From Phorcus lineatus (taxonomy: Eukaryota; Mollusca; Gastropoda; Trochida; Trochidae): a stretch of 64,000 nt of DNA. Both the position numbers and the translations under genes were made by a program. The stretch is from contig OV121096.1 of the NCBI GenBank assembly GCA_921293015.1, forward strand, positions 25,741,729 through 25,805,728, read 5' to 3'. Under the pieces are notes generated by a model. It was given only the letters and a program-made list of their open reading frames with translations, made no database searches and was not told where the DNA came from. Positions 1 through 64,000 of the stretch are shown here, piece after piece. The first letter of the stretch is position 1. Every line of letters starts with the position of its first letter.

Positions 1-320
1 AAATGTCAGGACGTCGAAATTCTGCGTACATTTTACATGTATATTAGTTTAAAGTCCGAATTAATACTACCAATCCATATTTACATTTGTGTCTGCTGTA
101 AATAAGTTTCCAAAATTACGTTTGACTCATTGACGCGCGTCATTGTCCGGTTTTCGATCACAAATCGAAACCTTAACCTGTTTTTTTTGGTCATTATACT
201 GAACTAATAAGCACTAAGATGCTAATTTTTGGAAACAACAACCAACTTCTCGTTAAAATAACACCATTTATGTATAGTTTGGCATATTTGACTCCAACAA
301 CATACTCTGTGGCCCTTTAA
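1..320 (-). mobile_element. TTAA-target MITE, copy a (cut by window edge)
   Basis: Read on the minus strand this begins AAAGGGCCACAGAGTATG, then TTGTTGGAGTCAAATATG. It continues through GTGATCGAAAACCGGACAAT and matches the copy at 3694-4141 along its visible length. The TTAA at 317-320 is shared with the next copy. Confidence 0.7.
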
Positions 321-1118
321 AGGGACACAGAGTACCTTTCGTGAAAATTGTATGTGGCCAATGAGCCGAAATACCGAATGTCCCGAGTTAAATTAAAATC
401 ATCTCGCTAAGCTTGCATCCTTGAAATGTCAAAATTATGACATTTACTTGAAATCGAAAAACTGACGTATTAGTGCTACAAAATCGAAATTCTACGTCCC
501 ATTGACATATATTAGTAATACGACCTGCATAAGACTACCAGCCGATAATTCTAATTACTCCAACAACGTATATGACCTTCTAAAGCTCTCAATCTATTGA
601 CCCACCTTACAAAATTACTACAAACTTAAACATTTGAATTTCTGCTTTAAAGAGCCACTCCGTGATTTTCATAACGGCGTATTATTTACCTTTGATACGA
701 ACCTAAATGTCATATGTGGTGATATAAAATCAAAACATCTTAACTTTTTCTGTCCAAAATACATGTATATGACAAATACTGGTTTTCCGGGAAAGTTTAA
801 AAACAGCCTTATAAATGCACAGAGATGTAGATATCACGTCCAATATAATGGATACTAGTTATATAACCAAACACTATTAACTCCTAACTACCCTCCTGGC
901 TGTTCTAGATAAGTCTTCAAAATTACGTTTGACTATTTGACGCCACTGTCCAGTTTTAGATCATAACTGCGACGTTCTACCTTTATATTGTCACTGTACA
1001 AAAAAAATTAGCTCTAAAATGTTTCCTTTTGATAACAGTCAATACTTCGCCATCAAATGACATCATTGATTAAGTTTGGCATATATGACTCCAACAACTC
1101 ACAGAGTAGCTCTTTAAA
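319..1118 (-). mobile_element. TTAA-target MITE, copies b and c in tandem
   Basis: Copy b runs 319 to about 590, from AAAGGGACACAGAGTACC to the degraded end CTCCAACAACGTATATGACC. Copy c runs about 646-1118, from AAAGAGCCACTCCGTGATTT to TATGACTCCAACAACTCACA and TCTTTAA. Both have the same orientation as copy a. The small open frame at 634-858 lies inside copy c and is not a gene. Confidence 0.6.
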
Positions 1119-1909
1119 AGCTCCTTTACTGAAATGAAAGGGATAAAGTCTAACACTATTCATTTCGGTTTCCATCGTTAGTTACACTATATCAACAGTG
1201 TCTTGCAAGTTGAGATGAACATATACCTTACATTTACTACAGATCAAATTAGAAGCATCATTATTCAAAAAATTTAACCTCATTAACCAAACTATTGTTT
1301 TTTGTCAAAAGGTTTTCGCAGTTTGTTTCGGTTCTCTGAGCATAATGATATACAGCTGCATATCGAAAGTGTGTTATATGTATCTAAGAGCAAATATAAT
1401 GTGTTTTGATTTCGTTTGAACACCAATTACATAACTAAATTTGAACTTACAATATACCATCCCATGTCCATGTATAACATAATCTTCTTCAACTTATCAG
1501 GGGTTTGTCAGATTGATAGTTACATGTTTCGAATTTTGGAAAGAAGAAATGGACAAATGGGGTCAGATTTTCAAATTCTTATTTTGTAATTTTTTAAATA
1601 AAATATTATTTTTCAATAAACAAAAAATATTATTTTTCAATAAACAAAACACTTTGCCACAAACGCATATATAAGGTAGATAACATGACTAAGGTTTGAC
1701 GCTGTTGATGAATTATTAGAGATTTTATAAGGACAAATATAAACTGGAGCAACAAGATGCAAAAATTTTACCATGACATGAAAACAACAATATCGGTTTT
1801 AACTTATCTACGCCATAATATCTGATAGATATATCAAATATGTGATATTTGAACCCAGATGGCAAAGAAAGTGAAGAAACTATCGGTATGGAGGTATGCG
1901 TGTACAAAC
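1119..1909. other. AT-rich intron sequence of gene A
   Basis: No further exon, RNA gene or repeat family is recognised. A short ATATTATTTTTCAATAAACA unit is duplicated near 1600-1650. Confidence 0.5.
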
Positions 1910-2071
1910 CCGTGCAGTTTGCTGCCGTTCTGGATCCATTAGAATTGGTCGTAGTTCCTTCTGGACAAGACTTACAGGACCATGAAAAAGGCTCGTCCTG
2001 GTAGCTTCCCTTGGCGCATCCCTCACACTTGTCCGTTTTTTCGTTATAAAAGGAACCGGTTGGACATCCAG
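1910..2071 (-). CDS. Gene A exon 12: ephrin-receptor-like (GCC2/GCC3) repeat
   Basis: Acceptor TTTAAAAG, donor GTTTGT, phase 1 to 1, 54 residues. Cysteine pattern: GCPTGSFYNEKTDKCEGC, AKGSYQDE, SCKSCPEGTTT and NCTG. These repeats occur in ephrin receptors and, in tandem, in SVEP1-like proteins. The next exon is not found in bases 1-1700, so it is probably outside the window. Confidence 0.82.
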
Positions 2072-5000
2072 CTTTTAAAGAAAATGTGAAATGGCTGTTC
2101 AATAGACATATAAACCTACACAAAAGGTAAAGCGTCTTTCAAATTTTCCCTTATAAATATTAGTTAAGTCTTAAGTACGTAGATATTTAGGATTATTGTT
2201 GATTTCCAGATAACTATAATTTTTCTAAAGATAGTGTTATTGTTTAATAATGTCATATTCGTATCAAAAGATTTGTTTCAAATGTTAACTCCAAACCATT
2301 CTAAATAAATCATTTAAGACTTAAGAAATAATTTTGTTTTTGAAATCTGTAAGGAAAAACTTACCGCAGGATCCCGTCTTAAACCGCGGTGTTGTTCCCT
2401 TGGGACAGTTGATACCCGGGAGACCAGGGGCAAAGGATGCATTATTCATCTCGTAACCCTTTAGTGCCAGGGATCCCTTGTGAACCAAGGTTTCAATGCT
2501 CCCAGTAAGGTCTTTAAAGAATTTCTTATAGAGGGTTGCAACAAGAGAAGCATTCATGCCAAGGTCTTTATAGGGAAAGGTTATTTGAAATTCTAGAATA
2601 ATGCTCGTCTTTGAACTTTGATCTTTGACGTCACGTTTGGTCCTGACCTTTCCACACTTCACGTCAACCATCTCTGGCCTGCACCCGGCAACTCGCTCTC
2701 CACACTCACTGTTGAAAAGGGGATCGTTCTTCAAAATCTTGATGAAGTTTTGGCTCATTTCCTTTTTAGCAGCAGCATCGGGACATCCAGACGAGTAGTA
2801 ATACATCTCAGCCGGCAACCGCATTTTGTCTGGCTTCCTCCGCACTAAAAATATTCCGACTTGAATATATGGATTTTATCAAATACCTTCATGAAAAGTA
2901 TCAAAACATGTAATGAATATAATGGATTCAATGTTGTTTTGGGTTATCATAAACTAAGTCCATATAACCCTGGAACTAAAAATATAATTGATAGTATAAT
3001 ATTTTGCTGCATCTATGAACATCAAGGACCTGAAATCTGTTACTAAAACTGGAGTGATTTTTTACCTTGGGCATATTAATTTGATTATCCGTACGTCGTT
3101 ATAAAGCTAAGGTTTTACTTTCTTAAACAGGGCATCTATTCAAGACCGTTTTCTCATTTCTAAAACTGTGTCAAACCGGTTTTAATTTTTTTTTAAAGTG
3201 TAAATTGTATTCGAGTACAAATGTACACATCAGCTCACCAATACAGTCCTGCACAGTAGCATGTGGCCGCCATCTTCCGGTTTCCATCCCGCAGACATAG
3301 AGGTCGGGTACTCGCCTCGGCACGTCGTAGTCGCCGTGGCAATGCATTGTACACATTCGTCCGTGTGTCCACTTGTCGCATGATATAGCGCCGTTGATTG
3401 GCTGTCGTAGTTTCGGACAGTCCGTTGCTAAAAATGTTCATATGAATTTAACACCAGACACGCCATCATAGAAATGAACGACTTCGTGTAGTTTTTAAAA
3501 GTTATACCGAACCTTGGTTCTCAATTGCAAAGGTTTCAGTCCTGGTAATCTACCACAATATGAACTCTTACGCAATTTAAAGCATTGCTCAGTTTCTTTC
3601 TAACCAATGGAACGATTGCATGATATTGAGAAAGAATCTTGCTAGGTAATGCTAATCTTAATTTGCTGATATAAACCTTCCCATTCTGCTTAAAGGGACA
3701 CATAGTATGTTGTTGGAGTCAAATATGTCAAACTCTATGAATTGTGTTATTTTTATCGAGAAGTAGTGATTGCTGATCAGTTCTGTATGAAGACAATAGG
3801 TTTAAGTTGTAATTTGTGATCGAAAATCGGACAATGGCGCGCGTCAATGACTCAAACGTAATTTTAGAAACTTATTTACACCAGATAAAAGGGAAAATAT
3901 GGGTTGATAGTGTTAAGTAGATCAATTAACTTATATCCATGTAAATAAGATTCACAATTCTGACTTATTACCATATCTATCATCATTGAAAACGTGAAAA
4001 TATCATAATTTTGGCATTTAGAGATACATATTCATGTTTAAGGACGATATTTGAATTGAACTAAAGACAGATGGTATTTTGGCTCTTACATGTATCTGAG
4101 CCAAATAAAAATTTATGAAACATACTCTGTGTCACTTTAATTTCAAACCATTATCTTGAACAGTGCAACTACTTAAAATCAAAGCAGCGAAGGTTGATAT
4201 TTCTCTTATGGATGAGAAGGCGGTTTATAAGATGCCTTCTATATATAAGGCTCACAAGATCTGTCGATGAAGCGGTTTGACTGGCCGAGACAATTTGGGA
4301 AAGATGATGAAATCCTGGAGTATCCTGCGAGTTATATATACTAAGTATTCGAGGGCAAAATGATTGGAAAAAGGTCGACTTATCTTACAATCCTGATAAC
4401 CTTAAAAATCTCTAATCCTTAAACACGAGTTCATAATATACCATTAGTGTTCAGATGAAACAGCACAGAGGGGTATATTTTAGGAACTTTAGTAATTTAA
4501 GTCAAGGTCAGTGTTTTGATCTCTATGCATCATGTAATTTTGAAATATGTTTAAGTAAGAGAAACACACCGGACGATAATACGACAAAACAATTTAGCCA
4601 GCAATATTACCTAAATACACAGCCGCTGTAGAAATATGAATACAATCAGCGCCTTAACACGCACACAAACACAATGACAACGAGGTCTACCTACTTTTAC
4701 AGAATGGTTTTATCTCCCCTGCTTTCCAAGTCCATCTCAGTTTCCCACTTTTAGAATCCCGTGAACACGTGATCTTAGAAGCGCCCTCTCGCGGGTAATT
4801 TGCCTTGCAGAACACCTGACAGGAAAAGCCTAGAGATGTCCCGTTTGGACACTCATATACCAGAAGATCTCCGTTTATGGAATTCCCTTCTGACGGGTGC
4901 TTACATTTTGCCTCTGAAATACAAACACCAAAGGTACTGAAATGACTCTGATTAAACCATGGATGTTAATTTCGACATGTATATCCCTTCCCTTATATAG

Positions 5001-8000
5001 TAAATTTCGTTTTGTCACATCAACCAATCTTCATAGTATATACGATTTGAATCCTTTATCGTGCAAATATCTTGCCATCGAATCGATTTTGAAAGCTTCT
5101 ATAACTCGATGCAATGTTGCATGAATTACGCACGATCTACTATAACAGTAAAACTTAAAACTTTGCAATTTAATCCTGACAACAGATAAGATATTTTGAT
5201 TTTCGCGGAGTGGCTCTTTAAGTTTGATACACCTGCATTGTTTATGTTTGCAAAGAAATGCTACGATATCAACAGTGTAACTTATATTTGCAATCATCAA
5301 AGTAACTGTAAAGTATAAAAACACTAACTTTCATATTACATATTTCATTTGTTTATCTTAATTTCAACTCAACACAAAATTTCGGTTGACAATCTCGTAA
5401 TTGTATACCTTCGACATTCACAGTAAATGAACATTTTATGACATTTTCGCTCTTGTCGGTGGCTTTAACAGTCACGATGGTCCTTCCTAGGGGAAACTTG
5501 GATCCTGGGGCGTGACTATAGGTGACATCTACATCGCTTCCCGAATTGTCAGTAACTTTAGGACTTTTCCACGACACTGTCGCGGGCCTGTTCATTGGTT
5601 CAGCGATCACGTGTTTATCTTCAACGCACCCGGATGTAAACGTCGGTGCCTTTGAATCTATTGAGGAAATATTTGAGTTAAATTCATATGTTAATGACAT
5701 GGAATACAAAAAAAAAGAATGGTAGAATCAATGTTAATGGAGTTTAAGGATATTCATGTACAGCTGCTTGTTCACTTACTACTGAATCGTAGTGCAATTA
5801 TCATGTAATTTGGGTCTCGTTTCAACGTCAATAGAATAACTTCAGAAAAACAGACAAGCGATCACCCACTGTCCATGTGTGAAATAACCACCCTTGAACT
5901 CATTTTAGGATCATCTGGTCTCTCGTGCAAAAATTCCAATTTTGGAACATTTTCGAAATTTCAATTTCGTTAAATGTCAAATAAAATGTTACATATCGAC
6001 TCTCTGAGATTTAAACGAACATAATCACATTGACTTTGTGCTAAGGAACGAAGGTGACTAATTTTTTAAAAAGATTACAACTTATAAAGGATTTTATTGA
6101 GAAAAATAAAAATTAGTGTTTTCGGAATTTTGACCCTTGGTCACTTCAATGACCTGCCAAAACTCTTACGGGTAATTGTTGGGTACGAAAAATATTTTCC
6201 TTAAATAAGAATGAATCTGCATATGTGTATTAAAAACTCAATATTATACGTTTCTTTTTAGCAACGCTACGATACCTCAAAGGCATCTCAAATTACATGA
6301 TATTTTCACTAGTATACTCAGGTATGTGAACAAACTTTTGGCATGCAGCTGTATATGGATAATCCAGATTTCATATTTTTCATTCACGCAAGATGCCACA
6401 GTTTATTATGGATTATTGACGTCTTTCTGATTGGCCTACTTGATCACATGACAGCAATGACGTCAAGCGATGTCAACCTGTGTGAATCGTGAGAGGTTGA
6501 TATAACAATCCAAACACCTCCGGTGGATAAAAATAACTTTCGGAAATCCCGGTCTACCGGAAATACCAGAAGAATGGTAATTCAAGACCTATTGCATATA
6601 ATAAAACAATAATAGGCTTCAGACTCGATTGATCCAATGATTTATCTTTCTTGGACATGTGATATTCACCTCGGCTTCGCCTCTGTGAATATCACATGTC
6701 CTCGGCTTCGCCTCTGTGAATATCACATGTCCAAGGTGGATAAATCATTGGATCAACCTCATGCACTTGAAGTCAATAATTGTTTAGTGTCATACCGCTT
6801 AACTGATGACGTTATGTAATGAAATCAACACTCATTATGCGGTCCTTTAATGTCTGTTAAGAAATGGAAAATGTATGATTTCTACAATACACATTTATCA
6901 TGTCAAGTCATGCTTTAGTTATTCAAATAGTGTAAAATATCATAACCTATACCTGCCTAAGGGCTCTAAACGCACTAGTGCACGCCAATATTTCGCATAT
7001 ATGCACAGCTAACCATAGATTTTTATATGTCCAAGCCAACAGCGGCTGTCTTAACGTTTTCATTGTTGATTGCAGGTAAATTGTAAAGAATGTTTAGTAT
7101 TTCATTATATCGATAGAAAGTTAAAGTGAATGCACAATTCCTCGTAAACCTTAAAATAGCCAATTAAAACCGTAAAAGCGTGCACTTGTGCCTTTTAGTA
7201 ACAAAGATAAAGAGATTATATTTGCTTTTGACTGTTTTAGTATCCGAGCACCGTGAAAATTTATTTTATAGAATAAATCCTTAACAATTTCGTCATTGTT
7301 CGAATGCATAACTTTAGGCATTTTACAAGTTAGAGAAATGAACTTCTCTATTAGCCAAAAAAACAAGAAGATAAAGTCGAATTGTTTAGTAAAATCTTAA
7401 GATGAATGAGAAAGAACGAACGAGTTGACAAGTACCCTTGCATTGTCCCGGATGTGTCCAAGTTCCAGTGCTGTTACAGAGAATCATGCCAGTACCGGAC
7501 ATGACGTAACCCGGATTACATTTCACTGCACAGGTCGCCGCATAGTCTGTCCTGTTGTCTGGGCAGTCCGTGTATCCATTTGGTATAGCAGGCGGCGAGG
7601 GACAGTGTTTGCCTGAATGAGAAACGGTTTATGATGTTATGTTCATGATGTGATGTGAAAGATTTTTCATCGGGCAATTGAGATCCGTCGCAGGAGCCTG
7701 GACGGCATGCACAGGAAAGTTGGGGAAATGCTGCAATGCTTGAATTAGCCAGACATTGGCGAATGTGAGGCCATGTGTTGGAACACGTCTTTTTTTTGAA
7801 AATTATTTTTCTTATATTATTTGTATTCGGTTTATCGAAGATATAAAGGAATGAGTTATGACCGAAAACCGGACAGTGTACCACGGCTGGAGTGAGCAAA
7901 AGAGTAAAAGAAAATAGAATATCATATAACAAACAAAACAAACGTAAGATTTTAGTGAGAAGAAGTCGTAAAAATTGTTAACATGTTAATCGGAAGTATA

Positions 8001-10781
8001 TTTCCGTTCATTTTTCAAATCTCTTAAATGTCATATATACACTGTATGGCTTATGCGAATGAATAATATATGCATCATCGATTCAGTGAGAAACTTGAAC
8101 TAACATCAGACAAATGTCACTTTGGCGTGTTTAAAAGCCACTTAAAATTTTTGAAACACATTCCGATCACTTTTTTTTCGGTTTAGGTTACTCTAAATTT
8201 TGCAAACATACAGTATTTATCTACCAAATTTATTCATGATATATCTTTGAACAGCCTTTATTCAATTAGGTCTTTATCTTGTTAACCAAAAAACATCTCC
8301 ATAGAATGTTTTTAAGATTATGAAGGGTACCAAGAAGATGGTGACGGTATATAACAAGGGGAGCATTTTGTAGCCTTCATAAACTCTGGTAGAGAAGAAT
8401 GGCGTTTGAAGTACTCAACTCTATATCATTTTTGTCAACTTGATTTCACATTTCATGACATGATTATAGAAAATAATCTGCAACGTCCTTCCTTACACAA
8501 TCTCTTCCGAGAGAATGTTCCTTACACTGATATTTGATTTTTTGTATAACCGGTCCTACTAGTAAATTAGGACATGTCGACATATACATACATAATATAC
8601 GTATATAGTAATAGTCAATATTTTATCAATTTCTTTGCCGAGTTACGTTCGATAATGAGAGCAACATGCAGATTTGAAGTTGAAATTTTGTAATTTAAAA
8701 TATATGTTTAATCGTGAATGACAGTGCAACAGAGTATGTTGTTGGAGTCGAATATTTAAAACTTTATGAATGGTTTTATTTTTATCTAGAAAATCGATTG
8801 TTTCAGATAATAAGAATCCTAATTCTTATCAGTTCACTATATAATAATTTTGGCATTTTAGAGAAAAAAATGCATTTTTTGAGAGTCAATTTGAACTTAA
8901 CCTAGGTCATAAGTTATTTCGGCTTTTACTAAAGCCACATGAAAAATCATGAAACATTACTCTGTGTCACTTTTAGGCATTGGACGAAGCATTAACTAAT
9001 TAAATGTCCTTACATATATAGCTATCATAAAGCCGTGGTCAGTTTCTTATATAGCTGAAACTTTATCATAACCATCATCAACATCATCATCATCAACATC
9101 ATCATCAACATCATCATCATCACCATCATCGTCGTCGTCGTTAACGTTATCATTAAAAACACAGTGGCCCTATTCATTAGACGAAGAGATAATACTGATG
9201 TGATCCCAATGATGTCAGCGAAAGCAAACTAGTGTTTCAATGTCGTACAAATAACATGTTAAAGTACATATTTCATCAGTAAGGTAATGTGACGATATGA
9301 ATGATAAAAACGATATGAATGAGATTTATTCTAATATCGAGACAGACAGTAATTAATCTTATAATGGCGTCCGTCGATATACTGATAAAGATTGACATTA
9401 AACTATGTTAGTCAGATAACACATCAGAGGATGATAATTTTGAAATATAACATTTGCATCTAGGCCTTGCCCTTTCCAGTCATAATTAAGATTAATTTCA
9501 TAAATATTACCTTGATATGAATTCGCTATTAATGTTGTATTGATAAACCGAAATGATATTGATGAAATATTTAATGTTAATGACCGTTTCGCTTATCCCT
9601 TACTAAAGAGTTAAATGGCACAGCTAATTGATTAGATAATTGTACAATAATTGCAAATTTTGACAACAACGGAGAGGAGAAAAGAAATCAAATTTGATCC
9701 AGTAACATACATATGGGTTACTTTAGAAGAAATTTCTTTGGTAGCCGTCATAATTTTCGCCTTCGGCCTTAAACTGGTAACATGCATCATAGCAAAGGTG
9801 GCAAATAAAACAGTCAGAATAAAATCAACCCATACAGTTGACCCAGAAAGAAAGTACCATGTTTTAATAAATTTCTAGAAAAACTGTATGTCTTGATACA
9901 AGGACATGACACATTATGGTTGAAGCTGCTCTATGTGGTAATAATAATCACAGTAACTCACGTTCACATTTTGGTATGTTGCCAACCCACTTGTCATTGA
10001 GACACATTATCTGGTTCTCTCCCACCATCTTGAAGCCGATATTACACGAGAATGTGCACACTGAGCCGGATAGCTGTTCGTCATCACATTTCATCTGTCC
10101 GTTAAACGGCCACACAGGTCGGGGACATCGTGATACTGAAATATAAAACGTATGGTGACTAAGGGATATGGTCCACATTTGAATACACCTAATGCACTAT
10201 GCAATAAGGTTCCGTGATTTTATTCATACCAGTAATACAAGATGCATTGGTTTCATTTTTAAGAGCAAGGCGCCTTGCTTATTTGAAAGGACAGACTGGG
10301 TTATTCTCTTATCAATAATTATATCACTTATCTCACCATATTTCATCAGGATGAATTATTGATATTTAGTGTAACAACCGTTTGTGAGAAAGTAAAACAT
10401 GATTTTAAAGAGAATAAGTTAGTGGACACGATTTAATATGAGTAAATAACATTAACAATAACAGAACAAACGTGTTACCAACCCTCTACAACGAAGCTGA
10501 TTGTGCAGTAGGCCGCTAAACCAATCTTGTTTTTCACTCGGTAATAGATGTAGTGCTTTCCTTCAGGGAATTCACTCCCAGAGGGTTGCCCTTTCATTAG
10601 TTCAGGTCTAAAACACAAAGGTAAGTCAGGAAGTAAATATATTTTCAGGAAAAATGTTCAATAAGACTGTCATGATTTTACTCAAATCGAGACTCGATTC
10701 AGGAAGGAGAATCCTGAGGAAGAAAGTGTCTACAAAAGTTATAAATAATAATGATGATAATAATCATCATCATCATCCCTC

Positions 10782-10812
<31 letters not shown>

Positions 10813-10884
10813 AATTATTAATTATTATCATTATTATTATTATTATTATTAGTATTGTTATTGTTATTGTTGTTGTTGTTGTTA

Positions 10885-10948
<64 letters not shown>

Positions 10949-13900
10949 TGTTATAATGACTATATTGACCTCTTCACATAGTTAAGCCAAATTGTCAGTT
11001 ATAGCGATATTCCACCCTTATAATGGTGAGCACCTGGCAAGGAAACAAGATCTCCTATTTGATAAAAGTCTTTTGGTATGAAATGATCGGGTATTGAGCC
11101 CCGGCCTTCTAAGTATTCCCATCTTAGATATTTAAGGCGATAGAAAAACATTGTCTATAAACAGTTTTGACGTCATTTAATTATCTTTATTGGAAATTCA
11201 AGTTCACATTTATGATATCAGACTTCATATTGTGATTCAAAACGGCTCTTGTTTTAATGATAACGTAATCAACTCTCAACTTATCAAATAATGATAAAAA
11301 TATGCTTGCTGAGAAGTCTTTATCATCAATGAATCAAAATTGAAGAAATATTCTGGAATTTCATATCTTCTCTTATCACGGTGATTTACAGTGATAAATA
11401 TCAACGGTCCATTTATTCTAAGGATTGCTACCATTTGTTTCTCTATATGTGATAGTCAGTGACATTTGTCAACAAAAAGGTTATTTCAAAAGTCATTGCA
11501 TTTTTTCAAATGTACAATTGAAGGCAAAAATTAAGTACGAAGGTTATTGATCAAATATTTATAAATGTCATGACAAAACGTGTATAGAAAGTATAGACCA
11601 AATGCTCTATATGGACAAGATCTGATATATTTCGAAACAGAAGAAGAAAAACTACCAATATTTATAATTGATTAGTTAGCTAGTTTGTAGAACATTACCG
11701 GCTTGGGATTTTTTTCAAAGAGTCTTGAGGTCTAAGGTCATTTGAGAATTCTACATAAATTTCCAAAATATTTTTCGTAATCTCATACATCGCGTATATA
11801 ATTTACATATATTTAGTGAAATACTGTTCTTTGTTATTAATACATATGTACAAATGTATGTGGTCCCATTATATGAAACAGGAACTCATGATTTTAAAAA
11901 AATGTCAAAATATTTCAACAGTCAACAGATAAAAAGTACTTTAAGAATATTTTATTCAAGAAAGCATCTAATTTCGCTAGCAAACCATTTTCGGTTCTTG
12001 GCTATTTAATTTGGGATGAAAAATGCATTTATACGGACTACAGTAGTGTCATTAAGTAAGTTCCCTGAAAATCGATTGTCAAGCGCTCGCCACGAGTACC
12101 AACATGTTGATCACTAGTATCTCATATCTGTTGTGTCATCATTAATGATAAAAACAAAATTCTTACACAATTACCAAACAGTATTTTTATTCTTTATATA
12201 TATCTGTAATGGCTGTTTTAGTTCTAATAAAAAATTAATGTTTTATGACATCAGTGCATCATCTTTATATATGCCCGTGACAGTTTTAAATCATGCAATT
12301 GCAAGTGGCGATATATCTGCGCACCAAAAAGTAGCATAAATGTGACCTTCCCTGCAATAAAGATTTATTAAATAAAGATGGAACCAATGATTTTGAGCAC
12401 TTCTCAAAAGCCTCTTAGGGAAATGTCACAATTTGTTATTATCAGAATTAAGTAATAGATGGAAATAACTTACTGCAAAGGACCCTGCAGCTTGTCTGAT
12501 GCAAACGGTGTAGCCCAGGTAACCTTAGCAGTTTTGCCTGCTATAGGGTGTTGAGGCGATTTGACCACTGGGCAGTCTATCTTTGGGGGACTGAGTGATG
12601 GCACTTTTGGTTCTAGAAGTAATATATAGAGAGTAACTTCGAGGGCATGAAGGACATAGTTAAAGAAAAAAGTACATTTGACTTTATTTATAGACATAAA
12701 TGTTTTACTTTCAAATTCAATCGTAAAGCATGTCAATATATCAAAATATCATAGTTAAGAAACCACTTTAAATCGAAACAGACAGTTATGTTACCGTTGA
12801 AGCATGGCATCGATTAAAGATATAGGTCTTTTCAGTGACTAGGTTTAAGAAAGGATTGGTTCATCCTCTTGCAAAATTTAGTAATTCAATCGACATTATA
12901 AACTTCACAAACAGTTGAGTGTTATGGGGCTTTGCTGACAATTTGACGGTTTGAAATATCTTTCTGAAGTTGGGCTCTGGTAATATGGATTTGCATAAGA
13001 ACTTTCACTTGAAAACTAATATAGTTTCCACTCATTTATAACGGATAATGTCTTCCGCTGGACCAAATGGATTGTAACAGCAGGACTATAACTTCAGTTA
13101 TAGTTAACTGGAAGGAAGATACTTAATTAATTTCTAATGATAATAGAAGTGTAACCTTCTTACGTGGCTTCTTTTTACAAAGCAATAGACAAAGAAGCTT
13201 CTTCATGAGACCGAGGTTCTTAAGGAAACTTCCTCCACCCTGTGCCAGTATAGCCATAATCCATCGTTTGTTCCTGTGGTGTGTGGTTTTACTCAGGAGG
13301 AGATTGGGCTCGTCTGGTAAGATAATATGTGAGAGTAACTTATTGACGCAAGTGAAGCACACGTAAAATACAAACAAGATTAAATTCATGATTGCCGTTA
13401 CTTGACGTGATAAGTATCATAACATATCATTTAGGATATATATAACACATTGTAAATGAGCATGTTGAAATTTTCCAAATGATTTTTTCATTTGTAATTT
13501 TATCAAGTTAGGATAACAAATACCTTGGATCCAAATTCCTCCCTGTGAACAGGTGTATGTGAAATTGTCTTTCTGTTGGAACATACACACAACACCAGGT
13601 GGCACCACTCGTGCAGGAAGTCTCGCCTGCAAACTAGGTCTCGCGGGATGACGACATTGTGTATTCATCCGCACTCCAGCAGGCAAATCACAACCTTCCT
13701 TTTCCTCAGACGCCTTCTTGAACTGTGAAAAAGTTTTTTAAAAATTCAGGTCTTGAAAATAGAGCAAACCATTCTTTTATTTCATCTTCTTTATAATTTG
13801 TCAAAGTGACTCAAAAAAGTATACTTGTCACGACTGTCAACATGTACGTGTTAGAATAACTGATGAATAAATTCTTCAAAATTCCACCAGAGAGGGTATT

Positions 13901-16900
13901 CCTAAATATTCCTAGGTCAACTTTACATGGGGTTTTATAAGGTAGAGGGTAAATGTAAGGCCTTGCTGTTAAAAAGTGATATCAATATAAGCAGCCTTTA
14001 GTGGCATTATTCCCCATATCCACAAACAACGATAAGCTTACAATGGCTTGGATATTCCGGTTGGCATCCTAAATTATATCATGCATGATTTGATCACCTT
14101 TATTTAGCGTGCCCATACTTTCAAAGAAGCTAAATACAGAGTAATTACGAGACATGTTAATACAAACAGGCATGTCTTTATAAAACAATATTTTCATCGT
14201 TTGACTGTTCTTTAATAACATCACGTTTACATACTATTAAACCTGAATATGATTTGCATATACTCTGCTCTGACTTTGAACGCATAAGAGGAATCTATGC
14301 AAATAAAAAAACTTAGTGTGAGCTATATGTTCCACTCCTTCGGGCAATAAGAATTTTTTCCTTGTCATCGATCTTCAGATCGAACTTCTATTTTTGACGT
14401 TTTACCATCAATGACAATCTATAAAACTTTTGTCTACACTTTAGAAAAGACAACTTATGTTGAAGAATTAAATATAGATGTTGATTGTATTTATAGAATT
14501 ATTGTTTTTAGAATTTCAAGTGATGATATGAAAGTAAATGCCATATAAAGTCTCAAAATACGACGTACAATTTGAGAACGAATCTCAGAGAAAATCAAAG
14601 ACAATACAGAGCATCAATACAACCAAAATAGGCATGTAATCATCCATCTTCTTAATTATCTACTAGAGGGTTTATGTTCGCTTGTACTAAAAAAAAGAGC
14701 CATATACATATTTCAGAAGATAAATCAAAAATTCTTTTCTCAGCGGAAAAGATACATTATCTTTTCAATCTAGACTATTCCAAAAACAAAAGCGCCGTTT
14801 ACAATTTTTTTTAAAATTTTCTTTTTATTTCCAATAAGATGTTTACATAGTTTGTTGTACATACATTGTAGACATATTGTATGTAGATGCAAATATACAT
14901 ACAAGAGTTAGATACAAAAGTAATTTTTCACATTGTATACAGGTTCAAATACATATGTATTGCAGGTCTATTATATTGCAAGGTTTTCATGATTTACAAT
15001 TTGTAGGATTCTTTCCCTTTCTGCTCATACTGTATATATTTGGTTTCACTAGTAAACAGATGGTATTTTATGGGTTATTATGTTTACCCTTTAAACCAAA
15101 AAGAATATTTTCTGGTGTTAAATCAATCAGTCCTTCAGCCAATTTATCTAGCCATTCTGCCAACTCCCTCCACACTTTTCTCACATGAGTACACTCACAC
15201 AGTAAGTGAATAATACTTTCAGGTAAATGCTTACAAAATGAACACAATGGTGAATCAATATATCCAATCTTATACAAACAATTATTGGTTATCAGAATAT
15301 GATGTGTTATTCTATACTGAAACCATTTAGATTAACACTGTGTGTGCATCTATTAGGCATCATATTAAACTATATCATTAAACATATCATTATTAAAACT
15401 AAATTGACATAATATTTGATACAAATGTTTACTTTTGTCAAGTTTTGAAATATTAAATGGAAGAATTGGGAAGGAGGATATTATTTTTCTCCTCAATGAA
15501 TGTAAAGTTTCTCTTTTTTAAAGTATTGATATGTTTCACTCTTAATACCTTGGTATGTAAGAAAATCGACAGCAATATCATATTTATCTACAAATTCTTC
15601 ATGAGACATAATAGTACCAGCGTAATTCATAATATTTCTTAAAAATGTTATTCCCTTTTCTTCCCATTTTCTGTAAAATATTGTTTTGCCACCAATCAAT
15701 ATATTACTTTTATACCAAAGAGATTGATTCAAAACATTACAGCAGAGATTCTCATCCTGGTAACATATTGTTAGAAAGTCAGCCCACGCTTTTACAACAT
15801 CTTGCCAGAATGTATTTGAAATAGTAGGCAACATACAATTTCCAATGTAAGCACCATCTGCAAGCCACAGTCTCTGACTATTCGGAATTTATATCAAAAC
15901 ATTTTTACTCCATATGGAACTGTTATGTAGCAATTTTTCAATCCAAACAATTTTTTTAGACTTCATAATATTTTTTAATATTGGAACATTGATTCCTCCA
16001 TTTTTAGCAGTTGATGTAACAGGTCTTTTAATTTTGTCTTTCTTTCCTTTCAAAACAAACTCAAAACATTTCTTCTGAAATGACTGAATAACATTATCTG
16101 GTGGACTTGGTATAGATGAGAAGAGATGTTTTAATTTTGAAAGAAATGAAGATTTTAACACTACATTTCTGCCCATTGGTGTCAGAAGTTTTAATTCCCA
16201 GCTTTTCATCTCTCTCTCATACGGAAGCACCCTAGTGCCACAGTAAAAAATGTTTTATCTCCTAATTAGAAGATACTATCACCTAATTAGGAGATAGTGA
16301 GTCCTAATTAGGAGATAGTTACGCCTAATTAGGAGATAAGTAACCCCTAATTAGGACTTAGTTAACACCTAATTAGGAGATAACTAAGTCCTACTTAGGA
16401 CATAGCTATTTCCTAATTAGGACTTAATTATCGCCTAATTAGGAGGTACTAATTAGTAAGTCCTAATTAGGAGATAGTTACGCCTAATTAGGAGATAGTA
16501 ACGCCTAATTAGGTGATAATTAAGTCCTAATTAGGACTTAGTTATCTCCTAATTAGGAGATAAATAAGTCCTACTTAGGACATAGCTATTTCCTAATTAG
16601 TTGATACTTTCTCGTAATTAGGTGATAACTAAGTCCTAATTAGGTGATAACTATCTCCTAATAAGGAGTTAGTATATCCTAATTAGGACTTAGTATGTCC
16701 TAATTAGGACTTAATATATCCTAATTAGGACTTAATATCTCCTAATTAAGAGATGGTTTATCCTAATTAGGTGATAGTTATGTCCTAATGAGGAGATGAT
16801 TAAGTCCTAATTAGGTGATAACTATCTCCTAATTAGGAGTTAGTATGTCCTAATTAGGACTTAATATCTCCTAATTAGGAGATATTTTCTTCTAATTAGG

Positions 16901-19900
16901 TGATATTTATGTCCTAATTAGGCGATGATTAAGTCCTAATTGAGTGATGGTACATGTATATCCTAATTAGGGGATACAAATTTTTTGACTGTGGCACTAG
17001 GATGCTTCCGTACTCTCAATTTTTTCAAGCTTATCTGAATAATTAATATCAACCATTCATTCCAAATCAACTTTAAACTTGATAACTAATCAATTAAACT
17101 GTGATTGTGTCCATCAAGGTGGTAATCCTTGCAAAGCTTGTATCTTGATCTCTTCTTAGATCCTATCCATATCAATATAGTTTTTTCAGTATTTACTTCT
17201 AAGTCCAGAAAACCTTGCAAAGAGTGTGAATACGTTGAGTACAGCATAAAGACTTTTTCCCATACAATCAGGAGTTAACGAAGGATCATCTGCAAAATAC
17301 TTTCAATATTTCCAATTTTAATACCCTTTATCCTTTTACCTTTTCTAATCATGAGCGCTAAGATTTCTACACATACTATAAATATGTATGGTGACACCGG
17401 ATCTCCTTGCCTACAACCTCTTGTTATTTTGAAAAAAGAGCTTCCAATTCCATTCACAAGAACACATGATTCAATATCATTTAGGAGAACAGAGATCCAC
17501 GTTTGTAGACTTGGTCCAAAATTAAAGACATTGAGTTCATTCTTGATAAAATGTCTATCCACGGAATCAAAGGCTTTCTCAAAGTCAATCATTAACAATA
17601 ATCCTGGAACTTGGAATGTCTCGGTGTAGTCCATAATAACATAAATAAGTCTAGTAACCTCCCCTATATATACCTACCTGGTACAAATCCTTTTTGATTT
17701 TCATTAACAATTGTTGGTAAAAAGGGTTTAATCCTTTTTGCAATGACTGCAGATGTGATTTTGTATGAAGTATTGAGCAAGGTTATGGGGCGCCAAGAGT
17801 TAAGAAACTGTTTAGGCTTATTGGGTTTTTGCAAACATGTAATAAATCCTTGTTTCTGGGTTACAGATAAGGAGCCATGCTCATAAGCATAGTTTAAGGA
17901 ATTAATCAAATATTTATTCAAATCATTCCAAAAGTATTTTTCAGTACACACAAGCATTCTTCATATGTTATTTCACCCTCTAGATTGGCTGATTCCATTG
18001 TAGATAAACTTGGGACATTTGGATCTGAGAACAAAGTCTCGAGATCTATCTCTGTACAATCTTCTTTAGAAAACATTTTTTTCATAATAAACTTTAGTTT
18101 CTTCTCAAATTTCATTTTGTTCATTTATTTTAGAGCCCTCATGTTTATAATTGACTTATTTAGAAAGTTTCTAGCTTCTAAATGCAGAAAATATTTGCTC
18201 GGTTTCTCTCCATGTTGCTTTTAATCTTATAAAGTGTCCTTGAGTTTTTTCTTTATTTATTTTTTCCAATTTTATTCTTGTATCAGTAATCATCTTCAGA
18301 ATATTTTCTCATATTGCGGTACTGTCAAAGACAATACCAAGCATTAATACAACCAAAATATGCATGTAATCATCTTTCTTCTTAATTCTCTACTAGCGGG
18401 TATCAGTTCGCTTATACTGAAAAAAGTCATACTGGTATACATATTTTAGAAGATAAATCAAAAATGCTTATCTCAGTAGTATCTTTTCAATCTAGACTAT
18501 TCCAAAAACAAAAGCGCCGTTTACAAATTCTTGAACGATTTTTAAGACTATACTACCCTATCTACGTTATCTAACCAATGATGCATTATGCATTACTTTA
18601 AACTTCCAACTGACACAATCAAAGAGTTTTATTCGTTTTCCGCTTACCCAAAATCGATACTGAAAACATCCTGAATAGCTCCAGAATTTGGAAAGTTGTA
18701 TTAGTATTTAAAACCTGTAGCACGCTGTATGATAATGATAAGACATGATTATTATAATAACAAGCAACTCGTTCATGAATAATTTTGTTTACCTTTTTTT
18801 CTACGTTTTTTACTATATGTTCACAAAATTCTCGATATTGAAATTACAAATGCGATCAGTCATGTAAATCATTTTCAATAATTTGTGTTTTAAATATCTA
18901 AATACTTTTATACTTATCATACTATGCTTTTATTTAACACAGATTTAACCTCATTAACCTGTTATGATCTACTGAATTTCAATGTAATAAGATAATATTT
19001 TTAAAATTTCATATATTCTCCTAACACTTTGTTTATCTTAGATAAACAGACACAACCAAACAGCGATCAACGGTTAAGTGTAATTTGATCTACTAAAATT
19101 ACCAATAACGATTTCACAAAATATACTTCCGCATATTACATTATGATGCCCTGGTATCAATTTCTCTTTGAAAGAATTATTTCTTCAACAAATCCTTAAT
19201 ATCATTGACAGTAATAACATATGATGTCAGTGCCTTCGTACATAGCCTAATATAAACGCATTTTATACGCACTTTGGTCTTCTTCATTTTATCAGCATCT
19301 TTATTGCTATACTGAGAACTTAAAAAGAATTCGACGGTGAAAGCAAAGGTACAAGCGTTATCGATTTGAAATAAATAAGTAATTTCCAACTCGTATTTTG
19401 ACTTAACTAATAATAAAAATGTTATATTTGCCACAAATCTAAAACGATTCTTAAGGATAAAACATTTATCCAACGTGTACATTTCCAAAAGTAGCAACTA
19501 TAGCTTATCGATCGAATTATGGGGAAGAGTTTCGTCTACAAAGCGTTACATACTTGTGTGCGGAGAGTGGTTTTAATAATGCTACTTAACAGTTGGACTA
19601 GCCATTAGCAAACAAAGAGGTTAAAAGCCGAAAAAAGCAAAAATGAAATTCATTAAAAGTTTGTTTTCGATAGGATACTATGATAATAGTTGTAAAGCAA
19701 AAAATAGCAATGGCTTCACGGGATCAGTACTACTGGAAAGGAATTTGTATTCCATACAATATAATTTTATAGGTAATTTATCGTTGAATAAGTAAGATTG
19801 CAGGGTTGCATACCCCTAAAAAGTTGAAAATCAAAAGGAAATGATGATTATTTTTCAATTTGTGAGTGGCGCTGAGAGCACGCCCTTTTGGTGTTGAACC

Positions 19901-22900
19901 AAGCGCAATATAGATGTGTTCATCATTATTTTTATAGGTTTATATTCTATATATATATATTACATAAAGTCATAGCATAAGGGGCTGGTCCTGAGCGATT
20001 CTTTCATATCTAATTCCAAGACCTGCACGAATTCAGAGATTATTATTATTACACCAGGTGACAGGTCATTAATTGGTTACCAGGGCTACGCAAACCGGAT
20101 TTTCAACATTTTCTTAACAACTATTTGTCCTTTAATCATGAATCTTGTGTCAGAAAATGGTTTTAAACACGACAAAATACATTTGTCAATCGATACGAGA
20201 TAACTAAATGTCAGACATAACTTTGTAATTTTATCTGAATTATTTACAGTAATTATAGAAATACATTTTACAGTTTTATAAGACTGCAAATATAGACGAC
20301 AAAAAATTTCTTTTCAAGGAAATAAATATACATGTACTTCGGGCTATTTCATATTTATCGAAAGTGGTTTTGGATGAAGCTGACGAAACAAAATAGGTGG
20401 AGGAGAATATTTTTTAAATTTATCATCCAATTACATTAGGATTACCTAAAATTATTCTAATAAAAGTTCATACACAAATGTACATGAACTCTGCAAATTG
20501 TGCATGTCAGTTTCACAGTACATTGTTAATCTATCACTCTTTGGTTACACTCTGTTTATATTGTAATACTGGGTTTTTAAAAAAACATTAATTGTGATAA
20601 CTGCAAATTTAAAGACAATTTTGCTTTTTGTATTGCGGATATAGATTGGAGTTGATTTGTAAAACGTTGGCAAAATATAACATTTAAAAGGAAAAAACTT
20701 GTTCCATTTCTTATAAAATTATTCGCCTTGATGAAATCATCTTACGAGGGGAAGTCAATAAGTTCATAGAATTAAGTATGGATACACTCCTGAAAACATC
20801 ATCGTTGATGTCATCATCTATGTTCCCGATCATTTCCTTGAGACTTACAGCCTGTTTAACACAGGTACCCTCCAGTAATCATTGAAAGTTCTAAAACTGA
20901 GCATCATACAGTTATCAAGTTTCTCACAAAAGAAGGGGTTAATGCGACCGAAATACATAAGCGTATGATCAATGCGTATGGGAAAGAAGCCCCTAAATAT
21001 TCTACTATTACAAAATTGTCGGCTTAGTTTAAGCAGGGTCGCAGCTCCTTGGACGATGACCCACGGCCAGGAAGGCATGTTGAAGCCATTACAGATAATA
21101 TGTTTGCACGGGTACAGGGTTAATCTTATCCGATCGTAGAATAAAGTTGGACGAGATACCTTCAGAGTAAGGTATTTCTCAAGGAAGTGTTTGCACCATA
21201 ACTCACGAGCCTGTGCACATTGAATCTAGTCGTGGGCTCTTGGATATCTACAATGCTGATCCCCATAACTTCCATGCCCGCCAGGAGATGAATCGCTGAT
21301 TCATCACTGGGATCCTGACACCAAGCAAGAATCCATGCTGAAGCAAAAGCACTCTCCTGCACGCAAGAAATTCAAACCTCAGCCTTCTGCTTACAAGATC
21401 ATAGATTTCTGGACTACTTAAAAACTATAAACCACCTATACCTACAATAACAGGAGCCTACTATGCTGACTTGTTGAAGCAATTGTAAGCGGTGATCAAG
21501 AAGAAGAGGCGCGGCAAGTTGACTGGTGGAGTTATGCTTCTTCCTGACAACGCCCCAGTGCACAAGGGTCGTATCGCACAGCCTGGACTTCAACAAGGTG
21601 GCTTTGAACAACTTAACCATCCCCCCTACGGTACAGATCTGGCCTCAAGCGACTTCAATCTGTTTCGCAATTTGGAATCACACTTGCTTGGTACAAGATT
21701 TGACGATGCTGATGAAGTCAAGACAGCTTCTGAGGCGTGCATGAGGTGCCGGTCAGAAGACTTCTACCGAAAGGGCACAGACAATCTAAAAAAACGGGTT
21801 AAGTGCATCGAGGTCCAAGGAGATTATATTGAAAAACAAAATCAATATCACAACCATTGCCTTCCGCTTTATATCCTTGAACTTATTGACTGCCACTCGC
21901 GTGTTACATAAAATATTTGTTTATTTATAAACTGAGGGAAAATTTAAATAATTACAAATAAGTTTAAAGGTAGAAAGTGCTTATTTAAAAATGGCCGATG
22001 TTTTTTTCTCGTTCACAATTGTTTTCGTTTACTTAAGCTTTACAAAGAAAGTGAGGACGGTGATATTTGCGTGTGACTAAAGCGCAAAATAAAAACAAAT
22101 GAAACTGGTGTATTGTAAATAATTTAAAACACACTTTAAGATATCGTGTTGACATTCATGTGAACTAGATATAGGATACTTTAACAAAACAATGTCAAGA
22201 TATAGGTAAAATTTATAATTTTGATTTAATCTCAATTTCTACACTACACTATTCACTTTAAATGGACCTGATTTTTAAATAAAATACAATTTGTTTGATA
22301 TATCTACCGATTTGGAAACTGTCACAACGAATCTTAGAATTGATTCTTTGTGTATTCATCACTCACTGTAACATTTGGAGAAATAAAAAAAATGATTAAA
22401 AAAGTTAGAATTCATTCTTTTGCGTATTCAAATCTCACGGTAACAATTTTGAAAAGTAAACCCAAAAAAACAAAACTAGAATTGGCGACAAGAACATCTA
22501 ACAATTGTTACCGCACAATGCTAATATTTTCTTACATTTGAAAAACAAAGAAAGCACCTAGGATATCAAATTAGCAATAACCATACTAATTCTTAAGAAT
22601 GATCATACATATCTTAGTGTGTTTTATTCATAAACGAGATTTTTTCAAGTTTTCCATTTATACTGAAATTGAAGATGACACTAATTAGAAATGGATTAAA
22701 TTCAACCATTCGAAGATGAATTTCATACTTAGAAAGATACCAATTAACTTATTTTTTAATAAGTGATGTTGTCCATGTAACGTTTCAATTTCTGTCCGTT
22801 GTTTAAAGTTTGAATTAAAAGTTTCAACTACACCTTATCAACATGGGGTCAATAATACTTGATAAATGAAACAATACTTTGCATTTTTACCTTCATATTG

Positions 22901-25900
22901 ATAAACAAGCTACATTTAAAAAATATCAAAAATGTACTGTAATCAATTTAGAAGGGGTTTCATGCCTGGTGGAGCAAATAGCCTCTAATTGAAAGCCATG
23001 TCTCACTATAACAGTTTTCATGAATGTAACCAACTGCCCAAAAGACAGAACAAAGATGCTTTGTGGACCTGCTACGGAGGTCATGATCATACAAATATTG
23101 GATCACCAATTACTGACTTTATTTCATTATTCATACCATCAAGGATGTTAGTTTATAGCTAATAAAACACCGTGGTTCGCTCAACGATTTCAGAATACTA
23201 TAACATTTATTGTTTTCAAGAGTTACGCCTATGACGGAGATCTACTATATATACCGGGTAATCATTTAAGTGTTTATTGATTTTACTATTTACAGACGTC
23301 GTTTAACATTAAACAGTCATCTTGAGATGGAATGGGTCCTTTTCAGCCGAAAACGAGCAATGTGTATTTTGACAATGAATTATAATTGCCGTTAACTTTC
23401 ATGGAAGTTGACTCGACTTCTTGGTAACATTACTACCACTGTGTGGTTTTTACATATTAGTGGGTAGGATAAAATGTTCGTAATTCATTGGAAATATTTG
23501 GTACTCAAACATTTTTTTTACAACGCCTAAAAACTATAGTTATTTTGTTTAAACAAACCATTATGAATAAATACATGAATATGTAATTCTGTTTTATTGT
23601 TTAGAGTTGACAATAACTCCATTTTATGAGAACATCACTGGAATAAATTGAAATCAAGTTGAATATCATATTTCAAAATTTTTAGATATTCATTTATTCA
23701 TTGTCAAAAGACAAGAAATACAAAGTTTTATATATATAAATATGTGAATGTTATGCATCGGGATGCCCCGCTCGAACTTTCAAATACAACCTTACAATCG
23801 AAACCTTATTTGCCATTTATGCCAGAGATGATGAAATACAGATTTCAATGAATTTAATAATAGATAAGGTTAAAGTGTATCTGTCATGGTCAGCCTGGGC
23901 TCACTCTCCGGTAATGCTACAAAAACATTTACTAAGTATATCACAAACAGTGTATAAATGTGAATTATCTCAATGCATTTAAGAAAATACTGTACATTCA
24001 GTAAAATGTTATTACATCTGCAGACGTAATAGTCATCATCTGATAAATATACATGTCATATGTGTACACATATTTTGTACTGCACACATTAATACTGAAA
24101 TGAAGTGGTTAACAACAAAACCTGTTCTACCTCAATGAAGAAGTGGTTGTTCGGAATTACAAGTTAATCAAATTATACTTTTAGATGGCAAAATGAACAT
24201 GAACCTCTGACTACCTATTTATTAAAATATCTGAATATCTGAAGAAGACAGAATTTCGAAGGAAGGTGTTATGCCGGAAAAGGTGCATTACTCCAATATT
24301 CTCTAAGTTCAAAGTTTTCCATGGAAACGAGAAACATATATGTAAAATCAAAAGGCTCCACTATATGACTACCTCTGATCACATACAAAGAATGGAAAGT
24401 TTCTCGGCCATTCATCTAATAATGATTATACTTTGAGATGGAGGACGGATCTACTGATTATACTTTGAGATAGAGGACGGATAAGATTCCTATCCAGTTT
24501 CCCCCTCCCTATGTGTCAATGGTAACCAGAATTATCCAATTTGCAAAAGGCAACGCTACGGCACTGGGTCAAACCACATTCCATGCTCTAAGATATGACC
24601 CAGAATTACGGACTTTTCCTGCCAACCTAATCTGAATTTCATGAAATGCAATTGACTCGTGATTTGTGTTTCAAGAATTCTAAGCAAACAAATTAGCAGA
24701 TATGAAATTTACTAACGATGTTCGGCTTCAGGCAATCCTGTCAACTATGCATGAAGATATATTTTCAAAGATGTATTTCATATAATGAGTAGTATTACCC
24801 ACGATATGGAGTGATGAAAGTAATAAATGTTATAAAAATGTAGCAAAGTCATCATTACATGAATTTAAAATGGGAGATATTATGAAATACCGGTTCTTAA
24901 TACTAAAACCTATGAAAAATGGTAATATTTAATAACCTTCTAATTTATGCTTGAGCTGATAAACGTTACTATAAATATGAATTCTAGATAAGGAATTGTT
25001 CGAATAAAAATACAATAATACATTTCTGACATCTTAAAAACAACAAATGATAAATCCATTATGATTTATGCTGCAACAAAAGTAATGCCTATTTTTCGAC
25101 ACAATCTGTTCACAATATTCATCTGAAACTATCAAATGTAAAATTGATGTGAACATAATGTCATCGATATCAATAAGAAATTTGTTAAGCTCAAATACTT
25201 TATCTCCATTGTGATTTTTCATATAAGATTTATTAAACGGGGTCTATGGTTAGCCTGTGGATACTGTATAACTAAAACTGTATAACTTATCTTTTAATAA
25301 TCAGCCGGCTATAAAAATTTCAGAATGGGAGATTAAGACCAGGATTTTACACATTACATGTGCAAGCAGTTTTATGATGTTATGAACATACATCACATCA
25401 CTTGTGTAATTAATCAATTTGTATTTCTCATGCACTGAAAGAACAAAGTCACTTTGGCACGATTATTACAATCAATTAACTGTTAAGCTAATACTTCACT
25501 TAAAGTATCCTTAGTTTAATAGGATCATGTGCAAAGGGTCCTATGTCATTGTAGAAATCGCTGTATCTAGATATTGAGCATGTACCTGCAAAGAATTTTG
25601 GACGAGGAGAAGCAAACAATTAAAGTAATTTGGCCAAGTTCAAACCAAGTCTTCCAGACGGACTGGAAGTAAACCCTTCAAACTACCATATTGGCCAGTC
25701 AGGAAGAGGGTCACCAATAGTACGAGCCATTACCATTGCTGCTGAACATCTATATATGACATATCTCCAGGTAATAGTACCTGCTAAAAGCACTATCTAC
25801 ATTGTTACCCTGAAGGATTTGTATTTCCAAAGCAGCAACAGAGCGCCAAGCGCGACCATGAAGGCCTAACATCCTGTATTTCAAGTACCCATCTTAACAG

Positions 25901-26173
25901 CTGGGTGGACTGAGTCTAATGTGGATGAAGTGCCTTGCCAAAGGACGAAATACAGTATGAGACCCTTCCATCTTTTCATATTTCAAATGTGATTCCTGTG
26001 ACGGGATTCGAAACCTGCATCCCTTGACGGACAGTCGAACGCTGTATTACTTCACAAATAGATCTAATGAAAAATGTACTTACCACTTTATAGAGAACAT
26101 CTTCATCTGACGTGACGACACTGCAAACAGAAGCTATAACAACGAGACAGATCCACCATTGTGGCAGGTGCAT
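1910..26173 (-). CDS. Gene A: secreted SVEP1-like sushi/HYR/ephrin-receptor-like mosaic protein, 12 visible exons, 3' part outside window
   Basis: Coding exons in transcript order: 26173-26084, 13722-13524, 13313-13164, 12612-12474, 10607-10483, 10135-9962, 7612-7436, 5657-5409, 4913-4695, 3427-3239, 2844-2365, 2071-1910. All introns are GT-AG and phases agree throughout. About 784 residues are visible: signal peptide (1-22), Cys segment (31-96), furin-site exon (97-146), HYR (147-234), sushi (235-292), sushi (293-351), HYR (352-434), sushi-like (435-507), sushi (508-570), four-Cys domain plus unknown region (571-730), ephrin-receptor-like repeat (731-784). Sushi and HYR domains are extracellular binding or adhesion modules, so a secreted or matrix role is inferred. 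The order resembles part of SVEP1-type proteins, but no vWA, EGF or pentraxin domain is seen here. The last exon ends in a phase-1 donor, so the gene should continue left of base 1. Confidence 0.85.
2365..2844 (-). CDS. Gene A exon 11: unnamed four-cysteine domain, RTKR site and unknown region
   Basis: Acceptor AATATTTTTAG, donor GTAAGT, phase 1 to 1, 160 residues. The first part has C-x26-C-x6-C-x8-C with hydrophobic spacing FIKILKNDPLF. The same pattern (x25, x6, x8) ends genes B and C. It is followed at once by KVRTKRD, a furin-type R-X-K-R site near residue 641. The remaining ~70 residues (EFQITFPYKDLG, FFKDLTGSIETLV) precede a short Cys-containing tail, CPKGTTPRFKTGSCG. I know no name for this region. 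Confidence 0.82.
3239..3427 (-). CDS. Gene A exon 10: sushi domain 4, orthologous in position to the last sushi of genes B and C
   Basis: Acceptor CATTTTTAG, donor GTGAGC, phase 1 to 1, 63 residues. It reads DCPKLRQPINGAISCDKW, GRMCTMHCHGDY, LYVCGMETGRWRP and QDCI. It aligns with genes B and C (CPKL-x-x-P-x-NG, C-x-x-W, G-x-x-C, VCG-x-x-G-x-W-x-P). It also sits just before the four-cysteine exon, as in both paralogues. Confidence 0.85.
3694..4141 (+). mobile_element. TTAA-target MITE, copy d (best preserved)
   Basis: Begins TTAAAGGGACACATAGTATG and ends CATACTCTGTGTCACTTTAA, giving short imperfect terminal inverted repeats bounded by TTAA. It lies in the intron between gene A exons 9 and 10. 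There is no coding capacity. TTAA targets suggest a piggyBac- or Kolobok-type source, which is inference. Confidence 0.7.
4695..4913 (-). CDS. Gene A exon 9: sushi-like domain 3
   Basis: Acceptor TGTATTTCAG, donor GTAGGT, phase 1 to 1, 73 residues. It reads KCKHPSEGNSINGD, YECPNG, FSCQVFCKANYPREG, ITCSRDSKSGK, W and PFCK. The frame fits a long sushi domain with an extra cysteine pair and a wide last loop. Confidence 0.8.
5409..5657 (-). CDS. Gene A exon 8: HYR domain 2
   Basis: Acceptor TCCTCAATAG, donor GTATAC, phase 1 to 1, 83 residues. Diagnostic HYR features are VSWKSPKVTDNSGSDVDV, FPLGRTIVTVKATDKS and IKCSFTVNVEG. The whole domain lies in one exon, unlike HYR 1. Confidence 0.88.
5658..7435. 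other. Gene A intron 7, with one hairpin element
   Basis: AT-rich; apart from the inverted repeat at 6629-6756, nothing is recognised. Confidence 0.5.
6629..6756. repeat. Hairpin repeat with duplicated loop
   Basis: Arms TTGATCCAATGATTTATC and GATAAATCATTGGATCAA extend inward through GGACATGTGATATTCAC. In the centre the unit CCTCGGCTTCGCCTCTGTG is present twice. It resembles a small palindromic MITE. Confidence 0.7.
7436..7612 (-). CDS. Gene A exon 7: sushi domain 2
   Basis: Acceptor CTCATTCAG, donor GTACTT, phase 1 to 1, 59 residues. It reads HCPSPPAIPNGYTDCP, then CAVKCNPGYVMSG, ILCNSTGTW and GQCK. It has six cysteines: the four sushi positions plus two more, as in selectin/SVEP-type CCPs. 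Confidence 0.88.
8721..8975 (+). mobile_element. TTAA-type MITE, copy e (internally deleted)
   Basis: Begins with CAGAGTATGTTGTTGGAGTC and ends CATTACTCTGTGTCACTTTT. It is shorter than copy d and lies in gene A intron 6. Confidence 0.65.
9070..9143. repeat. (ATC)n microsatellite
   Basis: A run of CATCAT/AAC triplets in gene A intron 6. The surrounding 8976-9961 is AT-rich with no feature recognised. Confidence 0.85.
9962..10135 (-). CDS. Gene A exon 6: sushi (CCP) domain 1
   Basis: Acceptor TATATTTCAG, donor GTGAGT, phase 1 to 1, 58 residues. Four cysteines in sushi spacing: RCPRP, VCTFSC with GFKMVG, MCLND with KW, and PKCE at the end. A one-exon symmetric sushi module is typical of shuffled extracellular proteins. 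Confidence 0.88.
10483..10607 (-). CDS. Gene A exon 5: second half of HYR domain 1
   Basis: Acceptor TTGTGTTTTAG, phase 2 to 1. It encodes FPEGKHYIYYRVKNKIG and AYCTISFVVE, the usual HYR tail (F-x-x-G, then Y-x-V, a Cys and alternating hydrophobics). The donor GTTGGT is weak, but it is the only choice that keeps the next sushi exon in frame. Confidence 0.75.
10741..10945. repeat. (ATT)n-rich microsatellite
   Basis: Long ATT/TTATTA tract with short variants (GTT, ATC) in gene A intron 4. Confidence 0.9.
10946..12473. other. Remainder of gene A intron 4
   Basis: AT-rich. No exon with usable splice sites and no repeat family recognised. Confidence 0.45.
12474..12612 (-). CDS. Gene A exon 4: first half of HYR domain 1
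   Basis: Acceptor TTACTTCTAG, donor GTAAGTT, phase 1 to 2, 47 residues. The pattern P-KIDCPVV followed by VTWATPFASD is the start of a HYR domain (Cys, then W-x-x-P). The domain is completed by the next exon; this is the only visible module of gene A split by an internal intron. Confidence 0.8.
13164..13313 (-). CDS. Gene A exon 3: linker with furin-type site and hydrophobic/basic segment
   Basis: Acceptor TCTTACCAG, donor GTAAGA, phase 1 to 1, 50 residues. It contains HHRNKR followed by W, a furin-type R-X-K-R motif at about residues 110-113, then GGG and a leucine-rich stretch ending LLCLLLCKKKP. It matches no domain I know. The open frame, symmetric phases and good splice sites support it as a real exon. 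Confidence 0.7.
13524..13722 (-). CDS. Gene A exon 2: four-cysteine N-terminal segment
   Basis: Acceptor TTTTTCACAG, donor GTATTT, phase 0 to 1, 66 residues. It joins exon 1 in frame. Four cysteines are present (CDLPAG, QCRHPA, VVCMF, YTCSQ), with a TYTCSQGGIWIQ stretch that recalls the end of a sushi domain. I do not recognise a standard domain with confidence; a degenerate sushi is the best guess. Confidence 0.75.
14595..14804. repeat. Left ~210 bp direct repeat flanking LINE fossil
   Basis: Starts TCAAAGACAATAC and ends GCGCCGTTTACAA. The same stretch with scattered substitutions recurs at 18325-18526. It directly abuts the poly-T (poly-A on the minus strand) end of the LINE. Confidence 0.8.
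14805..18324 (-). pseudogene. Degenerate non-LTR retrotransposon (L1/Tx1-like ORF2 fossil), 5' truncated
   Basis: Fragments on the minus strand follow ORF2 order. At 18124-17918 is the region before reverse transcriptase (LFSDPNVPSLS). At 17957-17664 is RT start (FITCLQKPNKPKQ, WRPITLLNTSYKI, NQKGFVPGRYI). At 17634-17389 are IDFEKAFDSVDRHF and the QGDPVSP box. At 17300-17286 is YFADD, the catalytic box, in a shifted frame. At 16200-15889 is the post-RT region (LTPMGRNVVLKSS), and at 15277-15068 the C-terminal CSFCKHLPESIIHLLCEC zinc motif. Frameshifts, a small deletion near 17950 and an inserted element at 16220-17012 show it is dead. The L1/Tx1 assignment rests on remembered motif style and is moderate. 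Confidence 0.82.
16220..17012. mobile_element. Non-autonomous DNA-transposon-like element packed with CCTAATTAGG palindromes
   Basis: Terminal inverted repeats are TACGGAAGCACCCTAGTGCC at the left and its near-complement at the right (GGCACTAGGATGCTTCCGTA). The flanks are CTCTCA at 16214-16219 and CTCTCA at 17013-17018, a 6 bp target duplication. The interior is a ~21 bp tandem array centred on CCTAATTAGG, with spacers such as AGATAGTTA and ACTTAGTA; about 23 copies are intact by hand count. There is no open frame. It splits the LINE coding region. Six-bp duplications and TAC ends recall the IS3EU group, but that is only a suggestion. Confidence 0.8.
18325..18526. repeat. Right ~202 bp direct repeat flanking LINE fossil
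   Basis: Partner of 14595-14804 in the same orientation. It begins exactly where LINE similarity stops on the 5' side of the element. Confidence 0.8.
18527..20742. other. Gene A intron 1 sequence without recognised features
   Basis: AT-rich. Short open frames, such as 19497-19177, lack recognisable motifs or splice context. Confidence 0.4.
20743..21906 (+). pseudogene. Mariner transposon fossil (D34D transposase pseudogene)
   Basis: Ends carry matching inverted sequence: GAAGTCAATAAGTTCA at the left and TGAACTTATTGACTG at the right. Inside, broken frames read FLTKEGVNATEIHKRM near 20920-20970, HWDPDTKQESML near 21305-21335, and an open stretch at 21492-21911. In that stretch LLPDNAPVHKG and PYGTDLASSDFNLF carry the last two catalytic aspartates, 34 residues apart, which is diagnostic of mariner. 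Several stops and the change of HDN to PDN show decay. It lies inside gene A intron 1 on the opposite strand. Confidence 0.88.
21907..25869. other. Gene A intron 1, AT-rich, no recognised feature
   Basis: Only short open frames without motifs. A duplicated phrase GATTATACTTTGAGAT occurs near 24425-24475. Confidence 0.4.
25870..26055 (-). mobile_element. tRNA-derived SINE with conserved central core
   Basis: Read on the minus strand there is a pol III B-box-like GGTTTCGAATCCC at 26015-26003. A core follows (CTTTGGCAAGGCACTTCATC and ACCCAGCTGTTAAGATGGGT) at about 25941-25885. Part of the core is shared with the SINE at 50625-50945. The head ends only ~30 bases inside intron 1 from the exon 1 donor. 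The 3' end is uncertain. Confidence 0.65.
26084..26173 (-). CDS. Gene A exon 1: signal peptide
   Basis: Starts at the ATG at 26173; the triplet just upstream is GTG. It encodes 30 residues: a short polar start, a hydrophobic core (WWICLVVIASVCSVV) and a likely cleavage after VVTS, then acidic residues. It ends at a GTAAGTA donor in phase 0. A CAG dinucleotide after a pyrimidine-containing stretch near 26220 could be the acceptor of an upstream noncoding exon, but this is weak. Confidence 0.8.
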
Positions 26174-26261
26174 CACAGGTGTTTGAAGTCACTCGGGTAG
26201 TGTCGTCGGTCTTCTACCTGGGCAAATGAATGGATGTATTATGTATACTTTGTCATGTAAT

Positions 26262-26960
26262 ATCCTATACAATCTCAAGTAATAGCATGTACATACTAAA
26301 GTAATATCCTGTACATACTAAAGTAATATCCTGTACATTCTCAAGTAACATCCTGTACATACTAAAGTAATATCATATACATACTAAAGTAATATCCTGT
26401 ACATTCTCAAGTAATATCCTGTACATACTCAAGTAATATCCTATACATTCTCAAGTAATATCCTTTAAATACTAAAGTAATATCCTCTACTAAAGTAATA
26501 TCGTGTTCATCAAAATGGCGTTTTGATTTTAAACATGTTGCGTACGTGTTTCATTCATAACATGTTGCTAAATGTGTTAAAATTGCTAAACAAATAATTT
26601 ATTAATTGATGTAAATCAAAAAATGTTTCAAATATAAACACATATAACACAAATATAAACTCATATTAAGTTATAAGTGTAAGAGATTAAGTATAAGAAA
26701 GCATGTGTACTCAAGTACATGTAATATCCAGTACATACTAAAGTAATATCCTGTTCATACTCAAGTAATATCCTTTAACGTACTCAAGTAATATCATATA
26801 CATACTAAAGTTATATCCTTTACATTCTTAAGTTATATCCTTTACATTCTTAAGTAATATCCTGTACATTCTCAAGTAACATCCTAATTTGCTCACGTAA
26901 TATTCTTTACAAACTCATTCAATATCCCTAACAAACATATGTAATATCCTATAATTACTA
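26262..26960. repeat. ~22 bp minisatellite upstream of gene A
   Basis: Unit AAAGTAATATCCTGTACATA with variants, in two blocks (about 26262-26510 and 26716-26960) separated by ~200 bases of non-repetitive AT-rich DNA. It begins ~90 bases upstream of the gene A start codon. Confidence 0.85.
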
Positions 26961-28333
26961 GAAACTGAGTCTATTCCTGTTCCTCCGTTTGTTACTTTTA
27001 AGATTTAGAATTATCAATTTTTAAAAAAACCCAAGAAATTACAAAAAACTACAATTGGGCCACATCAATACTTATCACTCTGAGATCATACCAAAATGAC
27101 ATCACCATTATTAAGATGTCAAAGATCTTAAAAGCACATCATATACACTTAGATAATGATCGTGGATATGATATAACTTATAGATATCAAGAACACAGAA
27201 ATGTCATAAGGCAAATTGAGTATTAATCTCAGCGAGATCACATCAATTTGACGTCATAATCGTCATGACGTCAAGCTTTTCAACGTATATTTTCATTTCT
27301 TTTCTATATGGTTTAAGAGCATTGTTTGAACTTTGTTTATGTCATTATTATTTGGATAACAAATCACTCTATCATTAGCTATTTTCGTACTTAACTTTCT
27401 TTTAAGACAGGACGTAAAGGTTGAAGTCATTTCAGATTGTACCAATGTAATCGAAGCTTGATTTATAGAGTGCAAAAGACAGCGTGAATATATAATTGCA
27501 CGTGAAAGGCTGTTCGGTTTTCAATATCAGTTGGTATATAAAAGTGAACTTGTTCAGGAAGTGAGTCATTCGAAATGATATGATACTAATAGACTTACGG
27601 GTGATTTGAATGGATTTCTTATATCACACAAAGGAAGAGCAACCTTGAGACTAGATAATTGTCGATAATTGTACATTAACATGTAATCATGTTGATATAG
27701 TAAACTAGTCTACATTATAAGTTGAAGTTTGACGATGTGAATTGACCACCAACAAGATTTTCGAGCTGACCATTTTTTATCGACAAATAAGATTCTTTAC
27801 AAGATTTTTTACCATACTTTTAGGAACGCTATACACGTGTTTGTCATGAAAACTGTTATCAAACTTACTTATAACAACATTGGTATGCGGGGTTAAGATG
27901 ACATGACGTCATGTTATTGAAATCACTTTAGCTTAACGTTAATGACGTCATTTGAGGTGTAAACACGAGTTTGATATCTTTCAAAGTTTTCAACATGTGT
28001 TTTCATTTTTCTGATTTCTCTTTTAATGTTGTCCTGAGCAAGGTGTTAGCGTTGCAGGTTGTTTTACCATACAATATTAAAGTATTATGACAACATGCGT
28101 TTAATCGGTTACTCAAAATTTACAAAACTCATTTTACCGTATTGATTTCTACACGGCAGTATTAATGTTATGAATTATGGAGAATTTCTAAAGCTGTCTA
28201 AAATAATACAGAAAAAAATTCAAACGACGAATAATTTAAACAAATATTATCAAAGATAGATAATTTACATGTTATATTTTAATGTACGCACGGGGTATCA
28301 TTATCATTATGAATAATGGTAGTGTATGAAATT
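26961..28333. other. Intergenic AT-rich sequence
   Basis: No gene or repeat family recognised between the minisatellite and the MITE at 28334. Confidence 0.4.
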
Positions 28334-29394
28334 TTAAAAGGGCACAGGTATGTTGTTGGGATCAAACATGTCAAACTTCTTAAATGGTTTTATTTGATCG
28401 AGAAGAAGTGGTTGTTACTGAAAATAAGATCTTCATGTCAAGGAATTCAGTATTGTGATGATAAACAGGTTAAAGTCGAGATTTGTGATCGAAAACCAGA
28501 CAATGGCGTGCGCAAAAGGTTCCAACATATTTTTAGAAACTTATTTACAGCTGGCAAACAACAGGTTGTTAATACGTAGTAGACCATTTAACATATATTC
28601 ACGCAGATGGGACACAGAAATTAGATTTCTTTACATTGATGTGGTCGATTTTAGGTTAAAATTTAAATATGTTTAAACTCAATTAGTGAATTCGAATCTC
28701 TGCTGAAAAATTATATGATTCAAATAGCAACTATCTTGATCTGAAATATGGAAGTCGTTTCAGTCAGATTTTACATAGTAGGGTTAAGCTTTGGTGCAGT
28801 GATCTGAACGCAGATAAAGTAAATAGACATATATAAAACACTCCTGCATGCGCCTGTGGGTTTCACAATGAAGATGTTGTACATTACCTGTTTACATGTG
28901 AGTCGTATATGGTTGCTAGAAATAATTCTTTTTTATATGCAAATGGCTGTAGTCTCCAATCAGTTATACGGATCACCTCAAGAAACTAATGCTTTCAATT
29001 TGCATCATGTCCCTTCACTAATACATCATTAAGACTAAACGAAATAAATGAAGTCAAACTGCAAAGATGAGCACTTCTTGTACATTTTAAAAAATTAATT
29101 TTTGTACTTAATTTCTATTGTGCTTTATATTGTCATATGTTGTGTCTAGTTCTTGTGTATTTATGTATCTGATGTATGTGCTGATGAGGCATTCACGAAA
29201 GCAGAGTTTTGCTTGTTTGCCGAACCAGATTCTTCTTGAATTAAATATGTTAAACCCCACATTTTTAAAAATCCTTTTTTGTTCTACATTTTAGAGATAT
29301 AGATGTAACGTTAGAAGGGCTATTTGAATTTTTTAAGAACATATGGTATTTGTGCCACATATAAAATTTATGAAACAAACTCTGGGTCACTTTA
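28334..29394 (+). mobile_element. TTAA-type MITE, copy f, interrupted by a LINE 3' fragment
   Basis: The left part resembles copy d (GTATGTTGTTGGGATCAAAC, GATCGAAAACCAGACAATGG, TTTAGAAACTTATTTACA). The right end is ACAAACTCTGGGTCACTTTA. The middle, about 28680-29260, is foreign: a decayed LINE C-terminus with CACGFHNEDVVHYLFTCESY (Cys-Cys-His-Cys) near 28850-28910 and a noncoding tail. Confidence 0.6.
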
Positions 29395-29919
29395 GTCACG
29401 AATTAACAATTTATTTTCTTATCAAAATTTAAAAGTTTGACTTTATTTTCAAATAGGTATATTTCCTGTGTTTGATCTAGCGAAATCTCATAAACGATAT
29501 AAAGTTTGACAGTGAATTCCTTTGCACATTGCAGGCTGATATCATCAAGCACATGAGTCACAACACCTTGACGTCAAATACTGATGACATCAGAATGTTA
29601 TGAGGTCATAGCATCGATGACGTCACAATGCATTGATCAGGCTATACTGCTAGTATTTTATCAGTGAGGTGTTTAGTGATATACATTTGTCATTGGAATA
29701 AATCAACATCAAATTGGAAGAGAAATACAATATCATTGATGATGTATATCAACACATTATGTATGTAAACAAGAGTTTAAAATAGTCCCCAGAGTTGCTG
29801 AGGAGAAAAATGTCAGGTGAAAATCAAATCTTAAACTTGCATATAATCATGAGTTTAAAATAAGTGTGATTAAATGTTCAGGCACAAATCTCTATAAAAT
29901 AACTATTGAGGATTTCATA

Positions 29920-30410
29920 TGCTCACATCCCACATGTCAATAACCAATCACTGAGGGTTCAATATGCTCTGACTCGCTCATGTCAAAAACCAATCACTCA
30001 GGGTTTCATATGATCACACCCGAACGTTACCAACCACTGAGGGTATCATATGCTCACACCCGGACCTGTCAGTAACCAATCACTGAGGTTTTGATGCTAA
30101 GATACGAATATGCAGATTAACAATTACTTTAGGTTTGATGCTTAGATACGAATATGCAGCTTAACAATATTCACGCAAGGTTTCATGTTAATATACGAAT
30201 ATGCAGCTTAACGATCAGTTTAAGTTTGATGCTCAGATAGGAATATGCAGCTGAACAGTCACTTTAGGTTTGATGTTCCGATAGGAATATGCAGCTTAAC
30301 AATCACTTTAAGTTTGATGTTCAGATAGGAAAATGCAGCTTAACAATCACTTTAGGTTTGGTATTCAGATAGGAAAATGCAGTTTAACAATAACTGTAGG
30401 CCTTACATGC
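29920..30410. repeat. Two adjoining 42-44 bp tandem repeats
   Basis: About 29920-30090 repeats a unit containing AACCAATCACTGAGGGTT and ATATGCTCACACCC. About 30090-30410 repeats a unit containing GATAGGAATATGCAGCTTAA and CAATCACTTTAGGTTTGATG. Confidence 0.8.
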
Positions 30411-31379
30411 TAAGATTTCAGGATGCAAGTTAACAATCACGGAATATTTGACAATCATAACTTCTCGTTACAAAGCTGATTTAGTACAGACAGTTTCAGG
30501 GAGTGGAGACGTAGCACATGACATTCAACAGGAAGTGATGAGAGTTATGCCCCTTTCTATTATTGGTAACCTTATTGTTATTAGAAGCAACTTATAATGT
30601 ATGTGAATTAAGACATGATCAACCGTCTATTGACACAATATGGTACATGGAAGTGGCATTCTTACATGTACTCACCTACCTATCTATTTATTATCCACTT
30701 TAGTAATTCAATACATAAATACAATAATCTATCTTCCTTAATACTTATCTTCCCACCCACCGACGGAAATATCTACCTAAATACCTACCTACTTCTCAAA
30801 TACTATGTATCTACACACGTATAATCAGATATGATATGAGTAACTGTAGTGGGAAGATAATCGGTTGTTTTAAGTTACTTATCATATTGTCAAGCATGAA
30901 ATATCTATTTTATTGATCCCTTCAAATTTCTTCCCCATTTATAATGAGTTAAATATACTGTCTTTCTATTCACTTGACGTCATTTAACAACGATAGGCGT
31001 CGAGGGATGATCATTGTATACCGTTTACGAGGTTTAGTTGTATTACTAAAACGTTTGACATGTCTATAAGAATATCATATGTATCTATCTGAATTGAATC
31101 CAATAAAATGGTAGTGGTAATTTTAGATACATTGTTATATTTTCCTTTTGAGAAAAACTGGATATTTGAAAAAAATGTACAACACACAATCCCCCTGTCT
31201 TTGAAATGAATTTCTTTTGCTAGATAAATCTTCTTTTTTTTTATCATATTCACAGCAAAAAAGTATGGTTTGAAACTTAGAAAAAGAAGAGTAGCAAACA
31301 AATTTTAATTAAAAGAACAATCATTTGGTAATTTGGAAGAGATGTTTTGTAGCGGTATGAGCACGAAAAGTGCATGAAA
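30411..31379. other. Intergenic AT-rich sequence
   Basis: No feature recognised; short frames only. Confidence 0.4.
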
Positions 31380-31860
31380 ACTACAGACATGGGTGTTTAA
31401 GTATCGTCAGTGCCATTGGGTAAACGCAGCTTAGATAAAGTGGATCACTGTTCCAGAATCACAAAACAAGAGTAACGTGTGCTGCCACCATGTGCCTGAA
31501 AAACTGCAGCCACTCCTCACTTCTTCCTCTTACCCCTAACCTGGTTCCTTTATTTACCATCGTTTTCCGCTGCTTTCCCTGAGGTCTTCCTTCTTTGTAC
31601 CCGACGGCCCATTATGTCCAAAACATGTTCGATTGGATTCAAATCAGGGGAAACATTGGTGGTCATGGATTTCGTGTCACAGCACTTCTAGCCAGATGTT
31701 GGTTTAAAGTATGTGAACGACGAGGTCGCACATTGTCGACCATGAAAGAGGGTCTTGTGATAAGACTATGGTCATCGAAATGTTGAGTAATTACAGGATC
31801 AAGAACCTCCTAAATGCAGCGAGCACCTGTGAGTGAACCATGTATAGTTGTTCCATGCAA
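31380..31860 (-). pseudogene. Tc1-like transposase fossil, C-terminal part
   Basis: On the minus strand, after the junction at 31860, broken frames read LHGTTIHGSLTGARC, VITQHFDDHSLITRPSFMVD and SPDLNPIEHVLDIMGRRVQ, the last near 31658-31599. These are typical of Tc1-family transposases. It continues the fragment at 36777-37330; a 4.9 kb element lies between them. Confidence 0.8.
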
Positions 31861-32079
31861 TCTGGGAATGATCACAATCTGCAGATTGTTCGCTCACAAT
31901 CTGCAGATTGTTCGAACAATCTAGGAATATTTTTCATTCCTAGATTGTTTAAACAATCTGCAGATTGTGAGACCTGAACAATCTGGGAATGATCACAATC
32001 TGGGAATTTGCTTGTTTGTAGAATATTTTGCATTGTAAAATGAGCTTATTTAGGTTTTTATTTTTGTTTATTAGATTGT

Positions 32080-33840
32080 GACAGGTTCATAGCTCGCCTT
32101 TATGTCAAATTGAGGGAGTATAGGGGTCGATTCCTAGATTGTGAAGGGCTAACATATTGTCGTTATGTCAAACTGTGAGGGTGTATGGGTCGATTCTCAG
32201 ATTGTGAAGGGCTTACAGCTCGCCTATATAACATACTGAGGGAGTATTGGGATCGATTCCTTGATTGTGAAGGGCTCACAGATCGCCTATGTGTCAACCT
32301 GAGGGAGTATAGGGGGTATAGGGATCTATTCTCGGATTGTGAAGGGCTCACAGCTCGCCTATATGTTAAACTGAGGTAGTATATAGATCGATTCCTAGAT
32401 TGTGTAGGCCTCATAGTTCACCTTTATTCAAACTTAGAGGGAGGGTATAGGAGTCGATTCTCAGATTATGAAGGGCTCACAGCTCGCCTTTATGTCAAAC
32501 TGAGGAGAAAAGGGGTCGATTCTCAGATTGTGAAGGGCTCACAGCTCGCCTTTATGTCAAACTGCGGGAGTATTCGGGTCGATTCCTAGATTGTGAATGG
32601 CTCTCAGCTCGTCATTTTGTCAAACGGAGAGGATAGAGGGGTCGATTCTCAGATTGTGAAGGGCTCACAGCTCGTCTTTATGTCAAACTGAGGAGAAGAG
32701 GGGTCGATACTCAGATTGTGAAGGGCTCATAGCTCGTCATTTTGTCAAACGGAGAGGGTAGAGGGGTCGATTCTCAGATTGTGAAGGGCTCACAGCTTGC
32801 CTTTATGTCAAACTGAGGAGATGAGGGGTCGATTCTCAGATTGTGAAGGGCTCACAGCTCGCCTTTATGTCAAACTGAGGAGAAGAGGGGTCGATTCTCA
32901 GATTGTGAAGGGCTCATAGCTCGCCTTTATGTCAAACTGCGGGAGTATTCGGGTCGATTCCTAGACTGTGAAGGGGTTACAGATCGTTATTTTGTCAAAC
33001 GGAGAGGATAGAGGGGTCGATTCTCAGATTGTGAAGGGCTCACAGCTCGGCTTTATGTCAAACTGCGGGAGTATTCGGGTCGATTCCTAGATTGTGAAGG
33101 GCTCTCAGCTCGTCATTTTGTCAAACGGAGAGGATAGAGGGGTCGATTCTCAGATTGTGAAGGGCTCACAGCTCGTCTTTATGTCAAACTGAGGAGAAGA
33201 GGGGTCGATACTCAGATTGTGAAGGGCTCAAAGCTCGTCATTTTGTCAAACGGAGAGGGTAGAGGGGTCGATTCTCAGATTGTGAAGGGCTCACAGCTTG
33301 CCTTTATGTCAAACTGAGGAGAAGAGGGGTCGATTCTCAGATTGTGAAGGGCTCACAGCTCGTCTTTATGTCAAACTGCGGGAGTAAATGGGTCTCTTTT
33401 CAGATTGTGAAGGGCTCACAGCTCTCATTTATTTGAACTGAGGGAGTATAGGAGTCGATTCCTAGATTGTTAAGCGCTCACAGCTCTCCTATATGTTAAA
33501 CTGAGGTAGTATGTGGATTGATTCCTACTTTGTGAAGGCCTCATAGCTCATCTTTATGTCAAACTGAGAATGTAAAGGAGTCGATTCTCAAATTGTGAAG
33601 GGGTTAAAGCCCACCTATATGTCAAACCGAGGGAGTATACGGGTCGATTCCTAGATTGTGAAGCTCTCATAGTTTGCCTTTTTTTCAAACTGGGAGGGTA
33701 TTGGAGCGCGTCTGTATGTCAAACTGAGGGAGTATAGGGGTCTATTCTAAGATTGTGAAGGGCTCAGATATCGCCATTATGTGAAACTGAGGGAGTATAG
33801 GAGTCGATTCCTAGATTGTGAAGGGCATTGCGCTTGTCTT
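32080..33840 (+). repeat. Left array of ~62 bp satellite unit
   Basis: Unit core GGGTCGATTCTCAGATTGTG then AAGGGCTCACAGCTCGCC and TTTATGTCAAACTGAG. There are roughly 28 copies with higher-order alternation of GAGGAGAAGAG- and GCGGGAGTATTC-type spacers. Long open frames here (for example 32414-32163) are by-products of the period. Confidence 0.9.
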
Positions 33841-34859
33841 TGTTTGTTGATTTCGCTTGTATGGGGTTCAATTCACATATTGTGAATATGTGGAGGTAGA
33901 AAACTAAATTTGTATGTCGATTCTGCGATTTTAGATTTTCATTAATCATAGTTTGCAGTGACCCGTATAACACTGTCTGGAGGGTGTTACTATTTATGTA
34001 GAAGTAAGAATTAGTTCTTATATGTGTAAAAAGTTTGCGTATGGAAATCAATAAATAACAATTCATTATGAAAAGTAAACTTATTATCTGAAAAGTTAAT
34101 TACACTGAAATTTAATTCTTCACTCTCGCTTATTCAACTTAAGTTAGGTTAACTGAGCATAATTATACTATCTGTATCATCACAAAACACTAATCTCCTT
34201 TGGTATGAATTACTTGCATAGACACTTACACTTACAGGGTACAATGAAGGAAATAGTCTCGTGATGCTAAAAAGAGTTTCAAACATCAAAGACAACAAAT
34301 TCTGATTCTTATATTTATTGTTCATTATGGAAACTTGATAACTGTTACCTTTTCCCCTAATTGTCTTCCTGGATCGTGAGATTGAAAGTTTTTTATACGA
34401 AAGATGCAAAAATCGGAAAGTTACTTAATCTTTTGAGTTTGTATATAAACAGCTTTTAAATATATGAATTTATAAAATTTATAATACTCGAACAGTTAGC
34501 ATTTTGTGTTGTCGTGAATAATGAGCCCAGATGTCTAGCTGGGTCTGCTTATCAAAGCAACGTGTCACTGTGTCGCGTCACTACTCAGACATGCGCGTAA
34601 ATTTGCGTACAATCACATTAACTTCCTCTCTATAATTTGATGTTTATCATGGGGCAAATACTTATGCAATAATGAATTGTCTGGAGTAAAATGTTTAATT
34701 GCTCTTCGGTCACACTATGGTCAACATTTTGACACATATTTTTCTTTAACGTTTTTAATAGTTTCCGTTATATCGGTTTGTGAATTTCACAAAGAAATGT
34801 TTTATTTGATTTATTTGTTATCTGTTCATGATTCAATATTGTAAGAAAAAATAAAATAA

Positions 34860-35267
34860 AATCCATATTAAGCATTCTCTACCTTTGAATTTGGTACAGA
34901 TGTAATTAAAAAGCTATAAAAATCGGTTGGGATTATTTATGAAATGATACACAGATATTATTAGGGATTCGTTAGCACTCTGTGACAAGGATTTGTCGCC
35001 GCTCAAGGTAGATTTTAATATTATATCGTTTTTTAAAAAGTATTGATTTGATCGGAATCTATCATATAGTGGGCATTCAAAGAAATAATGAAAGGGATCC
35101 TCCCGAATGTTTCCACAAGAACAGGCGGGATTTACTAACAACAGTAAGTGGACTTGCTTTGCGTAGTATATTTTCAATATGATGCTGCCATTTTCCATTT
35201 TCATCTGTGTAAACATGTTTTTATACCCCCGTATATCACGTAAAGTCGACCTATGAGCCCTTAACAA
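34860..35267 (-). pseudogene. LINE ORF2 C-terminal remnant in foldback centre
   Basis: The minus-strand frame at 35267-34914 contains CSCGNIREDPFHYFFECPLY, the Cys-Cys-His-Cys motif at the end of many non-LTR retrotransposon proteins. It is cut at the array boundary. It resembles the remnant at 28850-28910. The rest of the centre (33841-34860) shows nothing recognisable. Confidence 0.65.
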
Positions 35268-35269
35268 TC

Positions 35270-36545
35270 TGCGAATAGACTCTTATACCCTCTCAGTTTG
35301 ATAAATAGCCAGCTATGAGCCCTTCCCAATCTGAGACTCCTCTACCCTCTCAGTTTCATATATAGGCGAGCTACATGTATAAGCCATTCATAATCTAAGA
35401 ATTGACTCCTATACCCTCTCAGTCTAAATATAGATTAACTGTTAGCCCTTCACAATCTGGGAATCAACACCTATACCCCCTCAGTTTGACATATAAGCGA
35501 GTTGTGAGCTCTTCACAATCTGAGAATCGACCTCTATATACTCCGTCAGTTTGATTTGTAGGCGAGCTATGAGCCCTTCACAATCTGAGAATCGGCCCCT
35601 ATACTCCCTCAGTTTGGCATAAAGACAAGCTATGAGCCCTTCACAATCTGAGAATCGATCCCTATACTCCGTCAGTTTGACATATAGGCGAGTTGTGAGC
35701 CCTTCACAATCTAGGAATCGGCCCCTATACTCCCTCAGTTTGACATAAAGACGAGCTAGGAGCCCTTCACAATCTGAGAAACGATCCCCATGCTCCGTCA
35801 GTTTGACATATAGGCGAGTTGTGAGCCCTTCACAATCTGAGAATCGACTGCTATACTCTCTCAGTTTAAATAAAGGTGAGCTGTGAGCCCTTCACAATCT
35901 GGGAATCGACCCCTATACCCCCTCAGTTTGACATGAAGACAAGCTATAAGCCCTTCAAAATCTGAGAATCGATCCCTATACTCCGTCAGTGTGACATATA
36001 GGCGAGTTGTGAGCCCTTCACAATCTGAGAATTGACCCCTATGCCCCCTCAGTTTGACAAAAAGACGAGCTAGGAGCCCTTCACAATCTGAGAATCGATC
36101 CCTATACTCCGTCAGTTTGACATATAGGCGAGTTGTGAACCCTTCACAATCTGAGAATCGACTGCTATACCCTCTCAGTTTAAATAAAGGTGAGTTGTGA
36201 GCCCTTCACCATCTGGGAATCGACCCCTATACCCCCTCAGTTTGACATAAAGACGAGCTATGAGCCCTTCATAATCTGAGAATCGATCCCGATACTCCGT
36301 CAGTTTGACATGTAGGCGAAATGTGAGCCCTTCACAATCTGAGAATCGACTCCTATATACCCTCTCGGTTTAAATAAAGGTGAGCTATGAGCCCTTCACA
36401 ATCTAGGAGTCAACCCTTACATCCCCTAAGCTTGACATAAAGACGAGCTGAATGTCCTTCACAATTTGGGAATCGGCCCCCATACCCCCTCATTTTGAGA
36501 AAGAGACAAGCTGATTGCTCATCACAATCTAGGAATCGATCTAGG
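35270..36545 (-). repeat. Right array, inverted copies of the ~62 bp unit
   Basis: Same unit in reverse: GAGCCCTTCACAATCTGAGA, ATCGACCCCTATACC and CTCAGTTTGACATATAGGCG. Around 20 copies. Confidence 0.9.
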
Positions 36546-36776
36546 AATCGCTAAATAGAAAAACCTTAATAAGCTAAATAATTCCCATTCTATAATGATG
36601 AAAATACTAATAAAACACACATTCCCAGATTGTGATCATTCCCAGATTGTTCAGGTCGCACAATCTGCAGATTGTTTAAACAATCTAGGAATTCCTAGAT
36701 TGTGAGCAAACAATCTGCAGATTGTTCGAACAATCTGCAGATTGTGATATACCCCAGATTGTTCGTAACATAGTCA

Positions 36777-37330
36777 CCATGCAAATCAAGTCTACAGTCG
36801 TAGGAGAAACCTCCCCAAACCGTTACAGATCGCCCGCCAAACGGTACTCATGGCAAAATGTTCTTCGGGGCAAAACGTGTATTCCTAATCGTCCACAAGG
36901 GAGCTTTCCAATCAACAGCTTGCAGGAAGAAACGACTTTTCGTGGGTCCAGTCTATTCTCCTCAATGATCCTAGATTCCTGTGGTCACGCCATAACCTAC
37001 GTTGACGCTTGTGGTGATTTGTGAGCTGTGGACGCCTTCAGACCCTTGTGTCTCTTAATCAAGCAGCACAGTCTAGTTGCTCAAACGGCGATGAGGTAAC
37101 CAGGCTTGTTTCAGAAGAGTGTCTAACATGCAGTAACAGAGCTCTATACTCCTGGAGAGTGATAGATTTTGGTCTTCCAGAACGGGGAAGGCCCTTAACA
37201 TAATTTATTTGCGCATGCTTCCTTACCAGACGGTGTAGTGAAACTTAAAACTTCTTGTAATTTCTCTGTAAGAAATTAAAGTCCTGACCGATGAAGTCAA
37301 ATGATCTTTCATTTCAATGCGTCGGCAATT
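36777..37330 (-). pseudogene. Tc1-like transposase fossil, N-terminal/middle part
   Basis: Minus-strand broken frames read GLPRSGRPKS-like sequence near 37190 and GGRSVTVWGGFSYDCRLDLH near 36840-36780, a typical Tc1 stretch just before the insertion point. The two small plus-strand frames at 36722-37203 are shadows. Confidence 0.75.
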
Positions 37331-37796
37331 CTCCTTCGTGCCATTGTCAATAAGAAGTGCAAAATGTGATAATGAAGTCAATACCGATCCTTCAAAAGAA
37401 CAAATGCTTATGTTTTTTTAAACTCGTGCATGTGGCTGCGTTCGTGAGGGAAATTTTCCAATAAATAACACCTTATTGTATCATCAAAATACAACTCTTT
37501 AATTTGCAATCTTTACGATGGAAGTTTTGTTTCCGCTAAAGTTACGATAAATTTATTGCTTTTCTGAGAGGGCATTTCAACGACTATCTTTTTTTCTCAG
37601 ATATAAAAGCCTTGCTCATATTTAATGAGTTTATAATCAATATGAAAGCTAACTCATAAGCTTATATCTCGAGAGAGAACCAAAGTGGGTAATACTGCAG
37701 GAAAAAAGGAATGATATAAAATATAATTCTCATGATAATATACAAAAAATAAAAGTAAAATATAAATCTGATGATAAAACTGATTTGGCACTTTTT

Positions 37797-37855
37797 GAGA
37801 GACAGAGACAGACAGACAGAGAGACAGACACACACACAGACACACAGAGAGACGG
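37797..37855. repeat. (GACA)n microsatellite
   Basis: GAGACAGACAGACACACACA-type run. Serine/cysteine-rich minus-strand frames over it are artefacts. Confidence 0.85.
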
Positions 37856-39617
37856 GCACTTAGGCTAAACATGAGTCATTAGAAGTGAAAAATCGGAAAA
37901 CACCCCAAAGGCTCCATTTCATAGAGGGGGTAATACAAAGGCAAAGTTTCAGTAAGATATAAATTTCTAAAATTTTCAAAACTGATAAAATCAAAAGGCA
38001 CCACTCCAGTACATGTAGGTTTAAGATACATATGCAAACATTTATATATATGTTATGAACAGAGTCAGCACTGTTCCGGAAACAAAATGATTACGGACAG
38101 ACGGACAGGGAGATGACATTATCCCATGGTATGACATTAACTATTGAAAGAACTTACTCATACATATATATCATCTTGAATAGTACGATGTATTTCAGGT
38201 ATTAGAGCAACATTTGTATTAATAATTACCATAGTACATTTACGTCCTTTCTTTTGACATAGCCAATAACTTGTTTGTCATACGTTGACGTAATGCTGAT
38301 GACGTCAATATGTAAATGCAGATGTGTAATGCGCGTGAAATCGTTGGCGTTCTTTAAGCAAACTTAATCTTAAAATTGGTATACAGAAAGGCAAAATCAT
38401 GATCACGAAGCTGTGTGTACATTCAAAATAATATTAACCAACAACGACGCCTCACTCTACACTTGATTTTATCGTTTTTTAATTAAATGTATAAATACAT
38501 TTCTGTAAACAACAAACGTTTGATGACATAACAACTTATATTGCAATATACTTTTTCCGAGGCGTTTTGGAAGATCCACCGAAAACTGATCTATTGTACC
38601 ACAACATACGCAGAGAATTACATTTTAGAATGCTGAGACACTACATTTAACTACAATTCAGAATTTTTAAATTAAGGCCAAGCTTTGGCTGTAATGTCAC
38701 CATGGGGGCAAGTGAATGGTGCTCAAGAATAATTTGGGCCGCAAGAGAAATGAATAGTCATAAAACGATGATGTGACATTGCTTACCTCAGGTCGCAAGT
38801 AGCCTTTTAATCCTGTGAGAGACGAACGGGCCAAGATGTGCCGTGTTGACGATCTGAAAGCAAGTGCTTGTTATTGATCGACGAAGAGTCGGGTATCTGG
38901 CTCCTTATTGATTTGATTCCACTTACTTCCGGGTGGATCACAAGTTGGAGACAATCTCGGAGCTAATGGAAGACCTGACAAGAGAACAAAACGGGTAGAT
39001 CAAACTTGAGGGGTTCTGTTGCAGTTTGGAAAGTCGATTTCGTCTGACGGAGGAACATCAACTTCGGTCTAGAACGTATGGGTAGGAAACTGTCTTTTTG
39101 TAGTGTTCTACGGGGATAAATGTTTGTGAAAGGATTCAAGAAAACACAAAAAAGCCAGAGAAGACAATCTTTGGGTGGGGAGATTTCAGAAGAGCTTTTT
39201 CCAGAGAAGTAACAGAAGACAAGATCGAAACAAGAACTTTGAGTAAGGAGGCAAAAGAAAGCAGTTAGAGAAGCCATGCTTCTAACAAAGAAGTACAAGT
39301 AAACGGGTCTGGGAAAAAGTAAAAGCAGACATCTCGGACTAACAAAGAGAAAGCAAGCTTGATGTAACGAAGAGAAAAGAGGAGTTGGAGATTAAGGAAA
39401 AAAACGATTTTGGGCAGGCAGATCAAAGAACAAATGCCCGATATGTCGTAGAACTGAAAGAATAACTTACTGTGTCACGATCGAGAGAAATACGGCCTAA
39501 GAAATTAAGAAAGCGGGTTAATCACAATCTTAACGAGAGGTAATGGTATAAATTAGTCAAGAACAGAGATACCATTCGTCTGTGAACTAAAGCAATCGTG
39601 TCGATTTGAACTAAATC
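37856..39617. other. Upstream region of gene B
   Basis: No gene recognised. Bases about 38985-39440 are purine-rich (AAGAGAA, GGAAG) and may hold regulatory sequence or an untranslated exon; nothing firmer can be said. Confidence 0.4.
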
Positions 39618-39625
39618 TATATAAG
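39618..39625 (+). promoter_or_regulatory. Candidate TATA box of gene B
   Basis: TATATAAG lies 71 bases before the gene B start codon, leaving room for a start site near 39650. Position and motif only; no initiator was verified. Confidence 0.4.
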
Positions 39626-39688
39626 ACTGATCCTGGGAAACCAATTAGACGGCAAAAAAGCGTTAATGGTATCAACAACAAGGACACA

Positions 39689-40025
39689 ATGAAGAGCCCA
39701 GTGGTATACGCTTTAACGTCTTTTATGACCTTGCTTCCTTTCTCATTTGCTCAAAAGGCAGCGACATGGGACGAATGTCTGTGCAGATGGGAGAAATGGG
39801 CTGCTTGGTCCAAGTGTAATAAACTCTGTTACGGTCGCCAGATTCGCTACAGGGCTGTCTGGAAGAAAAGCGAACCTCAATGCAGTGGGTTCGACGTTTG
39901 TGACCTTGGAAAAGGAGGTCGTCAGATCCGCAGATGCAATAAGAAGTGCACGAATGGACATTGGGACGAAGCAAAAAAAAAGTGCGTTTGCCCCAAGGGG
40001 AAAAGTGGCGTGTGCTGCAATGAAG
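39689..40025 (+). CDS. Gene B exon 1: signal peptide and TSP1/EGF-like segment
   Basis: ATG at 39689. Signal MKSPVVYALTSFMTLLPFSF is followed by AQKA. Next comes W-x2-W-x2-C (WEKWAAWSKC), GRQIRYRAVW and paired cysteines as in thrombospondin type-1 repeats. It ends with CTNGHWDEAKKKCVCPKG, an EGF-like half. Donor GTATGG, phase 1. Confidence 0.88.
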
Positions 40026-41969
40026 GTATGGTTTGTTTTCAATCTTATAGGATGATTTATATTAGTATGGATTTTGGATAAAAATAATATTACTGTTCTT
40101 TTATCTAACTTTGTTCCACTCAATCTGCGTGAATTTTCATCGGTGAAATTTTGAGGTGCAATTTAATGTATAGGTATTTAAGATGTTATATTTGGTTATA
40201 TATTTAAAACTAATTTTCTGATTTTAACAGTTTTATATCGTAACATCTTATAGCATCAACTGTAGAATCTGTACAAATTATTTTAAGAAAGGCCATCTGC
40301 AAAAAGTCATCAATGTCAAATATATTTAATTAAAAAAGCTTGAATTATATAGGCCTAATCCTTTCGTTTCACGTTTAAATTTTCGCGAGATGTTTATTTC
40401 GTTAAAGAATTTTCTTTAATAAATGTAACTTGGTTTCATTAATATGATGAGTGTTTCTCAAAGTTAATCTTTGTTAACTCATTGTGACGATAATTTTAAG
40501 TTAGGTCTGAAAGAAATCTGAAGAAACAAATAATCTCATATACGGAAAATATCTAAAATAACTCGAAAAATATATTTTTCGTACCAAAAAAAAATGGAAA
40601 AATGAAATTATTAAATCACAAAATTTTCAACTGCGATGGTAGAATGTGTTTCGTGGGAAGGGAAATGACATAACATATATAATGATGTATTATATGTTAT
40701 ATGACATTTTGATTGATATCTTAACATTGACATTGACATTGATTTTGACACTGTAGCGCTGAAACTAATGCCATAAAAGAATTGTTGTTTGGGGAAAGTA
40801 AACAATGAAAAACGGGCCTCCAAACCGCTCAAATGTACAAACTCGTGTAATGTTTCCTCAATTACCACAGCTTAATGCATTTTCTGTGCCTTAAATAATA
40901 CAAATGTATAACCCAATCGAAAATTTCGTTACCACATCCCGCCTTTGTTAGAAACTTGGCTCCATGGGGTATTCGGGACATATTTGAAATTCAACACCGA
41001 GTAAATATAAACATCTTGGCTCACGAAAGCTTTTAATTCACTTTAAATCTCAGGGGTTGATTTAAGAGTTATCATGTTTTACTTTAGATAATAACAATCC
41101 ATCCAAGTTACTTGTAGGAAAATCATTCTGGTTTCATTTTAAAATGCTTTAACGAGATATCTTTACTCATATGAAGTAATTGTCTGACGATTTTGTCCTT
41201 ATAATTTAGAAAACAGAACAAACAGCAGATGTCATTAAACAATATAAATATTGCCAAAGAGGGAGAGGAGGGGGGTTATCAATGATAATCATCGAGGTTT
41301 TACCTGTGAATTGTACTGAGGTTAGTGGAGAGGGTTTGTGTTAGGAAGATTCAAGTGAATTAAAGTAATTATAAAACTAAAATTAAATTCATATTTCAAA
41401 AGAAAATCTTGAAATAGTATACCGTCATTTACAACACTAGGTAAAGTTGTGTCCAGTGTTCTTGAGAAGAAAACTGCGATGCCCTCGTAAAAGTTTTCAA
41501 GATTAATACCTAGCGAGAGTATTTACCTTAACTATTCACACGCCACATAAGCAAAGCACACAGTAGGGTGTTTATTAACTTGAAAAAAAGAAAATTTACA
41601 AATATTTTGTTGACGTTTTACAACTTTGTAGACATTTATTATAAATGATTATTTAATGATGATTTAACTCCAACATGGAGGAATGTTAGAACTTTTAAAA
41701 ATATAACCTGATAATTTAAAAAAATGTACATGCTCAAAATATGGTGACGGTTATCTATAATCAATTGAATTTATTCTTGAAGACCATAATCAAACTTTCA
41801 CTCTAAATGTCTTTATCACGAAATATGATACTAATGTACATAAAACATGAATTCAAATGTATTTTCATTACTTCAAAATCAATTTTATGACCTTTACAGG
41901 ATGAAAACAAATCATGCTTGAATTTATCGAAATAGAAATGAAATAGACGAAGAATATTCGACAATCTGC

Positions 41970-42039
<70 letters not shown>

Positions 42040-45000
42040 ACCACGTGATACGTTGATCGTTTAATGTTTTACTTCTCAAGAATAAAAATAAATAAGATTC
42101 AGAATGATAACTACTGATGACGAAAGGTAAAAGATTATGAATTATGAATTATGAATTATTAATCTTAAAATGAATTATCAATTGTAACATGACTTCGTTG
42201 TATCCTCAATTCTGATTGGTCGATTCGAAAAAATTACCCTATGTTGAATAACAATGAATCTAGCTCCAGACAGCGAGTATCCGCTCCGTGACGTCACTAA
42301 TATACCGTAGAGGTACTCGAAGGGAAGGCGCCCTGACTTGGAGGTTGACAATGAATACCCGCAAATTAGCAAAGGCGAATCACCGCGAATTGATACAACA
42401 TGTTCACTAGTGCCGGCCCGACTCAAGTTTTAATTTTCAAAGTTTTTTAGAAAATTCGTGCCGGACTCCGATTTGACAGTTGTCGTTGTCTTATTTTACA
42501 TTGTGCCTACCGGTAGATATCACAAATACACTTTAATATGATTTATTTTTGAAGAACGAAAATATTTTCAACTGGCTAAGTTAGTCCAAGTTTGCCGCAA
42601 AGTTTCATGCGGCCGCCTTCTTTCGAATGCCGTTCCCATGGTATGACGTCACATAGGCCAATCGTTTTGACGTCACAATGTTTGCGTCGCTGTCACAATG
42701 GTTATGAGCTAGTTCACGACTTTTTTACTTGGGGTTTTACGATATTTTTCTACGAGCTTTATAATTGTTGATTTCGGTCTCGAATTAAACAAGTATGTTG
42801 TAAGGTCTCGCTGTTACGAATGCCACTATTTGTTAATATCACAACGATGTTTGTAATGTAAATAATGCCGAAAATTCACATTAGTTAGACCTTATCTCAC
42901 CTCTTACAGAAATAGAACAGTCACAAAGTCCTTTCCACACAAAAATAAGTACGCAAAAACAGAGTTCGCTCTCAAACTTCTAATAACTAACGGTCATGTT
43001 ACAATATCGATAAATAGTTGCGTTTGTAAAATTTCCGGGATTCATTGTTATTCAACGCCCGCAAATTTAAGCGCCGTCGGTTTTAAACTAAATTTGCCGG
43101 TGTTGAATAACAATGAATCCCGGAAATTTTACAAACGCAACTATTTATCTTCTAATTATTAATTATTGCATCCTCTTCAGTAAGCAGTTACGTAATAACG
43201 TCATCCATTTTTAACAAAATAAATAAATGATATGTTTTTACTTTCAACGGTTAGTTGGTTACTTAGAAAAATCAAATTTCGTCTAGTGATAACCCCAAAT
43301 AAACTAAAATACTTCCCTATGACGTTAGTTCGTAAATAAATCAACTGTACCTAAAGACTTCAACCATCTTTTGCCAAGTAGATTTATATAGGTGCATGAA
43401 GTCATTCCTCCATAAAAAGTCAGACGTTTCGCTTTCTTGAATTTCATTTTACTTTACATTCTGGTTAATGGAAAATATAACTTGAAAAATAACATGTTTA
43501 TATCATTGTTTTCTGAAGATTAATATCGATCTATATGTCAACCTAGGTGATTTAAAGGGACAGTAGCCTGTTGGGTTTTTTTCATATAAAAAAAAACGAA
43601 AATGAAAACTACTCAGACTGCATGAGCTTCACGTGCAAGTCTTTGTTGTTATAGGGGGAGTAGCACATTTTTTTAGATAAATAAAAAAACTGAAATAAAT
43701 GTTTCAAATTGCAATACAATGTTTTTTTATCAAAAGAAGCAGTTTTAAAACAAAAATACCTTGATCGAGCTTGATACTTGACATTGGCCTCTACGACTCC
43801 AGATAATCATACCTATGCTTTTTGGGTAAAATTTTAAGAATTAATTTTTCTTTAAAAACGTGTTAATGCCCTTTTAAAGAACAGTTCCTTGTTTCATATT
43901 ACCAACATACATTCTAGGAGAGAAACTCAGTTCCAAATAAACACCATTTTTTGGCTTACAAATGTTGACAAGCGTTTGTTCTTGAATGTGAATAAGGACG
44001 GTTCGTGGCCAAATAGTCACTCACGTAAAACTATTTTCGGTGTTTTGTCGACATTTTGTGGAACGGAATATTTTTTTCACTAACGCCAAATCACGACCTT
44101 GTAATAGGTTCCTTTCCAAATCGGCTCGTGTTATCTTTTAGTTATGAATAATCGCAATCTCATTAAAATCCAATGCGTGTCTGTAGCGAAGTCCGAGTAA
44201 TAATTTGAAACTGAATTTAATTAGATTTAAATAAGCTCTGTTTGACCGTATGTTCGACATCATTTATCTTGTGACAGTCTTGTTAGTGTGCGCAGTCCCG
44301 GTTTTAACAGTTACGCTATTTCCGAAATGATCTTATATCTGCCCCCATTTCAAAAGTTTCTTTTCAAATTTTCCCTAACTGTTCACTCGTCTGCAGATGA
44401 AAAGATAAGCCGTTTAGAAAAAAGACTAATAAACTTTTATAATAGTGAACCCGCATGTAGATATAAATGATAATCTGTATGACGAGTGCAGTATAATTTC
44501 TAAATTGAGCACCTGCATCTAAATAAAGAGCGATTCTCTGAGAATGTTGAGATAAATTTATTCAATTGATAACTCCATCATTCACTTCTACGATACGTTA
44601 AAGATTCTCCATTTACCGAACATGATATACAACTTGCCATCATATGTCTAATTATGAATAAATATTCACCAAAAGCAATTAATTCTAATTTGAGTTTGTC
44701 ATTAGATCAGTGATTTTTTTTAAATGCGATGATTTATCTTGCAAACGTATACAGAGGCCGGGGGCGTCTGTTCCATTTTTCGACATTTTTTGCGAAAAGG
44801 CCTGCAATCTTAACATCGGAGTATAAATTTAATATTCTTTGAGTTTAATTTGTTAATTAAACACATCTTCCCACTTTCTATAAGCCACTACCTTTCGTAG
44901 TGATTGGATTTGTCCATTGGTAATGAATGCATTATTCTGTGGTTTTAAAGATATATACTGCTTTATCGGATGACTTTTGTTATAGTCAGTTACTATCATC

Positions 45001-48000
45001 ACTTCAATTGAACCAATGACACTTATCAACAGCAACAAACATTGATCTTCATTTTCCATTACAGGCAACATAGAGAATGCTAAACGAAGTGTCGTTTAAT
45101 AACGTTTTTAATGACACGAGTGAGTAGTGTGGTATTTAGCGAGCGAAAGCAAATTACATAGCAATACCATTCACGAGTTTCATCAAAATGTTATTAAAAT
45201 GGATTGAGTTTAGTTTTTTGTTTATTACTCGCTTATCTTAACTAAAAAATAGCATTAAAATTGCTGATATTGCCATTGCTGCCTTGCCGCTTACATTCTG
45301 ACGTCATGCTTAACGATTATGAAACGTGACGTCAGTCAGCAGCACGCGATTTTATGACACAAAGTATTATAATAACATTCTTGATTTATTAAACGGTGGT
45401 ATCTTCAACGGGCGAGTAATAAATGGCGAATACTAAACGACGTCCACTTTAATTATATTTTTTATGAAACGAGATATTGGTTTGGTATTTAACGAGCGAA
45501 AGCGAGAAAGTGAAAATTGACTAAGCTAAGGTAATAGTAGTTATCTATCGACACGTTAGTAAAGTGATGTGTCCGTTTCTTCATTTCTAGATGATTGTTT
45601 TGTCCACTATCATTAATAACGTTAAAAAAAACTTTTTTTCTTAAGAGACGATCTATATTTATTTATAAAGGATACACATTTTCTAATTTATAATCAGATA
45701 TCAAATGCGCTGCACCAAATCCCTTCGAGAACGGCAGACCAGACAAAACGGTGGTCGACTATGGCGGAAAGATCGGTTTCGAATGCGACAAGGGGTACAC
45801 GTTGACAGGGGACGCAACTGTTATCTGTCGGGACAATGGCTTGGACGGGTCTATTCCATCTTGTGAGGGTGAGTATCGGTTGAATCTTTGAATTGAAGTT
45901 ATTCTTCAACTTCTGAAAACTATGATGACGGTCCACACTTTGAGCCGTAGCCGATTTTCTGTGATTGAATAATGAATTTATTTGAAGTTATTTTTTCCAG
46001 TGTCCAATATGCGACGGTGGGCTTCGCATATTGTTTAGCTGATAGCCTCAATTATATCTTTAGTAAAGGTACGCTACCCGTCCGAGTTTTTCGATTTTTT
46101 TAATCAGAGGACGATGTTGGAATTATTTTCTCATTTTAAAAGAATGCGAGGCGATGATATTTTGAAAATGATATTACATGTACAAGAGACTAGGGCGCTA
46201 AGTGTTTAATCGTCGACTCTTTTCTATATTGTTGTTTTTCCTAATACACGTGAAAAAATAAAAGGTGAGCATAGCCATAAGAGGGATTAAGCCCTAAAGA
46301 GATCAGGGTATTAGGAAGGAGCGAGCTGATTTTGCAGGATGGACTTCATGGAAACAAAAATTTATACTTAATTTTCATGGAATCAAGTTGAAGTTACACT
46401 CTGTACACGGATAACTTCATTTCCAGAGCAGAACAAAACAGGTGTTTATATCTTGAAATTTGCTTGTATGGAACCCACCTATTGAATAGTTGCGTTTGAT
46501 CCAAACAGTTTTAGGGAAGAAAACGATTTCTGTTTCCATGGAAACAATTAGAAATTGGACTCTCTAGACTGAGATCTTCATTTCTAGGGCAGAACTATAA
46601 AAATGCTTATCATATCTTCCTGTTTTCTGATGCAGCTTTGAACCCTTGTAAGAACAACCCCTGCACCAATGGTCGTGTATGCGAGGTGGACGGGTCAAGT
46701 TACACCTGTAACTGTCCGAAGGGAATGACCGGTCCTTCATGTAACATAGGTATGTAGACATAGATGATGAAACTCCCTCTTTTCAGACAAGGCCCAGATG
46801 TCGGATAAGAGGGAATTTGATTGTGGGGATGCCGATTAAGATATGAATATAAATACAGATCACACATTTATTCTAAGTAAACGTTAATTTTAAGTCTTTT
46901 ATCAGGTAGACATTGATTGAAGTTTTTTTTAGAAAGGATTTAGTTGGGCTTTTTGTGTGTCGAATAAGAGATAAGAGAGTTTATAATTATTTACTGAACT
47001 AGATTCCAGGAAGGGTTTTATAAATTTATTTAAAATAATCTTTTAAATTATGAATATGATTTTCAAAAGGCATTTTCTCGAGTACCTACATCCAGACATC
47101 TTTAAATTATCTCGACGAGTTAAAAGGTTTATGATTAAAAGTAAATGTTTAATTTTAAAAAAGAGTCTAGCTCTTATGGGTAATAATTTCGAAATTTGGT
47201 AATTTATTTAATGTTTCAATTAGGCAAAATGATGGAATTGAAAACCCTTAAACGTTTTAATATTAAATATGAATTGACTTGTGAAACTTTAATATGAACA
47301 AGATCTTTTAATGAGATTTATAATGACAAAGTACATCAATCAAAAGTGGTGAAGTCATAAGTCATGAAACTTACAATTCTGTTCGTGTTACTGTACTGCA
47401 ATTTCACCACTGCCAAAAGTGCGTCACCAAAAAAAAAGTTTAAGTTTTTAATTGTGAAATGTAAATAAAGAAAATACATCTGAAGGGACAGTGTGATTAC
47501 TTCTAACCGTTTCTGTATTTCCCAGATGCCTCGCCACCGGAAGTTGTCAATTGCACCGATGACGTAAGACTGAATTCCTCAAAACGAAGAATAGAGTACA
47601 GTTGGACATCCCCGACCTTTGTTGACCCTCACGGAAGTGACGTTGATGTTACGTCTAACTACCCAGAACCCCACTTCCTGTTTCCATGGGGTGACTTCGA
47701 AGTGCAGTATATTGGCGTGAAAAGGTCAAACGGAATGAGAGCCAAGTGTCAATTCAATGTCAAAGTCAGACGTACGTATTCGTCATATTTTCATCCATTT
47801 GTTGACCACTAATAGCAGTAATTTATCTTCTGTTGTCTCAGGTGAAATTTAACGTTCTATGAAAGAGAACATCTTATCTATAGGATTAAAATAAGAACTT
47901 CATTAGATGACATAAGTTAACATCTCTTTTGCAAAATAAATTGAAGTTAATAATTTCAAGTTCGATTGAGAATGGTAGTTGAAGTAACAGAAAAGAGCGT

Positions 48001-48889
48001 TTACTAAATGTGAAAATGTAGAAAAAAACGCATCGTGGCGATTTGATGTCCCGATCTCTAAAAAACAATAAAAAAATGCGCACCATCTATTCCAGCACTG
48101 CAGTGTCCCAAGTTGTCTGCCCCTGAAAACGGCTACGTCGTGTGTAACAGTTGGTTTTCTGAGTACGGTCGCTTCTGTCTTTTTGGCTGCAAAGATGGCT
48201 TCACGCTCCCGGGCTTCTTCAGTGGTCGCCAGTGGGCAGTTTGTGGCAGCACTGGACAGTGGACACCCGTACAGATGCCCACCAGTTGCGAAGGTAAGAG
48301 ACAATGGTCCTGAATAATGATAGTGAGCGTGAGGGAGTGAGTGAGAGAGAGAGAGTGAATGATAGAGAGTGAGTGAGTGTAAGTGAAAAGGGTTTCTGAA
48401 TAATGATAAAGATGATAGCCATTCTTGCCTAGTATCGAATCAACCCATTGCATCGAGGCGCTTTTGTGGTTAACATTAATATAAAATATGCTACAACTGG
48501 GCGCCTTAATTTATTTACTGGAAGATATTTCCAGTGGCTATGACTTGGTATTCAGTAGTGTTTTCCATACAGTTATAGGTAATTAGAAAATTGTTCAAAA
48601 TTTATTACAGAGATCTACATGTTTGATCATATGAGACTTGAATTATTACCTGTCCAAATATGTAATCAAGTTGAACATTTTGAATATTCCCTTGAAATTC
48701 CTTCCAGAGTCACTGTCCTCTAAGAGCGACCCAAAGAGCCTACCGACCATCGCCGACTGTGCGGACACAGACAAGTTCGAATCAATAAAGAAGCTCTACA
48801 TCGAGTGGCTGAATGATTCCAGCTTCAAGAACTTCTGTACCAAACATAGTTTGCAGTGCAATGAACGAAACGTGACGATTTTATGTTAA
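39689..48889 (+). CDS. Gene B: secreted TSP1/EGF-like, sushi, EGF, HYR, sushi protein with C-terminal four-Cys domain (415 aa)
   Basis: Exons: 39689-40025, 45698-45868, 46636-46749, 47526-47771, 48096-48293, 48708-48889. Every intron is GT-AG and phase 1, giving 1248 coding bases with one stop (TAA). The product is signal peptide (1-21), TSP1-like plus half-EGF segment (to 112), sushi (113-169), EGF (170-207), HYR (208-289), sushi (290-355) and the four-Cys domain (356-415). There is no transmembrane segment, so it is predicted to be secreted. Gene C has the same exon order and nearly identical exon sizes, marking a tandem duplication. The HYR-sushi-four-Cys end matches modules of gene A. Function is not known; binding to matrix or cell surfaces is inferred from the domains. 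Confidence 0.9.
40026..41973. other. Gene B intron 1, first part
   Basis: AT-rich; no exon, RNA or known repeat recognised. Confidence 0.4.
41974..42037. repeat. (AT)n microsatellite
   Basis: Uninterrupted TA/AT dinucleotide run of about 60 bases in gene B intron 1. Confidence 0.9.
43010..43148. repeat. Perfect 47 bp inverted repeat
   Basis: Arms 43010-43056 and 43102-43148 are exact complements by base-by-base reading (GGGATTCATTGTTATTCAAC against GTTGAATAACAATGAATCCC). The loop is 45 bases. GTTGAATAACAATGAATC recurs at 42243-42260, so a larger element from about 42180 is possible. Confidence 0.85.
43149..45076. other. Gene B intron 1, AT-rich part
   Basis: Nothing recognised beyond short motif-free frames. 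Confidence 0.4.
45077..45515. mobile_element. CGAGCGAAAGCGAG-type MITE, one copy plus a partial second
   Basis: First copy about 45077-45431: starts CTAAACGAAGTGTCGTTTAA and ends GGTATCTTCAACGGGCGAGT then AATAAA. A partial second copy restarts at 45432 with ATACTAAACGACGTCCACTT and includes ACGAGCGAAAGCGAG. Related to 56198-56550. Confidence 0.65.
45698..45868 (+). CDS. Gene B exon 2: sushi domain
   Basis: Acceptor TTATAATCAG, donor GTGAGT, 57 residues. Reads KCAAPNPFENG, IGFECDKGYTLTG, VICRDNG and PSCE: four cysteines in CCP spacing. The same exon in gene C has identical length. Confidence 0.88.
46636..46749 (+). CDS. Gene B exon 3: EGF-like domain
   Basis: Acceptor TGATGCAG, donor GTATGT, 38 residues. 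Six cysteines: PCKNNPCTNGRVCEVDG, YTCNCPKGMTGPSC. A typical single-exon EGF with the CxCxxGxxGxxC end. Confidence 0.88.
47526..47771 (+). CDS. Gene B exon 4: HYR domain
   Basis: Acceptor TATTTCCCAG, donor GTACGT, 82 residues. Contains VVNCTDDVRLNSS, YSWTSPTFVDPHGSDVDVTS, FPWGDFEVQYIGVKRSNG and CQFNVKV. N-glycosylation sequons NCT and NSS are present. Confidence 0.88.
48096..48293 (+). CDS. Gene B exon 5: sushi domain 2
   Basis: Acceptor CTATTCCAG, donor GTAAGA, 66 residues. Reads CPKLSAPENGYVVCNSW, FCLFGCKDGF, WAVCGSTGQWTP and SCE. Same size and frame as gene C exon 5. Confidence 0.88.
48330..48390. repeat. GAGT/GAGA simple repeat
   Basis: GAGTGAGTGAGAGAGAGAGA-type run just after the gene B exon 5 donor. 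Confidence 0.7.
48708..48889 (+). CDS. Gene B exon 6: C-terminal four-Cys domain and stop
   Basis: Acceptor AATTCCTTCCAG. Encodes 60 residues ending NVTILC then TAA. Pattern DC-x25-C-x6-C-x8-C with hydrophobic LYIEWLNDSSFKNFC. An AATAAA at 49561-49566 is a possible poly(A) signal, rather far downstream. Confidence 0.85.
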
Positions 48890-50620
48890 GTTTTACGGCT
48901 CATCACGTACCCCCTTTAAATAACTGACAACCTTTCCCATTATTATAATGAAACATTGTTATGTTTTGGATCACAATGCGTGTCATTGTCAAGAATCTCG
49001 TAAACTTTTAGGCCAAGTCCATAGCTGGATTCGAACCACTTCCCTCAGAGTCAAGTAGGTAAAGTCAGTATTGACTTGTTTAACTACTAAGAGCTTCGCT
49101 GAGATGAGGTCGTGTTGATGTTTTGATTTTCATGAAAGCAACTAAAACGAAAGAATGACTTTAAACGTGTTTCGATTAGAGTGCCTCTATCAGCTTTTAT
49201 AAAATTAACTCTGTTTTGATTGTCTTTGTCGACCGTATTGCGAAGAATATAAGTTTTTCAATTTGACTGTAGAGGGACCCGGTCTGCTTTCCTCTCAACA
49301 ACGGCCTGAAGACAGCGTTATTACTAGCGCGTATAGATTTTAATTTTCAAATTCTAGCTTTAATAACCAAATTTTTTATATGTATAATTCAGTCAATTTT
49401 TATGCAATCGGTGTTGTTACACCAAAGATGCGTTTGTCGTGAATATGACTGGGAATAATTACTATACTGAATATCAAAAATGATATCAACAAAATGTGCT
49501 TTTCTTGGATAAGGAGCGTTTGAAGTTGTATACCATACATATTGTTACCTTGAACAAATGAATAAAGATTTCAAAGCAAAAATGGAATTTATGTTGCAAA
49601 TTATTCATTGAAAGTATTGAGTATCATTGCATGAACAATTGAATTTTGTGTCTAATGTGTTTTACAAATTGACGACAAAATGACTATTTGTGCCCAATTT
49701 GAAAATAACATTTCTTCAAATATAAAATTCCGTCGTATGTTAATATGATTTTAAAAATATTTTATTTCCATGAAATATGTATACACATCAATCAGAATAT
49801 ATATACGAAAAGGAAAAAAGATTAGCAAACAGGCAGCAAATGCCTATATAAATTCTTCTCCATATTAATATCTATAACTTTCTTTTGGAATATATTAAAG
49901 AAAAGAAAAATGGTTCAGTTCTCCGTTAACAGTGATTTGATTTACTTGACAAAATCATGCACTCCTACTATGCTGTGTATTAAAACATCAACAAGCAGAC
50001 CGAGTCGTTTTAACAGCTGCCAGTTGGAAAAATGAAATATATAAATGATTGAGCCTTTTCTTTTCGCTTTATCTTTCTTGTTTTGAAATTGTTTGTTATC
50101 TTTACGAATCAATGGTAATAAGTGCAACCCACATAAGATCATGTTAACTTCCAATTGCTTCTGAGCAGCCAAAACCCATATAAAAAGCACAGGCTATGCA
50201 TGTTGATTGATCTACGTACAAAGTTTCATTAAGCTGAATTCTACAATTTTTTTAACGAAACCGGCTCAAATATAATTCAAAGAAGTTGTACATCCAAAGG
50301 ACAAATCTCCACATGCTTATTCATCCACATACCAAGTTTCATTGAACTTGGTCGTACAGTTTTTGAGTTACTCTCCGGAGACGAAATTTTATAGTATATG
50401 TTACCTTTCCATAGAAACCACCAAAATTATAAATTCAATGAAAACGACAAACTCACCAAACTAAAAGTTCAATGAAATCATAAAACCCAACTGATTGATC
50501 AATATACCAAGTTTCATGGAGCTATGTCATATTTTTAAGATTTTCCAAAATTTTAACTATTTGACTGAGACAACGACCGTGTTGTTTATTAACAGATTGG
50601 AGGCTTTATAACGCTTGGCG
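48890..50620. other. Gene B 3' flank
   Basis: AT-rich. The only signal is a possible poly(A) site at 49561; a noncoding 3' end of gene B may occupy the first ~700 bases. Confidence 0.4.
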
Positions 50621-50624
50621 TCAC

Positions 50625-50945
50625 TTAATGGAGTACAGTGGTGTATTGGTAAAGAAGCTTACCTATCGCGACATTTGCCCGGGTTCGAAACCCGGTTGGT
50701 GGTCCTTGTTCTGGGTTTTTGTCCCCGCGGAGACACTTCATTCACTTTGTAGTCAGTCTAACCTGCTGTATAAATGGGTACCTAACCACGGGAAAAGTAT
50801 TGACCTACATAGATCCGCGGAGCGCATAAAAGGCTGCATCGATATACTTTACCTTCAGTGTATTAAAACAAGTATTCGAGCATGCTTTATCTGGGGTACG
50901 CGTGGGGTACAAGAAAGCTATTATCATTATTAGTATTATTAATTA
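50625..50945 (+). mobile_element. tRNA-derived SINE
   Basis: Pol III B-box GGGTTCGAAACCC at 50681-50693, preceded by a tRNA-like GTGTATTGGTAAAGAAGC. A core AGACACTTCATTCACTTTGT and CTGCTGTATAAATGGGTACC (50731-50782) follows, then an (ATT)n tail. The core aligns with that of the SINE at 25870-26055. The open frame at 50628-50933 is not a gene. Confidence 0.72.
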
Positions 50946-53020
50946 GGATGTAAAAATAAGAACATCAATGTTAACATCTATGTCTATGTTAAAGATCTAT
51001 GATATTTACACCAGGCATAGTTTTTCTTGTTTGGTCGATTTTCGCTAAATGATAAAAATCCTTATCAATCAATTAATTTGATATATCCGAAATTTTATTT
51101 TGGTAAGGTAATTTATCTGTAATTAAGTTATCACTAAAGGATTATATTATCTTAATGAGGAAGTGCCTTGTACGACATATTTAGATACTCACTCATCAAT
51201 CGAGTTAAGAAAATGTATATATTTCCAAAAGTATATGGGATAAAAGAAATCAATATATTTCTCATGTGAAACTCTCAAAATCGGGCGATTATTCCAATGA
51301 CGTGGATAATGTGAGACATATAAGTATTTATTTAACTATATATATATTATTATTATAGCTTTTGACCGACTATCAAGACGTTAAGTCAGGTAATAGGCTT
51401 TAACTTGGTGGTAACCATCAATTATTTATAACGTTTTAGTTAATCTTTTGGATAATATTTTAAATGACCAATTTTTTAAATTGAGGTTAATGAGTTAATC
51501 AAACTTTAAAGTCGGTTAAATTGTTATTGAAATGGATCATTCTGAATATAGAAAAATCTTATTTCATAATCATAAATGTTACCTTTAAGAAGGATATATT
51601 ATGAAATTATTACTTTCTTGAGAGTACTAATATATATTTAACAATGAAGACAGAACATTTCAAGCGAGTCGTAAAGATTATGTTTAATAATTAAAGTGAC
51701 GCTTGATTTATTTAAAACGAAAAGTAAAATGCTAAATCTCTTTTCCTAGTCATTTGAAAACTTAATTTTACATCTATAAATATGCATACTACAAATTCCA
51801 CCGAATTTGTCGCCGCGATTAAGCCAAAACAGCTAAAGCTATTTCAGCCAAACTTGCCAGGTTTTTATGATACAGACAGAAAAACAGATAAGTTATTCAA
51901 ATTTCACCTCACATTTAAAATACAAAATACATATGTACATTTTAAAAGTACACGAACGTGAGCCACCGATTAAGGGTTATGAGAGACTATAATGTTAAAA
52001 ACACAAAATTACAAGAATGATATACAATACATCACACAAAAATTCTGTTAAAAATTACTAAAACATTGAATGGTAGAAGGTGTATATTCAACAAAATTAA
52101 ACAGATCATTTATTAGATAGTAAATGATTTCGCCTGTTAAGAATAAATTTGCACGTTTTGGCAGTAAAATGTACAACTTCGGGATTATATATAATAAAAA
52201 ACAATTTCTGTAAATTTGTAAAATTATTGAATTTATTGTACACAAAATTACAATGAGTAAAAAGGTCTAAACGTAAAGCCTTATACGCAGTGCAGTGTAC
52301 ACGTGACATTCATCCTCAACTGAGTCTGACCGATTAATATATGTCCTCTCATCAATAGGTGTGTTGGTGTATCTTCCGGTTTCAATTCGTAAAGATGCAA
52401 CGCCACAACGAAACTTTCCAAAGGCCTTTCCTTTATTTCAGCTCAATTTATCTATTAAAAAGGTTTCCGTGTTGAATGTTGATTTTTAAACCTCTAGTGA
52501 CGTCACTCTATTGTTCTATTAGGTTCTACTTTTACCGGGTAAACCTCTTTTGTCAGTTTGTCGGGCGTGCTCCAAGAATGCCCGGGGCTTACTCTAGAAT
52601 TTATCTGAAATTTATTTTGATTGGGAATTATACACGTTTTGAAAAACTTCGATTCAAAGTCCTTCTTCGAATAAATACCATCACAAAATAGCACATTTTT
52701 GACAAATCACAAATATAAGGTTTGCATACCAGGTGTCGAACCCTGCACCATTCGCTTTCAAAACTGGCGCCGTTGACAACTCGGCTATAAAGGCCCACGA
52801 GAACAATGATGTATTTTTCACAGTGACAATCATGTGAACTTCACGAGGCAGATAGCGCATGCAGCTCACGTGCACGGCGTGAGTTGCGAGCGCAAAGCAC
52901 GTGCAGGGCGCGGTTGTGCTCTCTTCATAGCAGTTGAACTCCCAGAAGTAAATACATTGAAACCATAAAAGTACCCAATATTAAAATTATGTTTTTATTA
53001 TATCTTTAATCGGTTCATAA
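50946..53020. other. Intergenic sequence with a tRNA-like remnant
   Basis: AT-rich. On the minus strand at about 52810-52730 is a TAGCCGAGTTGTCAACGGCG / GGTTCGACACC pair that resembles pol III A and B boxes. The arms do not fold as a proper tRNA, so it is probably another SINE head. Confidence 0.45.
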
Positions 53021-53167
53021 GTAAGATCAAAACCTGGTCCTCGGCTTTGTTTGTGAAGTATGCCCTTGGCGTCGGGAAAGGGGGGCGGGCCTATCGGCCC
53101 TTCCCCTTTCCCTCCTCCGCGGGCATACTTCACAAACAAAGCCTCTGACACGGTTTTGATCCATTAC
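53021..53167. repeat. GC-rich hairpin repeat
   Basis: Arms 53021-53064 and 53121-53167 share CTTTGTTTGTGAAGTATGCC in inverted orientation. The loop is itself a C/G palindrome (GGGAAAGG against CCTTTCCC). Confidence 0.75.
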
Positions 53168-53584
53168 TTAAAAGTTCTATAAAATCGAAGTTTGTTTCCG
53201 CCATCACTTTGCTTCTCTGTCTTGATAATTTCGATTTCCGTTTTCTAAAAAAACTGTCCTTGATTCTAGCATTTACTTTCATAAAAATTAATGAGTCATT
53301 GAATTTGTTGTCCGGTGGTCCTCTGAATGTTTTATTCATCATATGTCATTGGCGTTTGGGAAATTAAGTTCATAGCGCATTTCAAATTTAACAAGATTGT
53401 GATATTGTCAGAAAGAACCATTTCTCGTTGAATCGATACTAAATTGTTAAAAGTTCTGTATTTCAAATCATTAAAACACCTTTACTATTATTTTACAGGT
53501 CATAGGATGAGGAAGAATTTTGAAGTCTTCTCAACTTCTCGAAATTGAATTACAGTAATAATAATAAAACAGACAGACAGATAG

Positions 53585-54185
53585 ACAAGTTTATTCAGTA
53601 GAAGGCCGTAGGCCCATGATACATTCATTTGATCAATTCATAACCTTGTGCACATACTGAGCTGAAGCATTTCTTTTATGTTTGAGTACATGGTATCGAA
53701 AATTACAAACGTCTTTTATGATAAGGTCATTATCAGATTTTAAAATGTTGTTGAAATTTACAATGGGATTAAGATCCTTCGAGTGTTTCTGTAAATATCC
53801 TAACCTTAATTCGGAGAGACGTCTCGACTTCAAGAGAACATGGAACTCATCTTCAACAACTTCTATGCCATTCGATCCACAAAACAAACATAATCTCTCA
53901 TTATGGTTAACATTATTATATCTACCCATTTCAACTGCTAAATGAAAGTTGCAACATCTAAATTTTGACAATGCAGATCTGAGGTGTAAAGGAATGTCAA
54001 AATTCAAGTATCTTTCAACATTTAAGAGTGCCTTTAATTGACAGTAATACAAACATTTGCTAGAATTTTGTACAGAAGCATACCAACACTGTTTAAGATT
54101 ATCAGAAAGCCTTTGCTTGAATAAAGTTAGGAAATAATCAGTATTGCCAAAATCCTGGTCAATCCATGCATTACCAGAACCTTAT
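53585..54185 (-). pseudogene. LINE ORF2 C-terminal remnant
   Basis: The minus-strand frame at 54052-53633 reads LRSALSKFRCCNFHLAVEMG, RLCLFCGSNG and VEDEFHVLL, the usual end of animal non-LTR retrotransposon proteins (Cys-Cys-His; the last Cys has become Lys). The GGCCGTAGGCCCATGATAC tail and a GACA run lie at its 3' side. It is 5' truncated. Confidence 0.75.
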
Positions 54186-54390
54186 TAAAGATAAATATAT
54201 AATAATAATATATTAATATTATAATAATAAAAAGTAATTGTAAAACTTCGGAAGCGTAAAAAGTTAACCTGACTTTGTGCAAGCTTTTTTCATTCCCAAG
54301 GGAAACCTATTAGTCGCGTTTGCAATGTTATAGAATTTTGTGGACGACTTCACTCTTCTTGTGAATAACAATTTGTCGGTATTAACAACA

Positions 54391-54428
54391 GGAAGGGGAA
54401 GGGGAAGGCGGGGGGGGGGGGAGGGGGG
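54391..54428 (+). repeat. G-rich tract with G-quadruplex potential
   Basis: GGAAGGGGAAGGGGAAGGCG followed by a run of 12 or more G and GAGGGGGG. Confidence 0.8.
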
Positions 54429-56197
54429 TCGTATTGATGGCATTTGCCAAAAGTATGGATGTAGCGTTGACTTTAACAAAACATGACACGTTGTTTTGTA
54501 AAAACTAAACCATGTATTTTAATAAGATTAACCAGTTTCGGACATCATACAAAAGTGTTCATTATATGTATTCGACATATTGCTATATATTGAGAAACTG
54601 TTACTCGCAGTTATTTGTGTCATTTATATAGTTCCTAAATTAATCAATATGGCAATTAGTGATAAAAGTTTGAATCCCGATACGACACTATCCTGATACA
54701 GTATAACTGAATCTAACGAGTGTATATACAACACACTGTTGTCAATTAAAGCTACTTAAGAGAGATGTTTAATGAAAGAGGATACATTTAAGTGGTAGCC
54801 CGTTTATCACACCTTCATTCCTGAAGTTCCTACGGCATTAGTAAAGATCGCCTTTCCAGGGGTAGTACATCGATTTTTGCGTGGTAATCTAATTCCAATT
54901 TCATGATTTTGGAATGAAACATGAACATAAAACTAAAATTACCACGAAAGTTTGATTAGTTTTTTAAAAGCGTACAACAGAGGCTAATGTATTTTTACAG
55001 GTTATTGGTGATAGTGTGCCAGTAAAAACCTTATTTAAAATATATATAGTTTGCAATAAAAGATACAAACAAATGGAAATCATGTTCCATTCTCTTTTAC
55101 ATGTCTCGTAAAGTATGCACCAATTTTTTTATCGTGTTTTGTAACATGTACATACATGTATGCCTTCAATTGTGTTTTATGAGTAAATTAAAGTTACTTG
55201 TTTGCCTATTGCATTTTGTCTTAACCATACTGAGTAGCTCACTGTTGTAAAACGAATGAGTAGTAGTAGTAGGAGTATTCATTCTGTTCTTTCTTCATTA
55301 GTAAAGATAGTCCCTTTATCTTTACTCAATTCTATTTTCATTATTTTTTAATACCATTACAGATATGAACGAAACAAAACTTGCATGACAGAAACATTGT
55401 ATATTTTCCAAGTACAACGTTACTCGTAGCATTGGAATTCATTCTAAAGGCAGGGTACATGTAGTTAGTTTTATATAGGCTTCCCACTAGAAGTAACTTA
55501 TAAAATCATTTAGCAACACAAAAATATTTTAACACTACAATAATTTCTTTCACGGTCTGCTAATGCATTTCAGCTACCTAAACCCATTTCATGAAAGGGG
55601 CAGTAGTACATTTTTATATAAGGTTTTATTTCTTCAAATTTGCCAAAGTGAATATTAGTTTATGTATAGGTGTTACTCTCAGGGGTCAAACATTATTAAA
55701 TCCGGTAATCTGTAGTCGTAAACGAAATCCGGATGAAACCAAATGTTCACGAGTTGATTAAAGCTACTTAATGTGTTTTATGGTCGCTTGCTCTTTTCGT
55801 TTGATACATAAATCATATTCTACGACTACTTATGCAGATAATCGGATCGTTAAGTAAATCTGTAAGTAAAACCTCCTAGAGTAAGTATGTTTTCAATTAA
55901 CAAATAAAAAATTGGGAACGTATGAACTTATAAACACAAAAAAGTGTCTTTAAATTTTGTACAGTACAAGAAAATATTGTGTAGGTCATGTATGATAATT
56001 GACAACACTGTCAACTTATTGTCTATTAAGATAAGACTGACAAAAGGGTATATACATTATTTAAACTGTTATTATTAGATGAATGTTAAACTTGAACATA
56101 TCAGTTTTAAATAGAATTTGTTTTAATCACGCGAGAAATATTGAATAATATCTACTTACTTTTGTTAAAGGTTGTGCAGTATATCGCTTATAGAGGA
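54429..56197. other. Intergenic AT-rich sequence
   Basis: No feature recognised. Confidence 0.4.
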
Positions 56198-56550
56198 TAC
56201 TAAACGACCTTCCATTTAATACTATTTTTATTAAACGAGTTAATGATTAAGTATAAAACGAGCGAAAGCGAGTTTGATACCAAATCATTAACGAGTTTAA
56301 TACAAATAGTATTAAATGGAAGGAAGTTTAGTATTCTGTTTATTACTTGACCTCAGTATTCAAGCAGTATTACTGAAAGTGTATTGAACGAAGCATTTCC
56401 GCGACTAAGCCGCCATTGAGACGTCGGTGCCAAGATTGTGACGTCACAACCACACAATATCATGGCGTCATACGGGGAGCGGTATTACACTAGTTTAATA
56501 TCGCCGTATAAATATTACACTGCGGTATCTTACACGGGCGAGTAATAAAA
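56198..56550. mobile_element. CGAGCGAAAGCGAG-type MITE
   Basis: Starts GATACTAAACGACCTTCC. It has an internal palindrome (TTCCATTTAATACTATTT against AAATAGTATTAAATGGAA) around AAACGAGCGAAAGCGAG. It ends GCGGTATCTTACACGGGCGA then GTAATAAA. Related to 45077-45515. Confidence 0.7.
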
Positions 56551-57026
56551 GAAATTCTCTCACGATATTCAAAACATACACAAAAACTTTTAATAGACCT
56601 GAACTTTATGTATTTCACCACATGAAAAACTACCCATATCCCTTGTCCATTAACGAAATATGTGCAATAGGAAACTTTTGACATGGCTGACAGAATGTAT
56701 TAAAATCAAAGACCTTCTATTTGAAGCGTATAAATCTGTCACATTAAAACCGGAAGCAAAATTGGTCCTACTAAGCCCGATTGCTTTTCAATTCATTATG
56801 GTCATTGTGTTGAAAAACACAAGGTCTTGCTTAATTTAATGCGTTTCAAGAACGACAATGCCATGCATTTGGAAGATGTCAAACCCAACATGATTTCAGG
56901 TAGAATTTTGCCTGAGGTCAAATTAGTCCCCTCTGTAAATGACCAATGTAAAGACACAATCAGAGACATACACACACATAGAATTTTAGAAACAGTGACA
57001 CTCGGACAGAAGTAAAAGAAATTTGT

Positions 57027-57033
57027 TATAAAA
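57027..57033 (+). promoter_or_regulatory. Candidate TATA box of gene C
   Basis: TATAAAA 42 bases before the gene C ATG. If used, the 5' untranslated region would be very short, about 10 bases. Confidence 0.35.
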
Positions 57034-57068
57034 CGTCACCGGCGTTGAAACTACGATTACACTTCGGC

Positions 57069-57399
57069 ATGAACGCCGTTTTACCATGTGTCTTGATGCT
57101 GATGTTGATTTGTGAGGTCAAAGGTCAAAGGAGTGCCAAATGGAGTGTCTGCCAATGCAAGTGGGCACCTTGGCACTCTTGGACCACCTGTACCCGAAAC
57201 TGTTGGGGAGTGCAGATGAGAAAACGTCAGGTCTGGAAGAAGAACACGCCGTATTGTTCCGGTTTTCAGGTCTGTGACAAAGGCAAAGGTGCACTCGGTC
57301 TGCAGCGCTGCAACAGGAAGTGCACTTATGGTCACTATGACAAGAAGCAACACAAATGCGTATGTCCTCCGGGTCTTTATGGAACATGCTGTGAACAAG
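57069..57399 (+). CDS. Gene C exon 1: signal peptide and TSP1/EGF-like segment
   Basis: Signal MNAVLPCVLMLMLICEVKG, then CQCKWAPWHSWTTC, MRKRQVWKKNTPYC, CDKGKGALGLQRC and CVCPPGLYGTCC. Cysteine positions match gene B exon 1 throughout. Donor GTAGGA, phase 1. Confidence 0.88.
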
Positions 57400-60300
57400 G
57401 TAGGAAATCCATGAAATGTTATCCCCACACGCTCGACATCTATGGAAGTTAGGGTTTCATCGAGTTTGAAACGATGAGGTCGCGAAACGAGCTACATTGT
57501 CTTGGTTTTTAAAATTTGCGAGACATTCATGGTATTGAAGATACCCAGTCTCTCTAAATGTCTCATGGCGGTTCCGGGCGGAGGGGAGAGTGTCAATAAC
57601 TCCTCTTTGATTTTTTTAAAATAGACCATTTTTATGATCAACTCGCAAGGTAGCCCCACTATTTCAACAGGTAACCTGACCATTCAAAATCCCACACTAT
57701 CTCCACTCTTTCCTTCTCTCCTTCTATTTCTCTCACCTGTCTCTTTTCTTTTCTCTCATTTTTCCCCATCCATTCCATGTTTTACAAGCCCTATCCCACC
57801 ACTTTATTTTCCATTTAGCTCTCATTGTATTTCAAACCTCTGGTCACATCAGTTTCTATGATTTTGTTCGAGGTAGGCTTATGCAAAATATCCATGTGAA
57901 TCTTACAAAACGAATCGGGTCGTAAGCGATGTGATCAAGAACCAATGTTTTCAACATGCGTAGTTTGTTTTCCCCGTATGAAAATTTATATGTTATGATA
58001 TTTCAGTTTAAAGACTTATCACTGACAGGTTCGACTTTAGTACAAAGTGTAATATTGTGCCATGTAAAGAACATATAACTGCAAAATGAATCGTACAATT
58101 CTATTCTGATATCCATTCTGTACTGTATTTAATATTTCCATGACGTCACATTATGTTTTGGAAAAAATAAGATATTCATCTTCAAAATAGGGCAATTTTA
58201 CTATGTTCAAAAATAACATTCTTCCTAGAAGTGGAAACTTGTGATTTCTTTAGTCTCTTATCAATTGACCAATAGCTGAATATAATTACGATCTTTTGGG
58301 CAACAGTTGAACTCTTTACAAAATAAGCTACATACTTGACTAATAAATATTGGCTTTAACGTAAAGAAATATGAAAAGCAGTTCATTGGTAAAAAAATTA
58401 TTTTACTTGCAGTCGTGACGTGCGGCAAACCGCCGGCGGTTCTGAACTCCAAACCTCAAGAAACGGCCTTCAACTTCAGCGATACAATGACATACGAGTG
58501 TAAGAAAGGCTACAGAATTAAAGGCACCCCAGAGATCGTGTGTGGGGATACTGGGTGGAATGGAACCACACCCGAATGTGTCTGTACGTAAATATGTATA
58601 TTTGTTACACTTGATGTCAATTGCGTTACCATCTTGCAAGAATCCATAGACGGCGAACATTCAATAAACGAGAGCATTCACTCTTTATCAAAAACTACGT
58701 TTCCTGGTAAATACACAATCACGTATCCTTGCACTAACAATTTGCGATTTCACTTTTACCTGAAGTGTCATTTCTTCCAAAATTTATTCGTATTCAAGTC
58801 CCTGCAGAGAGTCCAGAACTGTGCCGCTCGCTTAGTGTCTGCAAACAAACGACATGACCACATCTCACCTGTACTGCAGAAATTACATTGGCTTCCCGTT
58901 AAATATCGAGTCCTAACTATTGTTCCTTGTGTTTAAATGTGTCAATGAACAAGCTCCAGAATATTTACAAGCTCTCATTCAGATCTATGAACCCGCATGA
59001 TGCCTTAGATCTTCCGACAGTAATTTCCTTAATGTTCCATCATCCAGAACTCAAACATTTGGTGATCGCGCATTTCAAGTCGCCGGCCCTTCACTATGAA
59101 ATCACCTCCCTCAAAACCTGAAATCCGGACTTAAAACACATTATGTTAATATTGCATTTGATTGACTACTTTCATACGTTAATTACAGCGCTTCAGGGCA
59201 GTTTTCTGGTTTTAGCACTATATAAGTATTTTTATGTATGTATGTATGTATGTATGTATGTATTCACAAATAAAGCAATGATATCGTCTTAATTACAGTA
59301 GAAGTTTATCTGATCAAGATATGGCTGCTTTTATCATCACAAAAATACTGAGTAAATTCAGACATTCAATTACTCATTACTTATGATATTCTTATTTTCT
59401 TTAAAGCTATTGATCCATGTGAGGGAGTAAACTGTCCCCTTAACGAAAAGTGTAAACCACAGGGTGATACCTACACGTGCTACTGTCCAAAGAACGCAGC
59501 CTGCAACCTTGGTAAGTAACATTGCATAAAAAAATGAAAAGCCATATCACATGACCAATTTTAAGGGGGAATGGCAGCTCACGGAAACTGAGCATCTGGG
59601 GTATTATTTTGATATACATTTTTTTCAAAGCCATGGTACATGTTTAACAGCAAGGTCTTTAAATCATCGGTAACATTTTATCTATGACACCATGATGCTA
59701 CAGTTGCAATGTACTAAAAGTCATCTTGCTACATCAACGTATTTGTATCCAAATATCACTCAATCTATCATTTTTTTCACTTTTATTTACTCACAAAATA
59801 ACAGTATAAATATATCAAACAATGTACATGCGTCTGTTTCACTATTTCCTTGCATCAATTGTAAGATGGTACATGTAATAAATCTAGAAAGACCTTTCAC
59901 TTCTTTTGTACCTTTGGGATCAACATTTTACAAAGGGAATAATCATTTGGATGATTACAATATTTTGGGGGAATATGCATCGGTCTAATTGGATGGAAAG
60001 TTTCACATTTGAAGATGTAATGAAACTCTACTCCCGCAACATTTTTGTTGCATAACTTACATAACTTACGCAGTACCCTCCCACCTGCTTGTATACGTAG
60101 TTAAAGAGACATGCGTATACAGATACGTATTTGTTGTATGATGGCGGTGTTTCTTATAAAAATCACTGTTAAAGATATAAAGGGTTTTCCAATGCGTTTA
60201 CTTCTTACGTTTATTTACTTGCGTTGATAATTTTGAAATAAATGTGAACAACCACTCAAACAGCGACAGGAACGTTTTTCTTATTTTTGCTTATCCTGTT

Positions 60301-62908
60301 ACCTTATATACATTTATGAATACAAGAAATTTCCATTTCACAATGTGAAATATATGTCTTTTAGATAGATATATTATTGTCCTCTTTACTAGAATTTATC
60401 GTCAAGTTTGTATATTGTAACATCAAAAGAATTTTCAGATAACCTTTTGTAGCTATCATATTTGAATAAAAGAAGAAATTTACTTGATAAGGGGCGTTAC
60501 GTAAGTTAAAATGCGCTCGAGTCAAACAGATTTATCGCAACAATGTTTTAATGAACTGCCTTCAGTATATTGATCCATATTAAGTTTTGTAGACTTTCCG
60601 AATTGTCAAAACAACCAATATTTTCAGAAACAAGGTAATTTCTTAACTGTTGGTATTGCACAAAGATTATCTCTGTTTCAGATCTTGCACCAAAAGTAGT
60701 TGCATGTCCAGAAAGCAAGAACATAACAACGCCAGATCGACGAATCCTGTATAAATGGAAGGAACCGGAGTTCAAGGATGTCAATGGAGAGACGTTAGTG
60801 GTCGAATCCAACTACCCAGAAAACCAGTACCGGTTTCCATGGCAACGAAGCCAAATTCAATATACGGCCCTGAAAAAGAGTAACGGCCAGAGAGCGGAGT
60901 GTAAATTCTACGTTGACGTGAAACGTACGTACTGGTACTTGCCAGTATTAAATCTTTGTATTTGAAGGGCGTAGAGAGTAAAAATGTCACCTCTGCATTT
61001 GATGCCGTAAACTATGTTTAGAAAGGTTGTAACTTTCACTTTGGGTGAAGGTAGTCATTCAAATAGAAGTATTACGGTAGGCAGGAACGTTATGAGCGAA
61101 AATATAAGCTATTTGAATACTCTATCGGATCGTTTCTAAATGGACTTTGTAACAGATTTAAAGCATTCGTCAATACATTATAACAGTATTATTAATCGGA
61201 TAATGTCCATCATTATAATAGAGCCTAGACTTTGTTAACAATTATGATTACAAATCACAATCGTAATCATGTCCCCCGCTGCAATCAAGAAATGAGTTAA
61301 AATGATAGATACATATCAGAGTTTCTACACAGTAGTGAGATTTTCATTGATTCTATTGATATTTTCCTTATGAAGAGGTACGCAAAACTGAGACAGCCAA
61401 CATCATAAACTCAGGGTTTGAATCTTGTGATGATACCAATACTTAAAGTTAACTTTCAACGCGACCACAAACCTGTAAAACAACGGTGTTGTCTCGTTTT
61501 TTAAATATAGCATTTATAAATTGTAGAAAACAAATTTTAAAGCATTCAGCTCCATGCGTACGCAGGTACTGTATGGAGCTGAATTCTGTTCTCCGCTCCG
61601 CACTTCGTGATACCAATTAAATGATGTTATCAATGTTTTCTCCGCACAGCTATTCCATGCAACGAGATCGCAGTTCCAAATAAAGGGTATGTGGCTTGCA
61701 CTAACTGGAACACCGACTATGGAAAGTTCTGTATGTTCGGCTGCACAGGCTCTTTTGAGATCCCGGAAGAGTTCGACCCTCGCACATGGGCAGTGTGTGG
61801 CAGTAGTGGGCAATGGACTCCCTCCAACCTGCTCAAACAATGCCAAGGTCAGTAGGTTTTTTAAGTAAGGCAATGGGGAGTGCGATGCTTGTAATTAATG
61901 TGATTTTGATTGAGAGGGCTGTGGATGTTTAGGGTTATTACAATTTGGCGCTTCTTGACTTGAATGGCTAACATTGTGACTATGGTTGAGGATGTGGCTT
62001 TGACGATGGCTGAGGCTGCAGCTGCGGCTTTGACTGTGGCTGAGAATGTGGCTTTGAATGTGTCTAAGAATGTGGCTTTGACTGTTGCTAAGAATGTGAC
62101 TTTGAATGTGGCGAAGGCTGGGTCTTTGACTGTGGCTGAAGCTGCGGCTGCGGCTTTGACTGTGGCTGATACTGGGTCCTTCACTGTGGCTGATACTGAT
62201 TTTTGACTGTGGCGGAGGCTTGGTCTTTCACTGTCGCTGAGGCTGCGGCTGCGTCTTTGACTGTGGCTGATACTGGGCCTTTCACTGTGGCTGATTCTGG
62301 GATTTTGACTGTTGCTGAGGCTGCGACTGTGGCTTCGATTATGGCTGTGGCTTTTTTGGGGGTTTGAATGTCTAGGCTACGACACCGGTAGTGACTGTAA
62401 CGACGACTTTGGCTTTGATCGGATTCATCATGAATATAAAAAAATGTATCTGCATGTCCCTTTTTTTAATTCATTTACATGTTCAATGAAATCCTGGGAT
62501 ACTTTGTTTTGGTCGTCACGTTAGTGGGATTTGGTAGAGGACAGTTAAAGCGGTTTCGGATAGCGTAGTTATAGGCGTGTTGGTGACAATGGCTGGGTAA
62601 GTGTTTAACAAGGCAAAACCCTTTAAACTCTCAAAGAAACGAACATCCAAGTAATACCCAAGTAATGTGTTTCAGTGACGTTTGGTGGAGGCGGAGACAC
62701 AGGCAAAGACGCACTTGGAAATGTGGACGAGTGTTTGACTGAAAGAAGCCAGGAAAACATAAAGCTTAAGTTCCTGAAAATCTTCAAGGACTCCGACTTT
62801 AAGAATTTTTGTTATAAAAAGATCGATGATTGTAACACAAAGAACGTTGAGGTTAAATGTTGGAACAGCGGTCTCCTGGGCGGATCTGAAGGATCTATGT
62901 TTGACTGA
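57069..62908 (+). CDS. Gene C: tandem paralogue of gene B, secreted 426 aa mosaic
   Basis: Exons: 57069-57399, 58413-58583, 59407-59511, 60682-60924, 61650-61847, 62676-62908. All introns are GT-AG, phase 1; 1281 coding bases with one TGA stop. The start is the ATG at 57069; in-frame sequence further upstream has no ATG near the signal peptide. Order: signal peptide (1-19), TSP1/EGF-like segment (to 110), sushi (111-167), EGF (168-202), HYR (203-283), sushi (284-349), four-Cys domain (350-426). Exon sizes match gene B exactly for both sushi exons (171 and 198 bases). Protein similarity is clear but moderate, so the duplication is not recent. An AATAAA at 62967-62972 is a good poly(A) candidate. 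Confidence 0.9.
57400..58412. other. Gene C intron 1
   Basis: Contains a pyrimidine-rich tract at about 57700-57790 (CTCTCCTTCT, TCTCTCA-type). Nothing else recognised. Confidence 0.45.
58413..58583 (+). CDS. Gene C exon 2: sushi domain
   Basis: Acceptor TTTACTTGCAG, donor GTACGT, 57 residues. Reads TCGKPPAVLNSKP, YECKKGYRIKG, IVCGDTGWNGTTPEC. Sequon NGT near the end. Confidence 0.88.
58783..59275 (+). pseudogene. L2/CR1-type LINE 3' end in gene C intron 2
   Basis: Broken frames read LQRVQNCAARLV, HDHISPVLQKLHWLPVKYRV, SSRTQTFGDRAF and LWNHLPQNLKSG. This is the recognisable C-terminus of L2/CR1-like ORF2, followed by a (TATG)n tail at about 59233-59262. Strongly 5' truncated. The frame at 58634-58936 belongs to it. 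Confidence 0.8.
59407..59511 (+). CDS. Gene C exon 3: EGF-like domain
   Basis: Acceptor TCTTTAAAG, donor GTAAGT, 35 residues. Six cysteines: PCEGVNCPLNEKCKPQG, YTCYCPKNAAC. The last loop lacks the usual glycines, so it is a slightly shortened EGF. Confidence 0.85.
59512..60681. other. Gene C intron 3
   Basis: AT-rich; no feature recognised. The open frame at 59692-59988 has no motif or splice support. Confidence 0.45.
60682..60924 (+). CDS. Gene C exon 4: HYR domain
   Basis: Acceptor CTCTGTTTCAG, donor GTACGT, 81 residues. Contains KVVACPESKNITTPDRR, YKWKEPEFKDVNGETLVV, FPWQRSQIQYTALKKSNG and CKFYVDV. Shares SNYPE, FPW and KSNG/RSNG-type blocks with gene B. Confidence 0.88.
60925..61649. 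other. Gene C intron 4
   Basis: No feature recognised. Confidence 0.4.
61650..61847 (+). CDS. Gene C exon 5: sushi domain 2
   Basis: Acceptor TCTCCGCACAG, donor GTCAGT, 66 residues. Reads PCNEIAVPNKGYVACTNW, FCMFGCTGSFEIPE, TWAVCGSSGQWTPS and QCQ. Confidence 0.88.
61960..62365. repeat. GC-richer minisatellite in gene C intron 5
   Basis: Units built of GCTGCGGCTTTGACTGTGGC- and AATGTGGCTTTGAATGTG-like blocks in multiples of 3. It is open in a plus frame (61964-62206) and a minus frame (62184-61861), as expected from period-3 repeats. Confidence 0.8.
62676..62908 (+). CDS. Gene C exon 6: C-terminal four-Cys domain and stop
   Basis: Acceptor ATGTGTTTCAG. Encodes 77 residues: a Gly-rich lead (GGGGDTGKDALG), then EC-x25-C-x6-C-x8-C containing FKDSDFKNFC. 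A short tail, WNSGLLGGSEGSMFD, is absent from gene B. Confidence 0.85.
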
Positions 62909-64000
62909 GGGAGATAACCCCACTTCCGTTTCCGGAATTTAACTGATTGTAAAATTTTGAAAAAGAAATAAAGAAAGCGAAATCGAAAATGTTGTTTCCT
63001 TTAAATGTTTGAATAATATTATTAGAACAAAAATGAAGATAACCCATATATTCATAAATTTATTAGAGATTAATAACCAAGCAACAATGTCATATTGATT
63101 ATACAAATCCAGTCAATGATATGTTCCCGAGCGATAACGTAGAACTATCATTCAAAAGGCACTAGTCCTGTAAATACTATATGTTATCTCGTGAGAAAAT
63201 TCATTTTTTAGCGCCAAAGGGTAATAAATTCGAATATAGAAGGAGTAGCAGTTCTTCGATGGTGAAATCAATCGTCGTAACGCGTATGGGCACATCTTTA
63301 AATAGGTCACTGACACAGCTTTGCCGTTCTGAAGCGAACAAAAAAAAGGCTAGAAAAGAAGTCACAGGCATAAGCCTTTTAGGACAGGAGTTAATCAAAA
63401 TATATAAAGTAGCTAAATATATATTGCATAAACTTTTATTATGAATTTGAAATTTGATCATTTAAAAAATGCAAGAACAGTGCCTTTCACTGTCGTTTCA
63501 TGGTGAATTGCATTCTCTCCAGACAGAGGTAGCTTCGTCATAAATTCCTATACAACTTCTGTCATAATATGAACATTTCTCGGTTTAGAAATGTAGACGT
63601 AATTATTGGATATGGTGCATAAGCATATTATTCACAGTCAATTATATTTAAAATTGTTCCACAAATTATTAATGTGTAACGTTCTAGTTTATTCCATATG
63701 ACAAAATAGAAACTGAATTTCGTACAAGAAAGTTAAATAGTAGTTAAATGTTGAAACGTCTTGAAATAGACAACAAAGTCAATTATGTTCTTTCTTGATA
63801 CGTATCTGACGTTTGTATATCTGCCTTAAGGGTAGCTTTAAGAAAAGTCAAGAGATAAAAAATTAATTCAACTCTCGTCTGCTGTTTTCAGGCCTTTAAA
63901 GGTTGGTTGCTTTTAATTGGCTGACAACTTATTACTAAACTTAATTCTTAATCATAAGTGACAATTAAACTCAAAATTGTCGATAAAAATGGTATGGTAC
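62909..64000. other. Gene C 3' flank
   Basis: Poly(A) signal AATAAA at 62967-62972; beyond that AT-rich DNA. The overlapping open frames at 63181-63461 on both strands show no motif I recognise. Confidence 0.45.

Follow-up and report, generated by a model that had tools for sequence, protein, structure and literature searches.

The 64,000-nucleotide stretch of the Phorcus lineatus genome analysed here (the window) contains, within a LINE, a dense tandem array of palindromes centred on the hexamer TAATTA, a core that is common to many homeodomain sites. The locus raises the question whether such an array serves the host, serves the mobile element that carries it or has no function at all. The element measures 793 bp and lies at positions 16220-17012 of the window, exactly as given in the initial annotation, which had described it as transposon-like with clean terminal inverted repeats and a CTCTCA duplication. 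The coordinates were confirmed, as were the 25-bp terminal inverted repeats (TIRs), which differ by one mismatch (TACGGAAGCA[C/T]CCTAGTGCCACAGT), and the CTCTCA on both flanks, which constitutes a 6-bp target site duplication (TSD). The features are as follows:

15493..16213, minus strand: host LINE, downstream portion of the coding region that the element interrupts (from open reading frames and the frame of the empty site)
16214..16219, no strand: left TSD, CTCTCA (direct reading)
16220..16244, plus strand: left TIR, 'C end' (TACGGAAGCACCCTAGTGCCACAGT), a 24-nt pattern of which is repeated genome-wide
16245..16260, plus strand: left linker, A/T-rich, leading from the TIR to the array
16261..16971, plus strand: tandem array of 33 palindromic units, broader consensus TAWSTCCTAATTAGGAGWTA (from 1215 units of 42 copies)
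16972..16987, plus strand: right linker, A/T-rich
16988..17012, minus strand: right TIR, 'T end' (TACGGAAGCATCCTAGTGCCACAGT on the minus strand)
17013..17018, no strand: right TSD, CTCTCA
17275..17673, minus strand: LINE reverse transcriptase fragment, RVT_1, E 1.7e-12 (domain match of the adjoining open reading frame)

Removal of the element together with one CTCTCA leaves the LINE frame open across the site and continuous from position 15888 on. The restored frame, the adjacent RVT_1 fragment and the occurrence of the same ends in many copies all support the earlier suggestion that the array moved into the LINE as a unit. No open reading frame of at least 100 aa lies inside the copy in the window; only the LINE-side frame 15889-16254 touches the element, and it gave no Pfam match.

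The 24-nt terminal repeat was found with up to two mismatches at 471 ends (238 + 233) in the species' own 958-Mb genome, the reversed control giving 0. The genome-wide count proposed in the initial annotation thus makes the element a multi-copy one and, since many copies bear the same ends, not a single copy with unmatched ends. Pairing of neighbouring ends less than 2 kb apart gave 76 two-ended copies of 138-1286 bp, a few of which may be compound, above all the two longer than 1 kb, and three of which (L036, L037 and L038) have a common flank and represent one insertion spread by duplication. The TSD is an exact 6 bp in 47 of these 76 copies, matches at five of six positions in 12 and is worse in 17, and in an earlier set of 54 copies the exact TSDs comprised 34 of 6 bp, one of 5 bp and one of 7 bp. 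Eight of the 76 have T ends on both sides, and in an alignment of 27 copies the linkers formed the most variable class. The shortest copies also possess duplications (138 bp, exact; 155 bp, 5/6 matching), so a long array is perhaps not strictly required, or else these copies shrank after insertion. The exact 25-nt end was absent from the IMG/VR viral contigs.

TIRs common to the copies, a fixed TSD of 6 bp, a short non-coding body and many copies are the features of a MITE, and together with the array they lead to the conclusion that the element is a MITE-like non-autonomous TIR DNA transposon centred on a tandem array. Its 6-bp TSD does not agree with Tc1/mariner, piggyBac and Merlin, for which the portion of PMC10045372 consulted gives TSDs of 2 (TA), 4 and 8 bp, respectively. 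The length does fit a Polinton or integrase-type element (TSD 6 bp), and it also lies within the 4-10 bp of MuDR/IS256 (same portion of PMC10045372), so that a 6-bp TSD cannot by itself assign the element to a family. The element also lacks the hallmark of foldback elements (FB/Galileo/Tetris), namely long TIRs built of internal repeats: its TIRs measure 25 bp and enclose the array. The autonomous element which the initial annotation had proposed to look for by its ends did not appear in a partial search for a transposase-bearing partner: among 163 ends with at most one mismatch at the loci examined, two were followed within 120 bp by one site at most and were both read as remnants, and the four exact 24-nt ends in the genome with a non-array base (G or C) at position 27 all belonged to array copies. 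No terms for families with 6-bp TSDs were found in the part of PMC10294476 consulted, and none of the matches listed by a literature search for the sequences of the ends and units dealt with a transposon family, judging by title and abstract.

The array itself proved richer than the approximately 23 TAATTA palindromes first counted: 23 units are exact copies of CCTAATTAGG, 32 matches with at most one mismatch occur in the entire window, without exception inside the element (1.5 expected from shuffles), and the total becomes 33 when one unit with two mismatches is included. Regarding the period, first given as about 21 bp, steps of 21 and 22 bp predominate and are about equally frequent: 14 steps each in the copy in the window (n=35; six of the remaining seven result from looser matches splitting a step) and 933 versus 921 over the 76 copies (n=1988). 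Up to 37 sites were present per copy among the 54 copies counted, and at the CC/GG positions flanking TAATTA, uniformity across the 1215 units from 42 copies is 89-97%. Among the larger deletions that distinguish short from long copies, 51 of 85 fall within 0.12 of a whole multiple of the 21.5-bp unit, suggesting that array length varies largely through gain and loss of whole units.

The idea that all sites face one side of the helix fails at 10.5 bp per turn, where the 32 best sites have a vector strength of only 0.18 and are thus spread round the helix, so that a face is shared only between neighbouring sites; the best-fit period is 10.69 bp (vector strength 0.79).

Selection on the element and selection by the host can be told apart by comparing private with shared changes. 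For this comparison 34 full-length copies were used, with two-T-end copies and lengths outside 735-910 bp excluded. With 'shared' denoting a change in at least three of the 34 copies, a threshold picked after inspection of the data, the private:shared counts were 15:1 for the terminal repeat, 71:2 for TAATTA, 62:18 for CC/GG, 66:18 for the outer TA and 149:61 for the spacer. TAATTA accordingly differs from the spacer (p=3.7e-7) and from CC/GG (p=2e-4), and CC/GG does not differ from the spacer (p=0.30). At a threshold of at least two copies the contrast between TAATTA and spacer shrinks (71:20 vs 149:110, p=4e-4), and the terminal repeats show no significant difference from the spacer at either threshold (p=0.16 at two, p=0.08 at three). 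When a 6-bp window is moved over the unit, the minimum falls exactly on TAATTA, no other part of the unit being under as much constraint, as judged from the aligned copies. Not all hexamers matter, since CCTACTTAGG occurs in consensus units 6 and 16 (2/37).

The private changes tell a different story. In well-aligned places, i.e. those with no further difference within 6 bp, their rates per 1000 were 8.5 in the terminal repeat, 9.4 in TAATTA, 10.6 in CC/GG, 10.7 in the outer TA and 11.0 in the spacer, TAATTA and spacer being alike (p=0.54). Cells with shared changes (at least three copies) in the same places numbered 0/1288 for the terminal repeat, 3/4449 for TAATTA, 47/2926 for CC/GG, 46/2432 for the outer TA and 115/4840 for the spacer. 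Without this filter the private rate is lower in TAATTA than in the spacer (10.3 vs 17.8 per 1000, p=9e-5), an excess in the spacer which we attribute to misalignment. As the test depends on the alignment of repeats, it was repeated with anchors leaving out the tested 6 bp, on 73 copies after dropping those with a common 12-bp left flank; TAATTA then gave 58:1, and windows clear of the 10-bp core gave mixed ratios from few units (14:0 to 6:4). Comparison of the copies thus shows TAATTA conserved among multiplying lineages, with no sign of protection after insertion.

This pattern bears directly on the host role put forward in the initial annotation, in which the copies would act as mobile homeodomain sponges or enhancers. 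TAATTA is a common homeodomain core, and the hundreds of copies, with as many as 37 sites in a single one, would add up to many sites. In addition, E2F sites borne by MITEs in Brassicaceae may dilute E2F, according to the part of PMC12595863 consulted. However, the private rate of TAATTA, which resembles that of the spacer in well-aligned places, gives no sign of the host protecting the sites, the copy in the window sits in a broken LINE and the sites do not share a single face, all of which makes a host role very improbable.

The same conservation pattern argues against a CArG/SRF platform. CCTAATTAGG is exactly CC(A/T)6GG, and this 10-mer is named as a CArG box in an SRF site of mouse Acta2 in the section of PMC4524680 consulted. 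Such a reader would require CC and GG and tolerate changes of the inner A/T, yet the opposite is observed, TAATTA being kept and CC/GG as free as the spacer. As the shape of conservation is reversed, this reading, hardly credible to us, was dropped.

The palindromes might instead be kept for fold-back of the single strand or transcript into a hairpin, cruciform or long dsRNA. Folding of the element is indeed very strong and far above that of shuffles (RNA z -33, DNA z -34; 20 shuffles each). On the other hand, the arms outside the 10-bp palindrome show no covariation, positions +-6 to 8 matching in 50/99 cases as compared with 50.4 after shuffling, and CC/GG, which would be part of any stem, is unconstrained (62:18). 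A structural role is therefore very unlikely, and the conservation pattern likewise speaks against it. Because the units are palindromes, the array is nearly its own reverse complement (minus-strand matches are mostly of 74-79% identity) and the whole element folds back, which we read as a by-product.

A passive array deserves more weight, although we consider it doubtful. Here a functionless satellite-like tandem repeat would have been trapped between transposon ends, slippage and gene conversion maintaining its uniformity. The deletions near whole units are in line with this, MITEs bearing tandem repeats are reported from bivalves in the part of PMC5139131 consulted, and the reader protein is a candidate only. 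Homogenisation should, however, treat the highly uniform CC/GG in the same way as TAATTA, which is not what the private:shared counts of the two indicate.

Conservation during multiplication with no trace of it after insertion favours an array that acts in cis on mobility. The best explanation, which we hold to be probable by a modest degree, is a MITE-like transposon multiplied to a few hundred copies in which the TAATTA array would be a cis-acting mobility platform. The candidate reader of TAATTA would be the DNA-binding part of an unseen transposase or a host factor recruited by the transposase. It would occupy the array at intervals of two helical turns and, once loaded, help to join the ends or concentrate transposase, and copies without intact hexamers would have multiplied less. 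Subterminal clusters in which numerous short binding motifs adjoin the ends are known, for example, from En/Spm (TnpA) and hAT, where the motifs are transposase targets in autonomous elements, whereas the TAATTA sites in Phorcus are candidate targets only. The reader may possibly be homeodomain-like. A stronger version, in which a homeodomain-type reader (either a developmental regulator of the host or a transposase whose binding part resembles a homeodomain) is an essential transposition cofactor and the roughly 30 sites form a phased landing strip, seems unlikely; if it were true, the spread of the element would be tied to cells and times with such a reader, e.g. the germ line.

A precedent for a platform is provided by Galileo, whose TIRs contain tandem repeats with extra transposase-binding sites (PMC4079207, as far as consulted). 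Galileo and Tetris, foldback elements of Drosophila, likewise have tandem repeats within mobile elements, but these lie in long TIRs (Tetris unit ~220 bp; same part of PMC4079207), whereas in Phorcus they lie between TIRs of 25 bp. The bivalve tandem-repeat MITEs and pearl-type elements (DTC84, CvA) are also mobile units that lack coding sequence and carry an array in their interior, and DTC84 has a conserved palindrome near the repeat junction; their arrays reach at most six units in the part of PMC5139131 consulted, as compared with up to 37 palindromic 21/22-bp units making up nearly the whole element in Phorcus lineatus, which is also set apart by its 25-bp terminal repeat and 6-bp duplications. 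The Brassicaceae MITEs are similarly non-autonomous transposons that multiply a 10-bp factor site; the part of PMC12595863 consulted does not describe a phased array of tens of sites, and conservation in Phorcus is at the level of the element.

Arrays inside MITEs are usually viewed as passive seeds of satellite DNA. The comparison of private with shared mutations, which tells element-level from host-level selection, finds that TAATTA carries about as few inherited changes as the terminal repeats, but only during multiplication, and suggests that the TAATTA sites work for the spread of the element itself and not for the host. The presence within a repeat of a motif suggestive of a transcription factor thus need not imply host regulation. 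The same count can be applied to any array-bearing transposon family, and if our reading is right, internal arrays would be working parts of transposition.

The transposon-like element lies within a LINE that is coded on the opposite strand.

Window 16220-17012: element of 793 bp with 25-bp terminal inverted repeats that differ in one base.

CTCTCA (6 bp) stands on each side of the element, the adjoining ORF has a Pfam match to reverse transcriptase (RVT_1), and the LINE frame is continuous over the insertion site once the element and one CTCTCA are removed, which confirms the initial annotation of an inverted-repeat element inserted into a LINE with target duplication. Thirty-three units make up the element's internal array; 32 of these have at most one mismatch, versus 1.5 expected from the shuffled window. 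The approximately 23 palindromes proposed earlier correspond to the units with exact CCTAATTAGG (23/33); the steps, proposed to be about 21 bp, are mostly 21 or 22 bp, both equally frequent. Its anatomy places the element among MITE-like, non-autonomous DNA transposons, with a tandem array inside.

Other parts of the window also contain arrays. One 22-bp unit (GTAATATCCTGTACATACTCAA) forms two arrays (26253-26502 and 26721-26950, approximately 220 bp apart) with a two-turn period as in the TAATTA array, and about 11 copies of a 44-46-bp unit are found at 29907-30400. A foldback-like structure (31858-36750), the second element in the window combining palindromic motifs with arrays, carries CAATCTGCAGATTG palindromes at both ends (31875, 31897, 31954 and 36661, 36711, 36731), two tandem arrays of 63-bp units in inverted orientation (32073-33700 and 35247-36498; complementarity about 80%) and, judged by eye, a LINE-like ORF in the middle. 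Two similar cysteine-rich ORFs (39557-40081 and 56982-57452) and two HYR-domain ORFs (47507-47812 and 60639-60965) suggest duplicated neighbouring genes.

The genome-wide count shows that the element belongs to a family. In 958 Mb (74 contigs), the 24-nt end with up to two mismatches was found 238 times in forward and 233 times in reverse orientation, whereas the reversed control gave none; a DNA search yielded at least 95 matches from the best 40 of 412 candidates scored. The 76 two-ended copies of distinct sequence, a sample from the retrieved loci, range from 138 to 1286 bp; a perfect 6-bp duplication flanks 47 of them, another 12 match at 5/6 positions and the remaining 17 match less well. 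Among the 54 copies of an earlier set, exact duplications were of 6 bp in 34, of 5 bp in one and of 7 bp in one. Position 11 of the ends is C at one end and T at the other in 68/76 copies, and T at both in 8/76. The 34 targets, taken from early-retrieved loci and including one insertion site twice, show a preference of approximately G-W-W-W-N-C (chi-square 88 against 15 shuffled, reached by 0/5000 shuffles), with G in first place in 15/34, C in last place in 21/34 and A/T between. Copies at L036 (G000:C1:50889905), L037 and L038 (G000:C1:51155038 and 51162297) have identical flanks and so represent a single insertion spread by duplications of the surrounding DNA. At another locus, L066 (G000:C2:6292699-6293719), two short copies approximately 60 bp apart each have their own exact 6-bp duplication.

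An autonomous partner was not found among ends of the exact element type, neither among 163 distinct ends (up to one mismatch, at least 100 bp of inner sequence), where two carried no more than one site in the 120 bp that follow and look like remnants left by deletion, nor among the only four exact ends in the genome with G or C at position 27, all of which are array copies. An ORF at 21489-21911, which we take to resemble a mariner-type transposase fragment, had no Pfam match at E 0.001. Superfamilies with fixed 2-, 4- or 8-bp duplications are excluded by the 6-bp duplication, which fits the lengths given for Polinton (6 bp) and MuDR (4-10 bp) (PMC10045372), although length is no proof.

Since 21- and 22-bp steps are equally common, the sites drift around the helix. 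The vector strength at 10.5 bp/turn is only 0.18 in the window copy (best period 10.69 bp) and on average 0.23 in 32 longer copies (best periods mostly 10.7-10.8 bp). The idea that all sites face one side is therefore not upheld: neighbouring sites share a face, but for the array as a whole to do so the helix would have to be slightly unwound when bound. Units are also gained and lost, as 51/85 larger deletions in short copies fit whole units (within 0.12), a figure biased upwards by the aligner, which sets gaps by likeness. In the two shortest copies, of 138 and 155 bp, the duplication is exact or matches at 5/6.

Changes from the majority in 34 aligned full-length copies were sorted by unit position and number of carriers. 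Single-copy (private) changes should mostly have arisen after insertion, and those in at least three copies should mostly be inherited from copies still multiplying.

Table. Changes in 34 full-length copies. Columns: private:shared (at least three copies); private changes per 1000 in cells lacking a further difference within 6 bp (strict), with one neighbouring difference allowed, and unfiltered; strict-filter cells changed in at least three copies, where one inherited change enters several times.
Terminal repeats: 15:1; 8.5; 7.0; 9.3; 0/1288
TAATTA: 71:2; 9.4; 10.8; 10.3; 3/4449
CC/GG: 62:18; 10.6; 12.5; 13.4; 47/2926
Outer TA pairs (9-10 bp from centre): 66:18; 10.7; 13.1; 14.8; 46/2432
Other spacer: 149:61; 11.0; 12.8; 17.8; 115/4840

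Shared changes are rare at TAATTA compared with spacer (p=3.7e-7) and CC/GG (p=2e-4); these p-values are descriptive, because several thresholds and classes were looked at. The contrast with spacer persists in clean surroundings (67:2 versus 91:33, p=1e-5) and at A and T majority places (66:1 versus 46:17), has the same direction in the first 27 copies and is weaker at a threshold of two copies (71:20 versus 149:110, p=4e-4). In a 6-bp window sliding along the unit, the ratio is lowest (0.03) exactly at TAATTA; leftwards it climbs to 0.49, rightwards to 0.32. Of the two shared TAATTA changes, one brings the hexamer back in a unit with majority form CCTACTTAGG; this form occurs in 2 of 37 majority units, where hexamer loss is invisible to the count. 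A second count, with anchors lacking the tested six bases, gave 58:1 at TAATTA and 14:0 to 6:4 in windows outside the 10-bp core (1-3 units each). Terminal repeats differ from spacer in direction only (p=0.16 for at least two copies, 0.08 for at least three), the counts being small for a firm test.

Simple homogenisation, which would keep the array uniform, should protect CC/GG too, but CC/GG is statistically no different from spacer (p=0.30), which makes this account less likely. A role as a hairpin would depend on CC/GG and on covarying arms, and the arms 6-8 bases from the unit centre do not covary (50/99 matches versus 50.4 in shuffles). Strand folding is very strong (z -33 as RNA, -34 as DNA, 20 shuffles each), as expected from any palindrome array.

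Private rates in these 34 copies give no sign that the host protects TAATTA after insertion (TAATTA versus spacer p=0.54 strict, p=0.30 with one difference allowed). The unfiltered rate is lower at TAATTA (p=9e-5) and runs against simple equality; we take this spacer excess as misaligned units, since it vanishes with the filter. The suggested role as homeodomain sponge or enhancer for the host thus finds no support here, conservation being limited to multiplying lineages.

Array-bearing MITEs occur in bivalves (PMC5139131) and MITEs that multiply a factor site in plants (PMC12595863); the likeness lies in the internal array and in the multiplied site, respectively. As far as the available text of these papers goes, the present element differs in the short, phased palindrome unit that fills it and in conservation of the core at the level of the element. 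Our literature search, judged by titles and abstracts, found no homeodomain/TAATTA tandem-array transposon.

As read from the aligned copies, conservation is seen only in lineages that multiplied and is centred on the hexamer, for which the simplest account is that something would read TAATTA during mobilisation. Judged by sequence, SRF makes a plausible candidate, as the 10-mer of the element equals the CArG box in the SRF site of mouse Acta2 in the available text of PMC4524680, but its requirements are the reverse of the pattern conserved here. The reader of TAATTA may rather be the transposase, in analogy to the extra transposase sites held by Galileo repeats (PMC4079207, available text), or alternatively a host protein of homeodomain type.
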